From Selaginella tamariscina (taxonomy: Eukaryota; Streptophyta; Lycopodiopsida; Selaginellales; Selaginellaceae): 64,000 bases of DNA. The notes beneath the pieces were generated by a model. The model did no database searches. It was not told the origin of the DNA and saw only the letters and a program-made list of their open reading frames with translations. The stretch's first letter is position 1; each line of letters begins with the position of its first letter. The stretch covers positions 370,399 through 434,398 of the forward strand of contig PUQB01000182.1 in assembly GCA_003024785.1 (NCBI GenBank). Reading direction: 5' to 3'. Below, piece by piece: positions 1 through 64,000 of this stretch. Position numbers and translations under genes: made by a program.

Positions 1-1328
1 CCATGAATCCTCAGCCCATCATGGTCAACACGTTCGCCCTGAAAGTCCCAAGCCCTTGAGCTAAAGCAACAGTTTTGAAGTGTTAAACGAGTAAGTCCAG
101 CCAAAGTAGGAGCTGTTTGATTGGACCATTTCGAGCATAATGAGTCCTTGCAAACAACTGGCTTCATTCTGTCATCTCAAGTTGGTAAGTTCTTTGTCAC
201 ACAAGCTGAACTTTGCATGGCAAGGAGTCGCAAGGTCACAACATCAACTCTATTGGACTCAAGAGCCAATGCTTGTTTCATGGATCGTATCTTTGCACAT
301 TGACACTCCATTTCCTTGAAGAAGCTCCTATACCAAGTTCTTATTTCAATCATGGATTCCTGGCCTGTGACATCAGGTGTTATTGTTAAGGAATTTGAGC
401 CCATCTAGGTGACCTTAAGAGATAGTTCCTGCAGGATTTTATTCAACATGATTAGCAGTCCTAAGTACCCAGTTATCCTTAGTACCTCATGGTTTGAGTT
501 GCACAATCTGATCATCGACTGGTGCAAGCAATGTTTTAGTTTGCCGAAAGAGGTAAAGGTTTCCAATTCTTCCAACCCAACCTTGGAGTCCTTGCAAGTT
601 TGCACGATCTCGTTGGACGAATTCATTAAGGAGGGTAAACATGATCATTTATCAATTTTTGCTGTAGTTATCACCCCAATAGTCAAGTCCAGCTTGAATA
701 AGTCACCACTCCAGTTATTAGCCAAGTATAGTGAGTTTGCTAACGTCTTCGACAAGGTCAAGTCCAGTAAGCTCCTGGAACACCAGCCATATGACTATCT
801 TATTGACTTGGCGGAGGGTGCTTAACCCCCTTGGGGGCCGATTTATGGACTTTCTCCGGCGGAGCTCGAGGTTTTGAGGGCATATATCGAGGAGAACCTT
901 TCCAATGGATTTATTCGACACTCCAAGTCTCCAGCCGGTGCGCCTATCTTCTTTGTCAAAAAGAAGGATGGCTTATTGCGTTTGGTAGTGGATTATTGTG
1001 GGCTCAACAAAGTGATGATACGCAATCAGTACCCCTTACCACTGATATCGAGCATGCTAAAGCGTCTTGCCGAGGCCAAGTACTTCAGCAAGATTGACCT
1101 TGAGGTGCATATAACCTAGTCAAGATTCGCCAAGGGGACAAGTGGAAGATTGCATTCTGCACACGGTATGGACATTTCGAGTATACGGTGATGCTATTTA
1201 GTCTCACCAATGCACTGGCTGTCTTTCAACATATGGCCAACGACATTTTTCGCGAGTTCTTGGACGTATTCGTGATCGTGTATCTTGACGACATCCTCAT
1301 ATATTCCAAGACATTGGAGGAGATTACG
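1..1328 (+). pseudogene. Ty3/gypsy pol fragment (protease to reverse transcriptase)
   Basis: This is a decayed plus-strand remnant of a Ty3/gypsy retrotransposon unrelated to the LTR family further right. A retropepsin-like stretch lies near 210-300, with the active-site DSGA changed to DSRA (LLDSRANACF). The inter-domain part at 409-825 ends in DYLIDLAEGA. Reverse transcriptase motifs follow in other frames: [12 protein letters not shown] and RNQYPLPLI at 930-1045, and YLDDILIYS near 1280-1310. Several frameshifts and stops separate the pieces. The fragment stops inside RT where the palindromic element begins at 1329, and it does not resume beyond 5897, so RNase H and integrase are absent here. 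No LTR was seen. It is not functional. The family call is sure from the motifs; the exact left edge is outside the window. Confidence 0.85.
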
Positions 1329-2528
1329 CATTCAAAGTGAATGAAAGCTTCTTCATATAAGCAAACATCAGAAGAACACAATCAAACAAAAGTGCGTGTG
1401 TGCACGCGAGTGCGGGTGCTATATTAGCCTGTGAGACTAATGCATATGAAACATGTGAGGACGCATTTGCTTGCTGCTCATATGTTGTCAAAAATGTATA
1501 TCAAAATGAATGTAAATAGACTTCTTTAATATTAAATCGTAATTAACATTTCAACTTTGATATATATACAATAGCTAACGATACAAAACTAAAGAGTCTT
1601 CTGCTTTTCTATTTTTTATTTTAAATATGGGTATTCATAACATATATTTTCTTGTTGCCATTCACCACATATGAGAATGATTTAATAAGACATATAATAT
1701 GTAAATAAATTTGTAATGTATGGATGTTTTATGTCCACTTATACCCACACAAAAGACTGTAATATTAATAGTAATTTAGGACTGTAAAAGTCAACCAAAA
1801 ACTTAGGTGTGTGTGTGAGAGAGGGGGAGGGTTATAAACCCACATGGTACACATTGATGTTCAAATACCACAATACTAACCGATTCGGGTTTACTCTTAG
1901 CTCCGGTGGCCATGACTAGTTCACAATATTATGGAATGGGAGTTAAAACCTATATGCTTGTTTGTTCTACCACGTGGCACATTTACGCTGTCAGTCGCGG
2001 GTATATTTAAATAGATACGCAATCAAAACTAGGATCCGATGGTGCATTAATTACTCACATGTTTCTTCTACCGCGTGGTCAATCAATCGATTATGAGAAT
2101 CTCGCATGACATACATAACAATTTGAAAAGGCATGTGACGCTAATCAACATGTTACTAAGGACATAAAAGCCTGAAATGTGTAGGGTTTTTAGATTTGCT
2201 ATGTACACACGCGAGCAAAGAGGTTATGGTACTCTACAGCGTTGCCATCGCAACCAAAAGATTCGAGACATTCATATTGACTCATTTGGGCATGTGTCAA
2301 AGATGAAGACGAGCCATATGTGGATCCAATGGCCTTGGGGGCTTATGGAAAACCACAGCCAAGTTCTCTGCACTAGGGTGACTTCATGGAACCTCCTCCC
2401 AAGAAGAGAAGAACATATATTAATTATATGGCCTACTTAATACGTGTTGGGCATTTGGGGATTACAACAATCCCCGCCATGGTTAAATGTGGGCAAAGAG
2501 ACATGAAAGCGAAATGAGGGTGGGAGCA

Positions 2529-3008
2529 TGGAAAAGGCTGAAGTGGTGGAGAGTGAGGAGGTAGAGGCAGAGGGGCATTCAAAGGAAACTATGGATGAGT
2601 TTGATGGGTTATTTGAGGAGCATGAGGAGGCAAAGGGGCATTCCAAGGGCAACAAGGAAACTATGGATGAGTTCGTGGTTATTTGAGGAGGATGAGGAGG
2701 CAGACACCGACAAAGTAATTAAGGGCAGGGAGAATAGTAAGAAGAAGAAGAAGAAAAAGCATCCCGAGTTGCAAAAGATAATAGAGGAGGCTAAAGCTTT
2801 GTGGCCAGACTAGATACAATGTAAGTACCACGGAGTTAAGAGTTGTACTCATTTTTACAACGTTAACAACAGCAGTTTGATTGGGCCTAGATACATATGC
2901 AAAATAAATAGAGTCCACTGGACACATCCGATGCTTGGCACTCCTTTTGGATCTATCCTCCAAGACATGTCAAGAAGGTATTGTGACCTTAAAAATGAGT
3001 TGACGTGA
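2529..3008 (+). pseudogene. Broken twin of the small foldback-element gene
   Basis: This is the left-arm copy of the gene intact at 4288-4746. It opens with an acidic stretch (MEKAEVVESEEVEAEG) and an internal duplication around MDEFDGLFEE. It is frameshifted near 2680 and then continues with a poly-lysine run, KHPELQKIIEEAKALWPD. An in-frame TAG at 2812 stands where the other arm has CAG (glutamine). The conserved tail follows the stop (C-x2-H, then KSCTHFY, GPRYICKIN, HWTH). It cannot make the full protein. It shows that the two arms have diverged and that only one is under reading-frame maintenance. Confidence 0.7.
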
Positions 3009-4287
3009 ATACGGTGTTTTAGGCATCTGCATATAAAATGGTAATCCATTTTTAATAAAGAATTATACTTACGCTTTTACATGCTTTGCACGTAGAAAGC
3101 CTATATGTTCACAACATTTTCATTAAATGTATTGTCCTCAAATGAACAAGAAAACACATAAAAATATATTTCGTAGATTTTAAAGAGAAATCTTACATAC
3201 ACTTTAATATAACATTTAAGAAAAGTAAGAATTAAAATGTAATATGTTGTATATGAACCGTATATTATGAAATCTATAAATGGATATACTGGATCCATAA
3301 AAATCTCATTTTAACCTTTATGTTAGCTATTTTTATCGATTTTGCTACATAAATATAGATATAAATCGTAATTATTAAAGATGAAATATATAACGAATAT
3401 AATCATATTATAGTTTAATGAGGGCTACATAATGTTCAAAGTTTACATATTTCCACTATTGATGCTTTTTAGAAAAAATAAAATAAAGTCCATGCACTTT
3501 ATTATTTTAAAATAATATTTAAGTGGCCAATGTTAGTTATGAATGGGATGGTTACATTGAATATTATCATGAATATTAAGATTTATTTCAAATAAAATGG
3601 GATTAACTAGATTATGCATATGAAGTGGAAGTAAGAAATAAATTCTAGAATTTATGTATTAAGTGCATAAATTTTCTCCGCTTTCCTCCACTTCATATGT
3701 AATTTGAAATTACTTTGATATTCATGACAATATTAAATGTAAATAGCATCCCATTAAAAAATAAATTATATCTATTACTTAAATAATATTTTAAAAATAA
3801 TAAAAGCAATTATTGATTTAAAAAAAAAAAAACAAGAATCAATAGTGGAAATATGTGGAATTTGAACATTATGTAGCCCTCATTAAACTATATATGATTG
3901 TATTCGTTATATATTCATCTTTAATAATTATGATTTATATATAATAATATATGAAGGTTATCTTTATGCAATAAAATCCACAAAAACAGCTAATATAAAG
4001 ATTAAAATGAGATTTTTATATATTCTATATAGATTTCATAATATACAGTTAATATATAATGTATTTTTACTTTTCTTCGTTCCAAAACTTTTCTTAAATG
4101 CTATGTTATAATGTATATAAAATTTCTCTTAAAAATCAAAAATTAGAAATCTCTAAAAAAAAATTTAAGAAAAAAGAGATGGGTTTTTCCTATTCATTTA
4201 AGAACAATACATTTAACAAAATGTATAAACAAGAGCATGATTAAAAATCAATATCATTTTATATCCAAATGGCCTAAAGCGTAGTAT

Positions 4288-4746
4288 TCACACTAGCTCC
4301 TTTTCAAGCTCACGATACCTTTTTGTCATATTCTTGAGGATATTTCCAACAACGGGATCGTGGTCCATCATCGAATGTGTCCAATGGCTTTTATTTATGT
4401 TGCATCTGTACCTAGGCCCAGTCAAACTGCCGTTGTTAATGTCGTAGAAATGAGTACAACTTTTAACTCCATGGTGTTCACATGGTATTTGGTCTGGCCA
4501 CAACGCTTTAGCCTCCTGTATTAACTTTTCCATCTCTGGATGTTTCTTTTTCTTCTTCTTAGTGCTCTTCCCACCCTTAATTACTTTATTCCTACCCTCT
4601 TCCCCTCTAGTTACCTCTTCTTCACCCTTGATCTCCTCTCCAGCCAACAAAAGATCAAGCCCATCCTTGTTGCCCTCTACCGCCTTATCCTCCTCAAATA
4701 GCATATCGAACTCATCCATATTTTCCCTATTGCCCAACACGCCCAT
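4288..4746 (-). CDS. Hypothetical acidic protein with Cys/His-rich C-terminus (152 aa)
   Basis: I do not recognise the family. The N-terminal ~75 residues are acidic and low complexity (EEDKAVEGNKDG, EEIKGEEEVT). They are followed by a basic KSTKKKKKKH tract that may act as a nuclear localisation signal. Next comes an amphipathic helix-like segment (MEKLIQEAKALWPD), then a Cys/His-rich region PCEHHGVKSCTHF...YRCNINKSHWTH, which could bind one zinc ion and resembles part of a transposon DNA-binding domain. The ATG at 4746 is used because the upstream in-frame codon is GTG. The gene lies wholly inside the right arm of the palindrome. Its intact frame, against the broken twin, argues for recent function, possibly in the element itself. 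Function unknown. Confidence 0.5.
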   Translation of the reverse strand: MGVLGNRENMDEFDMLFEEDKAVEGNKDGLDLLLAGEEIKGEEEVTRGEEGRNKVIKGGKSTKKKKKKHPEMEKLIQEAKALWPDQIPCEHHGVKSCTHFYDINNGSLTGPRYRCNINKSHWTHSMMDHDPVVGNILKNMTKRYRELEKELV

Positions 4747-5897
4747 CACGTATTAAGTCAGCCATATAATTAATGTATTTCCTTCTTTTCTTGGGAGGAG
4801 GTTCCACGAACTCACCCCAGTGCAAAGAACTTGGTTGTGTTGCAATGTGGTTTTCCGGATGCCCCCACACTATTGGATCCACATATGGGTCGTCTTCATT
4901 GGTTGCGCCTACCCAAATCAGTAAGATGAATCTCTCTCTCTCTCATCTCTCATATTACCTATCTTTGGTGTTTGGTTGTGATGGCGGCGCTGTAGAGTAC
5001 CATAACCTCTTTTGCACGCGTGTGTACATAGCGATTCAGTTTAAAACCCTACACATATCAAGCTTTTATATACCCTTGACTGACCACGTGGTTGAACAAA
5101 CAGCACAGAATTAATGTACGGTTGGATCCTAGTTTTTGGTCGCATATTATTTTAAATATACCCTTGATTGACCATGCAAATGTACCACGTGGTAGAAACA
5201 AACAAGCATATGAGTTTTAACAGTAAACTATCAATGATAAGATTGCATAATATTGTGAACTAGCCATGGCTGGTGTTTGAACATGAATGTGTACCATGTG
5301 GGCATATGACCCTCCCCTCTCCCACACACACTTCAATTTGCCTTACAAATCCACAAGTTTGGGTAGACTTTTACAATCCTAAATGACTATATGCAATTGT
5401 GTATACATCTATATACAGTCTATTTGGTGATATCATATTATTACGGGTATAAGTGGACATAAAACAGCCATAGTGTGAATACATTATTATACAATATACA
5501 TATTACAAGTAATATTATCATAAGTAATCATTGTCATATGTGGTGAATGGCAACTAATAATATATTATTATGCATATCTATGTTTTAAAAAAGAAAAACA
5601 AAAGATCTTAGTTTGTACCATTAGCTATTGTAAATATATTAGAGTTTAAATTATGATTTAATAAAAGTCTGTATTCATTTCTATATATACATGTTTTACA
5701 TTTTATAAGCAACAAGCATATGCGTCCTGTAGGTTTCACATGCATATTAGTCTCATAGGTTGATATCACACCCGCAAGCGCATATGCACAAGCACCACAC
5801 ACCCCACTCACACTTTTGTTTGATCTTGTTCTTAATATGTTTGATCTTGTTCTTAATATGTTTGCTTATTTGAAGAAGCTTTCATTCACTTTGAATG

Positions 5898-6160
5898 TGT
5901 CATATACAGTTTTTGTTAATTCTATTGTCATTTAATAATTTAGATCCACTACATTATATATTTAGTTTATTGTGTATGAGAATTTTATTTTAATTTGTAA
6001 GTCATATATTGAAATATCTACAGGATTTTGGAGCTACTTAAAGTACAAATAAAACACTAAAAAAAGATGGCCTAAACACATACTCAAATAAACCCTATTC
6101 ATGAATATATCGATTGCTTGTGTATGTAGATTGACACATACTCCAGTTTCCATTTCCCTA

Positions 6161-6211
<51 letters not shown>

Positions 6212-6939
6212 ATATATATATATATATATATATATAATGCAGAATCCCAAAGCAACCTCACATATAATTAATATTTTAATTTAGCATATATTGATAATTA
6301 CTTATGTGATGTTGCATTACCAAATATGGTGTTTTGCACATTATTGTTAAGAGTGCATTTGATTTGAAATATATATTATATGGGTGGTTAAAATTTGTTT
6401 GGCAACTAGGATTTTGAATTTTTATTCAAATTCTAAACTTAATATAAACAGTGGCATAGTTTACTACTTTGATTCATTAGTCAAACGTTTATTGCCATTT
6501 GTTTAATATATAGCTATATCAGATTTTAACGTGTTGTACTAAATCATTATATTTGCAACCATATTTTATACAGCTAGGATACATGGTTTTATTATTTTAT
6601 TCTAATTTTCTATTCACATGAGTAAGGTAATACACCACATAATTTGACCTTGTTGGACTTGTGGAACCCTTCCCAATATACATATGACAAACAAAGTGTG
6701 GATTAAAGAGTCTTGTTAAAGTTTCTACCCTCGATAAATAGATAATTATTTCTTTTGTTCTTTATTAATTCAATTGTTTGTTTCAATAATCATATTTTAT
6801 ATACTAGTACAAGTTGGTGGGCTTAACTATTTACTATTTACCTATTATTGTGAGTTCGTTCTTGAGTAGGTCTTTGACTTAAGTATTGATTGACCTTTAA
6901 CCTAGTTGTTATTCTTACCATACTAAGTTAGACCCTTAA
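5898..6939. other. AT-rich spacer without recognisable genes
   Basis: No supported reading frame. It contains a TA dinucleotide tract at about 6165-6237 and otherwise unique-looking AT-rich sequence. The last part shows loose repetition of CCTTTAACCTAGTTGTTATTC-like phrases at about 6830-6960. Confidence 0.6.
6165..6237. repeat. (TA)n microsatellite
   Basis: About 70 bases of almost pure TA alternation, interrupted once by TAATATAATA. It is a simple repeat and can extrude as a cruciform. Confidence 0.9.
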
Positions 6940-7218
6940 ACTAGCTATAATCTTTAACCTGGTGAGTTCATCCGTAATCTACACCCTTTGACGTATATGT
7001 TATTCTTATAGCAAGTTTATCCTTAGTTAGGACCCTTAACCCAATTGGTATTCTTAACCTGATGGATTTAGATGGATACTTTAAATATTAAAACTTTATT
7101 TTGAGCATATACCCATTGTGATTTAAAATATCCACATACATGTTTTGTGGTTCTACAAGTTGGTAGAACCACCAATTAAGCAATTTGACATTTCACAGTT
7201 TCATATTGTTTAATCATG
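6940..7218 (+). repeat. Left copy of ~277-bp direct repeat flanking the truncated LTR element
   Basis: Begins ACTAGCTATAATCTTT and ends TTTAATCATG at the junction with the retrotransposon. It is repeated almost exactly at 13414-13689, immediately after the 3' LTR. It contains a short internal palindrome, TGGTTCTACAAGTTGGTAGAACCA (7149-7172). It behaves as an unusually long target-site duplication. Confidence 0.85.
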
Positions 7219-10200
7219 GGTATGTGCCCAGCATTACCGTATATATTGGTAAAAACAAGATAAAAGAAGTCCTTATAGATGGAGGCTCAGGAGTTAATTT
7301 TATTGAGGAACATGCTTGTAAGAAAATGGGTTTAGGACCCATTGAGCCTGCTCCTTTTAATTTAAAAATGGCAGACCAGAGAAGTGTCAAGCCTACAGGT
7401 ATAGTGAGAGGAGTGACTATATCTATAAAGGGTCTTAAATATAAAGTGTCCCTTATTGTCCTCAAATGGAAGGAAAAGACACTGTATATACTATGTTATT
7501 AGGTAGACCTTGGCTGAAAACTGCTAAAGTTATACAGGATTGGGGAACAGGAAAGATGACGTTGGGAGAAGGAGAAGGAAAACCGGTGATATACAATCAT
7601 ACAAAAAGGTATGTTAAAAAGGAAAATAGACCCCTTATTTAGAAGGATATGACTGGTTTAATGGCTTAGACGATCAGGAAGAAGTAGAAATCTGAAAGCA
7701 TATCCTGACTTAAAAGTCCTGACAGATATAGACTTAAACGTAGTGCTGAAAGGAAAGAAAACTGTTCAGCAGAAGGAGAAGATAGGCCCGGATTGCAGGA
7801 AAAGTTCTATAAGGCAATCCCATATGAGATTGATTTACAGGAACAGCCTGCGGAGTATACATATGTGTATACTACAGATCCTTTGCAACAAGTGAATATA
7901 GGTACAAAAAATGAACCTAAAAACCTATTCATTGCTCAGGAATTAGATAAAGAATTCCGGGAAAAAGGATTGAATTTGCTTCAAAAATATCAGGATGTTT
8001 TTGCCTGGTCCTATAAAGATCTTAAAGGCATACCTCCTGAATTGTGTACACACACTATACAATTATTACCAGGAAGTGAGCCTGTGAAACAGAGAGCATA
8101 TAGGATGAATCCTAATTATGCACAGCTTGTGAAGGAGGAGATAGATAAGCTGTTAAGTGTAGGTTTTATTTATCCTATACAGGGTGCACAATGGTTATCA
8201 CCACTTGTGATGTTCCTAAAAAGAATGGAAAGTTGAGAGTATGTGTAAACTATAAAAAGTTAAATGATGCCACAAAGAAGGATGTTTTTCCTATCCCGTT
8301 TACAGAAGAAATGTTGGATAGTGTGGCCGGACATGAGATGTATTCCTTTATGGATGGATTCTCAGGATATAACCAGATTTAGTAGCTCCGGAGGACCAAC
8401 ATAAAACAGCTTTTATAAGTCCATGGGGTGCATATGCATATAAAGTTATGCCATTTGGCTTATGTAATGCACCTTTTACTTTCCAAAGGATCATAACTGA
8501 TACCTTTAGGGAATATTTATTGGATTTTATGAAAGTTTTTATGGATGATTTTAGTGTATATAGTGATAAAGAGAATCATCTTTATTGTTTAGAAAGGTGT
8601 TTTCAGAAATGTAAGCAAAATCAGGTTGCTTTAAATCTAAGAAATGTAATTTTTTTGTAAAATCAGAGTTCTCTTGACATGTAGTGTGTAAGGAAGGAAT
8701 CCTAGTGGATCAGGATAAGGTTAAAGTTATACTTACCTTACAACCACCGCAGGATCTAAAAGAATTAAGGCGGTTTTTAGGAAAGATTGGCTATCATAGG
8801 AGGTTTATTAAGGATTATGCCCAAATAGCCAGACCTTTAACTGACCTTTTAAAGGCAGAAAATCCTATGATTGGACTCCTGCGTGTCAGAAGCTTTTGAT
8901 ACATTAAGGAAATCTTTAGTAACAGCACCTATATTAGTGAATCCTAAATGGGACAGGGAATTTCATGTGCAGGTTGATGCCTCAGACATTGCAATAGGAG
9001 CTATCCTTACGCAGACGCAGGAAGATGGAAAGGACCGTCCTATCTACTATGCAAGTCGCAGGTTAACACCGGCAGAGGTAAACTATACTACCACAGAAAA
9101 AGAAGCTTTAGGAATGGTATGCAATTCATAAATTTAGACATTATTTATTAGCTAATAAAGTCAAAATCTTTGTAGATCATAAGGCTTTGTTACATCTTTT
9201 AAATAAGCCAGTCCTAACAGGACGTTTAGCTAGATGGTTTCTCCTGTTACAGGAGTATGATTTTCAAATCATACATAAACCTGGTAGACAGCATGAACAG
9301 GCTGACCATTTAAGCCGCATTAAGACAGGAGAAGTTCCAATCCAGTACATGGATGACTTTCCTGATGCACATTTGTTTCATGTGCATATTCCTCCTACAT
9401 GGATGGATGACATAAAAGTTTATTTGTCGACTGGACTAGTTCCACCATCCTATGAGACTAATGATCAGAAAAAGTTATTTGTCGTGAGGACACGACGTTA
9501 TTCTTTGGTGGGAGGAAAGTTATATAAGGGTCAGGATGGAGTGTTAAGACGTTGGGTGGAACCTTTTGAGGTTATGGATATCCTGAAAGAGGCCCATGCG
9601 GGTCTAGCAGGAGGGCATTTTGCAGAGGAAATAACTGCAAGGAAAATATTACAGGCTGGGTTATGGTGGCCTACATTATGGAAGGATGTAGGAGATTTCT
9701 GTAGGAAATGTGATAAGTGCCAAAGAGCACATATACCACCTAAAAACAGGTATATCCTTAAATCCTATCCTACCACTAGAACCTTTTCAAAGGTGGGGAA
9801 TGGATTTTATAGGACCTATAAATCCTGTGAGTACAAAAAGGAATCAATATATTCTGGTACTTACGGATTATATGACTAAGTGGGTAGAAGCAGAACCTAT
9901 GAGGAAAGCTGATGCTTATAATACAGCCCGTGCTATATATAATATGATTATAGTGCGGTATGGAATTCCTAAGGAAATCATAAGTGATAGAGGAAAACAC
10001 TTTATTAATGAAACAATTCAAACACTTATGGAAGAATTTGTTATAAAACATAAGAAATCTACACCTTATTATCCTCAAGGGAATGGTCAAGCTGAATCTA
10101 CAAATAAAGTCCTTAAGAATGTTTTAAGGAAAGTGATTCAGGAAAATGGAAAAGACTGGGATGAAAGACTTCCTGAAGTCTTGTGGGCTTACAGGACAGC

Positions 10201-10630
10201 CTATAAGGTTGTAACAGGAATGACGCCTTTTAAGTTAGCATATGGACTTGAGGCAATAACTCCTGTTGAATATATTGTGCCATCTTTAAGGATTGCTAAA
10301 GCATAATTTAGGTGAGCAAGAATCCTTACAACGTAGGTTACAGGATTAAAAAACTGGATGAGATAAGATTACATGCTTTATGGACTGTACAGGCAATTCA
10401 GAAAAGAAGGAGAGCCTGGTATAATAGGAAAAAAGAAGCATGATATAAGAGAAGGAGATTTGGTCTTGTGGTATAGAGGAAGTGTTGATAAACCACAAAT
10501 AAATTAAATGAAATGGTTAGGTCCATTCAAAGTCAAGGAGATAAGTGAGGAAGGTGTGGTAAATGTTGAAACCCTAACAGGAGACGGAATGCAGGAAAGG
10601 GTAAACATAAATAAATTGAAGGTATGAAGT
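7217..10630 (+). pseudogene. Retrotransposon pol remnant, copy 1 (protease, RT, RNase H, integrase)
   Basis: The order is retropepsin (LIDGGSGVNF near 7280), RT (FMDDFSVYS near 8545), RNase H (VDASDIAIGA near 8975), integrase zinc finger (His/His then CRKCDKC near 9700) and integrase core (TDYMTKW near 9870, SDRGKHF near 9990, QAESTNK near 10095). This RT-RNase H-integrase order defines Ty3/gypsy. Relative to copy 2 the frame is broken by single-base changes near 7450, 7690, 8205, 8380, 8640, 8880, 9120 and 9750. The protein cannot be made as written. Some of these could be sequencing errors, because both copies are otherwise about 98-99% alike by eye. Confidence 0.88.
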
Positions 10631-10733
10631 ATCATTTATAGACGTTGAGATATATTCTATACGAATATTCCAATACACTTGGAAATCAGCGCCAAACCTA
10701 GATCTAGGGTTTGTAGCTTCTTTCTTCGCGGAT

Positions 10734-12870
10734 ATGGCAGGAGGAAAGAATACTCTTGTGGTGAAAAATTGCCGATCTCTGCATAAGGCGGCTGAATCTG
10801 GCATGTGGCCATTTTACATCATGTTGACGGGCTGGGAGATCAATCCAGAGCTGGAGAACGCTCTTCAGGGATTGGGTCTTGAGAAGTATGCTCACCTTCT
10901 AGCGCAGGTAAATCCTGATGCGCTACAGTGCTATCATTTCATCATGATGGCGGAAAAGATATTGGGGATAATTTTGTTGCATATGCCGAAGGGAGAAGGA
11001 TGTTGATTAATGAGAAGGCAATCGCGGAGGTATTTCGGCTGCCATTAGGAGAAGGAGAGTTGGAGGTAGATAAGAAGAATCTAGATATCTATCTGAAAGA
11101 GGGGAGGCAATACAATAGCAAGCTTGGCTTGCGTGTGGCGGATCTGGAGGAAGTGGAGCTTGTGGTAATTTTCTGGTGAACTCTTTTGAGTTCAGACTTT
11201 CTTCCACTACAGCCTCAAAGACAGTTATGTCGCTGTATGACGCACTTAAGACGGGGAAGTGTGCAGGAGTCGCACGTTATCTCCTCAGGAAACTGGGTGA
11301 GTATGTTTTTACTGCTCAGGAAAGGAGATACAGCAGAAGGAGTCTCCGATGATTGCATTGGCGTGGATACAGTCACTTGTGAATCATGTGATGGAGTGTG
11401 GAGAGGAAGTCGGAGCAGGAGTATGCTAGTAAGTTGCAGAAGGTGCTCACACCTCAGAACAGGCTGATAGGAAAGAAGGTACAGGAAGTGGCTAGTGGGA
11501 AGCGTCAGGAGAGTACCAGTAAGGTGATGAAGACACCACCGGGGAAGAAGCAAAAGATATCACGGGTGATGCCGATGCGGAAGTCCGTGCGGAAGGGAAA
11601 GACGAAGCCCGCGACGGAGAGCATCCATTTGGATGATGAGGATTCGACAGGAACAGGAGAAGAGGAGGAGAAGAGCACGGAACAGGTTTTGAGGGTGAAG
11701 CCACTGAAAACCAGAGAGCCACAGAAGGTGGGACAGCATCCGGAGAAGAAGACGTTGGAGGAAGTGGTACAATGGAGCTAGAGAAGCCACATGAACAAGT
11801 ACCAACGACTCAGACGAAGGTAGCAGAGGAAAAGCCGAAAGAACAGTCGCAGGATAGGACGTCTGGAGAACACAATAAGGAAGAGAAGTCGCCTGAGTTG
11901 CGGGAGATGACGAAGGAGGAGCTACCAACAATGGAGACAGGGAAATCGGTGGAGTTATCACCGGAGCAGTTAGGGAATAAGGGAAAGGAGATTCCCGGGA
12001 TATTCCAGGAACAGTTGAGGAGGCAACTGCAGTTTTGTTAGTTACCAACGGGGCAAGCTCAATCACCAAGTGAAGGCATGGGACGTGTTCCAATGACACG
12101 GCAGCCATGGTTCAACCGTGGAGCGGCAGGGCATTCTCCAAGAGGAAGAGGTACGTTTGCACGAGGAGGGTATCCTATGCATCACACAGGTGGGGGAATG
12201 ACTCATTGCTACGAAGCGGCGGCTGAAGAAATGGCAACGGAGTTTATGGAGCCAGGGAGTTCATGGTGGTAAGCGTCGGAAATCCTTCAGACAGGAGGAA
12301 GTGCCTATGGAGGTTGAGGTACAGCTGGCGCAGGTTTTGTCTCGTATGCAGCAGGAGATACTGGACAAATCGGCAAAGGTGAGTTCAGCATCGCAGGATG
12401 TACCACAGTTGGCTTCAGCATTGTACAACCAGTTTGTGAATATGGGTATACAGTGAAGGACAGAGCAGAGATTCGGAGGTTGATTGCAGAAGCGGTGGAG
12501 GCAGTGATAATGCCGAAGATCAACACCATGCAGGCTACAGTTAGCAGGATAGGAGCACGACCGGTGAAGGCAAGGACTCCTAGTCCTACAGTTCTTGAGA
12601 GCAAGCCTGTGAGTGTTTCAGAACCTATGCCGATGGCGCAGAAGATAATCAAGACGCAGGAAGAACTCCGACAGGGAGGAGCATTATTGACAGTGCTGGG
12701 GAGGGAACTTCACGACTGCAATGGAGAACCAGGGTCTCCGACTGCAGGTGGCATCCATGGCACAGGAAATGGAGAAGGTAAAGGCGGAGTTTGTGAGGTA
12801 CAAGGAGGAATACGAGACAGAGTATCCTGAGGAGCCGCAGGAGAATGAGGGTGCAGGACAGGTGCAGTGA
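10734..12870 (+). pseudogene. Retrotransposon third ORF after integrase, copy 1
   Basis: Truncated-copy version of the post-integrase ORF described at 21674-23828. It starts ATG at 10734 (MAGGKNTLVV) and ends TGA at 12868-12870 (GAGQVQ). Frameshifts near 10960, 11180, 11400, 11780 and 12270 split it into pieces that lie in different frames. The family is unknown. Confidence 0.65.
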
Positions 12871-12899
12871 GGACACTGCAAATTCAAGGTGGGGAATAG

Positions 12900-13413
12900 T
12901 GTTAGAGGCCAAAAATATAGCATGTAGGAACTGCATACATAGGACTTTCCTACGGTGGAGGAATAACTTGTAGGAAAGTAGTAGTAGGAAATATCCTGTG
13001 TACAGGAAAAATCCTACAGGGTAGGAAGGAATCCTACGGTTGCAGGAAGCAGACAGTTATGACGGTTGGAGGAGGACAGGATTCGGTTAGGGCAAGCTAG
13101 GGGCAAGGAGGAGAGAGGACTATGAAGGCTATGGAGAGCAATGCATGAGAGAGAGAGTATCTTTGGGAGAGAAGTAAGTCTCCACACTTGCTATCTCTTT
13201 GTATTCATATAGTAATGCAAGTGCATATTTATGGGTATTGTGAATGCTTATACATGGCAATGGCCAAAGCAAAATCCTATCCTTGACCTTAGAGACGAGA
13301 TAAGTACATATATAGAGCTCTCTATTGGACGAAATCCCTACACTTTAACTTGCAAAGCTTTTCCTGCGCTGTGAATAGTTTTTCTGCACACAGGAAAGTT
13401 TTGTATGTTAACA
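12900..13413 (+). repeat. 3' LTR of truncated copy 1
   Basis: Starts TGTTAGAGGCC and ends GTTAACA, matching both LTRs of the complete element (535 and 533 bp). At 514 bp it lacks a short repeat module around the AATCCTACAG repeats. A purine-rich tract (AAGGTGGGGAATAG) lies directly before it. Confidence 0.9.
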
Positions 13414-13689
13414 ACTAGCTATAATCTTAAACCTGGTGAGTTCATCCCTAATCTACACCCTTTGACGTATATGTTATTCTTATAGCAAGTTTATCCTTAA
13501 TTAGGACCCTTAACCCAATTGGTATTCTTAACCTGATGAATTTAAACGGATACTTTAAATATTAAAACTTTATTTTGCATATACCCATTGTGATTTAAAT
13601 ATCCACATACATGTTTTGTGGTTCTACAAGTTGGTAGAACCACCAATTAAGCAATTTGACATTTCACAGTTTCATATTGTTTAATCATG
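13414..13689 (+). repeat. Right copy of ~277-bp direct repeat
   Basis: Near-identical to 6940-7218 with a handful of substitutions and indels. It starts at the first base after the 3' LTR, and non-repeated sequence (TCTTAAAAAG) follows at 13690. Confidence 0.85.
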
Positions 13690-14013
13690 TCTTAAAAAGA
13701 TTAATTCATGAAGATTATACTTAGAAATATAGTAATGACTTTACATTAAGAGATGTTGCTCTTACTGTATTAATTGAAAAATGGTTTCTTAATCTAACTC
13801 CTATCTAAATTATTAATTAAATAGATATATTATGAACTTTTAACAAAATATTATAACCAAAGCCCTAATTAAGCCCTAATTAAATTGTTAAGTACTATTC
13901 ACACTTCCTAAATCCATAACATAGAATTAACATAATTAAAATAAAATAAATTACATATTTATTAATCATGTATTAATCATATTTATTAATTTATATAACC
14001 AAAAAAATTAGAN
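13690..14013. other. AT-rich spacer
   Basis: No gene seen. It contains the only ambiguous base in the window, an N at 14013, next to the start of the host repeat shared with 43690. Confidence 0.6.
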
Positions 14014-14519
14014 TTAATATTCACTATACTTAAATATATATTTATTAAAATCTATGTTTAAATTTAAGTCTGTATTTTCTAATTTTCAACTAAAAATAAT
14101 ATTCATTATGTAATTAAAAATAGTATTCACTACAACATCATAGACTATATTTTTTGAATGGGTGGTTCTCACCAATCATTCAATTAGTGACTTCTTTTAA
14201 TCTCGATAGTTTACACTAATGGGTTATTTTCCCACAAACCATTACTTTAAACTTTAAAATTACATTAGGGGCCTCCGCACTTGCTTTTAAAACTACTTTT
14301 ATCTCCTTAAAAGTGAACAAATCGCAACCGCACCTACTTCTTGCGCTAAAAGTGTTAAAATTGGTTCTTTTAAGCAAGGGATCTTCTTAAAAAAGTCAGA
14401 ACCGCACCATTCTTTAAAAAATTTTTTAAGAGGAATAATAGGGGAATATCCACTCATTTTTGACAGAAATTTAGAGGAGCCTAAAGATCCTCAAGAGGAT
14501 CTTTAAGCTCTTCTAAGTG

Positions 14520-14645
14520 CCACGTCAACGACAGCACAACAACATTTAATATAGGGTGCAAGTGGTGAAGCTTTTCGCGCCACCACGTCAACGACAGCAC
14601 AACAACATTTAATATAGGGTGCAAGTGGTGAAGCTTTTCGCGCCA
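14520..14645. repeat. 63-bp minisatellite, two units
   Basis: The unit begins CCACGTCAACGACAGCACAA and ends GCTTTTCGCGCCA, repeated twice here. The paralogous element at 44197-44385 has three units. Confidence 0.9.
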
Positions 14646-15304
14646 CCGGTGCATTTTCTCAGGAGTCGGGTAGACCTGGGTGGATTTAGCAATCCATCGT
14701 TGCGATCGTTTCCAACAGGTGATCAAGGAGTTGGCCAAGGAGCTGGAGGGTCCATGGACCTGCCCAGGTCCATGGCCAGGGGATACACAACGGGATTCAC
14801 GGAGCGAGACACCCTATGGGGATTCCTGGCTTAGTCTATGCTCATCAAAGCTCCCTAGTGTATTCAAGTAGCCCAATGTTTGGAACTCAGTAGAGCAGCC
14901 CGGCGTTTTTTACTCAACCAGACAAATCTCCATTTGTTGCTACTCATCCGGGAAGCTCAACTTTTGCTACTGCTCAGTGGGCAACTCTTTCTTTTCAACT
15001 ACTCAGTCGGGAGCTCTTCTTTCGCTGCTGCTCACCCAGCAGCTGGTGTCCATCCTAGTGGTGGAGGTGCTGAGTATGCACGCACGATGGCATCTCAAAT
15101 AGATGCTGAAGTGGAGCGGTGTCGAGCCAAGCGTTGAAGGAGTTCGAAGGAGGATGAAGACGCTGAAATACTTGAAACCAGTACTTGAAATACTTTCTAA
15201 GTTTTCAAAACAGCTTACGAGTGTTTTGCACATCTTCCAGGTGTTGTTGGCAGAGGTGCTCGTCGTGTTTTGCACATCCTCCAAGTGCCGTTGGCAGAGG
15301 TGAT

Positions 15305-15839
15305 TGTTAGAGGCCAAAAATATAGCATGTAGGAACTGCATACATAGGACTTTCCTACGGTGGAGGAATAACTTGTAGGAAAGTAGTAGTAGGAAATATC
15401 CTGTGTACATGATAAATCCTACAGTAGTAGGAAAAATCCTACAGGGTAGGAAGAATCCTACGGTTGCAGGAAGCAGGCAGTTATGACGGTTGGAGGAGGA
15501 CAGGATTCGGTTAGGGCAAGGAAGGGCAGGAAGAGAGAGAGGCTATGAAGGCTATGGAGAAGCAATGCATGAGAGAGAGAGTATCTTAGGGAGAGAAGTA
15601 AGTCTCCACACTTGCTATCTCTTTGTATTCATATAGTAATGCAAGTGCATGTTTATGGTGTATTATGAATGCTTATACATGGCAATGGCCAAAGCAAAAT
15701 CCTATCCTTGACCTTAGAGACGAAATAAGTATATATCTAGAGCTTTCTATTGGACGAAATCCCTACACTTTAACGTGCAAAGCTTTTCCTGCGCTGTGAA
15801 CAGTGTTTTCTGCACACAGGAAAGTTTTCCATGTTAACA
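15305..15839 (+). repeat. 5' LTR of copy 2
   Basis: Begins TGTTAGAGGCC and ends GTTAACA. It is dense in alternating TAGGA and TCCTA motifs between about 15345 and 15470, which can pair into hairpins. A TATA-like stretch, AAGTATATATCT, lies near 15727. It differs from the 3' LTR at about ten positions. Confidence 0.95.
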
Positions 15840-15841
15840 CA

Positions 15842-15858
15842 TGGCGACCACGGAGGGA
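15842..15858 (+). other. Putative tRNA primer-binding site
   Basis: TGGCGACCACGGAGGGA begins two bases after the 5' LTR. TGG at the start is expected for pairing with a tRNA CCA end. I cannot assign the tRNA by eye. Confidence 0.6.
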
Positions 15859-15967
15859 TTTCGCCATTGTTGTGGAGGAATTTGTTGAATTCCTAAGTGA
15901 GAAGTGATATAGCTCTGAGAGAAGTAGAGCTTAAGTGAAAAAGAAGTGTGTATATATATGATAATGG

Positions 15968-17640
15968 ATGGAGCCTTGGAGGCAACATAATCCTAACTTG
16001 TCTCTAGCAAGAGAGAGAGATAATAGGCAGGCCGAGAGAGAGGCTGCCCGAGCTGAGCAAATAGAGCTTGCTAATAGGCAAGAAGCTCTTATAAAACTCA
16101 TTGATCAGATAGGAGAAAGTGCTGCTAAAGGTGTGGAGGATATACAATACGGTGACTATCAAACTGCAGGAGAAGAGGAGTTGGAAGGAACTCCTCGGAG
16201 AACAGGATTTCCTATTAGACCAGGAGGAGTATCTCCTGGAAATTCCCCTCTTGGTGAGGAGGAAGGTGGTAGAGAAAACCCACCGAGTATGTCTAATATG
16301 ACACTTTTCCCCGGAATGTTGGGAGGCACGTTGATGTTCCCAATATTTTCCGCAGGAAAGAAGGAAAATCCTAAAAGACATTTATTGCAGTTTGAGGAAG
16401 TTGTAAAGTTGTATAAAGTAAGCAATGCAGATAAGTTGCTTATATTTCCTCACACATTAAAAGGAAATGCATCTGATTGGTATTATGAGTTGGAAAAGAG
16501 GTGAGAGAAGATTATGAGAAAGTTACAGAAGCTTTTAAAGAATACTTTAAGAAGGAAGAGTTGCCTGAAGAGCACTTAGAGAAGCTCAGGGAAAATATCC
16601 TACAGGAAAAGAAAACTGAAACTCTAGAGGAATATACACACCGTTTTAAAAAGCATGAAAAGAAATGCTCACTATATGTTAAGGAAGAAGCTTTGCTTCA
16701 ATGGTATAAGCAAGGATTGCAGAAGCCATATAGGCATTATGCAATGACAATTGAGGAAGTAGACAGGAAAGATCTTGTAAAGCATCTTAAAGATTATGAG
16801 AAGAAGAGGAGACAAATAGAAAACATAGCAGAAGGAAAGATAAAATCCTCAAGGAGAAAGGAGGATAGTTCAGATGATGAGGATGAACCTATAAAGTTCG
16901 GGATTATAAGGCTGATGAGAGAATGTTATTACAGCTAGTTAAGTCCTTGAAAGGTAATCCTGTGTATAAGGAATTAGATGCCAAAGTATGGTGTGCCAAG
17001 TGTAAAAATCCTGGACATACTAAGGATGAGTGTAGACTACAGTTGCCAAAATGTCAAATATGTGATAAAGAAGGACATTCGGCAAAAGACTGTAAGTATT
17101 TTATTAATCAAAATGTGGCACGTGTGGAAAAAGAAAGGAGAAAGAAGGAAGAAAGGAAGGCTGGTATAACAGGCCGTTTCCTGTGAGACAACCACCTGTT
17201 ACCACATTCCCATCTCGGAATAGGAAGCTCTATTATGAGGAACAGCCTGGGAGTTGGGAAGAAGGAAGAAATAGGAATCCTTTTGATAACAGAAGGAATG
17301 TTCCTTATACAGGAGGAGATGATAGGCTGTATGAGGGGAATCAAACTAGATATGCTCCACCATATAAGCCTAATATGGGAAGGAAGGAGACGTCCTACAG
17401 AGGACCAGAAAGATATCCAAGAAAAGAAAGTTATGGAGATCAAAATAACTATAGACAAAGACAAGTACAAGGAAGGAATTCTATTAATCTTACTTGTTAT
17501 ACATGTGGAGAGAAAGGACATATTTCTCCAAATTGTCCTAAGAATCAGCCTTCCACCTCAAACAATGCTCCAAGAGAGAGCTTGGAGCTCGGTTCATTGA
17601 TGTGGACGAGAATGAGCTGGAAAACCATCCTGCCGTGAGA
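15968..17640 (+). CDS. gag polyprotein (frameshifted as written)
   Basis: Capsid/nucleocapsid precursor of the retrotransposon. It starts at ATG 15968 (MEPWRQHNPN). A charged helical N-terminus is followed by the retrotransposon gag core around 16360-16750 (GNASDWYYELEKR, then EEYTHRFKKHEKKC and LLQWYKQGLQKPYR). Three zinc knuckles follow: CAKCKNPGHTKDEC (near 17000), CQICDKEGHSAKDC (near 17060) and CYTCGEKGHISPNC (near 17500). Between the second and third knuckle is a basic, Arg/Asn-rich linker suited to RNA binding. Frame changes occur near 16500, 16930, 17180 and 17600. They sit in otherwise conserved sequence, so either recent mutation or consensus error is possible. It leads directly into the protease region. 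Confidence 0.85.
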
Positions 17641-18560
17641 GCAGTAATCTGTACAAAAAGAAATATATGTCAGAAACAGGAATACCTTCCAGCAGAAGAA
17701 GGAAATTCTGTGTATCCATTGCGGGATAGTACGCAAACAATGGGAGAGATGAACACTCATCTCCAAGAACGAGATCTCCCTGAGTATATCTCGGATGATG
17801 ATACACAAACGGATATACCTAAAGATCTAAAAATAACTGATTCTATTTTAGGGAAGAATATTCAAGAGAAAAAGAATATTCCTGTAAAACAGAGTAACCC
17901 TAGAAAACAGAGCATTCCTGTGAAACGGATTCAGGATGACGTGGCAGAATCAATGGCTCAAAGTGCATTGAGCCAAGAAATTACAATCACGTTGGGACAA
18001 TTAATACATATTGCCCCATATATTAAAAATCAAATCTTGGAAATGTTGAACATTGTTCCAAAATCCTTACCTGCATATACAGGAAATGAAATTCACCGAG
18101 TAGAAAAACATTATGAAAAAGAAGGTGATTATGATGGGTATGTGCCCAGCATTACTGTATATATTGGTAAAAACAAGATAAAAGAAGTCCTTATAGATGG
18201 AGGCTCAGGAGTTAATTTTATTGAGGAACATGCTTGTAAGAAAATGGGTTTAGGACCCATTGAGCCTGCTCCTTTTAATTTAAAAATGGCAGACCAGAGA
18301 AGTGTCAAGCCTACAGGTATAGTGAGAGGAGTGACTATATCTATAAAGGGTCTTAAATATAAGTGTCCCTTATTGTCCTCCAAATGGAAGGAAAAGATAC
18401 TGTATATACTATGTTATTAGGTAGGCCTTGGCTGAAAACTGCTAAAGTTATACAGGATTGGGGAACAGGAAAGATGACGCTGGGAGAAGGAGAAGGAAAA
18501 CCGGTGATATACAATCATACAAAAAGGTATGTTAAAAAGGAAAACAGACCCTTATTTTAG
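17602..18560 (+). CDS. Retrotransposon protease region
   Basis: The frame runs from MDENELENHP to the retropepsin domain. The active site is LIDGGSGVNF near 18195, with the usual hydrophobic-hydrophobic-Asp pattern (DGG in place of DTG or DSG). The second conserved strand LLGRPWLKTAKV near 18415 comes after a frameshift at about 18370. The segment before the protease (ITITLGQLIHIAPYIKNQIL) is a helix pair often seen upstream of plant gypsy proteases. It cleaves the gag-pol polyprotein in the virus-like particle. Copy 1 begins inside this domain. Confidence 0.85.
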
Positions 18561-18661
18561 AAGGATATGACTGGTTTAATGGCTTAGACGATCAGGAAGA
18601 AGTAGAAATCCTGAAAGCATATCCTGACTTAAAAGTCCTGACAGATATAGACTTAAACGTA

Positions 18662-20240
18662 GTGCTGAAAGGAAAGAAAACTGTTCAGCAGAAGGAAGAA
18701 GATAGGCCCGGATTGCAGGAAAAGTTCTATAAGGCAATCCCATATGAGATTGATTTACAGGAACAACCTGCGGAGTATACATATGTGTATACTACAGATC
18801 CTTTGCAGCAAGTGAATATAGGTACAGAAAATGAACCTAAAAACCTATTCATTGCTCAGGAATTAGATAAAGAATTCCAGGAAAAAGGATTGAATTTGCT
18901 TCAAAAATATCAGGATGTTTTTGCCTGGTCCTATAAAGATCTTAAAGGCATACCTCCTGAATTGTGTACACACACTATACAATTATTACCAGGAAGTGAG
19001 CCTGTGAAACAGAGAGCATATAGGATGAATCCTAATTATGCACAGCTTGTGAAGGAGGAGATAGATAAGCTGTTAAGTGTAGGTTTTATTTATCCTATAC
19101 AGGGCGCACAATGGTTATCACCACTTGTGATTGTTCCTAAAAAGAATGGAAAGTTGAGAGTATGTGTAAACTATAAGAAGTTAAATGATGCCACCAAGAA
19201 GGATGTTTTTCCTATCCCATTTACAGAAGAAATGTTGGATAGTGTGGCCGGACATGAGATGTATTCCTTTATGGATGGATTCTCAGGATATAATCAGATT
19301 CTAGTAGCTCCGGAGGACCAACATAAAACAGCTTTTATAAGTCCATGGGGTGCATATGCATATAAAGTTATGCCATTTGGCTTATGTAATGCACCTTTTA
19401 CTTTCCAAAGGATCATAACTGATACCTTTAGGGAATATTTATTGGATTTTATGAAAGTTTTTATGGATGATTTTAGTGTATATAGTGATAAAGAGAATCA
19501 TCTTTATTGTTTAGAAAGGTGTTTTCAGAAATGTAAGCAAAATCAAGTTGCTTTAAATCCTGAGAAATGTAATTTTTTTGTAAAATCAGGAGTTCTCTTA
19601 GGACATGTAGTATGTAAGGAAGGAATCCTGGTGGATCAGGATAAGGTTAAAGTTATACTTACCTTACAATCACCGCAGGATCTAAAAGAATTAAGGCGGT
19701 TTTTAGGAAAGATTGGCTATCATAGGAGGTTTATTAAGGATTATGCCCAAATAGCCAGACCTTTAACTGACCTTTTAAAGGCAGGAAAATCCTATGATTG
19801 GACTTGCATGTCAGGAAGCTTTTGATACATTAAGGAAATCTTTAGTAACAGCACCTATATTAGTAAATCCTAAATGGGACAGGGAATTTCATGTGCAGGT
19901 TGATGCCTCAGACATCGCAATAGGAGCCATCCTTACGCAGACGCAGGAAGATGGAAAGGACCGTCCTATCTACTATGCAAGTCGCAGGTTAACACCGGCA
20001 GAGGTAAACTATACTACCACAGAAAAAGAAGCTTTAGGAATGGTATATGCAATTCATAAATTCAGACACTATTTATTGGCTAATAAAGTCAAAATCTTTG
20101 TAGATCATAAGGCTTTGTTACATCTTTTAAACAAGCCAGTCCTAACAGGACGTTTAGCTAGATGGTTTCTCCTGTTACAGGAATATGATTTTCAAATCAT
20201 ACATAAACCGGTAGACAGCATGAACAGGCTGACCATTTAA
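18662..20240 (+). CDS. Reverse transcriptase and RNase H
   Basis: The RT palm has LVIVPKKNGKLRVCVNY near 19125, MDGFSGYNQI near 19270, FGLCNAPFTFQR near 19380 and the catalytic FMDDFSVYS near 19465. The usual YxDD is FMDD here, a known variant type in gypsy elements. RNase H follows: VDASDIAIGAILTQ near 19900, then TTEKEALGMVYAI near 20020 and VDHKALLHLLN near 20100. The frame shifts once near 19800, at a run of A residues, between thumb and RNase H, and the ORF stops at 20238 just before the integrase ORF. It copies the element RNA to DNA in the particle. Confidence 0.92.
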
Positions 20241-20275
20241 GCCGCATTAAAACAGGAGAAGTTCCAATCCAGTAT

Positions 20276-21703
20276 ATGGATGACTTTCCTGATGCACACT
20301 TGTTTCATGTGCACATTCCTCCTACATGGATGGAGGATATAAAAGTTTATTTGTCGACTGGACTAGTTCCACCATCCTATGAGACTAATGATCAGAAAAA
20401 GTTATTTGTCGTGAGGACACGACGTTATTCTTTGGTGGGAGGAAAGTTATATAAGACGGGTCAGGATGGAGTGTTAAGACGTTGGGTGGAACCTTTTGAG
20501 GTTATGGATATCCTGAAAGAGGCCCATGCGGGTCTAGCAGGAGGGCATTTTGCAGAGGAAATAACTGCAAGGAAAATATTACAGGCTGGGTTATGGTGGC
20601 CTACATTATGGAAGGATGTAGGAGATTTCTGTAGGAAATGTGATAAGTGTCAAAGAGCACATATACCACCTAAGAAACAGGTATATCCTTTAAATCCTAT
20701 CCTACCGCTAGAACCTTTTCAAAGGTGGGGAATGGATTTTATAGGACCTATAAATCCTGCGAGTACAAAAAGGAATCAATATATTCTGGTACTTACGGAT
20801 TATATGACTAAGTGGGTAGAAGCAGAACCTATGAGGAAAGCTGATGCTTATAATACAGCCCGTGCTATATATAATATGATTATAGTACGGTATGGAATTC
20901 CTAAGGAAATCATAAGTGATAGAGGAAAACACTTTATTAATGAAACAATTCAAACACTTATGGAAGAATTTGTTATAAAACATAAGAAATCTACACCTTA
21001 TTATCCTCAAGGGAATGGTCAAGCTGAATCTACAAATAAAGTCCTTAAGAATGTTTTAAGGAAAGTGATTCAGGAAAATGGAAAAGACTGGGATGAAAGA
21101 CTTCCTGAAGTCTTGTGGGCTTACAGGACAGCCTATAAGGTTGTAACAGGAATGACGCCTTTTAAGTTAGCATATGGACTTGAGGCAATAACTCCTGTTG
21201 AATATATTGTGCCATCTTTAAGGATTGCTGTAAAGCATAATTTAGGTGAGCAAGAATCCTTACAACGTAGGTTACAGGATTAGAAAAACTGGATGAGATA
21301 AGATTACATGCTTTATGGACTGTACAGGCAATTCAGAAAAGAAGGAGAGCCTGGTACAATAGGAAAAGAAGAAGCATGATATAAAGAAGGAGATTTGGTC
21401 TTGTGGTATAGAGGAAGTGTTGATAAACCACAGGATAAATTAAAAATGAAATGGTTAGGTCCATTCAAAGTCAAGGAGATAAGTGAGGAAGGTGTGGTAA
21501 ATGTTGAAACCCTAACAGGAGACGGAATGCAGGAAAGGGTAAACATAAATAAGTTGAGGAGGTATGAAGTATCATTTATAGACGTTGAGATATATTCTAT
21601 ACGAATATTCCAATACACTTGGAAATCAGCGCCAAACCTAGATCTAGGGTTTGTAGCTTCTTTCTTCGCGGATATGGCAGGAGGAAGAATACTCTTGTGG
21701 TGA
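20276..21703 (+). CDS. Integrase with GPF module
   Basis: The N-terminal HHCC zinc finger is EAHAGLAGGHF...CRKCDKCQRAH (near 20517-20665). The catalytic D,D-35-E core is at TDYMTKWVEAEP (near 20797), ISDRGKHFINE (near 20915) and GQAESTNKVL (near 21020). The C-terminal GPF/Y module is KWLGPFKVKEI near 21450. A frameshift or stop near 21283 separates the core from the C-terminal module. No chromodomain follows. The 5-bp target duplication on this copy is the product expected from such an enzyme. Confidence 0.92.
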
Positions 21704-23828
21704 AAAATTGCCGATCTCTGCATAAGGCGGCTGAGGATCTGGCATGTGGCCATTTTACAGTCATGTTGACGGGATGGGAGATCAATCCGGAGCTGGAGAA
21801 CGCTCTTCAGGGATTGGGTCTTGAGAAGTACGCTCACCTTCTGGCGCAGGTAAATCCTGATGCGCTACAGTGCTATCATTTCATCATGATGGCAGAAAAG
21901 ATGGTTGGGGATAACTTCGTTGCATATGCCGAAGGGAGAAGGATGTTGATTAATGAGAAGGCAATCGCGGAGATATTCGGCTGCCATTAGGAGAAGGAGA
22001 GTTAGAGGTAGATAAGAAGAATCTAGATATCTATCTGAAAGAGGGGAGGCAATACAATAGCAAGCTTGGCTTGCGTGTGGCGGATTTGGAGGAAGAAGTG
22101 GAGCTTGTGGTAAATTTTCTGGTGAACTCTTTTGAGTTCAGACTTTCTTCCACCACAGCTTCAAAGACAGTTATGTCGCTGTATGACGCACTTAAGACGG
22201 GGAAGTGTGCAGGAGTTGCACGTTATCTCCTCAGGAAACTGGGTGAGTATGTTTTTACTGCTCAGGAGAAGGAGATACAGCAGAAGGAGTCTCCGATGAT
22301 GGCATTGGCGTGGATACAGTACTTGTGAATCATGTGATGGAGTGTGGAGAGGAAGTTGAGGAGCAGGAGTATGCTAGTAAGTTGCAGAAGGTGCTCACAC
22401 CTCAGAACAGCTGATAGGAAAGAAGGTACAGGAAGTGACTAGTGGGAAGCGTCAGGAGAGTACCAGTAAGGTGATGAAGACACCACCGGGGAAGAAGCAA
22501 AAGATATCACGAGTGATGCCGATGCGGAAGTCCGTGCGGAAGGGAAAGACGAAGCCCGCGACGGAGAGCATCCATTTGGATGATGAGGATTCAACAGGAA
22601 CAGGAGAAGAGGAGGAGGAAGAGCACACGGAACAGGTTTTGAGGGTGAAGCCGCTGAAAACCAGAGAGCCGCAGAAGGTGGGACAGCGTCCGGAGAAGAA
22701 GACGTTGGAGGAAGTGGTACAAATGGAGCTAGAGAAGCCACATGAACAAGTACCAGCGACTCAGACGAAGGTAGCAGAGGAAAGTCGAAAGAACAGTCGC
22801 AGGATAGAACGTCTGGTGAACACAATAAGGAAGAGAAGTCGCCTGAGTTGCGGGAGGTGACGAAGGAGGAGTTACCAACAATGGAGAAGGGAAATCGGTG
22901 GAGTTGTCACCGGAGCCGTTAGGGAATAAGGGAAAGGAGATTCCCGGGGATATTCCAGGAACAGTTGAGGAGGCAACTGCAGTTTTGTTGCAGTTACCAA
23001 CGGGGCAAGATCAATCACCAAGTGAAGGTATGGGACGTGTTCCAATGACACGGCAGCCATGGTTCAACCGTGGAGCGGCAGGGCATTCTCCAAGAGGAAG
23101 AGGTACGTTTGCACGAGGAGGGTATCCTATGCATCACGTAGGTGGGGGAATGACTCATGGCTACGAAGCGGCGGCGGAAGAAATGGCAACAGAGTTTATG
23201 GAACCAGGGACGTTCATGGACGGTGGTAAGCGGCGGAAATCCTTCAGACAGGAGGAAGTGCCTATGGAGGTTGAGGTACAGCTGGCGCAGGTTTTGTCTC
23301 GTATGCAGCAGGAGATACTGGACAAATCGGCGAAGGTGAGTTCAGCATCGCAGGATGTACCACAGTTGGCTTCAGCATTGTACAACCAGTTTGTGAATAT
23401 GGGCTACACAGTGAAGGACAGAGCAGAAATTCGCAGGTTGATTGCAGAAGCGGTGGAGGCAGGTAATGCCGAAGATCAACACCATGCAGGCTACGGTTAG
23501 TAGGATAGGAGCACGACCGGTGAAGGCAAGGACTCCTAGTCCTACGGTTCTTGAGAGCAAGCCGGTGAGTGTTTCAGAACCTATGCCGATGGCGCAGAAG
23601 ATAGTCAAGACACAGGAAGAACTCCGACAGGGAGGAGCATTACTGACGGTGCTGGGAGAGGAACTTCAACGACTGCAGATGGAGAACCAGGGTCTCCGAC
23701 TGCAGGTGGCATCCATGGCACAGGAAATGGAGAAGGTAAAGGCAGAGTTTGTGAGGTACAAGGAGGAATATGAGACAGAGTATCCTGAGGAGCCGCAGGA
23801 GAATGAGGGTGCAGGACAGGTGCAGTGA
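21674..23828 (+). CDS. Unidentified third ORF after integrase (env position)
   Basis: I do not recognise this protein, about 700 aa if frames are joined. It starts at ATG 21674 and ends at TGA 23826-23828, directly before the polypurine tract. Visible parts in order: a globular N-terminus (LTGWEINPELENALQGLGLE, QCYHFIMMAEK, RRMLINEKAIAEIF); a helical middle (LRVADLEEEVELVVNFL, SLYDALKTGKCAG); a long charged, Lys/Glu/Thr-rich low-complexity stretch; an Arg/Gly-rich segment (PRGRGTFARGG); and a C-terminal coiled coil (LEEELQRLQMENQGLRLQVA). There is no signal peptide or membrane segment, so it is not an envelope protein. The RG box and coiled coil suggest an RNA-binding, self-associating protein. 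It is frameshifted at several places in both copies. Confidence 0.6.
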
Positions 23829-23843
23829 GGACACTGCAAATTC

Positions 23844-23857
23844 AAGGTGGGGAATAG
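23844..23857 (+). other. Polypurine tract
   Basis: AAGGTGGGGAATAG immediately precedes the 3' LTR (TGTTAG at 23858). It is the expected plus-strand primer site. Confidence 0.75.
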
Positions 23858-24390
23858 TGTTAGAGGCCAAAAATATAGCATGTAGGAACTGCATACATAG
23901 GACTTTCCTACGGTGGAGGAATAACTTGTAGGAAAGTAGTAGTAGGAAATATCCTGTGTACAGGAAAAATCCTACAGCAGTAGGAAAATCCTACAGGGTA
24001 GGAAGGATCCTACGGTTGCAGGAAGCAGACAGTTATGACGGTTGGAGGAGGACAGGATTCGGTTAGGGCAAGGAAGGGCAGGAAGAGAGAGAGGCTATGA
24101 AGGCTATGGAGAGCAATGCATGAGAGAGAGAGTATCTTAGGGAGAGAAGTAAGTCTCCACACTTGCTATCTCTTTGTATTCATATAGTAATGCAAGTGCA
24201 TATTTATGGTGTATTGTGAATGCTTATACATGGCAATGGCCAAAGCAAAATCCTATCCTTGACCTTAGAGACGAAATAAGTATATATCTAGAGCTCTCTA
24301 TTGGACGAAATCCCTACACTTTAACGTGCAAAGCTTTTCCTGCGCTGTGAACAGTGTTTTCTGCACACAGGAAAGTTTTCCATGTTAACA
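23858..24390 (+). repeat. 3' LTR of copy 2
   Basis: Matches the 5' LTR at 15305-15839, starts TGTTAGAGG and ends GTTAACA. It is followed by the GTGAT duplication. Confidence 0.95.
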
Positions 24391-24608
24391 GTGATCATCA
24401 GGTGCTCTATGTTTGAAAATGATAAACGGAAATTACTAAAAAGATATGTGCAGAAGCGTCACTTTTAAGACTCTTTTTACAATCCTTTTAAGCGAATATT
24501 CCTTAACCTTAAAGTTCATATTAAAAGGTAGTGCGGTTTGGGTTTTAAGACATTTCTTTTAAATGCTTAAAAGAGACTTTTAAGCAAGAGACAGGTGCGG
24601 AGGCCCCT

Positions 24609-27269
24609 ATTATCTTGTAACTAGTTTAACAAGTTTATTTTAATCCATTACATTAATATAATGGAAAACAATTTCAATTAACAAGAATAATTTTAGGCTT
24701 CTTCAAATTGCTTGTTTATCATGACTTCCTTGTGTTCTCAACTCCATGCATGTACTTTACCTTATTCTAATTTTGATTTTGATACATTACTAAAACACAA
24801 CCTAGTGCAAACATCCTTAAATATGGCTTGATATAGAACATAAAAAAATATTTAAATGTCAAAGGAAATTAGATAACATTATTGTAGATTAGGTACTTGC
24901 ATGACCAATTCAAATCAGTGTAGAGAATAGGTGTGGTGGGTTAAATCAAGTAGTAATGTCTGATTTATTGGATTTGTTGAACATGTTTATAAAGATGATA
25001 AATAAAGTAGCAATTTTTTTTAACGAGTTATGTAACAAGTTATATATATGAATTAGTGGTCAGAAAGATACACAATACAATAAAGTTATTTTAGTCCGTG
25101 TGCATGTAGGTTGTACACTCTATAATGTAACGCACAATTGCAAATATTAAAACTATTTTGAGCGTTCTGGTATTGATAAGAATTTAGCACATTAAGTCAT
25201 TTAAAGATACTTATCAAGTTATAATTCAAAATTTGAAGTCTAGCATTAAGTTTTTAACTTCGACAAAAAAAAATGTAAAGAGTAATTGATAGTTTTAAGG
25301 CATCACACTAGGTTGGTAAACATTGTATATTGTATCAATTATTCACAAGTTAAGATTGAACCACTTTCAATTGACATATGTATTATAAATACCACAAACA
25401 TAGCATTATTCTTCAAGTAGTAGCGTATTATGTAGAGCTATGAACCATGAATTGTTGCCATGCTCTAAAACTATACCACTTGGAAGACAAAGGTTATCCA
25501 GCATCTCATAGATAATGACACCTTTTTGCTTGACTCTCATAAAACGAGTCTACCAAAAACTTTTGAAAAGCTTGAGTGATCATTAAACAAGCTTTTTGGG
25601 CTTCTAAAAAGTATTAAGTTTATTAGTTTTGTCCTTTTTGATATTATTTTGTAGCTCATTTTCATCTTCATTTAGGAATAAAGATGAAAATGAGTCTTAG
25701 ATATCGTATATGCATTTTGCTTGCTCCACAATTATCAGAGTTTTCATTTGGTGTCAATATGTAACTCACCAGATGCCAACCCTAAAAACCCTTTTTGGAA
25801 ACCCTAAAAAAATCATTAAGAACTCGTCTTTTAAAAATTCACACGCCCAATTGGCCAAGTCACAGTCAATGCTCACCTTATGAGTTAGGATGTGTGTGCT
25901 AGCCGAGCTACAAGACGAATGAAATAATCGGAGCAAGGTCTCAAACACTATTCTTGTGGATCATGAACTCATGCAATGCCTTATAGGCTTGCAAGCAGAT
26001 TATTAAACAAGAGGAGTTAACTCTTATATGCGACATATTTAATCACAAAGGCATAATCTTACAATCATGGGACGTATCCATATTGTTTAAAAGTGGCAAC
26101 ACAAGAGCTGTGCCTTGACAGCACAATCTAAGCTTGCATCGTAAATAACGGATACTCTTTTGAACTTAAAATTCTCATTACATATACTTATGATGGAGCC
26201 TCTCTTTTGATATTTATGTAAGTGGGTTAGCACAAAAATTTATTAATAAAATGAGTTTAGCAATTCCTACCTTTAAATACTGACTCTTTAAATTTAAATA
26301 TATATTTTAATAAATATAGATTTAAGTATAGTGAATATTAAATAGATTAATAAATTGAACTTGGAAATATACATACTTAAATAAAAGGTATTCTTTAATT
26401 GAGATTTGAAAACTATAAATTTAAAGCATGATCAATGAAGTATGGTATAATTGCCCTTCTTTATATAAAAAAAAGAGTTAATGTTTTATTAGGTGATTTA
26501 CTAATACGTAAAAACATCAATATATTTAAGCTTTTGAGTTATCATTAAGCATAAGTTTTCCTTTTAATAAGTCTAAATACAATTTGATTTGTCGTAAATA
26601 ATCAATTATTATTTAATTTAAAATATGCTTTTGAATATCTGTCCTAAACCACAAAAATGTAATAAGCATTTTACTAAATATAGATTTAAGTATAGTGAAT
26701 AATTACATAGATTAATAAATTAAACTTAGAAATACACATACTTAAATAAAAAGCATTCTTTAGGTGAGATTTGAAAAAAATAAATTAAAACATAGATCAA
26801 TGAAGAATGGTATATTTGTCCTTCTTTAATAGAAAATAAGTTACTTTTGATTAGGTGATTTACTAATATGTAAAAACATTAACATATTTAAACTTTTGAG
26901 TCATGTTAAGCATAAATTTTTTTTTTAGTAAGTCTAATCAACTATTGGATTTGTTGTAAATAATAAAATCTTTCATTGCTGTTTAATTTAAAATATACTT
27001 TTGAATATCTATCGTTACCAAGAAATGTAATAAGCAAAAGCCAGACCACATTACTATCCACATTTTCCTATGATTTAAAGATTAAGTAAACATTTCTAGT
27101 GAATAAACTGTGGTTAAACACTATTAATAAAACTTTAAAGTATCTTTATAATAATTTATTTTATACACCAAACTAATAATATATGGAAAGTCTTTGTTTA
27201 GTATTGGGTATGAATATTTAAATTTAAGGTTTGGGGTGAACATAAATATGCATACTTCTTATTTCATTG

Positions 27270-27309
<40 letters not shown>

Positions 27310-28060
27310 TATACATACACAAAAGAGATTAAATAAAAATAATTCAAATTCATAATTATAAATATCTCAATGGTAAGGCTACAACAGTGTGTGATATGAG
27401 TCAACTTAAAAATAGAATAAGAGTTCATGCATGGGTATTAGAAACCTGTTATACAACTGAGAAATTTAAAATATCTTAATAATATTTTATATTTAATTAA
27501 GGTACTATATTATCTTAAAGATATTCTTTTTTTATAAACCTAATAATATCTTATGATAAAGAATATGCCTTAAATATTCCCTAATTATTAAACTTTGAAA
27601 AGTTTAATTAAGATACTAAAATATTGTTTCATACATAATTTTTCTGCAATGTGCTAATAGTATGTTTTAATTGAGATGGTTTACATTCTTAAACTCTGTT
27701 TACATAATTGTAGCCTTTGCAAAAAAAATAATTCTTTTTGTAATATGCTATGATATAATTGAATAGCTTAGATTTAAATTAATATATAAATTATATATTA
27801 ATAATATTAATAAATAACATGATAAAGTTGTACATGTCGACTTACAAATTTTAGATTTTTTAGGTACAATATATTCTCTTGAATCTTATTTACCTTATTT
27901 GTTTCAAACTTTTATTTGAGTGGTTAATTAAAGTAACTGTACTTTATTATATATACTATGTAAAAAATACTGTTTCACAATTACAATAACGATTTATTTA
28001 TTTTTTATTTTAGCATAGGATTATATTTACATGCATAGGCTTTTAGGTGCCTGATGCTGC
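24609..28060. repeat. AT-rich host repeat flank, present again at 45258-46363 and 61463-63780
   Basis: No gene is supported over these 3.4 kb. Position 25715-25718 (TTTT within TGCATTTTGCTTG) is the empty site of the 15-kb transposon. Two tandem units of about 365 bp start at about 26326 and 26690 (TAGTGAATATTA...AGATTAATAAATT). An (AC)n tract lies at about 27271-27304. The same sequence recurs in direct orientation after 61463 and in inverted orientation at about 42640-43690. Confidence 0.75.
27271..27304. repeat. (AC)n microsatellite
   Basis: About 34 bases of AC alternation. The paralogous tract is at about 63018-63060, with an AAC interruption. Confidence 0.9.
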
Positions 28061-28075
28061 TAGACACAAGGTCCA

Positions 28076-29257
28076 TCATGCATACTTGGTGGAAACCTTG
28101 TAGAGCCCATACATGGCAGCCATGGCTGCAGTGACGGCAATCTTACCACCATACATAGTACCAAACACTGCAATGTCCAGATTTGAATCAAGTTTGTTGT
28201 AAACTGCAGCAAACATATCTTTTCCAAGTGTCTTGTACAGTAACCGAGCTGGAAGCAAAACAACTTGGTAAGCAGCGGGTAACATGTGCGTTATCTTCAA
28301 TGCGTCAAATATCCCATCGAGGAACCACTCGCTGTGACATGAAACTGTAACATCGTTAACGATTAAGTTTCCGCTCGTTGTGTATGGTTTGTAGAGTCCA
28401 TCCTTGTCCACCTTAGAGATTCCTGCACATTTAAATAATTAAGACCAAATCTTACAATATATAAAAATCCCATTACCACTGATAATGTAAGGAATAGTGG
28501 TATGCAGGGAAGCATTTGAAGCCGTAAGAATATCACCAGTTTTGACATCTCTTGCGCGTTTGTGGATAAACTCTCCGTCGCCTGAAGAATGTATGTAATG
28601 TAATAAATACCAATCAGTGATCGCTCACACTTACTTGACATGATTGGGACAAAATGTTCACTGGTAAGTTCTAGGGTTTTAGTATTGTCGTCACCCACCA
28701 TCTCGAGCTTTATGACCTCGGACACAGCTTGGGAATCTTTGTGGCCAAAAGCATAGATTTCCTCATGTGTGATGTACTTCCCGTCTGAAACTGCCACCTG
28801 TATGCAGGCATTAAATGAGATGCACACGTGATTAATTTGAGAAGATGTACAACAAATTATACCTTGTCACCCACACTCAACTCATTCATAGGCTTGGTTT
28901 TTCCAGTTGATAAGTACACCAAAGCATCGCCTGCAATTGAATCAAACTTATTATAAATTTTAATTCGCTGGATCTTTAATATCTTTAACTGTAATTAACT
29001 TTAGATTAAATGATTTAATTACATATATGCTATATAATAAGATGATAAAGAGCACCTGGGAAACAGCCGTTGTTACATTGGGAAGCACAGTTATTTTTGC
29101 CACAGTAATCCGTGCCTTTTCCACAATAACCATACTTGCTACAGCATTGACCCTTTGGACATGGACATTTACCATCTTGTGCACTACAATAAGCAAATAA
29201 AAAAGTGGCTAACACAGCAAAAGCAAGAAGAAAAAATTGAAACTTGAAAGCAGCCAT
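28076..29257 (-). CDS. Secreted hevein-domain/Hedgehog-type Hint fusion protein (294 aa)
   Basis: Five exons (29257-29056, 28930-28863, 28797-28635, 28581-28477, 28422-28076) join in frame with GT-AG introns. Residues 1 to about 24 are a signal peptide ([20 protein letters not shown]). A hevein-type chitin-binding domain follows with its cysteine pattern ([28 protein letters not shown]). At the exon 1/2 junction comes [18 protein letters not shown] then LSVGDKVAV, the start of a Hint autoprocessing domain with the nucleophilic Cys. Later Hint motifs are LTSEHFVPI (T-x2-H), DVKTGDIL and [20 protein letters not shown] followed by CHS. The C-terminal ~80 residues resemble the post-Hint tail of Hog proteins. 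Established: Hint domains cleave before the Cys and can attach a nucleophile. Inferred: the hevein part is released or modified in the cell wall space. ATG 29257 is preferred over 29278 because the TATA box lies only about 11 bp upstream of the latter. Confidence 0.88.
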
Positions 29258-29288
29258 ATCGATATGAAACAACTGCAAATGGCACTTG

Positions 29289-29298
29289 TTATATATAG
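29289..29298 (-). promoter_or_regulatory. TATA box of hevein-Hint gene
   Basis: TATATATAAC on the minus strand about 32-40 bp before the chosen ATG. It is conserved at 33119-33128 in the second copy, together with about 200 bp of upstream sequence. Confidence 0.65.
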
Positions 29299-29479
29299 TA
29301 CAAGTGCACCGTGGCGAGCACGTCGTAGAGACAATTTATTCAAAGCTGGATATGTATTATATACCTGTACATGAGGGGGATTGCATACAAACTCAAGTGA
29401 ATCTCTATAACTGGAGTGTGTCTGGTAGTGTGCGTTTTTCCTATCTATCTCTATAGCTGGTGTGTATGGTGCATACAAA

Positions 29480-30300
29480 GTCAAGTCAAGCAAAATAATA
29501 TGAGATATTGACAGTCAAGTCGAGCAAAATAATACATATGAGAAATTGTCATATACTATACGCCTTTGGTGGAAATGTGCCAAATCTGAGGGTTTAAGAA
29601 AAGATTTCCAAACATAAAATTATATTGATGATCTAGACTTTGTTGAATAAAAAAGACACACACTATCAGTAATTACTCTAGATATTGGTATTCACTAGTT
29701 GAGACTTAAAAAATACAGATTATGCATATTTTTAAATGAAACTTAGAAATTACATACTTAAACATAGATTTTACATAATATAGATTTAAGCGAAAATATA
29801 GTGAATATTACATAGATTAATAATTGAGATGTTGACATTCACATTTGCATTCTTTAATTAAAACTTATAAATACACATCAATTTATATAGTATATTTTGG
29901 GTTAGTTTGCACAATGGCCTCCTTAATTACAATATTTTTTAAGAGGGATTTAACATGCATTATTATTATGACATAAGAAGGAAAATAAAAATTAAATGTG
30001 AATTCCTTACAAATTAAAATGTAAATTTATTTAAGATTAACGCATTTTTTAATTAATATGTTTTTTATTTAAATGCATATGTGAATGGGTTTTAATGCAT
30101 ATTAATTAAAAAATTTAAAAAAATTATACTTAATAAACACTTGGAAAACCTTTTAAAATAAAGAGAATTATTAATTTCTCCTCAATTTCTTATATATGTC
30201 CTAATCTAAAAAGGGCCCCATTCTGCAAGTGTCCGTATTTTGAAATTATTACTACATTTCAGATTATAAGCAAAACATCCGTCCTCTGCTAAATTTCTAA
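29480..30300. repeat. Left arm of large inverted duplication around the Hint genes
   Basis: Upstream sequence of Hint copy 1 that matches about 32450-32930 in reverse complement, for example GACACACACTATCAGTAATT at 29653 against its mirror near 32740, and ATTATAAGCAAAACAT near 30265 against its mirror near 32460. AT-rich; no gene. Confidence 0.7.
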
Positions 30301-30945
30301 TGTATGCGTGTAAGTGATCCTCAATTGCCTATAATTCATTATGCTTACGGGTATTCTGAAGGATGGAATTCACCTGTTCATAAAAAGGTGCTCCTCATAT
30401 ATCTAATGTATGCTCGTAGGTGATCCTGTGTTCCAAGCAATAGAATTCACATGTTCATAAAACGGTGTTTTATTTGAGTTCTATTGCTCGATGAGTCTCC
30501 AACTGTTGAATTAGTGACTCCACCGTGTCCCCACTGTGTATGAGTTCGTGTCTTAACGATGTTGTCTACAGTAACTTGAGGGATCGGTGATGTTATTTTC
30601 GTCCGAATCACTATTTCTTCTCCCTTGGTTGTTTAATGTTCTGAACTAATTCATGCTCCATCCATCTCTAGTTATCCTTGTTGTAGTTGTACATAGTATT
30701 GCTTGAATTAAGATTTGAGTCATTTCATTTTAAAATTATTTATGTTTAACTCGTGAAAACTTCATTCTCTTTGTAATGATAAGTTCATTATTACACATAT
30801 TTTTCTTGTAACAAACTGGCGGGTGGCATTTGGCGTATAATAATGAGATTTAATTTAACATTGTTTTTAATCCTAACAACTGATATTTTACGATAGATAA
30901 AACTAGTAAACTTTTATATATTTAGTTTAATTTTCACACACACGT

Positions 30946-31791
30946 ATGGTTAGCAATGACGACAGTATTGTAACACACGGGCATCTGAGAGGTAAGAGAA
31001 TAAAGATTCTGTGGGATACTGGTTCTGGTTTGGATTTCATATCGGAGGCGCTTGCTTGTTTGTTTGTGAATTGAGGCTTCCTACAGAGCCTTATTTAAAT
31101 GACATAAGGGAACTGAAGTTCAAAATAGAAGGGATTTGCACAGTAGAATATTCATTGGGGAAATTTAAAGAGACAAGACGGTTCTTGGTATGTGACACGC
31201 GTAATAAGGATATGATAGTAGGAGAAACCTGGCTACAAAGCACCGTCCAAGAATCAACTTTGCCACCAGAAACTTCACCTTCTATCACTACTCGTTTCAA
31301 TATCCGTACGGAGGTGTGAAAACACAGCGTTACCTAAAGCCTAAGAACCATAGCGCGTGTGCAACAAAGTACAACTTGGTTCATGCTGTTGTTCGAGTGG
31401 ACGGAACACAGGAGCATGTACTTACCGTCGCCGTTCTGGGACACTGGTGCTAACTGTGATGTGGTGGCTGAAGATTTTGTGGAAAAATACAGATGTCCCT
31501 GTCCACACTTTTCATGGGGAACACCGTAGCACGAAACTTGTGCGTCTTCGCTATTATGTAGGAAGCTTTTCGGATGAGAGGACTTTCAGAGTCATCCAAT
31601 TCCCATGGGAATTGACATTTGGAATGCCTTGGCACCATCAACATTGTCCTGACATCAACTTTGAGACACGGCAACTGATGCTTTCTGGCAATGAGAACCA
31701 ACAATATTGTATCCAGTATGGCAGGGATTATTTAGATCTCGCCAAAGTGACTTCTCCACCTTGCAAAGATGGTTTATCTTCCCCAAACTAG
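30946..31791 (+). pseudogene. ORF with two tandem retropepsin-like motifs
   Basis: Two aspartic protease signatures lie in one short region with no reverse transcriptase nearby. The first has ILWDTGSGLDFISEALA (near 31000) and its closing strand DMIVGETWLQS (near 31211). The second has PFWDTGANCDVVAEDFVEKY (near 31430) and LTFGMPWHHQHCP (near 31612). Each pair (DTG plus a hydrophobic-G-x-x-W strand) is how one retropepsin-fold domain looks. The frames change at about 31070, 31330 and 31480. Two such domains in tandem are odd for a retroelement, which normally encodes one. It could be a decayed duplicated gag-pro remnant or a domesticated DDI1-like protease gene. It sits in the spacer between the inverted Hint gene copies. 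Confidence 0.55.
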
Positions 31792-32450
31792 GTGGGAAAC
31801 GTAAAGCAGGCGTTCTTCTGGATTGCTCGTTGCTTCTTTGCTATTTCAATATGTTTTCTTAAGTTTGGGGGCATGGGTTGATTTTTCTATCGTTTTTTGT
31901 TGGTTCTCATGGGCAGTTTTACTTAATTTGTTTCCAACCTCGGAAGCAAGCGTTTAAAGTAATTTCAACTTGTCTGAAATAGTTATCTTCTTTCTCTCAT
32001 GAAATGTCATTTTCCAAGTTACATAAATATGGTTGTTATGCTTCTCAAAAATTTATAAGCAAACATTAACAATGGTTTACGAAGTTCAAATCATACTTTA
32101 TAAATAATGAGAATGCAAGTAATCCAAACGTCCTAACCACAAGAACACACGTAATCATAAAAGGTTTTGAACGCAAAATTTGCATCCGGACCGAATTTGT
32201 GTTTTGACGCAATCAAACATACAAAACCTCTAAAGAAACTGAAATGAATTTATTTATAAACTTTTCATCCCATTCAAATTAGAACATAAACACGCACTAT
32301 CTTTATGCTCAAATTCATCCACTGTATTTTGCATGTTCCTGCCTTACGTTGATGTTAAGCTCCATTAGCGTCGCTTTTATATAACATGAAAAAGTCTCAA
32401 AATGCCATACATTAGAAATTTTGAGCAGATGACGATCTTATTATTAGATA
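31792..32450. other. Spacer
   Basis: No supported gene. It contains a T-rich stretch after the retropepsin ORF and unique AT-rich sequence. Confidence 0.5.
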
Positions 32451-33159
32451 AGAATGTTTTGCTTATAATTTGGACAAGATTATCATTATAATACCGTATG
32501 AAATGCAGTAATAATTCCAAAATATATTATTTAAATTTATGTGTATTTGTAAGTTAATTAAAGAATGTAAATGTGAATGCTAACATCTCAATTAGTAATC
32601 TATGTAATATACACTATATTTCCGCTTAAATCTATGTTTAAGTATGTAGTTTCTAAATTTCATCTAAAAATGATATTCACTACGTAATTAAAAAGAATAT
32701 TCAGTGCATAATCTGTATTTTTTAATATCTAGAGTAATTACTGATAGTGTGTGTCTTTTTTATTCAACAAAGTCCCCAGATAGTCAATATAATTTTATGT
32801 TTGGAAATCTTTTCCTAAACCCTTAGATTTGGCACATTCCACCAAAGGCGTATAGCATATGACAATTTCTCATATGTATTATTTTGCTTGACTTGACTGT
32901 CAATATCTCATATTATTTTGTTTGACTTGACTTTGTATGCACCATACACACCAGCTATAGAGATAGAGATAGATAGGAAAAACGCACACTACCATACACA
33001 CTCCAGTTATAGAGATTCACTTGAGTTTGTATGCAATCCCCCTCATGTACAAGTATATAATACATACCCAGCTTTAAATAAATTGTCTATACGACGTGCT
33101 CGCCACGGTGCACTTGTACTATATATAACAAGTGTCATTTGCAGTTATTTCATATCGAT
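32450..33159. repeat. Right arm of inverted duplication and promoter of Hint copy 2
   Basis: Reverse-complement match of 29258-30300. It includes a conserved TATATATAAC at 33119-33128 in front of ATG 33160. Confidence 0.7.
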
Positions 33160-34361
33160 ATGGCTGCTTTCAAGTTTCAATCTTTTCTTCTTGCTTTTGC
33201 TGTGTTAGCCACTTTTTTATATTTGCTTATTGTAGTGCGCAAGATGGTAAATGTCCACGTCCAAAGGGTCAATGCTGTAGCAAGTATGGTTATTGTGGAA
33301 TCGGCAATGCTTACTGTGGCAAAAATAACTGTGCTTCCCAATGTAAAAACGGCTGTTTCCCAGGTGCTCTTTATCATTTTATTATATAACATATATATCA
33401 TTTAATCTAAAGTTAATTACAGTTAAAGATATTAAAGATCCAGCGAATTAAAATTCATAATAAGTTTGACAGGCGTGTACTTATCAACTGGAAAAACCAA
33501 GCCTATGAATGAGTTGAATATGGGTGACAAGGTATAACTTGTTGTACATCTTCTCAAATTAATCACGTGTGCATCTCATTTAATGCCCCGGTGTTTGCAT
33601 ACAGGTGGCAGTTTCATACGGGAAGTACATCACACATGAGGAAATCTATGCTTTTGGCCACAAAGATTCTCGAGATGGTGGGTGACGACAATACTAAAAC
33701 CCAGTGAATATTTTGTCCCAGTCATGTCAAGTAAGTGTGAGCGATCACTGATTGGTATTTATTACATTACGACATTCTTCAGGCGACGGAGAGTTTATCC
33801 ACAAACGGGCAAGAGATGTCAAAGCTGGTGATATTCTTACGGCTTCAAATGCTTCCCTGCACACCACTATTCCTTACATTATCAGTGGTAATGGGAGTTT
33901 TATATATTGTGAGATTTGGTCTTAATTATTTAAATGTGCAGGAATCTCTAAGGTGGACAAGGATGGACTCTACAAACCATACACAACGAGCGGAAACATA
34001 ATCGTTAACGATGTTACAGTTTCATGTCAGAGCGAGTGGTTCCTGGAGGGAACATTCGACGCATTAAAGATAACGCACATGTTACACGCTGCTTACCAAG
34101 TTGTTTTGCTTCCAGCTCGGTTACTGTACAAGACACTTGGAAAAGGGGTCTCGGCGAAAAGGAGGCTCCGGCTCAGGAGGCTTCATATTATTCTAGTATA
34201 TTCGCGGATATTCTAGGGTTATTCTAGCATATTCTAGCATATTCTCAAGAATATTCTAGAATATATAAGTTTTTTTAATATGCCGACTGGTTTAATATAC
34301 GCCGACTGGCTTAATATATGCCCATTGGCTTAATAAGACATTATCCTAAACCCTAAACCAT

Positions 34362-37300
34362 TTATCCTTGTAGCACCGGTGGGTCATGAACTCTATTGCA
34401 ATTCACCAGCAAACGGTGGACCTCCATGTCACTGAGCGATCGCCTTTGTAGAAAATATGTGACTTCCGGGTTCAAGCTAAGCACACGGCTATAGACGAAG
34501 AAGTACATGTGTACACATGGGCTCCAACTTTTGCTCTTCTGAAATGTAGAACAACTGCATGAAGGATAAGTATTAATAGTCACCTTTGCAGAGTCATTTC
34601 CTGCCAACACAACGAAAGCCTCCTTCCGTCCTCTAGCTGTCACTTCAACATTTCGCACACAACCTAAAAACGTCTTGGCCTTGCGGAAATTCTCTCTTGT
34701 TCCTTAGACATTTTTGTTGGAGTCCGAACCATACGTCCTTCGAAAGGTGGAATTGTTGTAGATCCAGGTCCACGTGGTGGCGATGGTGTTTTGTCCTTCT
34801 GACCCTCATCTACTCTTCCTGCCATCCCCTGTAAACCTTCCAGAACAAAGCCTGCATCCTGTAGTTCTCTGACCTCCTCACTTGTCAACTTCGTTTCCTT
34901 GAGCACAGGCCAAACCGTTGGTGGTGTTGGAATACGTGACCGAAGAATTTTACCGTTTGGCCGCGTGAAACACCCTGAATCTTTTGGGCAGAACCACATC
35001 ATCTGTTGTACATACTCCTCATTCCCCAAGGCATCAATGTACATTCGTTTTCCATAGAATCCTGGTGCTGGCACTCTGCTTGGATAACCGATTGGTTTTC
35101 CACACAGAGCAGTTCCTTCCTGATTCATCCCCAAACACTTAACCTTACTGGATGCTCCGATTCGTCTGATGGCCCACTCTGTTTGAGCAATCTCTCTCTC
35201 CGAAACCTCTTCGAACCTTAACCTCTTTCTCCTGTTGTTTTGGACCACCCGCTCTGTGTACTCTACATCATGTCTGTGTGAACGTCGAGCATCAGACTGT
35301 TCTGTTCCTGTGACTGTTCTCCTAACAGTTTGCACTCGAACGTAGTGGTACACGTGAACTCCGGGCTGGTCAAGTGTTCCTCGCCTTCCACCAGATTAAT
35401 AATTGTTGATGGAGATACACTTTTCCCCTCAGAGAGTTTGCGTTGCACTCGTTCAACAGAGTTTCCTTCGAAGGCCTGACCCTGTATACTCCCTTCTATT
35501 GCCGCTTTCACCTTCGCACTCTGCATAACTGCATCGGTGAGGTCTAACATTGTCGCCTCCAGCAGTGGTACTCTTTTGGCCAATCTTGCTCTTCTTGCTC
35601 TAGCGTGAATCACTTCAGCATTGTTTGTAGTTGGAACGCTCGCGAGTCCTTCTTCTGTCATGTCTCCCAGTTCCGCCATGGAGATGTGGTCCTCATGCCT
35701 GATCCACCAAGACAGCCATGTCTTCAAAGCTCGAATGTTTGATGCTCGTCCTTCCCAGAAAGACTCGAGAATTGCCAGTTGTTCTTTCTTAGATTGTCAT
35801 TCAGTGCTGCAGGCCAGGCACGAGCAAGCTTCATGTGTTCTTCGCGATGTTCTTCTGTGATCCATTTCTTTGTCACCTGACGCACGATTGCATAAAGTGA
35901 AACAGACAGCTTCTTTCCCTCCCTTTCATCTTTGCTCCGTTGTTGAATACTTGGCGCAAGGCTATCCATATCGCTCCAGCCTCATCCGACATGAAACCAG
36001 CAAAGTTGACATTCTCCAAACCCTGCTTCTTACAACCTCTAGCATTGTGTTCAAGAACTTCAGCACTGCAACATTATCTTCGCGGCACATATCTGCGTAA
36101 GCTATAGTCACCATGATCTGACACTGCAAGAGAGCGTTAGATAACGAAGATTAGAAAGTGTTATGAAGAGTTTACAACTTACAATGGTCATAAAGGTATT
36201 CCAATTGTCGCCCAGTCTGGTATGCGGTGCGTGTGGTCCAGAACAACCCATTGATCATGAAGGTCTCCTCCACTTTGACACCTTCTGATGTACTCAACTC
36301 CTGAACCCGGTCCCTCAACTGTCATTTTGAAGATCAGAGGCTGCTCCTCAGCACCATGCAGTTCCATCCCTGGAACATGTATGACGTGAATGAAAGGTAT
36401 TGGCAGCTTTGTCTTCAGCTCCAGAAGACCCTCGTAACCCTCTCTAAAGTGTGTCTCCTTTTGTCTTGATTGTGTAATCCAGTCCCGAGTCCTAAAGAAA
36501 AGGTCACGTCAGTGTGTAGAGATCTAAAAAAAATACCTTCGATGGTTTGTTAGAGGTTCAAGTTTAGAGTAAACCAGTGTACGAGACTTCTCCTTCTTCC
36601 TTGAAAAGTTCTTCAAAGATGAGCTCACGCGCGGCTTGAAACTCAATCACTCGTTGATTGGTTCGCGGACTGCTCTTTACCACGTTGCTGACACTAGATC
36701 TGGCTCGCTGAACGTTTGAAGCTGACACTGAGGGGCTGACTGGATGCTGATGAACACCTCTGTGAATGAACAACCTTGTAAAAGAAATGTCGTCTGGCAG
36801 AATGTAGTACACATAAGCCGGACAAGTGTGCACCAGCAATGGCTCCTCTCCACAATGCTTACATTTTATGCCTATTACTTTGCCTGTCTCAGTTGTCTTT
36901 GCCTTCTCCACAGCACCCTTGAAGTGACATTCATTTGCTTTCTTCTCAAAAGCCAAGTAGGGGCAAGTAGGATTGATGCATTGGAGATGTCCGACACATG
37001 AACTTCGACTGACTCGCGCCGGAACATGCCAGTGTGTTGTGCTCGGGTGTGTCCAATGGTAGCAGCCATCCTTGCGATTCATCCCCGAGTACTTCTCTGT
37101 GCTTTCTGTCTTAGGGGGAAGTTCGAAAATGACATTTCCATTGTATATCTGCGGTAGTTCAGAGACTCGTTTAACTTCAGACGAACCAATGAGATCCTTC
37201 CCTATCCTACATTTGTCTGCTCTTAGAAGACACACCAGCATGGATTCCTCACGCTCCTCTGTCCGCAACCTGAACAACGGGCCCTTTGCCGGGCACAATG

Positions 37301-37515
37301 TGTAAAAGACAAACTGGTTTGATGCATTGCCTTCTGGTAACAACTCCACATCTTCTCCAGAACTCGCAGAAACTGACATCAATTGAACCACATGTATACT
37401 GAACCAACAAGGAATGTTGAAAAGCAATGTGAAGATCATGTTCAAACACAAAAGCATTTCCATCTTCATCGACTGGGAAATCTTTGTCAATGCCTTCATA
37501 GGTAACTCTGGCCAT
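34362..37515 (-). CDS. Mutator-like (MULE) transposase, frameshifted as written
   Basis: Starts at ATG 37515 (MARVTYEGIDKDFPVDEDG). The N-terminal half has a Cys/His DNA-binding region (HLQCINPTCPYLAFEK, IKCKHCGEEP, IHRGVHQHPV, near 36740-37000), like WRKY/FLYWCH-type zinc folds of other MULE proteins. The DDE core follows an intron near 36120-36185: TFMINGLFWTTRTAYQTG (near 36225), AGFMSDEAGAIWIALRQVF (near 35975, second Asp) and RSCLFHFMQSCVRQV (near 35890, the C/H motif). A further Cys-rich segment (KCLGMNQEG, LCGKPIGY, WFCPKDSGC) lies near 35000-35140. The C-terminal SWIM zinc finger is SCSCSTFQKSKSWSPCVHMY, near 34505-34565. Several frame changes separate the parts. The 9-bp target duplication agrees with the family. 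Confidence 0.82.
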
Positions 37516-37599
37516 GACAACGCAAGGAGAAAGCTCGGTGGTTTAGGAAAGCAAAGCAAAAGATTAAACACACTTTCTCTTACCAAAAAAAAATTACAA

Positions 37600-38030
37600 T
37601 CGTTAACAATAAACGTGAATACACGTTTGTATATAATTAATTCTATGCTGCCCAGTTCACAGTGTTCTTAATGATGTCCTCTCTAGTATCACCGATTTAA
37701 TTTAATTTCTACCTTTTATGATTTGAAATATCTTCACATTTACCAATTATTCACATATTTTAAAATAAACCCTAAATATTAATGTCACATTTATTCCGTA
37801 GGGTTCACTGTTTTCATTGCGGCTAGGGTTTTTTGGTAGATAGGGTTTACTGTTTCCATTGCGGCTAGGGTTCTTTCAATCTCAGATCTGTTTCCACTGC
37901 GGTAGATCCAGAGGGTTTCTTTAATCTCAGATCTCAGAGTTACGGTTTCCACTGCGGCGCCATCCATTTCGACTCGATTCGTGCAGCGCCCAAGTATAAC
38001 AATGGAGATTTCTGTGCCGATTTAGATTCT
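37600..38030. promoter_or_regulatory. Shared divergent intergenic region of the Mutator-like element
   Basis: Lies between the transposase start (37515) and the first leader repeat of the plus-strand gene. It contains a repeated phrase TTGCGGCTAGGGTT at 37817 and 37860 and GATCTCAGATC-type repeats near 37880-37935. It probably holds both promoters; no definite core motif can be assigned. Confidence 0.45.
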
Positions 38031-39050
38031 CGGCACCATCCTGCTCAGCCGGCGGCCACAAGGTATGTGTAATTTCTGTATTTTATGATTTGCTGCTCAA
38101 AGTATTTCTTTTTCCAGAGATATAGGGTCTTCTTATTTGTGCCGACTGAGAGCAACGGCACCATCCTGGTTCAGTCGGCAAACACAAGGTATCGTCGATT
38201 TATTTATTTTTTTCCTTGCGGCTCAAGTATACGTGTCACAATGTTTTTTTTTCAGAGTTAATGGGTCTTTCCATTTGTGCCGACTGAGAGTGACGGCACC
38301 ATCCTGGTTCAGTCGGCAAAAACAAGGTATTTTCGATTTGTTTTTTTTTGCTTTCTGGCTCAAGTATTCGTATCACAAGGTTTTTATTTTCAGAGTTAAT
38401 GGGTCTTCCCATTTGTGCCGACTGAGAGTGACGGCACCATCCTAGTTCAGTCGGCAGCCACAAGGTATGTTCGATATATTTATTTTTTGCTTTCTGGATC
38501 ATGTATTCGTATCACATTGTTTTTTTTCAGAGTTAATGTGTCTTCTCATTTGTGCCGACTGAGAGTGACGGCACCATCCTTCTTCAGTCGGCAGCCACAA
38601 GGTATTTTGAATTTGTTTATATTTTGCTCTGCGGCTCAAGTATCCGTATAACAATGTTTTTTTTCAGAGTTATAGTGTCTTCCCATTTGTGCCGACTGAG
38701 AGTGACGGCACCATCCTTCTTCAGTCGGCAGCCACAAGGTATTTTGAATTAGTTTTTTTTTTCTTTGCGTCTCAAGTATTTCTTTTAAAACAGTTAATGG
38801 GTCTTCCCATTTGTGCCGTCTGAGAGGGACGGCACCATCCTATCTCAGTCGGCACCATTATCTCTTCTGTGCCGTCTGACAGAGTCGGCACAAACTATCT
38901 CAGTCGGCAGGTTTTTTCTTCTACATCTCTCTGCCGACTGAGAGGGTCGGCAGCATCTAGCTTGAGTCGGCAGCCACAAGGTTAGTCATCTTTGTTTGTT
39001 TTTTTATTTTGACTCCTCATCAATTGACTTGTGTGTTTACTTTCCAGAGT
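38030..39050 (+). repeat. Tandem ~137-bp leader repeats: mini-exon with hairpin motif plus intron-like part
   Basis: Six or seven units. Each has an exon-like part of about 70 bases with TGCCGACTGA, then ACGGCACCATCC, then TCAGTCGGCA, ending CACAAG. It is followed by GTATNT and a T-rich intron-like part ending TTTCAG. Candidate donor GTs are at 38063, 38189, 38327, 38465, 38602, 38739 and 38981. TGCCGACTGA and TCAGTCGGCA are inverse complements, so each exon part can form a stem. Unit length is not a multiple of three, so a coding role is unlikely. The last part (38800-38970) has a denser, shorter version of the motif. The same motif occurs near both element ends. Confidence 0.85.
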
Positions 39051-39057
39051 TCCCAAA

Positions 39058-42000
39058 ATGGTGAGAGCTTCAAAACGTCTACTAGAGACTGCGCCTGATG
39101 AAGAGCCACGGGAAGAGAAGAGGATATCGAAGCAGAAGCGAGGCAAGAGAGGAGAACCATCTAATGTACCAAAGGAGGATCCTCCAGTGACTCAGTCTGG
39201 AGTAGTAGCAGTTGAGCAAGAACAGCCTCCACCAACAATCACAGATTTCCCGGAGAGCTCGTCGCAGTTGCCTCCTTCATCCGCTGAGGTTGCAGTCCTG
39301 AACGAGCAAGTGCAGATGACAGAGGCAGCTGAAGCTAGCGAGGACGACTTGGAGGAGGCAGTCAGCAAAAAGAGAGGCCGCGGGAAAGCTGATTCAAAAG
39401 GCAAGAAGGCGAAGAGCGATAAGGAGCCGAAGGAGTTATACAGCATACCGGCGAGCCTGCATTTGGAGAGCTCAGCAAACCTGCTCGACAAAATTACTAT
39501 CAAGGGACTTGGTGATCCTCCTGATGTGCCCATCTGCAGAATACATTCCAACGAGGTGGTTCGACGAGTGAACCCAGGGGACTTGGACAGGCTGGTGTCA
39601 TCGTTGAAGAAGGCTGGTTATCTACGCAACACGGGGTCCATCGGAGATCGACTCACTGCTGAGGAGCTATCGGAGCTGTCGAAGGACACGTTCAGTACGA
39701 GCAGCACCGGTCTTTCGAGCAAGCTCTTACTCAGCCGGAGTACAAACAGTGGGCTTCAAGGCTCTCAAACAGGAAGTTTAGCTGCTGGGACGGGAACCAT
39801 AGGCTACAGGCTTTGCAGAAGCTGTACCGAGAGGATGCAGAGGACAACCAGCGATGGGCTATTCGCGTTCGATCGAGTTTCATCTCCACGGAGAACCTCG
39901 ACATTCTTCAACTGGTTTCGATGTTCCAATCGATTAACATGTGAGTATTTTCTTTTCTTTTTGTTAAGAGTTTAGACTTACAGTTTCGTTGAACAGATCT
40001 TCAGCAACATCTGTGGAAACAACGCTACCACATATTCTCCTCGCTGTAAAGGCGGTCTGCACTAGTACAGAAGGAACTCAGAAAATCCTCGAGTCACTCA
40101 CGGAGGTTGATCGTCTTGAGGTGCGGAAGTGGAAGGAGAGTTCATCAGGAAAGACGGCTTGGCATCCTCTTCCGAACCTGATCTGCGCAAAGATACTTTT
40201 CAAGGTAACCTCCGATTTAATTTATAGGAAAGAAATTTTTAACTTGTTCTATGTGCAGAACGAGATCGACGATGATCTCGACAGAGCAGTCACCAGTGCT
40301 AAGGGCAATCCACAGGTTGAGGTGAACCTAAGCAGCTAGTATACAAGAAGCATGACAAGCGTATGCACAAGTTCCTCTCCATCATAGACCCAGACTTGGG
40401 GGAGGAGTGGTTCCAGAAGGTGACAAACATCTCTCATAAGCAGTGTCGCTGGATGGGCATTGAGAAGCTGTATGCGATGTCAAGGGCGAAGATTCCAAAC
40501 ATGCTGCGACTCCGATACCTCAACAAGCTCACCCGTCTCGAATCCAAGGCAGAACAACAGACACTTGGGCTACCGGGCATGCAGGACAAAGAGTGGATCA
40601 AGTGGTTCACCTTGGACTTATATTGGAAGGCTGTGCGCGAGGAAGCCATTCAGATCCTTAAGGGGTTGCGAGAGGATGGTGAAGAAGTTGGAACGGATGT
40701 CGACTTCATGAGCTGGTTTGACGAGATGAGAATTCGGAGCAAGTGCCTGGTCTTTCAGCCCTTCCATGACTGCATACGGTTCACTTATTCGATGGAGCCG
40801 AATGAGTTTCTGGAGCGTGAGGAATCTGCGCGTCGGATGATATGGAGGTAAGCTTTCAATCCAGCATTGCTACTGTCTGACTTTGTGTTGCAGGTTCATA
40901 CTGGCGAAGCAAATGACACCGTCCCATACGATGAAGCTGTGGACAGATCATACAAGCGAGCCTCACATGTGGTCGAAGAGCAGAGGAGCTCTAACACCGT
41001 TCGAACGGGAGCATGTTCCATTCTGGCTCGACTGTCCGTCGCAACAGCCACCAGCTTGGGAGAGCACACTATTCGACATGCACGCCAATGATCTACCAGC
41101 GATTCTTTGGGAGCCAGAAGAAGTAGAGGCTATCAAGAAGAGCAAGATGAAGAAGACGGTGCGGAAGACAACTACACCTGCAAAGGGATCGGGAGCGGGA
41201 CCAAGCTCTTCTACAGCACCTCCGCCAGCATTCGACTTTACAATCAATGAGGTACAGCCACTTGTAGCTAGTTTGGACATCAAGGACGACCTGATGACCT
41301 TCATCCCGACCCTGGCTGCATCCCGTGGATCCTACGACCTAGCTGTGTGCGACATGGAGGAGATGAGCAGGTCTTTCTTCGAGCCAGGTGCTTCCCAGAC
41401 AGAGGTGTACACCAAGCTCCGAGAACAGGTTGACAGACTACATACGGTTGAGTCACAAACGTTGTTCCAGGAAGTGGTAGGTGAATACGGCTTCAACCTC
41501 ATCATCCTCGACTTGCCCAATGAGCTTGTATATGGAGGTGCTAGCATCAACAAGGACATTGTGCAGCTAGATCCGGTGAAGTTTGAGGAGGCCTTGCAGT
41601 TCAGTGGAATGCACTTGGCAGCGAGTGGTTTCATGGTCGTCTTCGCGAGTTCTCCTTCTGTTTCGGCGGTGATTCAGGCGGCTGCAGTAATCAACTTGGA
41701 GGTTGCAGGGACTTACAGCGTCTACCGTGCACGAGGCTGGGGATACCGTGACAAAATTAAGGTAAGCTAGCTATTCAAGTTCAAGTTTAACTTGGTCTAT
41801 GTGGCAGGATAACTTGTTAGTTCTCTTGGTGCTGCAAAGCTCTGAGAAGAAGTCGAAGAGGCCAAACCCTCTGGCGTTGACGAACACGATCCTCGTCGAC
41901 ACTGCCGACCGTTATCAGGAGGCTTGGTAAGGAAGTGCTTTGCTATGTTTATCCTAATGGAAGATTGTGCAGGATTATGATTCAACCGAAGAGTGTTCGA

Positions 42001-42270
42001 CTCATGCAGCTTTTGATCGAGCGTCTCAGTAGACCTGGCGACCTAGTCTGGGATATTGGTTCCGGAACCGGGTCATCATTGTTAGCTGCCGTCGAGCTCG
42101 GAAGGAATATTATAGGAACCGAGAAGAGTTTCGAACTCTCTAGGTTGGCAACAAACAAGCTTGCAGAGAACATTAGACCAGAAGAGTTACCTACTCAAAC
42201 ACCTCCACGTCCAAGCGTAACTGGTGGTTCGAGAACTGCAGCTTTACTTAAGATGAAGAAGAAACTTTAG
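39058..42270 (+). CDS. ParB-like domain fused to permuted DNA methyltransferase, in the Mutator-like element
   Basis: Starts MVRASKRLLE at 39058. A basic, disordered nuclear-type N-terminus is followed by a ParB/Srx-like domain: VPICRIHSNEVVRRV (near 39527) and, after a frameshift near 39690, CWDGNHRLQALQKL (near 39790), equivalent to the ParB GEHRR box. Introns of 46-56 bp lie at 39941-39996, 40205-40258, 40848-40893, 41762-41807 and 41927-41972. A helical linker leads to a beta-class (permuted) N4/N6 methyltransferase fold: motif IV-like LIILDLPNELVYGG (near 41500), the pre-motif I helix MIQPKSVRLMQLLIERL, then motif I VWDIGSGTGSSLLAAVELGR and IIGTEKS (near 42050-42125). Motif IV is DLPN instead of DPPY, so catalysis is doubtful, while the SAM-binding GSGTG is kept. 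Eukaryotic introns rule out bacterial contamination. Confidence 0.75.
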
Positions 42271-42464
42271 CTAATGTATATTGAGTAATAAATTAAGCTA
42301 ATAAAAAAAAAATTAAAAAGAAATACAACAGTTTTAATAGAATTCTTTTTTGCCGACTGAGGCCAATACTGCCGACCAGAAAGAATATTCCAAAATATTC
42401 TAGAATATTCTTGAATATTCGAGCCCAGGCCTCCTGGGCCCCAAGCCTCCAAAATGGCGACACT

Positions 42465-43690
42465 CTTGGAAAAGATCTGTATGCTGCAGCTAACAACAAA
42501 CTGGATTCAAATATGGACATTGCAGTGTTTGGTACTATGTATGGTGGTAAGATTGCCTCACTGCAGCCATGGCTGCCATGTATGGGCTCTACAAGGTTTC
42601 CGCCAGGTATGCATGATGAACAGCCTATGAATGTAATTAAATATTATTAAGATATTTTAAATTTCTCAATTGTATAACATGTTTCTAAGAACATACCCAT
42701 GCATGAACTCTTATTCTATTTTTAAATCGACTCATATCACACACTATTGTAGCCTTACCATTGAGATACTTATAATTATGAACTTGAATTATTTTTATTT
42801 AATCTCTTTTGTATAGTGTTATATACAATGAAATAAGAAGTATGCATATTTATGTTCACCCTAAACCTTAAATTTAAATATTCATGTTGGTGTATAAAAT
42901 AAATTATTATAAAGATACTTTAAAGTTTTATTAATAGTGTTTATTCATTAAAAGTGTTCACTTAATCTTTAAATTATGGGAAAGTGTGAATAGTAATGTG
43001 GTCTGGCTTTGCTTATTACATTTTCGTGGTTTAAAACAAATATTCATAAGCATATTTTAACTTAAATAACAATGAAAGATTTTATTATTTACAACAAATT
43101 GAATAGTTGATTAGACTTATTAAAAGGAAAACTTATGCTTAACGATGACTCAAAAGTTTAAATATGTTAATGTTTTTACATATTAGTAAATCACCTAATC
43201 AAAAGTTAACTTATTTTATATTAAAGAAGGGCAATTATATCATTCTTCATTGATCTATGTTTTAATTTATATTTTTCAAATCTCAACTAAAGAATGCTTT
43301 TTATTTAAGTATATTTAATTTATTAATATATGTAATATTCACTATACTTCTATATTTAGTAAAATGCTTATTACATTTTTGTGGTTTAGGACAGATATTC
43401 AAAAGCATATTTTAAATTAAATAATAATGATTATTTACGACATATCAAATTGTTGATTAGACTTATTAAAAGGAAAACTTATGCTTAACAATGACTCAAA
43501 GCTTAAATATGTTGATGTTTTTACATATTAGTAAATCATTTTATAAAAAATTAATTTTTTTTTACATTAAAGAAGGGCAATTATACCATTATTCATTGAT
43601 CTATGTTTTAAATTTATATTTTTCAAATCTCAACTAAGAATACCTTTTATTTAAGTATGTGTATTTCTAAGTTCAATTTATTAATCTATT
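42465..43690. repeat. Hint gene tail and inverted AT-rich flank
   Basis: After the last Hint exon remnant (to about 42618), the sequence is the reverse complement of about 26340-27500, including the 365-bp repeat units. No gene. Confidence 0.75.
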
Positions 43691-43942
43691 TAATATTCAC
43701 TATACTTAAATATATATTTATTAAAATCTATGTTTAAATTTAAGTCTGTATTTTCTAATTTTCAACTAAAAATAATATTCATTATGTAATTAAAAATAGT
43801 ATTCACTACAACATCATAGACTATATTTTTTGAATGGGTGGTTCTCACCAATCATCCAATTAGTGACTTCTTTTAATCTCCGATAGTTTACACTAATGGG
43901 TTATTTTCCACAAACCATTACTTTAAACTTTAAAATTACATT

Positions 43943-45257
43943 AGGGGCCTCCGCACTTGCTTTTAAAACTACTTTTATCTCCTTAAAAGTGAACAAATCG
44001 CAACCGCACCTACTTCTTGCGCTAAAAGTGTTAAAATTGGTTCTTTTAAGCAAGGGATCTTCTTAAAAAAGTCAGAACCGCACCATTCTTTAAAAAATTC
44101 TTTTAAGAGGAATAATAGGGGAATATCCACTCATTTTTGACAGAAATTTAGAGGAGCCTAAAGATCCTCAAGAGGATCTTTAAGCTCTTCTAAGTGCCAC
44201 GTCAACGACAGCACAACAACATTTAATATAGGGTGCAAGTGGTGAAGCTTTTCGCGCCACCACGTCAACGACAGCACAACAACATTTAATATAGGGTGCA
44301 AGTGGTGAAGCTTTTCGCGCCACCACGTCAACGACAGCACAACAACATTTAATATAGGGTGCAAGTGGTGAAGCTTTTCGCGCCACCGGTGCATTTTCTC
44401 AGGAGTCGGGTAGACCTGGGTGGATTTAGCAATCCATCGTTGCGATCGTTTCCAACAGGTGATCAAGGAGTTGGCCAAGGAGCTGGAGGGTCCATGGACC
44501 TGCCCAGGTCCATGGCCAGGGGATACACAACGGGATTCACGGAGCGAGACACCCTATGGGGATTCCTGGCTTAGTCTATGCTCATCAAAGCTCCCTAGTG
44601 TATTCAAGTAGCCCAATGTTTGGAACTCAATAGAGCAGCCCGGCGTTTTTTACTCAACCAGACAAATCTCCATTTGTTGCTACTCATCCGGGAAGCTCAA
44701 CTTTTACTACTGCTCAGTGGGCAACTCTTTCTTTTCAACTACTCAGTCGGGAGCTCTTCTTTCGCTGCTGCTCACCCAGCAGCTGGTGTCCATCCTAGTG
44801 GTGGAGGTGCTGAGTATGCACGCACGATGGCATCTCAAATAGATGCTAAAGTGGAGCGGTGTCGAGCCAAGCGTTGAAGGAGTTCGAAGGAGGATGAAGA
44901 CGCTGAAATACTTGAAACCAGTACTTGAAATACTTTCTAAGTTTTCAAAACAGCTTACGAGTGTTTTGCACATCTTCCAGGTGTTGTTGGCAGAGGTGCT
45001 CGTCGTGTTTTGCACATCCTCCAAGTGCCGTTGGCAGAGGTGATCATCAGGTGCTCTATGTTTGAAAATGATAAACGGAAATTACTAAAAAGATATGTGC
45101 AGAAGCGTCACTTTTAAGACTCTTTTTACAATCCTTTTAAGCGAATATTCCTTAACCTTAAAGTTCATATTAAAAGGTAGTGCGGTTTGGGTTTTAAGAC
45201 ATTTCTTTTAAATGCTTAAAAGAGACTTTTAAGCAAGAGACAGGTGCGGAGGCCCCT
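43943..45257. mobile_element. Non-autonomous Harbinger-like element, copy B (uninterrupted)
   Basis: 1315 bp with AGGGGCCTCCGCAC termini and ATT on both sides. It has three 63-bp minisatellite units (44197-44385) against two in copy A. Coding fragments match copy A in the same broken frames. There is no transposase domain. Confidence 0.55.
44197..44385. repeat. 63-bp minisatellite, three units
   Basis: Same unit as 14520-14645, with one extra copy. The minus strand reads as a repeating 21-residue frame, which is probably incidental. Confidence 0.9.
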
Positions 45258-46363
45258 ATTATCTTGTAACTAATTTAACAAGTTTATTTTAATCCATTAC
45301 ATTAATATAATGGAAAACAATTTCAATTAACAAGAATAATTTTAGGCTCTCAATTGCTTGTGTTATCATGACTTCCTTGTGTTCTCAACTCCATGCATGT
45401 ACTTTACCTTATTGTAATTTTGATTTTGATACATTACTAAAACACAACCTAGTGCAAACATCCTTAAATATGGCTTGATATAGAACATAAAAAATATTTA
45501 AATGTCAAAGGAAATTAGATAACATTATTGTAGATTAGGTACTTGCATGACCAATTCAAATCAGTGTAGAGAATAGGTGTGGTGGGTTAAATCAAGTAGT
45601 AATGTCTGATTTATTGGATTTGTTGAACATGTTTATAAGATGATAAATAAAAGTAGCATTTTTTTTACGAGTTATGTAACAAGTTATATATATGAATTAG
45701 TGGTCAGAAAAGATACACAATACAATAAAGTTATTTTAGTCCGTGTGCATGTAGGTTGTACACTCTATAATGTAACGCACAATTGCAAATATTTAAAACT
45801 ATTTGAGCGTTCTGGTATTGATAAGAGTTTAGCACATTAAGTCATTTAAGATACTTATCAAGTTATAATTCAAAATTTGAAGTCTAACATTAAGTTTTTA
45901 ACTTCGACAAAAAAAATGTAAAGAGTAATTGATAGTTTTAAGGATCACACTAGGTTGGTAAACATTGTATATTGTATCAATTATTCACAAGTTAAGATTG
46001 AACCACTTTCAATTGATATATGTATTATAAATACCACAAACATAGCATTGTTCTTCAAGTAGTAGCGTATTATGTAGAGCTATGAACCATGAATTGTTGC
46101 CATGCTCTAAAACTATACCACTTGGAAGACAAAGGTTATCCATGCATCTCATAGATAATGACACCTTTTTGCTTGACTCTCATAAAACGAGTCTACAACA
46201 AAAACTTTTGAAAAGCTTGAGTGATCATTAAACAAGCTTTTTGGGCTTCTAAAAAGTATTAAGTTTATTAGTTTTGTCCTTTTTGATATTATTTTGTAGC
46301 TCATTTTCATCTTCATTTAGGAATAAAGATGAAAATGAGTCTTAGATATCGTATATGCATTTT

Positions 46364-46390
46364 ATGCAAGTTGTAACTAAAATGGGCATG
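46364..46390 (+). repeat. Left terminal inverted repeat of the 15-kb element
   Basis: Starts ATGCAAGTTGTAACTAAAA and ends TGGGCATG. It pairs with 61432-61458. Inside it lie AT-rich GAATATTC-containing repeats (46456-46508). Confidence 0.85.
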
Positions 46391-46860
46391 GCTATAATCC
46401 CATTTCCTAATAATTAGCAATTTTAGCTATTTAATTAGTATTTTCTAATATTAAAGGAATATTCTTTAGAATATATGTTTGAAAAGAGAATATTCTTTAG
46501 AATATTCTATTTTGTATTCTACCCTTTAATAAATTATAGCATTCATTGAACAAAAATTAATAACATTATAAAAGTAGAATGTATTAAATTATATAATATA
46601 TTGCCTAATATAACAATTAAGGAAGAGCATAAGAGGTACATTATATAAATATTGATGTTGTTATTAAAATATTAATATTTAAATATAACATTATTAATTA
46701 AAAATTTGTAGTAGTAATAATATATATATAAATTCATAATAATATAGTCAATCTTCCATATCATTTTTTAAATTTATATAGTTAAGTATACAATTTGGTA
46801 CTATTATTAAAGAGTTTATAATAATTATGAATATTAAATATATGATATTTTTATAATTTT

Positions 46861-46950
46861 GTAATTGCTTTAAGCTTCAGAAAACATACATTCCCTTGCA
46901 GTTTTGTAATTGCTTTAAGCTTCAGAAAACATACATTCCCTTGCAGTTTT
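46861..46950. repeat. Tandem duplication of 45 bp at the 3' end of the transposase gene
   Basis: The unit GTAATTGCTTTAAGCTTCAG... appears at 46861-46905 and again at 46906-46950. The transposase stop codon lies in the second unit. Confidence 0.9.
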
Positions 46951-49900
46951 GTTAATCGTGACTTTATCAACGCTTCTTGACATCCACCCATATCGAATGG
47001 ATTTAACATTTATAAAACATGCTGGGTCTTTTTGATTGGGAGACCATGTTTTCTCTAGGCATCCATTATATCTTTCGCTCTTCTTCTCGTGTCGCCTTTT
47101 TGTGGTTTGAACCATGCAACCTTAACAATACTATTTTTTGTGATTACTTCAGGTGTGTCGATAATTTGACCCATCCAAATAGGCTGATTATATGACGCAT
47201 CTGGAGTAATGAGAACCATCATTAGTTTTTGAAGATCCTTGCAGCAATCAAAGTATGCTTTAGGTTTTTGGTTCCTTTGTGCAACAAAGTGTGGGGTTTG
47301 CACTTCCACATCACTACTGGCTTCTATGTCGTCTATGCTCAGTGATGTCATTTCAATCTCCTCTCGCCACCTTGTTTTAGGCCAGAAAGGGTGTTGCAAT
47401 TCTGTACTTGTGACAGTAGGCCCTTCCAACTCTCGAACAACAGTCTCCCAATAGTTGACCACATGCTTATATAGTTCTGAGTAACCAGTTGCCTTATCAG
47501 AATTCTTTGGCATCGATTTTTGAACCCATGCCACATATTTTTGATGCCATCAATAATAACCTCTTGTTCCTTGAGTTGGGCACTCAATGGAATAGGGTCT
47601 GGTTGTCCTTATGGGAGAAGTGGCTTTCCATCCTCTCCACTTTTGAAGAGCATTAAGCCCTCTTTCGGTAACCACTCCTGCTCTGATGGCCGTAACTTGT
47701 ACTGCATAATAGGTATACCATCTCGTATAGAGAAAAAGAATTGTAGCGGCACAAGGTGACCAACTAAAGAATCACTCCCTTCTTTTATATACTCCTTGAG
47801 AAATTTTTGAAGTCTGGCACCTCAGTCACAAGCAAAGCACAACTTTTTTTGGAGATGCAATTTTCAAAAAGATTCATCATATGCGGTAAGGTAAGTGCAC
47901 TTGTCCTTTTTGTAGAGTTGGAGACCTTGCTGAAGAACGCATCAATATCTTCATGAGTGTGACCAACCATAAGGAAACTGAGCGTGATTGTTTCAAACAC
48001 ACCTTTGGCAACAAGCATTGACAAGTATGCTAGCACATATCTAGAAATAAAAGTAAGTATGAGCTTGAGAACCCTTAAGTAAAATGATTTACCTATTTTT
48101 GTTCTCGCCTGCACAATTATCCATCTGTAAAAGCAAATGACGAGGAAGCTTATTTGATGTTGAGGACACATGTACACTATTTGAGCTAGATCCCTCCACT
48201 GAACCTGAACTCTCAACAGGGCCATCTGTTTTTTGTGCAGGTTGCTGACAATGCCTCTCATATTCCCAAGTAGCCTCAAATGCAGACGTGTTCATGAGAG
48301 CATTATGTAAAGGTTGAAGGTGTTGTTTCTTCACTTTGAGATCACTGATAGGACTTGTCTGTGAGTGGGCTTCAAGGTTTCTGAAACACATGGCTAACGA
48401 CCCAATAATGAAATTGGAGTCGCTAGACCAATGTGGAAGTGAAAAGTGTCCATATGACTCACAACCGTGTCCATGTGTTAGCACACCTGTTAAAGAAATC
48501 GGAAGTTTCATGACATTTCCAAGGCACTTTGGTGTTACAAAGAGCTTTGGAATGCTGGTCTTTGAATGATCCATCTTGTCATGGATCAAGCACAGGTACT
48601 CTAATGGGCGTGACACAGAAAGCATGCGGTGTGCATAGTACTGAGACCAACAAGTTTGTTGTGCAATCATGTGGGCCTCCATCTTCCTTTGAATGGTAGT
48701 GATCTCCACCAAGGTTTTTGCACAAGCCTCTGCAGCCTTCAATGATGTACAAGTGTCACACTTAGAAAAGCTAGAGTGTTTTGCAATCTCCACATCCTTA
48801 AAATGAGTATTCCATATGTTGTTGAAAGTACCAGTGCAGATTGCTTGGAGCCCCATCAAACTGAGGCACTTGTTCACATGTTCACACAGTTTCAATTGAG
48901 TGTAGATTGAAGGTAAAACCTTGAGATTTTCCCTGACCCCTGCATTTGTGGTTCGGCATTTGTGAGGCATCCTGTCTGCATTTGCTTCCACAAAAGCCTG
49001 AGTATCTCTATGGCTGCCATGATGTGAGAGCGGGTTTTGACCAAGCCAGTGTTCCCATGAACTGAGGTTCGCGCTCCATCTAGCCACTCATCCCTCCGAC
49101 GGTAGAACGTGGTCTTTGGGATCCCGTATATACTGTACCAAGCTTGAAGCAGATGGCCACCTTATTAAATACCATGGATGTACTCTGATAACCTTGTCCG
49201 AGGCCATTCCATCAATACACCCAGTTAGTGCAGCATATACAAACTCATGCCTTTGCTTTTGGGTGAGCATACGAAAGACATGTCTACATTGGGTAATTTC
49301 ATTCCGGTCTGCCATCTAACAACACTTCTCTTCTTGCAACAGTCAATCGTGGAAATGCTCGTAACACTTTCGGAAGATGTAGGATCCATCTTTACCCTCT
49401 TGCTGAAACTTGCAGGGGAAGATCTACAACCCATGAATCGCCTTTTTCTTACAATAGGACCAATGCAAGGAACCTCTTCAAATATGAGTTGTTCTTCCGG
49501 GTTGTTATTATTGAAATCCAACCCAGAATATGTTGAACCATCTTGCCGTCTTAATTCAGATGTTCGCCACCTCACGAGGGATCCAGGATACAATGTGCCA
49601 TTAGGTGAAACCTCTGTCACAACTACACCCACGAAGTCGGACCCTAGTTTCTCTTCTGACACTGCTTCCATTGGATTTATAGTTGTGATGATGCCTCTTC
49701 CGACTTCAATCTCACGAAGAAAGAGAATCACCTCATCCATTACAGCAGGCAAGCCATCATCTGGTAAACTCGTGCTACTATTTGTTTGTGACTCTGCATA
49801 TTCTGTGTCAGCCTTGACTTCATCCAAATTCCACAATACAGGAGAACCCTCCTCAAATTCCATTCCCAGAACCTCAACATGCTTGTAAATGGTGTTCACC

Positions 49901-50027
49901 CATACGTACACACAAGATCCTTGGAAATATTGTGACATGATGCATTATTATCTCGAACTTCCACAGTTCCAGTGCCAACTATCTCGTTGTTCCGAAGAAG
50001 ACATACTTTATCTCCAGTATTAAACAT
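46915..50027 (-). CDS. DDE-like transposase of the 15-kb element (DUF7869-type), frameshifted as written
   Basis: A probable start at ATG 50027 (MFNTGDKVCLLRNNEIVG) leads into an N-terminal region typical of plant transposon proteins. An HTH-like segment (YGIPKTTFYRRRDEW, near 49100) follows. The core has KCDTCTSLKAAEACA (near 48740), LIHDKMDHSKTSIP (near 48570), LLLQMDNCAGENKN (near 48115) and, after a 52-bp intron (48041-48092), FLMVGHTHEDIDAFFSKVS (near 47930). From memory the Q-x-DN...ENKN...GHTHEDID pattern is that of proteins annotated DUF7869, probably an RNase H-fold transposase with Asp residues in the first two motifs. The C-terminal part ends at 46915. Frame breaks lie near 49310, 49090 and 47540-47785. 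It is the only transposase candidate in this element. Confidence 0.7.
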
Positions 50028-50180
50028 ATTGTCCTGCACATAAATAATTGTATTATTTATGATATCTGTTTATGCAATATTTCTAAGAAATCTGAATTAT
50101 GGTTACTTAATAATATGCATATGCAATAATACATAATTATGTTTAGAGATAATATCTCATGTTTGATTAATACAACTGAT

Positions 50181-51145
50181 GGGCGGGATTAATCCCGCCC
50201 ACGAATCCCTCCGACGAGGAACGGTCGGCGGGATTAATCCCGCCGCCGACTCAACCCCTTCGGAGAGAGTCGGCGGGATTAATCCCGCGTTGAACTCCCT
50301 TCGACAAGGAAGAGCCGGCGGGATTAATCCCGCCGCCTCTTCCTCCTCGGGGGGAGTCCGGCGGGATTAATCCCGCCGACTCTCTCCGACGAGGAAGGGA
50401 GTCCGGCGGGATTAATCCCGCCGCCGACTCAACCCCTTCGGAGAGAGTCGGCGGATTAATCCCGCCTTGGACTCCCTCCGACAAGGAAGAGCCGGCGGGA
50501 TTATCCCGCCAACTCTCTCCGACGAGGAAGGGAGTCCGGCGAGATTAATCCCGCCGACTCATCCTCGCCGGAGGGAGTCGGCGGGATTAATCCCGCCGGA
50601 CTCCCTTCCTCGTCGGAGGAAGAGTCGGCGGGATTAATCCCGCCGGACTCCCTTCCTCGTCGGAGGAAGAGTCGGCGGGATTAATCCCGCCGGACTCCCT
50701 TCCTCGTCGGAGGAAGAGGCGGCGGGATTAATCCTGCCGGCTCTTCCTTGTTGGAGAGAGTCCAAGGCGGGATAATCCCGCCCACAATTCTTACGACGGG
50801 GAATGGGTGGCGGGATTAAACCCGCACATAACTCTCTCCAAAACTATGATTTCAAAGAGATCTCGGGATAAATCCTGTCTCCAAATCTTTAAAACAGGGA
50901 ACTGGTGGCGAGATTAATCCCGCCACCCCTTCCCTGCCTCCTAAAATGGTTGGCGGGATTAATCCCGCCGACAACTCTTTTTTAATAAATTCTGGTAACT
51001 CTTCATCAGTTGAGAAGGTTATCGACGGGATTAATCCCGCCACTCTTTTTCAGTGGCGGAGAAGCATTGCCCGGGAGATGGTGCGGAGATTAATCCCGCC
51101 ACTTCTTCAAAGAGGCGAAAAAGAATGGCCGGATTAATCCCGCCG
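50181..51145. repeat. Palindrome array 1: GGCGGGATTAATCCCGCC about every 45 bp
   Basis: About 20 copies of an 18-bp perfect palindrome. Exact ones lie at 50182, 50227, 50272 (last base varies), 50317, 50360, 50405, 50580, 50627, 50674 and 50952; the others carry one to three changes. Spacing is 42-47 bp through most of the array. Spacers share GACTCCCTTCCTCGTCGGAG-like phrases in both orientations, so the spacers are themselves partly palindromic. The array starts about 150 bp upstream of the transposase start codon. Each palindrome holds two CpG sites. Confidence 0.95.
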
Positions 51146-52730
51146 CCCCGGTTAACCTAGAATATTAAGTTAAAGGATATTTAAACGTGATAAATCCCTA
51201 ACGGAATATATTATAATCCTAATGCATTTCTAAACCCCTAAATTGTAATTTTAAGAGAGAATGTAAGAGAGTGAATCTTAATAAGTATTTTTAAATTTGT
51301 TTATAATACTTACTTGTAAACAGCACTGAAGGCGCCGTGCTTTCCTATAAAGAATAGCACCCAATTTAATCTCGCTCCTGAGATGATCACTATGAAGAAA
51401 AAAGAAGATCTAAAGAGTGAAAAATACAGAAATGAAGAAACCCTTGCCAGAGAAAGAATCTGAATTTGAGTGGAAATTAATGCATTTTCAAATTTACATG
51501 TCAGACCGACAATACATATGTCAGAAATTCAAATTTTTAAAAAGAACAGAAAATAAAATTTAAAATGAGTTGACACAAATATCCGACACTCTGACATATA
51601 TACTCTCCAGTTCCAATGAGTATTTTAAAATTGCATTTAATGTTATTCAAGTGATTCAAGCTGTTTAATATTACGAAATTTTAGACTATATTCTACATTC
51701 TTAGTATTCAAGTATATTTATATTATATATATATATATAAATATACTTATACAATAAATAAATTGATATATTATTATGTATCATTTAAAATATATTCATA
51801 GTCTGTTTATTATTATTATTTTCTTAATTACTCGAGTATTTAGTTTTCATTTCCTAGTATCAATGGGATATTCTTTAATATTTTTAATATTTGAAGAATA
51901 TTCTAATATTAAACCTGATTATCATAATTAAATTAGTCTTGTTCTTAATTATTGCAGTAATTATTCTACATTTGTATATATTAATGGGATTTTCTCAATT
52001 AATTTGTTATTATTTCAAGAATATTCATGTGTTAAACCTTATTATCAATATTAAATTAATACACACTATGAACATATTTTAAATTATACATAATAATACA
52101 TTTTATCTAATATATAGTCATATATAGTTTTAATAATATATATATTAATATCATTTCCTTAATTACTTGAGTAATTAATCTTCTTTATATTAATGGGATA
52201 TTCTTTATTATTTTCTTATTATTCCAAGAATATTCCAATATTAAACATGATTATGATAATTAATTTAGTTAATTATTTGAGTACTTAATTTACATTTGTA
52301 TATATTAATGGGATTTTCTCAATTAATTTCTTATTATTTCAAGAATATTTCAATGTTAAACCTTTTTATCAATATTAAATTAATATATATTATTAAAACT
52401 ATATATGGCTATATATTAGATAAAATCATATATTATTATGTATAATTTAAAATATGTTCCTAGTGTGTTTATTAATTTTATTTTCTTAATTATTCGATGT
52501 TTGTTTTGCACACATATATAAACACAATCATAAATTTACACACGCATTACAAGAACTTACAAAAACACATATGCACACACATGCACAACCCTAAACCAAA
52601 CTGAAGAAATAGGTTGCTTCTTTATTGAAAACATCATGTTCAACGCATGTATGATATATGTACTCAATCTGTGTGACTGTATGTAACACATTGAATTTAC
52701 ATGTGTAATATTTATATTAAGCTTGTTGGG
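51146..52730. other. AT-rich middle segment of the 15-kb element
   Basis: No gene. The part near 51300-51480 may hold a 5' leader exon of the transposase. From 51870 to 52390 a loosely repeated phrase (ATTAATGGGATATTCT..., TTATTTCAAGAATATT) occurs about four times. Confidence 0.5.
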
Positions 52731-52734
52731 AGCA

Positions 52735-52763
52735 AACCCTAAACCCTAAACCCTAAACCCTAA
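52735..52763. repeat. Interstitial telomere-like tract (CCCTAAA)4
   Basis: AACCCTAAACCCTAAACCCT then AAACCCTAA. This is the common land-plant telomere repeat. A single CCCTAAACCC also occurs near 53202-53211. Confidence 0.9.
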
Positions 52764-53847
52764 TATGTAACACAATGAATTTACTCATGTAATATGTATG
52801 TATGTCTGTGTGTATACACGTGTGCATGTATATATGTGTACTCTGTATATATAATGTGTACTTTCTGTCTTCTCTCATACATACACACCATGCATGATCC
52901 ATGTTAATATGTACTGTCTCTCTTCTCTCAAACATACACACCATGCATGATCTATAATATGTACTCGGTCTCTCTAATATTATGTACTAATATGTATGTA
53001 TGTCTGTGTGTATAATACACACCATGCATGATCCATAAATGTACTGTCTCTCTTCTCTCATATACTATGTATGTATATCTGTGTATAATATGTGTAAGTA
53101 TATATGTGTACTAATATATGCAATGTGTACAAAAATAATTTTTCAACACTCTCTCTTCTCTCATACATACACACCATGCATGATCCATCCTAAATCCAAA
53201 ACCCTAAACCCATGTAATATGTGTGTATGTCTGTGTGTATACACGTGTGTATGTATATATGTATTAATATATGCAATGTGTATGTATATTGATACACATG
53301 AAACTTTAACACTCTCATGGACACACACATGTTAAATCCCTGCATGATTTATATTTTTGAGGTGTATGTGATACACCCACGCACACGCACGCGCTAATAA
53401 TATAATGAAAGAATATTCGTTTAGGGCGAATCTATATTTTATTCTTTTTAGGGTTTAAGTATATTCTCAGAAGGAATATTCTATTAGGGTTGATATATAT
53501 ATTTAATTCCTTTAGGGTTTAGGTATATTCTTAGGGTTTCAAGAGGCGGCGGCTGTGAAATCGGCGGCGGCGGCTGTGCACATAGGTGAGATCTGTGTGT
53601 GTGTGTGTATGTATATATGTATAGGAGTGTGCGTATAATTTTATTTATTAGTTTTATCTCTCGCACACACACGCACACTCCTGTGTATGTATATGTGTGT
53701 GTGTGTGTTTGTTTATCTGTATGATTTTGTTTCGCTCACACACGCATACACACGATATACATATACACATATATATATATATACCTATATACATATACAT
53801 ACATATATGTGTACCAGTATCTGTAAATTTTTTTTTATTGATCTTGC

Positions 53848-53910
<63 letters not shown>

Positions 53911-53978
53911 TATGTGTACCAGTATCTGTAAAAATTTTTTTATTGATCTATCTCTCCCACACACACGCGCACTGCTTT

Positions 53979-54036
<58 letters not shown>

Positions 54037-54724
54037 ATCAATGCATATTAACAAATAGTATACAACAGTTATATATATGCTTATATATTCATATGGTATA
54101 TATCTATATACACACACATATATATGTGTGTGTTTTCTGTATAATTTTATTTATTTATTAGTTTTATCTCTCGCACACACACGCACACTCCTGTGTATGT
54201 ATATGTGTGTGTGTGTGTGTTTGTTTATCTGTATGATTTTATTTGTTTCGCTCACACACGCATACACACAATATACATATACACATATATATATACCTAT
54301 ATACATATATACATACATACATACACTAGTTTATATATATGCTTATATATTCACAGACTCTCTCTCTTTCTCTATAGATTATATATCTATATACACACAT
54401 ATATATGTGTGTGTTTATCTGTATAATTTTATTTATTTATTAGTTTTATCTTTCGCACACACACGCACACTCCTGTGTATATATATATGTGTGTGTGTGT
54501 GTTTGTTTATCTGTATGATTTTATTTGTTTCGCTCACACGCATACACACGATATACATATACACACATATATATACCTATGTACACACATATATTAGGTG
54601 TACCAGTACTGTATATTATTTATTTATCTATCTCTTGCACACACACGTACACTCCTATACATACATACATACATACATATATATATATATACACACACAT
54701 ATATATATGTGTGTGTTTTTATCT
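52764..54724. repeat. TG/CA and TA microsatellite block with ~300-bp modules
   Basis: Alternating purine-pyrimidine runs, (CA)n up to about 38 bases at 53851-53890, (TA)n and (GTAT)n. A longer module (GTTTGTTTATCTGTATGATT, then CGCTCACACACGCATACAC) recurs at about 53705, 54220 and 54507. An earlier module built on ACACCATGCATGATCCAT recurs at 52885, 52938, 53026 and 53170. No coding sequence. Confidence 0.8.
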
Positions 54725-54736
54725 CGCTAAGCCCGA

Positions 54737-56290
54737 GCGGCGGGATTAATCCCGCCGCTATAGTTTATAGCCTCGGCGGGATTAATCCCGCCGCTATATG
54801 GTTGGGGCCATGGCGGCGATTAATCCCACCGCCGAGGCCCTTCAGGCATGGGTGAGCGGCGGGATTAATCCCGCCGCCAAGGCCCTTCACGCAGGCCATG
54901 GGCGGTGGGATTAATCCCGCCGCTCTACGACAAACCGAAGAGCGGGGGATTAATCCCGCCGCCCATGGCCTGCGTGAGGGGCCTCGGCGGCGGGATTAAT
55001 CCCGCCGCTCATCCATGCCCTGCGCAGAATGCGGCGGGATTTATCTCGCCGGCAATGGCTTGTGTGAAGGTTCTAATGGGCGGATTAATCCCGCCGGATT
55101 CCACGCAGGGCATTTACAGGGATGGGCGGCGGATTAATCCCGCCGCCGAGGCCCCTCACGCAGGCCATGGACGGCGGGATTAATCCCGCCGCTCTTTGGT
55201 TTGTCGTAGAGCGGCAGGATTAATCCGGCCCCACGCTCATGCCCTTCGCGGAGGGCGGCGGGATTAATCCCGCCGTTCATGTCCTGCGTGAATTCCCTGG
55301 GCGGCGGGATTAATCCCGCCCCACCCATCCCTGTCCAAAAATGCCGCAGCCAATATATATGTGTGAGCGCATGATTTACGAGAGGGCGGCGGGATTAGCC
55401 TCCGAACCTTCATTACCCGGTGGCGAGATTAATCTCCGAACCTTCATTACCCCATTGGTATGTTGAATCAATCCCGACTAACTCTGTCTGAGACGGAGAA
55501 GGTTTACAAAATACCAATGGAGGGAACCGAGAAGGGTGGTGGAATTAATTTCACCATCCCTTACATGGTGGGCGGGATTAATCCCGCCGCGTACGCATGC
55601 CCTGCGCGGAATCGGGCGGGATTTATCCCGCCGCCATTGGCCTGCCTGAAGGGCCTAGGCGGCGGGATTAATCCCGCAAGATTTCGCACAGGGCATTGGC
55701 GTTCGGCGGGATTAATCCGCCGGACGCCAATTCCCTGCTCGGAATCGGGCGGGATTAATCCCGCCGCCATTGGCCTGTCTGAAGTGCCTAGGCGGCGGGA
55801 TTAATCCGCCCGATTCCGCGAAGGAATTGGCGTCCGGCGGGATTAATCCCGCCGCATAGGGACCGAGTGAATCCGCCGCATAGGACCGAGGTAAATTATA
55901 TTCCTGGGCGGCGGGATTAATCCCGCCGAGTCTTCAATGCCTGTTGGAGGAATGAATCCCGCCACCCTTCCTTTGTTTTCTCCATTGGTGAGTCACCAAT
56001 CCCAAACGTTTCTGTCTGAGACGTAGAAGGTTTTCAACATACCAATGGAGAGAATTGGGAAGGGTGGGGAAATTCATTTAACCATCACTTACATGGTGGG
56101 CGAGATTAATCCCGCCTCCTTTCTGGAGTCACTGAAGGGGTGTGAGAAATAAATCCTGCCCAGTTCTCTCTGAGACCGAGAAGGGTGGCAAGATTAATTC
56201 CGCACTCCCGTTCAAGGCCTCCAGAAAGGTGGCGAGATTAATCCCGCCCACTCTTTCAGGAGGCATTGAAGGGTGGCGAGATTAATTCCA
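54737..56290. repeat. Palindrome array 2: GGCGGGATTAATCCCGCC repeats
   Basis: About 25-30 copies of the same palindrome as array 1. Near-perfect ones lie at 54739, 54775, 54858, 54989, 55173, 55257, 55303, 55571, 55748, 55836 and 55910. Spacing is 36-90 bp. Copies get more degenerate toward 56290 (GGCGAGATTAATCCCGCC at 56098). Spacers again repeat in both orientations (GCCCTTCACGCAGGCCATGG and its inverse). The array ends about 330 bp before the ParB-like gene's first exon. Confidence 0.95.
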
Positions 56291-56394
56291 TGTGAATATA
56301 TATGTGTATTAGTATATATAAGTTGCATATCTCATTTTATTTACTTTTATCATCTTATCATAATATTTCGAGTAAAAGCTAGGAATCTATGTAA

Positions 56395-56481
56395 AACTGT
56401 CCAGAGCTCACATTTGTGGTGGTTCTAAAACGAAATGTTATCTTTCTTTTGCACTAACACAAATGTGAGCTTCGGACAGTT
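56395..56481. ncRNA. Hairpin with 24-bp stem (candidate small-RNA precursor or tiny foldback)
   Basis: The left arm (56395-56418, AACTGTCCAGAGCTCACATT then TGTG) and right arm (56458-56481) are inverse complements except for two adjacent bases. The loop is about 39 nt. Size and near-perfect stem fit a plant-type small-RNA precursor, but no expression evidence exists. A miniature inverted-repeat insertion is the alternative. Confidence 0.45.
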
Positions 56482-56623
56482 AATTACGTCTACTTCTCTC
56501 TGTGTATTATTTTTGTATATTCGGGTTTATACAAGTGTGTGTGCGTTTTTATATAATTTATATTTATAGTGTATTATTTTGCAGAAGGACGATTTGATCA
56601 AACAAGGAGATCGAGTCATTAGT

Positions 56624-59600
56624 ATGGAGTCGTCGTCAAATTCTGGGTAAGAATTAAAATAAAATCTGTTATACTCGGATACTTGAACTAATCATTTTTG
56701 TATTCAGATGTGGAATTGAGTGACATTAAAGACAAGAGCAGGAGAAGAGATGGGCAGGGGGATTCTGGAATCAACTTGGCCATATTTTAAGATAAATGGG
56801 AAGCGCATTGGAGCAACCATGGTTGCTGTCAAATTAACCTCTGTCACATCTCATGGACAAGCAAAACAATGGAAAGTAGATTCGCTAGTCAAGCACCCGA
56901 AAGCAGGCTGCGAACCCAGATTGGACGATGCTCGACAGATATGCCTTGTTCCATCCAATGTCACGTTCTCGGATCCAGAGGTCGTCAGTTACAACATTAA
57001 TCTCGGGTGGTTTTGTCGACTTGTGGATAATGACGTTCACGTGTTCACTAATGATGTTGACCTTGGAGTTCTTCTTCAACTCAACGAAAGCCCATCTATG
57101 GAGGGGATCCATCTGGATGTCTACTTCGAAGATCTTCAGACTCATCGAGTAGGTGTATTGTCAGGAGATATTGCTTCACAATACAGAAAATCAGCAAGTG
57201 GAGCAATCTTCCCTCTTCACATTGAAGAAGAACACAGCGACATCATAAGGGAGATTGAGAAGGTGGCTCGGTCTCAGGTTCTCTACAGATCACGTTCAAT
57301 TTGCTTAGGAAGCTTCGGGAGCTGGAGGTGTGCCGAGAACACTAGAACAGCTGCAGTCGGGGATCACACATGTTGATTCGGATCGCAAAAGAAAATCATC
57401 AATCGTTTTGTCAGCTGCACCTGTGGCATCTCATGCTGCAATAAGTCACAAGGAAATGATGTTGGATGATAAGATTTATCCTTGTAGGGTTAAATATTGC
57501 AGCGTCAACCCAAACTTCAATTACAGGCCACTCAACCAGGAACGTGTAGCTGAGCTCATGGAGAAGATGAAGGACGACAATTCTTATACCGTTCCACATA
57601 ATGCTGTTTTGTGTCCATACTATGAAAGAAGGAAGGGTGCTGACAAAGTCTGGATCACAACACCAGAACAACTCATGAAGATTCAGACGGAGAATAAAAG
57701 ATCTATCAAGTACTACATCATTAGTGGCCAGCACACAATAACGGCAGCCCAACGACTTCTCGATGAACACAACAAAGGAACGATGGCAACAAAACTTTCC
57801 GAGCATACCCGTGAGAAGCTGACAAAAAGATCGGCGTTTTTAGCTAAGCCGAATCTCACAATCGAGCAGTACCATAAGTTATCGGCGGAATGGGACGCTG
57901 CCGACACCAACCACTACAACAGCAAAATATGGGAGAAGTTTAAACACACGCGAGCCGTGTGGGAATCTCTTCAGCGACCACAAAGAGCTACCGCAGGGAA
58001 TACACAATCTGCGGAATACCGGGTAAGCAAATTGTTTGGGCGGGATTTATCTCGCCGGTATATTAATCTGTCTTTTTCCTCAGAGAGTTGAAGAAATTGC
58101 AGCAGTTGATTTTGCCCAGGTGGGCGGGAAGGAAACATCATTTCTGATGATGTTGATTTCTTGCCCCGAAGATAGGATCTTTGCCAAATGGTTGGGGATT
58201 ATGGAATCCTTTTCAAAAGGAACACTGAAGAAGAAGCAGACAAGTGAAGGGGCCCTCAGAAAAGTCTGCAAAGAAACCCAGTAAGACGCCGAAGGCTAAG
58301 TCTGTTCAATCTACAAAGGATGTAGACAACGATTTCAAGCTCACATGGTTGAAGCCTTTAAATGGAACAACGATGGAGGAGATGGAAGTCTTGGCTGATT
58401 TGGTGATCGATGGCAAACTACAAATTAATAACAGCAGCCCAACCTCTCCTTTTCATCTCAAGGCAATGGAGTTGAAGACGGTCAGGCATTTCAAGGAGTG
58501 GTTGGGAATACACTGCCACAAACTGGGTTGGACCTCGACTTCAACATATGAAGAGGTCAGCAAATATTTGCATGTGACGAACGATGATATGCTTGTCGAA
58601 TGGGTGAACCAATCGGAAGATCTAGGCAAGAATCTATTGCACGCCAACGCCAAAAAGGAGAACATTGGGATGACGCCTTCTCTTATGGCAGTCCTTCAGC
58701 AGCGGAGAACCGAATTGAACCTTATAAAGGAGGATGCTACGAATCACGACAAGCCCTACAGATGTTTGTTGTTAGATTCGGAGACTTTATGGGGTAACAT
58801 CACTGCTTGTAGGAAACCGTTTCAATTGTTCGTGATGGATCGGCGGGTGTCAAAAAATCTTTCGACAGATAGGGCACTAGAGGATCTGGTGGAGAAACTT
58901 AGCCGTGCAAGCATATACATAGAAGGTATTTATTATTGAATTCATGCTTGCGCTCTTCACTGATACCTACTTTTTCAGGTATTTATTTCTTGATTCTTGC
59001 TCATGTCACCGATACTTTTGCCTTCGCCTTCGCCAAGAAGAATAGACATCGTTGGACAGGATTTTATATGAACGATGCTAATCCCAAGTGCATTGATACT
59101 GTTGTTCACTTGGTTGTTAGGAATGCGCCAAACAATTTCAAGCTTCCAAATGACTGGCCAGGCATCTGTTTGCACTCCAACGGCCCTGAACCTCCATCCG
59201 ATACACCGATAGGTATGAGTGACGTATTCGGCAATGTACGTTATCCAAACATTACAAGTCAAGCGGCACGGAGCATCGTCAACTTGATCAGGGGTCCTCA
59301 CAGTGATGCGTGGGTTTTTGACTACTGCACTAGGGGGTCCGTCTTGAAGGAGTGTTACCTTCGGCATACATGTGTGTTTGCCGTTGAGAAGGATAAGACC
59401 ATGGTTGAGGACCTGAACAAGTGGATAGATTGGGTCTCAACTGAGTACCCCAACGATCCATAAAGGCGTATTTGAGAAAGTTCCCTCCAGATAAGTGCGA
59501 TAGCTCTGAAGGTGAATCTGGTTCAATCTCGGAGTCTGAGAACGAACATCAATCAGATATTAGACCGGAAGTTATCTCGAGGAGTACAGAACATTCGCAC

Positions 59601-59723
59601 ACTCCAGGACCCATGGAAACATCAATAGAAGATGCAGAAGATCTTGAACCATCTCACAAGCGGCTTAGACCTTCTTCGCCTCATTCAGAAGGTAATAGCG
59701 AAGAAGAATTGATAATGAATTGA
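56624..59723 (+). CDS. ParB-like domain plus degenerate DNA methyltransferase-like domain, in the 15-kb element
   Basis: Probable start at ATG 56624, with introns at 56647-56707, 58023-58083 and 58926-58978. An N-terminal region of unknown fold (IYFEDL-like strands, 56720-57300) is followed by a ParB-like domain: DDKIYPCRVKYCSVNPNF (near 57467) and YYIISGQHTITAAQRLL (near 57712), matching the ParB GHRR box position. A linker (58290-58720) leads to a permuted methyltransferase-like end: YRCLLLDSETLWG (near 58760, motif IV position, no DPPY), IYFLILAHVTDTFAF, and WVFDYCTRGSVLKE with CVFAVEKD (near 59310-59395, motif I position, Gly-poor). An acidic Ser/Glu tail follows to 59723. Key catalytic residues look lost, so a binding role is more likely. 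Frameshifts lie near 56720, 57305, 58250 and 59463. Confidence 0.65.
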
Positions 59724-59995
59724 TAGAGTGATGAATAGTTGTAAATGAGTGTAACATAAGGCATTTTTGTATATTTCTTTTATATTTGTACAGAAAATAA
59801 ATTCTCAAGGATTAATGAAGCTTTTAGTTCAAACATGGGTCACACATTAACAAGGTAAATAATATACCTTGATAATTTTAAGGTCAGCTAATTATCATTT
59901 TGCAGATGTAATGAAATAATTGAGAACATGGATTTTCAGCATTGCCATGAGGTAAGAGAGGGGTTTGGCGACAATTTCTTGTGCCACATGTCAGA

Positions 59996-61169
59996 ATGAC
60001 AGAGTTCATGCAGGAAATGGATAATAATGCAGCTCAAAACATCGTTACCATGGGGGCCACTTCAGTTTTTGCATCATCATTTTTATTGGCTTCAGTTCCG
60101 AAATCAATTTCTTCAGCGCATGCAATATCTGAATCTTGTAAGGATGATGTACAATTAAATGATGAAGGGATAGGCAACGAAATAGTGGCAACGGATAAAT
60201 GTGAAAGGGAGCAAACAAGTGATTTGCAAAGTATTCAAGAGGCAACGCTATCTCATGTTACTCATGGCCATATTGTGTTGTTGGATGTCAATGGTGTTCT
60301 GCTTCATCGACAAAGGCCCGAGGATAGAAAAACAGAAATCAAACAAGGAGATTTCATTCCTTGTCATGGTAAATTTCGATATGATATTATTTTTCGTCCA
60401 GGGTTGGATCGTCTCTTTCAAAAGCTTAAGGAGATGGGTGCGCTTGTGGGGATTTGGTCATGCATGCAGATTCATAACTTAACACCGCTGTTGAGTTTAC
60501 TTAAGAAACATTGTAGTGTTGCAGAAGAGGTGATTCGTAAAGATTGGATTTTTGACCAGCGAATGTGTCATAAACCTCTCGAATTTCACAATATAAGAAA
60601 GGAAAGCAAGCCATACTTCTTCAAGAATGAAAGAATAATTGGGACTCATGGGGAGATCAGTCGCTTAAGGATAACGAAGAATGCACATATCTTAGTAGTA
60701 GACGACTCTCCTCAGAAGGCTATGCTCAACCAAAACATTGCTTGTATTCATCCAATCACTTTCGATCCATATTCTGATACCGATATCATGGATGAGCTAG
60801 TGAACTACTTGGATACGTGCCTCAGAAAGAAGAATCTCGAAAATTTTTGTGAGCAGTATCCACCGTATCATACATTTCCTGAAGCTTTTCTTTCTCGTGA
60901 TATTGAATTTTATAAAAAAGGATAGCAACCGGGCGCTTTATAATATTATTCTTAAGGAACGTCAGTTTTTAGATGAGCCTTTATGCAGACCTTCTCTTAT
61001 CACATCTTATGTATTAACAAGGATGGCAACTCCCAATTGCATTCGTGAGAGTGTTAAGTGGTGGCAACAACATCAAGATATTGACCAAAATGATTTGATT
61101 AATCCGGAGAGTGATGATTTAGACAAAATGAAAAGATTTCTTTGTATGATAGAAAGAAAGTATTTATAA
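59996..61169 (+). CDS. FCP1/SCP-like HAD-family phosphatase (transposon cargo)
   Basis: Starts at ATG 59996 (MTEFMQEMDN) and ends at TAA 61167-61169 once a frame change in the A-run at about 60913-60918 is allowed for. The N-terminal ~85 residues are low complexity. The HAD core has motif I HIVLLDVNGVLLH (near 60270), a variant of the DxDGT phosphatase motif as DVNGV. Then follow FRPGLDRLFQKLKEMG (near 60395), IWSCMQIHN (near 60455) and motif III/IV ILVVDDSPQKAM (near 60690). FCP1-like enzymes dephosphorylate proteins such as the RNA polymerase II tail. The family call is good; substrate unknown. The gene lies between the ParB-like gene and the right terminal repeat, with no other host gene nearby. 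Confidence 0.75.
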
Positions 61170-61431
61170 AAAAATTAACATGTTGATAAGAAAATGATTT
61201 CATTTGTAATTATGTTTGATAGTATTTCTTCATTATTGTAAACTATTTTTAGAATAATATGAATATTCTAAGATATTTTAGGAATATTCCTTACTAAGTA
61301 AGGTTATTGAAGGATTAATTAATTAATTAATTAATATTTAAGGCTTAATTACATATTAATTAAATGATTAATTAATAATTAAAACTTAAGTATTAATTAG
61401 TAATTTATTTTATATTCCCATTTTCACGTAT

Positions 61432-61458
61432 CATGCCCACTTTAGTTACAACGTGCAT
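61432..61458 (-). repeat. Right terminal inverted repeat of the 15-kb element
   Basis: CATGCCCACTTTAGTTACAA then CGTGCAT, complementary to 46364-46390 with two mismatches. TTTT follows. Confidence 0.85.
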
Positions 61459-61462
61459 TTTT

Positions 61463-63019
61463 GCTTGCTCCACAATTATCAGAGTTTTCATTTGGTGTCA
61501 AATATGTAACTCACCAGATGCCAACCCTAAAAACCCTTTTTGGAAACCCTAAAAAAATCATTAAGAACTTGTCTTTTAAAAATTCACACGCTCAATTGGC
61601 CAAGTCCACAGTCAATGCTCACCTTATGAGTTAGGATGTGTGTGCTAGCCGAGCTACAAGACGAATGAAATAATCGGAGCAAGGTCTCAAACACTATTCT
61701 TGTGGATCATGAACTCATGCAATGCCTTATAGGCTTGCAAGCAGATTATTAAACAAGAGGAGTTAACTTCTTATATGCGACATATTTAATCACAAAGGCA
61801 TAATCTTACCATCATGGGACGTATCCATATTGTTTAAAAGTGGCAACACAACAGAGCTGTGCCTTGACAGCACAATCTAAGCTTGCATCGATAAATAACG
61901 GATACTCTTTTTGAACTTAAAATTCTCATTACATATACTTGTGATGGAGCCTCCTCTTTTGATATTTATGTAAGTGGGTTAGCACAAAAATTTATTAATA
62001 AAATGAGTTTAGCAATTCCTACCTTTAAATACTGACTCTTTAAATTTAAATATATATTTTAATAAATATAGATTTAAGTATAGTGAATATTAAATAGATT
62101 AATAAATTGAACTTGGAAATATACATACTTAAATAAAAGGTATTCTTTAATTGAGATTTGAAAACTATAAATTTAAAGCATAGATCAATGAAGTATGGTA
62201 TAATTGCCCTTCTTTAATATAAAAAAAAAAGTTAATGTTTTATTAGGTGATTTACTAATACGTAAAAACATCAATATATTTAAGCTTTTGAGTTATCATT
62301 AAGCATAAGTTTTCCTTTAATAAGTCTAAATAACAATTTGATTTGTCGTAAATAATCATTATTATTTAATTTAAAATATGCTTTGAATATCTGTCCTAAA
62401 CCACAAAATGTAATAGCATTTTACTAAATATATATTTAAGTATAGTGAATATTACATAGATTAATAAATTAAACTTAGAAATACACATACTTAAATAAAA
62501 GCATTCTTTAGGTGAGATTTGAAAAAAAATAAATTAAAACATAGATCAATGAAGAATGGTAATTTGTCCTTCTTTAATAGAAAATAAGTTAACTTTTGAT
62601 TAGGTGATTTACTAATATGTAAAAACATTAACATATTTAAACTTTTGAGTCATGTTAAGCATAAATTTTCTTTTTAGTAAGTCTAATCAACTATTGGATT
62701 TGTTGTAAATAATAAAATCTTTCATTGCTGTTTAATTTAAAATATACTTTTGAATATCTATCGTTAACCAAGAAAATGTAAAGCAAAGCCAGACCACATT
62801 ACTATCCACATTTTCCTATGATTTAAAGATTAAGTAAACATTTCTAGTGAATAAACTGTGGTTAAACACTATTAATAAACTTTAAAGTATCTTTATATAA
62901 TTTATTTTATACACCAAACTAATAATATATGGAAAGTCTTTGTTTAGTATTGGGTATGAATATTTAAATTTAAGGTTTGGGGTGAACATAAATATGCATA
63001 CTTCTTATTTCATTGTATA

Positions 63020-63050
<31 letters not shown>

Positions 63051-63821
63051 CACACACACGCACATATACATACACAAAAGAGATTAAATAAAAATAATTC
63101 AAATTCATAATTATAAATATCTCAATGGTAAGGCTACAACAGTGTGTGATATGAGTCAACTTAAAAATAGAATAAGTTCATGCATGGGTATTAGAAACCT
63201 GTTATACAACTGAGAAATTTAAAAATATCTTAATAAATTTTATATTTAATTAAGGTACTATATTATCTTAAAGATTTCTTTTTTGTATAAACCTAATAAT
63301 ATATGATAAAGAATATGCCTTAAATATTCCCTAATTATTAAACTTTGAAAAGTTTAATTAAGATACTAAATATTGTTTCATACATAATTTTTCTGCAATG
63401 TGCTAATAGTATGTTTTAATTGAGATGGTTTACATTCTTAAACTCTGTTTACATAATTGTAGCCTTTGCAAAAAAAATAATTCTTTTGTAATATGCTATA
63501 ATATAATTGAATAGCTTAGATTTAAATTAATATATAAATTATATATTAAATAATATTAATAAATAACATGATAAAGTTGTACATGTCGACTTACAAATTT
63601 TAGATTTTTTAGGTACAATATATTCTCTTGAATCTTATTTACCTTATTTGTTTCAAACTTTTATTTGAGTGGTTAATTAAAGTAACTGTACTTTATTATA
63701 TTACTATGTAAAAATACTGTTTCACAATTACAATAACGATTTATTTTATTTTATTTTAGCATAGGATTATATTTACATGCATAGGCTTTTAGGTGCCTGA
63801 TGCTGCTAGACACAAGGTCCA
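61463..63821. repeat. Direct repeat of 25719-28075
   Basis: Collinear with the AT-rich flank downstream of Hint copy 1, including the two ~365-bp units and the (AC)n tract (about 63018-63060). It differs by scattered single-base indels. No gene. Confidence 0.88.
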
Positions 63822-64000
63822 TCATGCATACTTGGTGGAAACCTTGTAGAGCCCATACATGGCAGCCATGGCTGCAGTGACGGCAATCTTACCACCATAC
63901 ATAGTAAAAACTGCAATCCAGATTTGAATCAGTTTGTTGTAAACTGCAGCAAACATATCTTTTCCAAGTGTCTTGTACAAGTAACCGAGCTGGAAGCAAA
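63822..64000 (-). CDS. Third hevein-Hint gene copy, last exon only (runs off the window)
   Basis: The stop codon is at 63822-63824 and the reading matches the C-terminal end of the gene at 28076-29257 ([20 protein letters not shown] then VSTKYA). Short deletions near 63906-63935 (relative to copy 1) disturb the frame, so it may be a pseudogene. Upstream exons lie beyond 64000. Confidence 0.7.
   Translation of the reverse strand, partial: CFQLGYLYKTLGKDMFAAVYNKLIQIWIAVFTMYGGKIAVTAAMAAMYGLYKVSTKYA

Follow-up and report, generated by a model that had tools for sequence, protein, structure and literature searches.

The DNA transposon e1 holds, in its middle, two arrays of a perfect 18-bp palindrome (GGCGGGATTAATCCCGCC), which lie near the starts of two divergent genes and not at the ends of the element (Table 1). 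We propose, with a probability of roughly one half, that these arrays are candidate binding sites for an e1-encoded protein that would activate, or un-silence, both divergent genes. The confinement of the 18-mer, its conservation relative to the spacers, the retention of its CpGs and its position point, as far as a comparison of sequences can, to a putative selected binding site. All positions refer to the window, that is the whole 64-kb stretch of DNA that was analysed.

Position and spacing of the arrays in e1

The boundaries of e1 were mapped by comparison with an empty duplicate, in which 24391-25718 matches 45040-46363 (98%) and 25711-28259 matches 61454-64000 (97%), and in which a single TTTT stands at about 25715-25718. 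As the other copy has kept its empty site intact, the simplest order of events is that e1 inserted after the segmental duplication; the duplicated pair (24391-28259 against 45040-46363 plus 61454-64000) thereby dates the insertion relative to the duplication. The arrays were also considered as transposon ends, which the empty site and the mapped ends of e1 rule out. Sola-1 elements have a 4-bp target duplication, and e1 shows a duplication of 4 bp (TTTT) together with terminal inverted repeats (27 bp). For Sola2, a 4-bp AT-rich target duplication is given in the available part of PMC3627910. The AT-rich centre of e1 also includes four copies of the plant telomere repeat AAACCCT (52734-52761).

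At up to three mismatches the 18-mer has 43 matches in the 64-kb window and none in 100 dinucleotide shuffles, the 43 being divided between array 1 (18), array 2 (24, at 54739-56248) and a lone site at 58039. The array entries in Table 1 come from a looser list, which accepted up to six mismatches, kept the best of overlapping matches and left out the overlapping row at 50766; at this tolerance the window has three matches outside both arrays, 58039 and two others. A weight matrix trained on the sites, with a consensus of 37 bits, gave 27.8 bits at 58039 and 1.8 bits at one other position outside the arrays, while the maxima in five shuffles ranged from -1.0 to 7.7 bits. By this measure there is no other strong 18-mer site in the window besides the arrays and 58039, and the view of the first-pass annotation that the repeated site belongs to a transposon holds to the extent that the motif is confined to e1 within these 64 kb.

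That annotation had described about 20 copies of the palindrome, 42-47 bp apart, and for array 1 the description largely stands, with 21 sites, nine of them exact, and 17 of 20 steps in that range; it had missed the second array and its 32 sites, where 18 of 31 steps fall between 42 and 47 bp. The expected periodicity was recovered, with best periods of about 45.0 bp in array 1 (R 0.86, 18 sites) and 44.3 bp in array 2 (R 0.75, 24 sites). The further claims that the spacing is close to four helical turns and sets the sites on one face of the DNA did not survive, as 45 bp amounts to 4.3 turns of 10.5 bp and clustering at 10.5 bp is absent (resultant R 0.21 for the 18 sites and 0.15 for the 24).

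The start of array 1 (50182) lies 244 bp upstream of the leftward ORF, as measured from its first ATG (49938), in agreement with the earlier placement of the array just upstream of a transposase start, here that of the putative transposase with DUF7869. Array 2 ends 332 bp before an ATG at 56624 that belongs to a possible first exon of the rightward gene; the ATG at 56750 is 458 bp from the end of the array. The distances to the left and right ends of e1 are 3.8 kb and 5.2 kb, and the weight-matrix scan found no 18-mer site near either end. These distances bear on the idea that the DUF7869 protein loads the arrays to assemble a transposition complex, much as TNPA does on the subterminal repeats of En/Spm. 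A repeated, element-specific motif would suit such a role, the subterminal repeats of CACTA elements are bound by an element protein according to the available text of PMC2613891, the leftward coding piece 49944-49225 has a weak match to Transposase_23 (TNP1/En/Spm-type, E 0.1, below cut-off), and in a second element of the window, e2, the motif of its array is likewise present near both ends. In e1, however, the ends are kilobases away and free of sites, and we consider it unlikely that the arrays serve transposition in this way; gene control fits better, because the sites are near promoters and not near ends.

A host protein could be the binder as well, if a dimeric transcription factor of the plant recognised the palindrome and the arrays acted as an enhancer. 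Their location in a divergent promoter region agrees with this, a strict two-fold symmetry suits a dimer, and the halves of the 18-mer resemble what we take to be E2F-type GGCGGGA and homeodomain/GARP-type GGATTA sites. Yet the 18 bp are kept as one block that is longer than either half-site, and the window has no other strong site, which leaves a host enhancer fairly unlikely.

Table 1. Coordinates of e1, e2 and their parts in the 64-kb window
Feature	Positions	Strand	Details
e1, DNA transposon	46364-61458		15,095 bp; empty-site comparison
Target duplication TTTT, left copy	46360-46363		
Left terminal inverted repeat, 27 bp	46364-46390	+	25/27 identical to right end
Leftward gene(s), DUF7869	47055-49944	-	coding pieces 49944-49225, 49087-48089, 48291-47785, 47549-47055
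Array 1	50182-51144		21 sites of GGCGGGATTAATCCCGCC (up to 6 mismatches), 9 exact, median step 45 bp
AT-rich centre between arrays	51160-54730		27% GC, simple repeats
Array 2	54739-56292		32 sites of GGCGGGATTAATCCCGCC (up to 6 mismatches), 11 exact, median step 44 bp; spacers unlike array 1
Rightward gene	56750-59463	+	ParB-type motif and possible degenerate methyltransferase-like C-terminus; motifs by eye
Lone 18-mer site	58039-58056	+	2 mismatches, 27.8 of 37 bits; inside probable 61-bp intron of rightward gene
NIF/FCP1-type phosphatase ORF within e1	59951-60925	+	PF03031, 1.8e-11
Right terminal inverted repeat, 27 bp	61432-61458	-	
Target duplication TTTT, right copy	61459-61462		
e2, Mutator-like	34146-42464		10-bp target duplication CTTGGAAAAG; inverted duplicate without insert
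e2 array	38013-38984	+	137-bp units, TGCCGACTGA...TCAGTCGGCA inverted pairs; upstream of e2 methylase gene
e2 gene region	39028-42270	+	ParB-type motif DGNHRLQALQKL and DNA methylase domain; pieces in several frames

Conservation and occurrence of the 18-mer

Between the two arrays the 18-mers are 91% identical (42 sites at up to three mismatches), whereas spacers of one array are not clearly related to those of the other and, within an array, recur in both orientations. In the same 42 sites 71 of 84 CpGs are intact and 3 of 84 are TG/CA, figures that the three-mismatch cut-off used to pick the sites biases towards conservation. The observed/expected ratio of CpG is 0.33 in Gypsy DNA and 0.38 in the DUF7869 gene; the measured spacers, at 0.69 (17 of array 1) and 0.50 (13 of array 2), are CpG-poor, with an excess of TG/CA in array 2 only (1.27, compared to 0.42 in array 1). 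As CpG is not greatly depleted in three further parts of e1 (0.75 in the rightward gene, 0.70 in the phosphatase ORF and 0.70 in the AT centre), CpG retention in the sites is a modest argument. The Gypsy DNA of the window includes two retrotransposon copies (7213-13413 and 18131-24390, within 7213-24390) that are 97% identical over 6.3 kb.

The same comparisons can be turned to a reading in which the palindrome binds nothing and spreads as a neutral satellite by slippage and inverted duplication. Recombination at the palindromes would produce spacers that recur in both orientations, as these do, and e1 is rich in tandem and simple repeats. That one 18-mer is found in two arrays with different spacers and again in a probable intron, with most of its CpGs retained, argues against a satellite of this kind, and we regard it as quite unlikely. 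Self-palindromic spacers were considered as a rule of the arrays and rejected, since p 0.05 was reached by 8 of 41 and 8 of 36 in two tests, with three of these spacers nearly copies of one another, which amounts to a mild excess only.

Beyond the window, the exact 18-mer was found in 49 stretches of prokaryote contigs and one stretch of a viral contig, several of the prokaryote matches sitting at contig ends. At up to three mismatches there is one site in 45 of these 50 stretches, two in four of them (L012, L018, L030 and L043) and four in one (L011), and nothing among the 50 is like the arrays of e1. In L030 (Pararhodobacter, 4945-5006) and L043 (Rubellimicrobium, 4168-4229), an exact 18-mer and one with three mismatches stand at a distance of 44 bp. 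A two-site core pattern matched two stretches in viral contigs. The collections searched are seemingly poor in plant DNA, and a missing match there means little; in them, no relative of e1 was confirmed in viral contigs from 3, 85 and 2 pattern matches, and two protein-database searches returned no relative of the rightward gene. The element is thus far known from one copy only.

The divergent genes and the second element e2

Two short stretches of the rightward protein are suggestive by eye, SGQHTITAAQRL, a short motif which recalls ParB box II, and DAWVFDYCTRGSVLKECYLRHTCVFAVEKDK at the C-terminus, which recalls a degenerate methylase SAM motif. The first-pass annotation had credited the element with a ParB-like protein, a claim that now comes down to the former motif, as the pieces of the gene have no ParB match in Pfam, PHROGs, NCBIfam or PDB sequences. 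The best of their weak family matches, none of which is ParB, are DUF6942 (0.52), phrog_21535 (0.082) and PH_BUD3_C (0.078). The gene has no methyltransferase-domain match either, that likeness having been seen by eye in one alignment at 26% identity, and the structure model of the piece with the ParB-type motif has a mean pLDDT of 37.5 and is unusable. A probable intron at 58023-58083 (61 bp) was recognised by eye from GT..AG and the reading frame, and breaks in the gene are possible near 57300 and 58240. By eye, short introns of this GT-AG type (about 50-60 bp), AAACCCT repeats, Gypsy elements and a hevein-like ORF give the window the look of plant DNA.

With a ParB-type motif in the gene adjoining array 2, the arrays could also be taken for a parS-like partition or cohesion site, or for an oriP-like maintenance site, that serves an extrachromosomal stage of e1. 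The FR of EBV, which in the available part of PMC3820569 is described as 20 copies of 30 bp with an 18-bp palindrome in each, would be a parallel. Against this, the ParB likeness is without profile support and the 20 ORFs of e1 and e2 scanned with Pfam include no ParA. A parS-type partition role of the e1 arrays is unlikely because e1 is inserted in the chromosome with a target duplication, and we hold a site for an extrachromosomal stage to be very unlikely.

On the other side of the arrays, two of the four leftward pieces match PF25273 (DUF7869; 4.4e-24 and 2.9e-12 in Pfam), and we infer that the DUF7869 protein is a putative transposase. The sole DUF7869 relative from the protein search is a metagenomic protein (P0001) with 53% identity over 52% of one leftward piece, and no paper on DUF7869 was found in the literature searched. 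Given its weak En/Spm-type match, the leftward protein may also be the one that binds the arrays.

The element e2 parallels the pattern of e1 with another motif, less cleanly. Mutator-like elements have a SWIM-type transposase and target duplications of 9-10 bp, to which that of e2 corresponds, and a leftward ORF of e2 has a SWIM match at E 0.11, below cut-off. In its tandem array TGCCGACTGA and the inverse of this motif are found in each of five successive 137-bp units. The flanks of these units (GTAT...TTTCAG) give the impression of a tandem duplication of a 5' untranslated exon together with its intron (38013-38984). The gene downstream encodes a DNA methylase domain (PF01555 N6_N4_Mtase, 1.5e-9, at 41881-42270; phrog_67 DNA methyltransferase, 7.4e-12), and its DGNHRLQALQKL piece matches ddrB-ParB at 0.14, below cut-off and behind LdpA_C (0.038) and SLATT_1 (0.042); against PDB sequences the piece gave no ParB, and a Mediator subunit at 0.05. 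Copies of the motif stand near the left end (TGCCGACTGG and CGCCGACTGG) and near the right end (TGCCGACTGA) of e2. At up to two mismatches TGCCGACTGA has 47 matches in the window, 19 of them in the e2 array, compared to 29.9 in shuffles, and because this background of 10-mer matches is high, only the matches in the e2 array and those end copies that fit the motif exactly or nearly so carry information. The 7-mer GCCGACT, the core of the e2 motif, is found nine times in array 1 of e1 as well, where a site meets a spacer, so that the motifs of the two elements are not wholly private.

Only one tblastn row between the e1 and e2 genes spans the ParB-type motif; its E value is 0.093, and noise in the same run reaches 0.081. 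The remaining e1-e2 rows of tblastn and blastp, the best of them at 0.081, were treated as noise, and as this value beats that of the motif row, kinship between the genes is unproven.

Elsewhere in the window, ORFs at 28363-29335 by eye resemble a Hint (hedgehog/intein) domain and a hevein-type chitin-binding domain, and this stretch has an inverted duplicate at 32517-34145. Another transposon is possibly marked by long, diverged inverted repeats (66-74%) at 1323-2459 and 4733-5903, the right arm of which has an ORF next to it (4288-4752).

A proposed role and its precedents

If the arrays are binding sites for an e1-encoded protein, the rightward protein (less likely another e1 protein) would bind the palindromes as a dimer, and many such dimers side by side would make the arrays a promoter-proximal platform. 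This platform would activate both genes and keep host DNA methylation or silent chromatin off. Since the methyltransferase-like end of the e1 protein looks inactive by eye, binding would be its job and not methylation. We favour this anti-silencing role for an e1 protein because of the precedent set by the placement of VANC motifs and a suggestion made for ParB-methyltransferase proteins of Ectocarpus.

In the latter, Sola1-1_Ec32, an element of 21.5 kb, has a gene for a ParB-like and DNA methyltransferase protein opposite its transposase, and for the ParB-methyltransferase proteins of algal transposons the available part of PMC12477816 proposes that they might bind the transposon that encodes them and modify it. 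In its layout e1 resembles this element, as a large DNA transposon whose accessory gene lies opposite the transposase (if DUF7869 is one) and carries a ParB-type motif and, perhaps, an end like that of a methyltransferase. It differs in its size (15.1 kb), in that its methyltransferase end looks degenerate, and in that DUF7869 is only putatively a Sola-1 transposase. The available description of Sola1-1_Ec32 mentions no arrays and names no target site for such proteins (PMC12477816).

What the present analysis adds is a candidate target site for transposon proteins of the ParB-methyltransferase type, in two elements of different kinds, and because concrete candidate sites are now at hand, the idea that such proteins bind their own transposon can be tested by one binding assay. 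The class of accessory gene is known already, as are motif arrays bound by transposon proteins; new is the combination of these two, here in the form of two central arrays of a perfect 18-bp palindrome. No target arrays for ParB-methyltransferase transposon proteins are described in the portions of the literature that were searched, and a term search of a review of giant transposons (PMC6431247) did not find the word ParB. More broadly, DNA transposons of different superfamilies might each have taken up an accessory protein of the ParB-methyltransferase type together with a symmetric target array of their own, the 18-bp palindrome in e1 and inverted 10-mer pairs in e2; parS-like loading would then mark or shield promoters against silencing, and protein and motif would diversify together. 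This generalisation has, in our estimate, a small but real chance of being right.

The arrays of e1 resemble those of several known systems. The parS of the F plasmid (sopC) has tandem 43-bp repeats with short inverted repeats that are loaded by ParB, but it belongs to a bacterial plasmid and has a 16-bp site and a true ParB. The F plasmid system also has ParA and one array. Closer in the site itself is the FR of EBV oriP, where a palindromic site of 18 bp recurs in each of 20 tandem repeats and these are bound by one element-encoded protein that serves both transcription and segregation; unlike e1, oriP has a 30-bp unit and belongs to a viral episome. In CACTA elements (En/Spm, Tgmt*) reiterated motifs are likewise the known or presumed targets of an element-encoded protein, but these repeats are subterminal, according to the available text of PMC2613891, and the arrays of e1 are central.

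The closest precedent for the way in which the arrays would work is the VANC system of VANDAL elements in Arabidopsis. VANC21 binds YAGTATTAY motifs, often in tandem, with binding accompanied by a loss of methylation, and repeats of the motif precede VANA21 and also occur within introns of VANB21 and VANC21 (Hosaka et al., PMC5735166, available part). VANC-type repeats diverge rapidly, as given in the accessible portion of PMC10398659. The likeness thus covers a short, element-private motif, dense non-coding arrays that precede the transposase gene and sit within introns of partner genes, and a fast turnover of the repeats (PMC5735166, same part); in e1 the sites are upstream of a transposase-type gene, upstream of its partner gene and in the probable intron of the latter. 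In contrast to the e1 palindrome, the VANC21 motif is not palindromic and has one orientation (same part of PMC5735166), and DUF1985, the VANC domain, is absent from the Pfam matches of the 10 e1 ORFs scanned. If the arrays of e1 do act as we propose, anti-silencing by motif arrays would have arisen at least twice, once with VANC in VANDAL elements and once with a different protein here.
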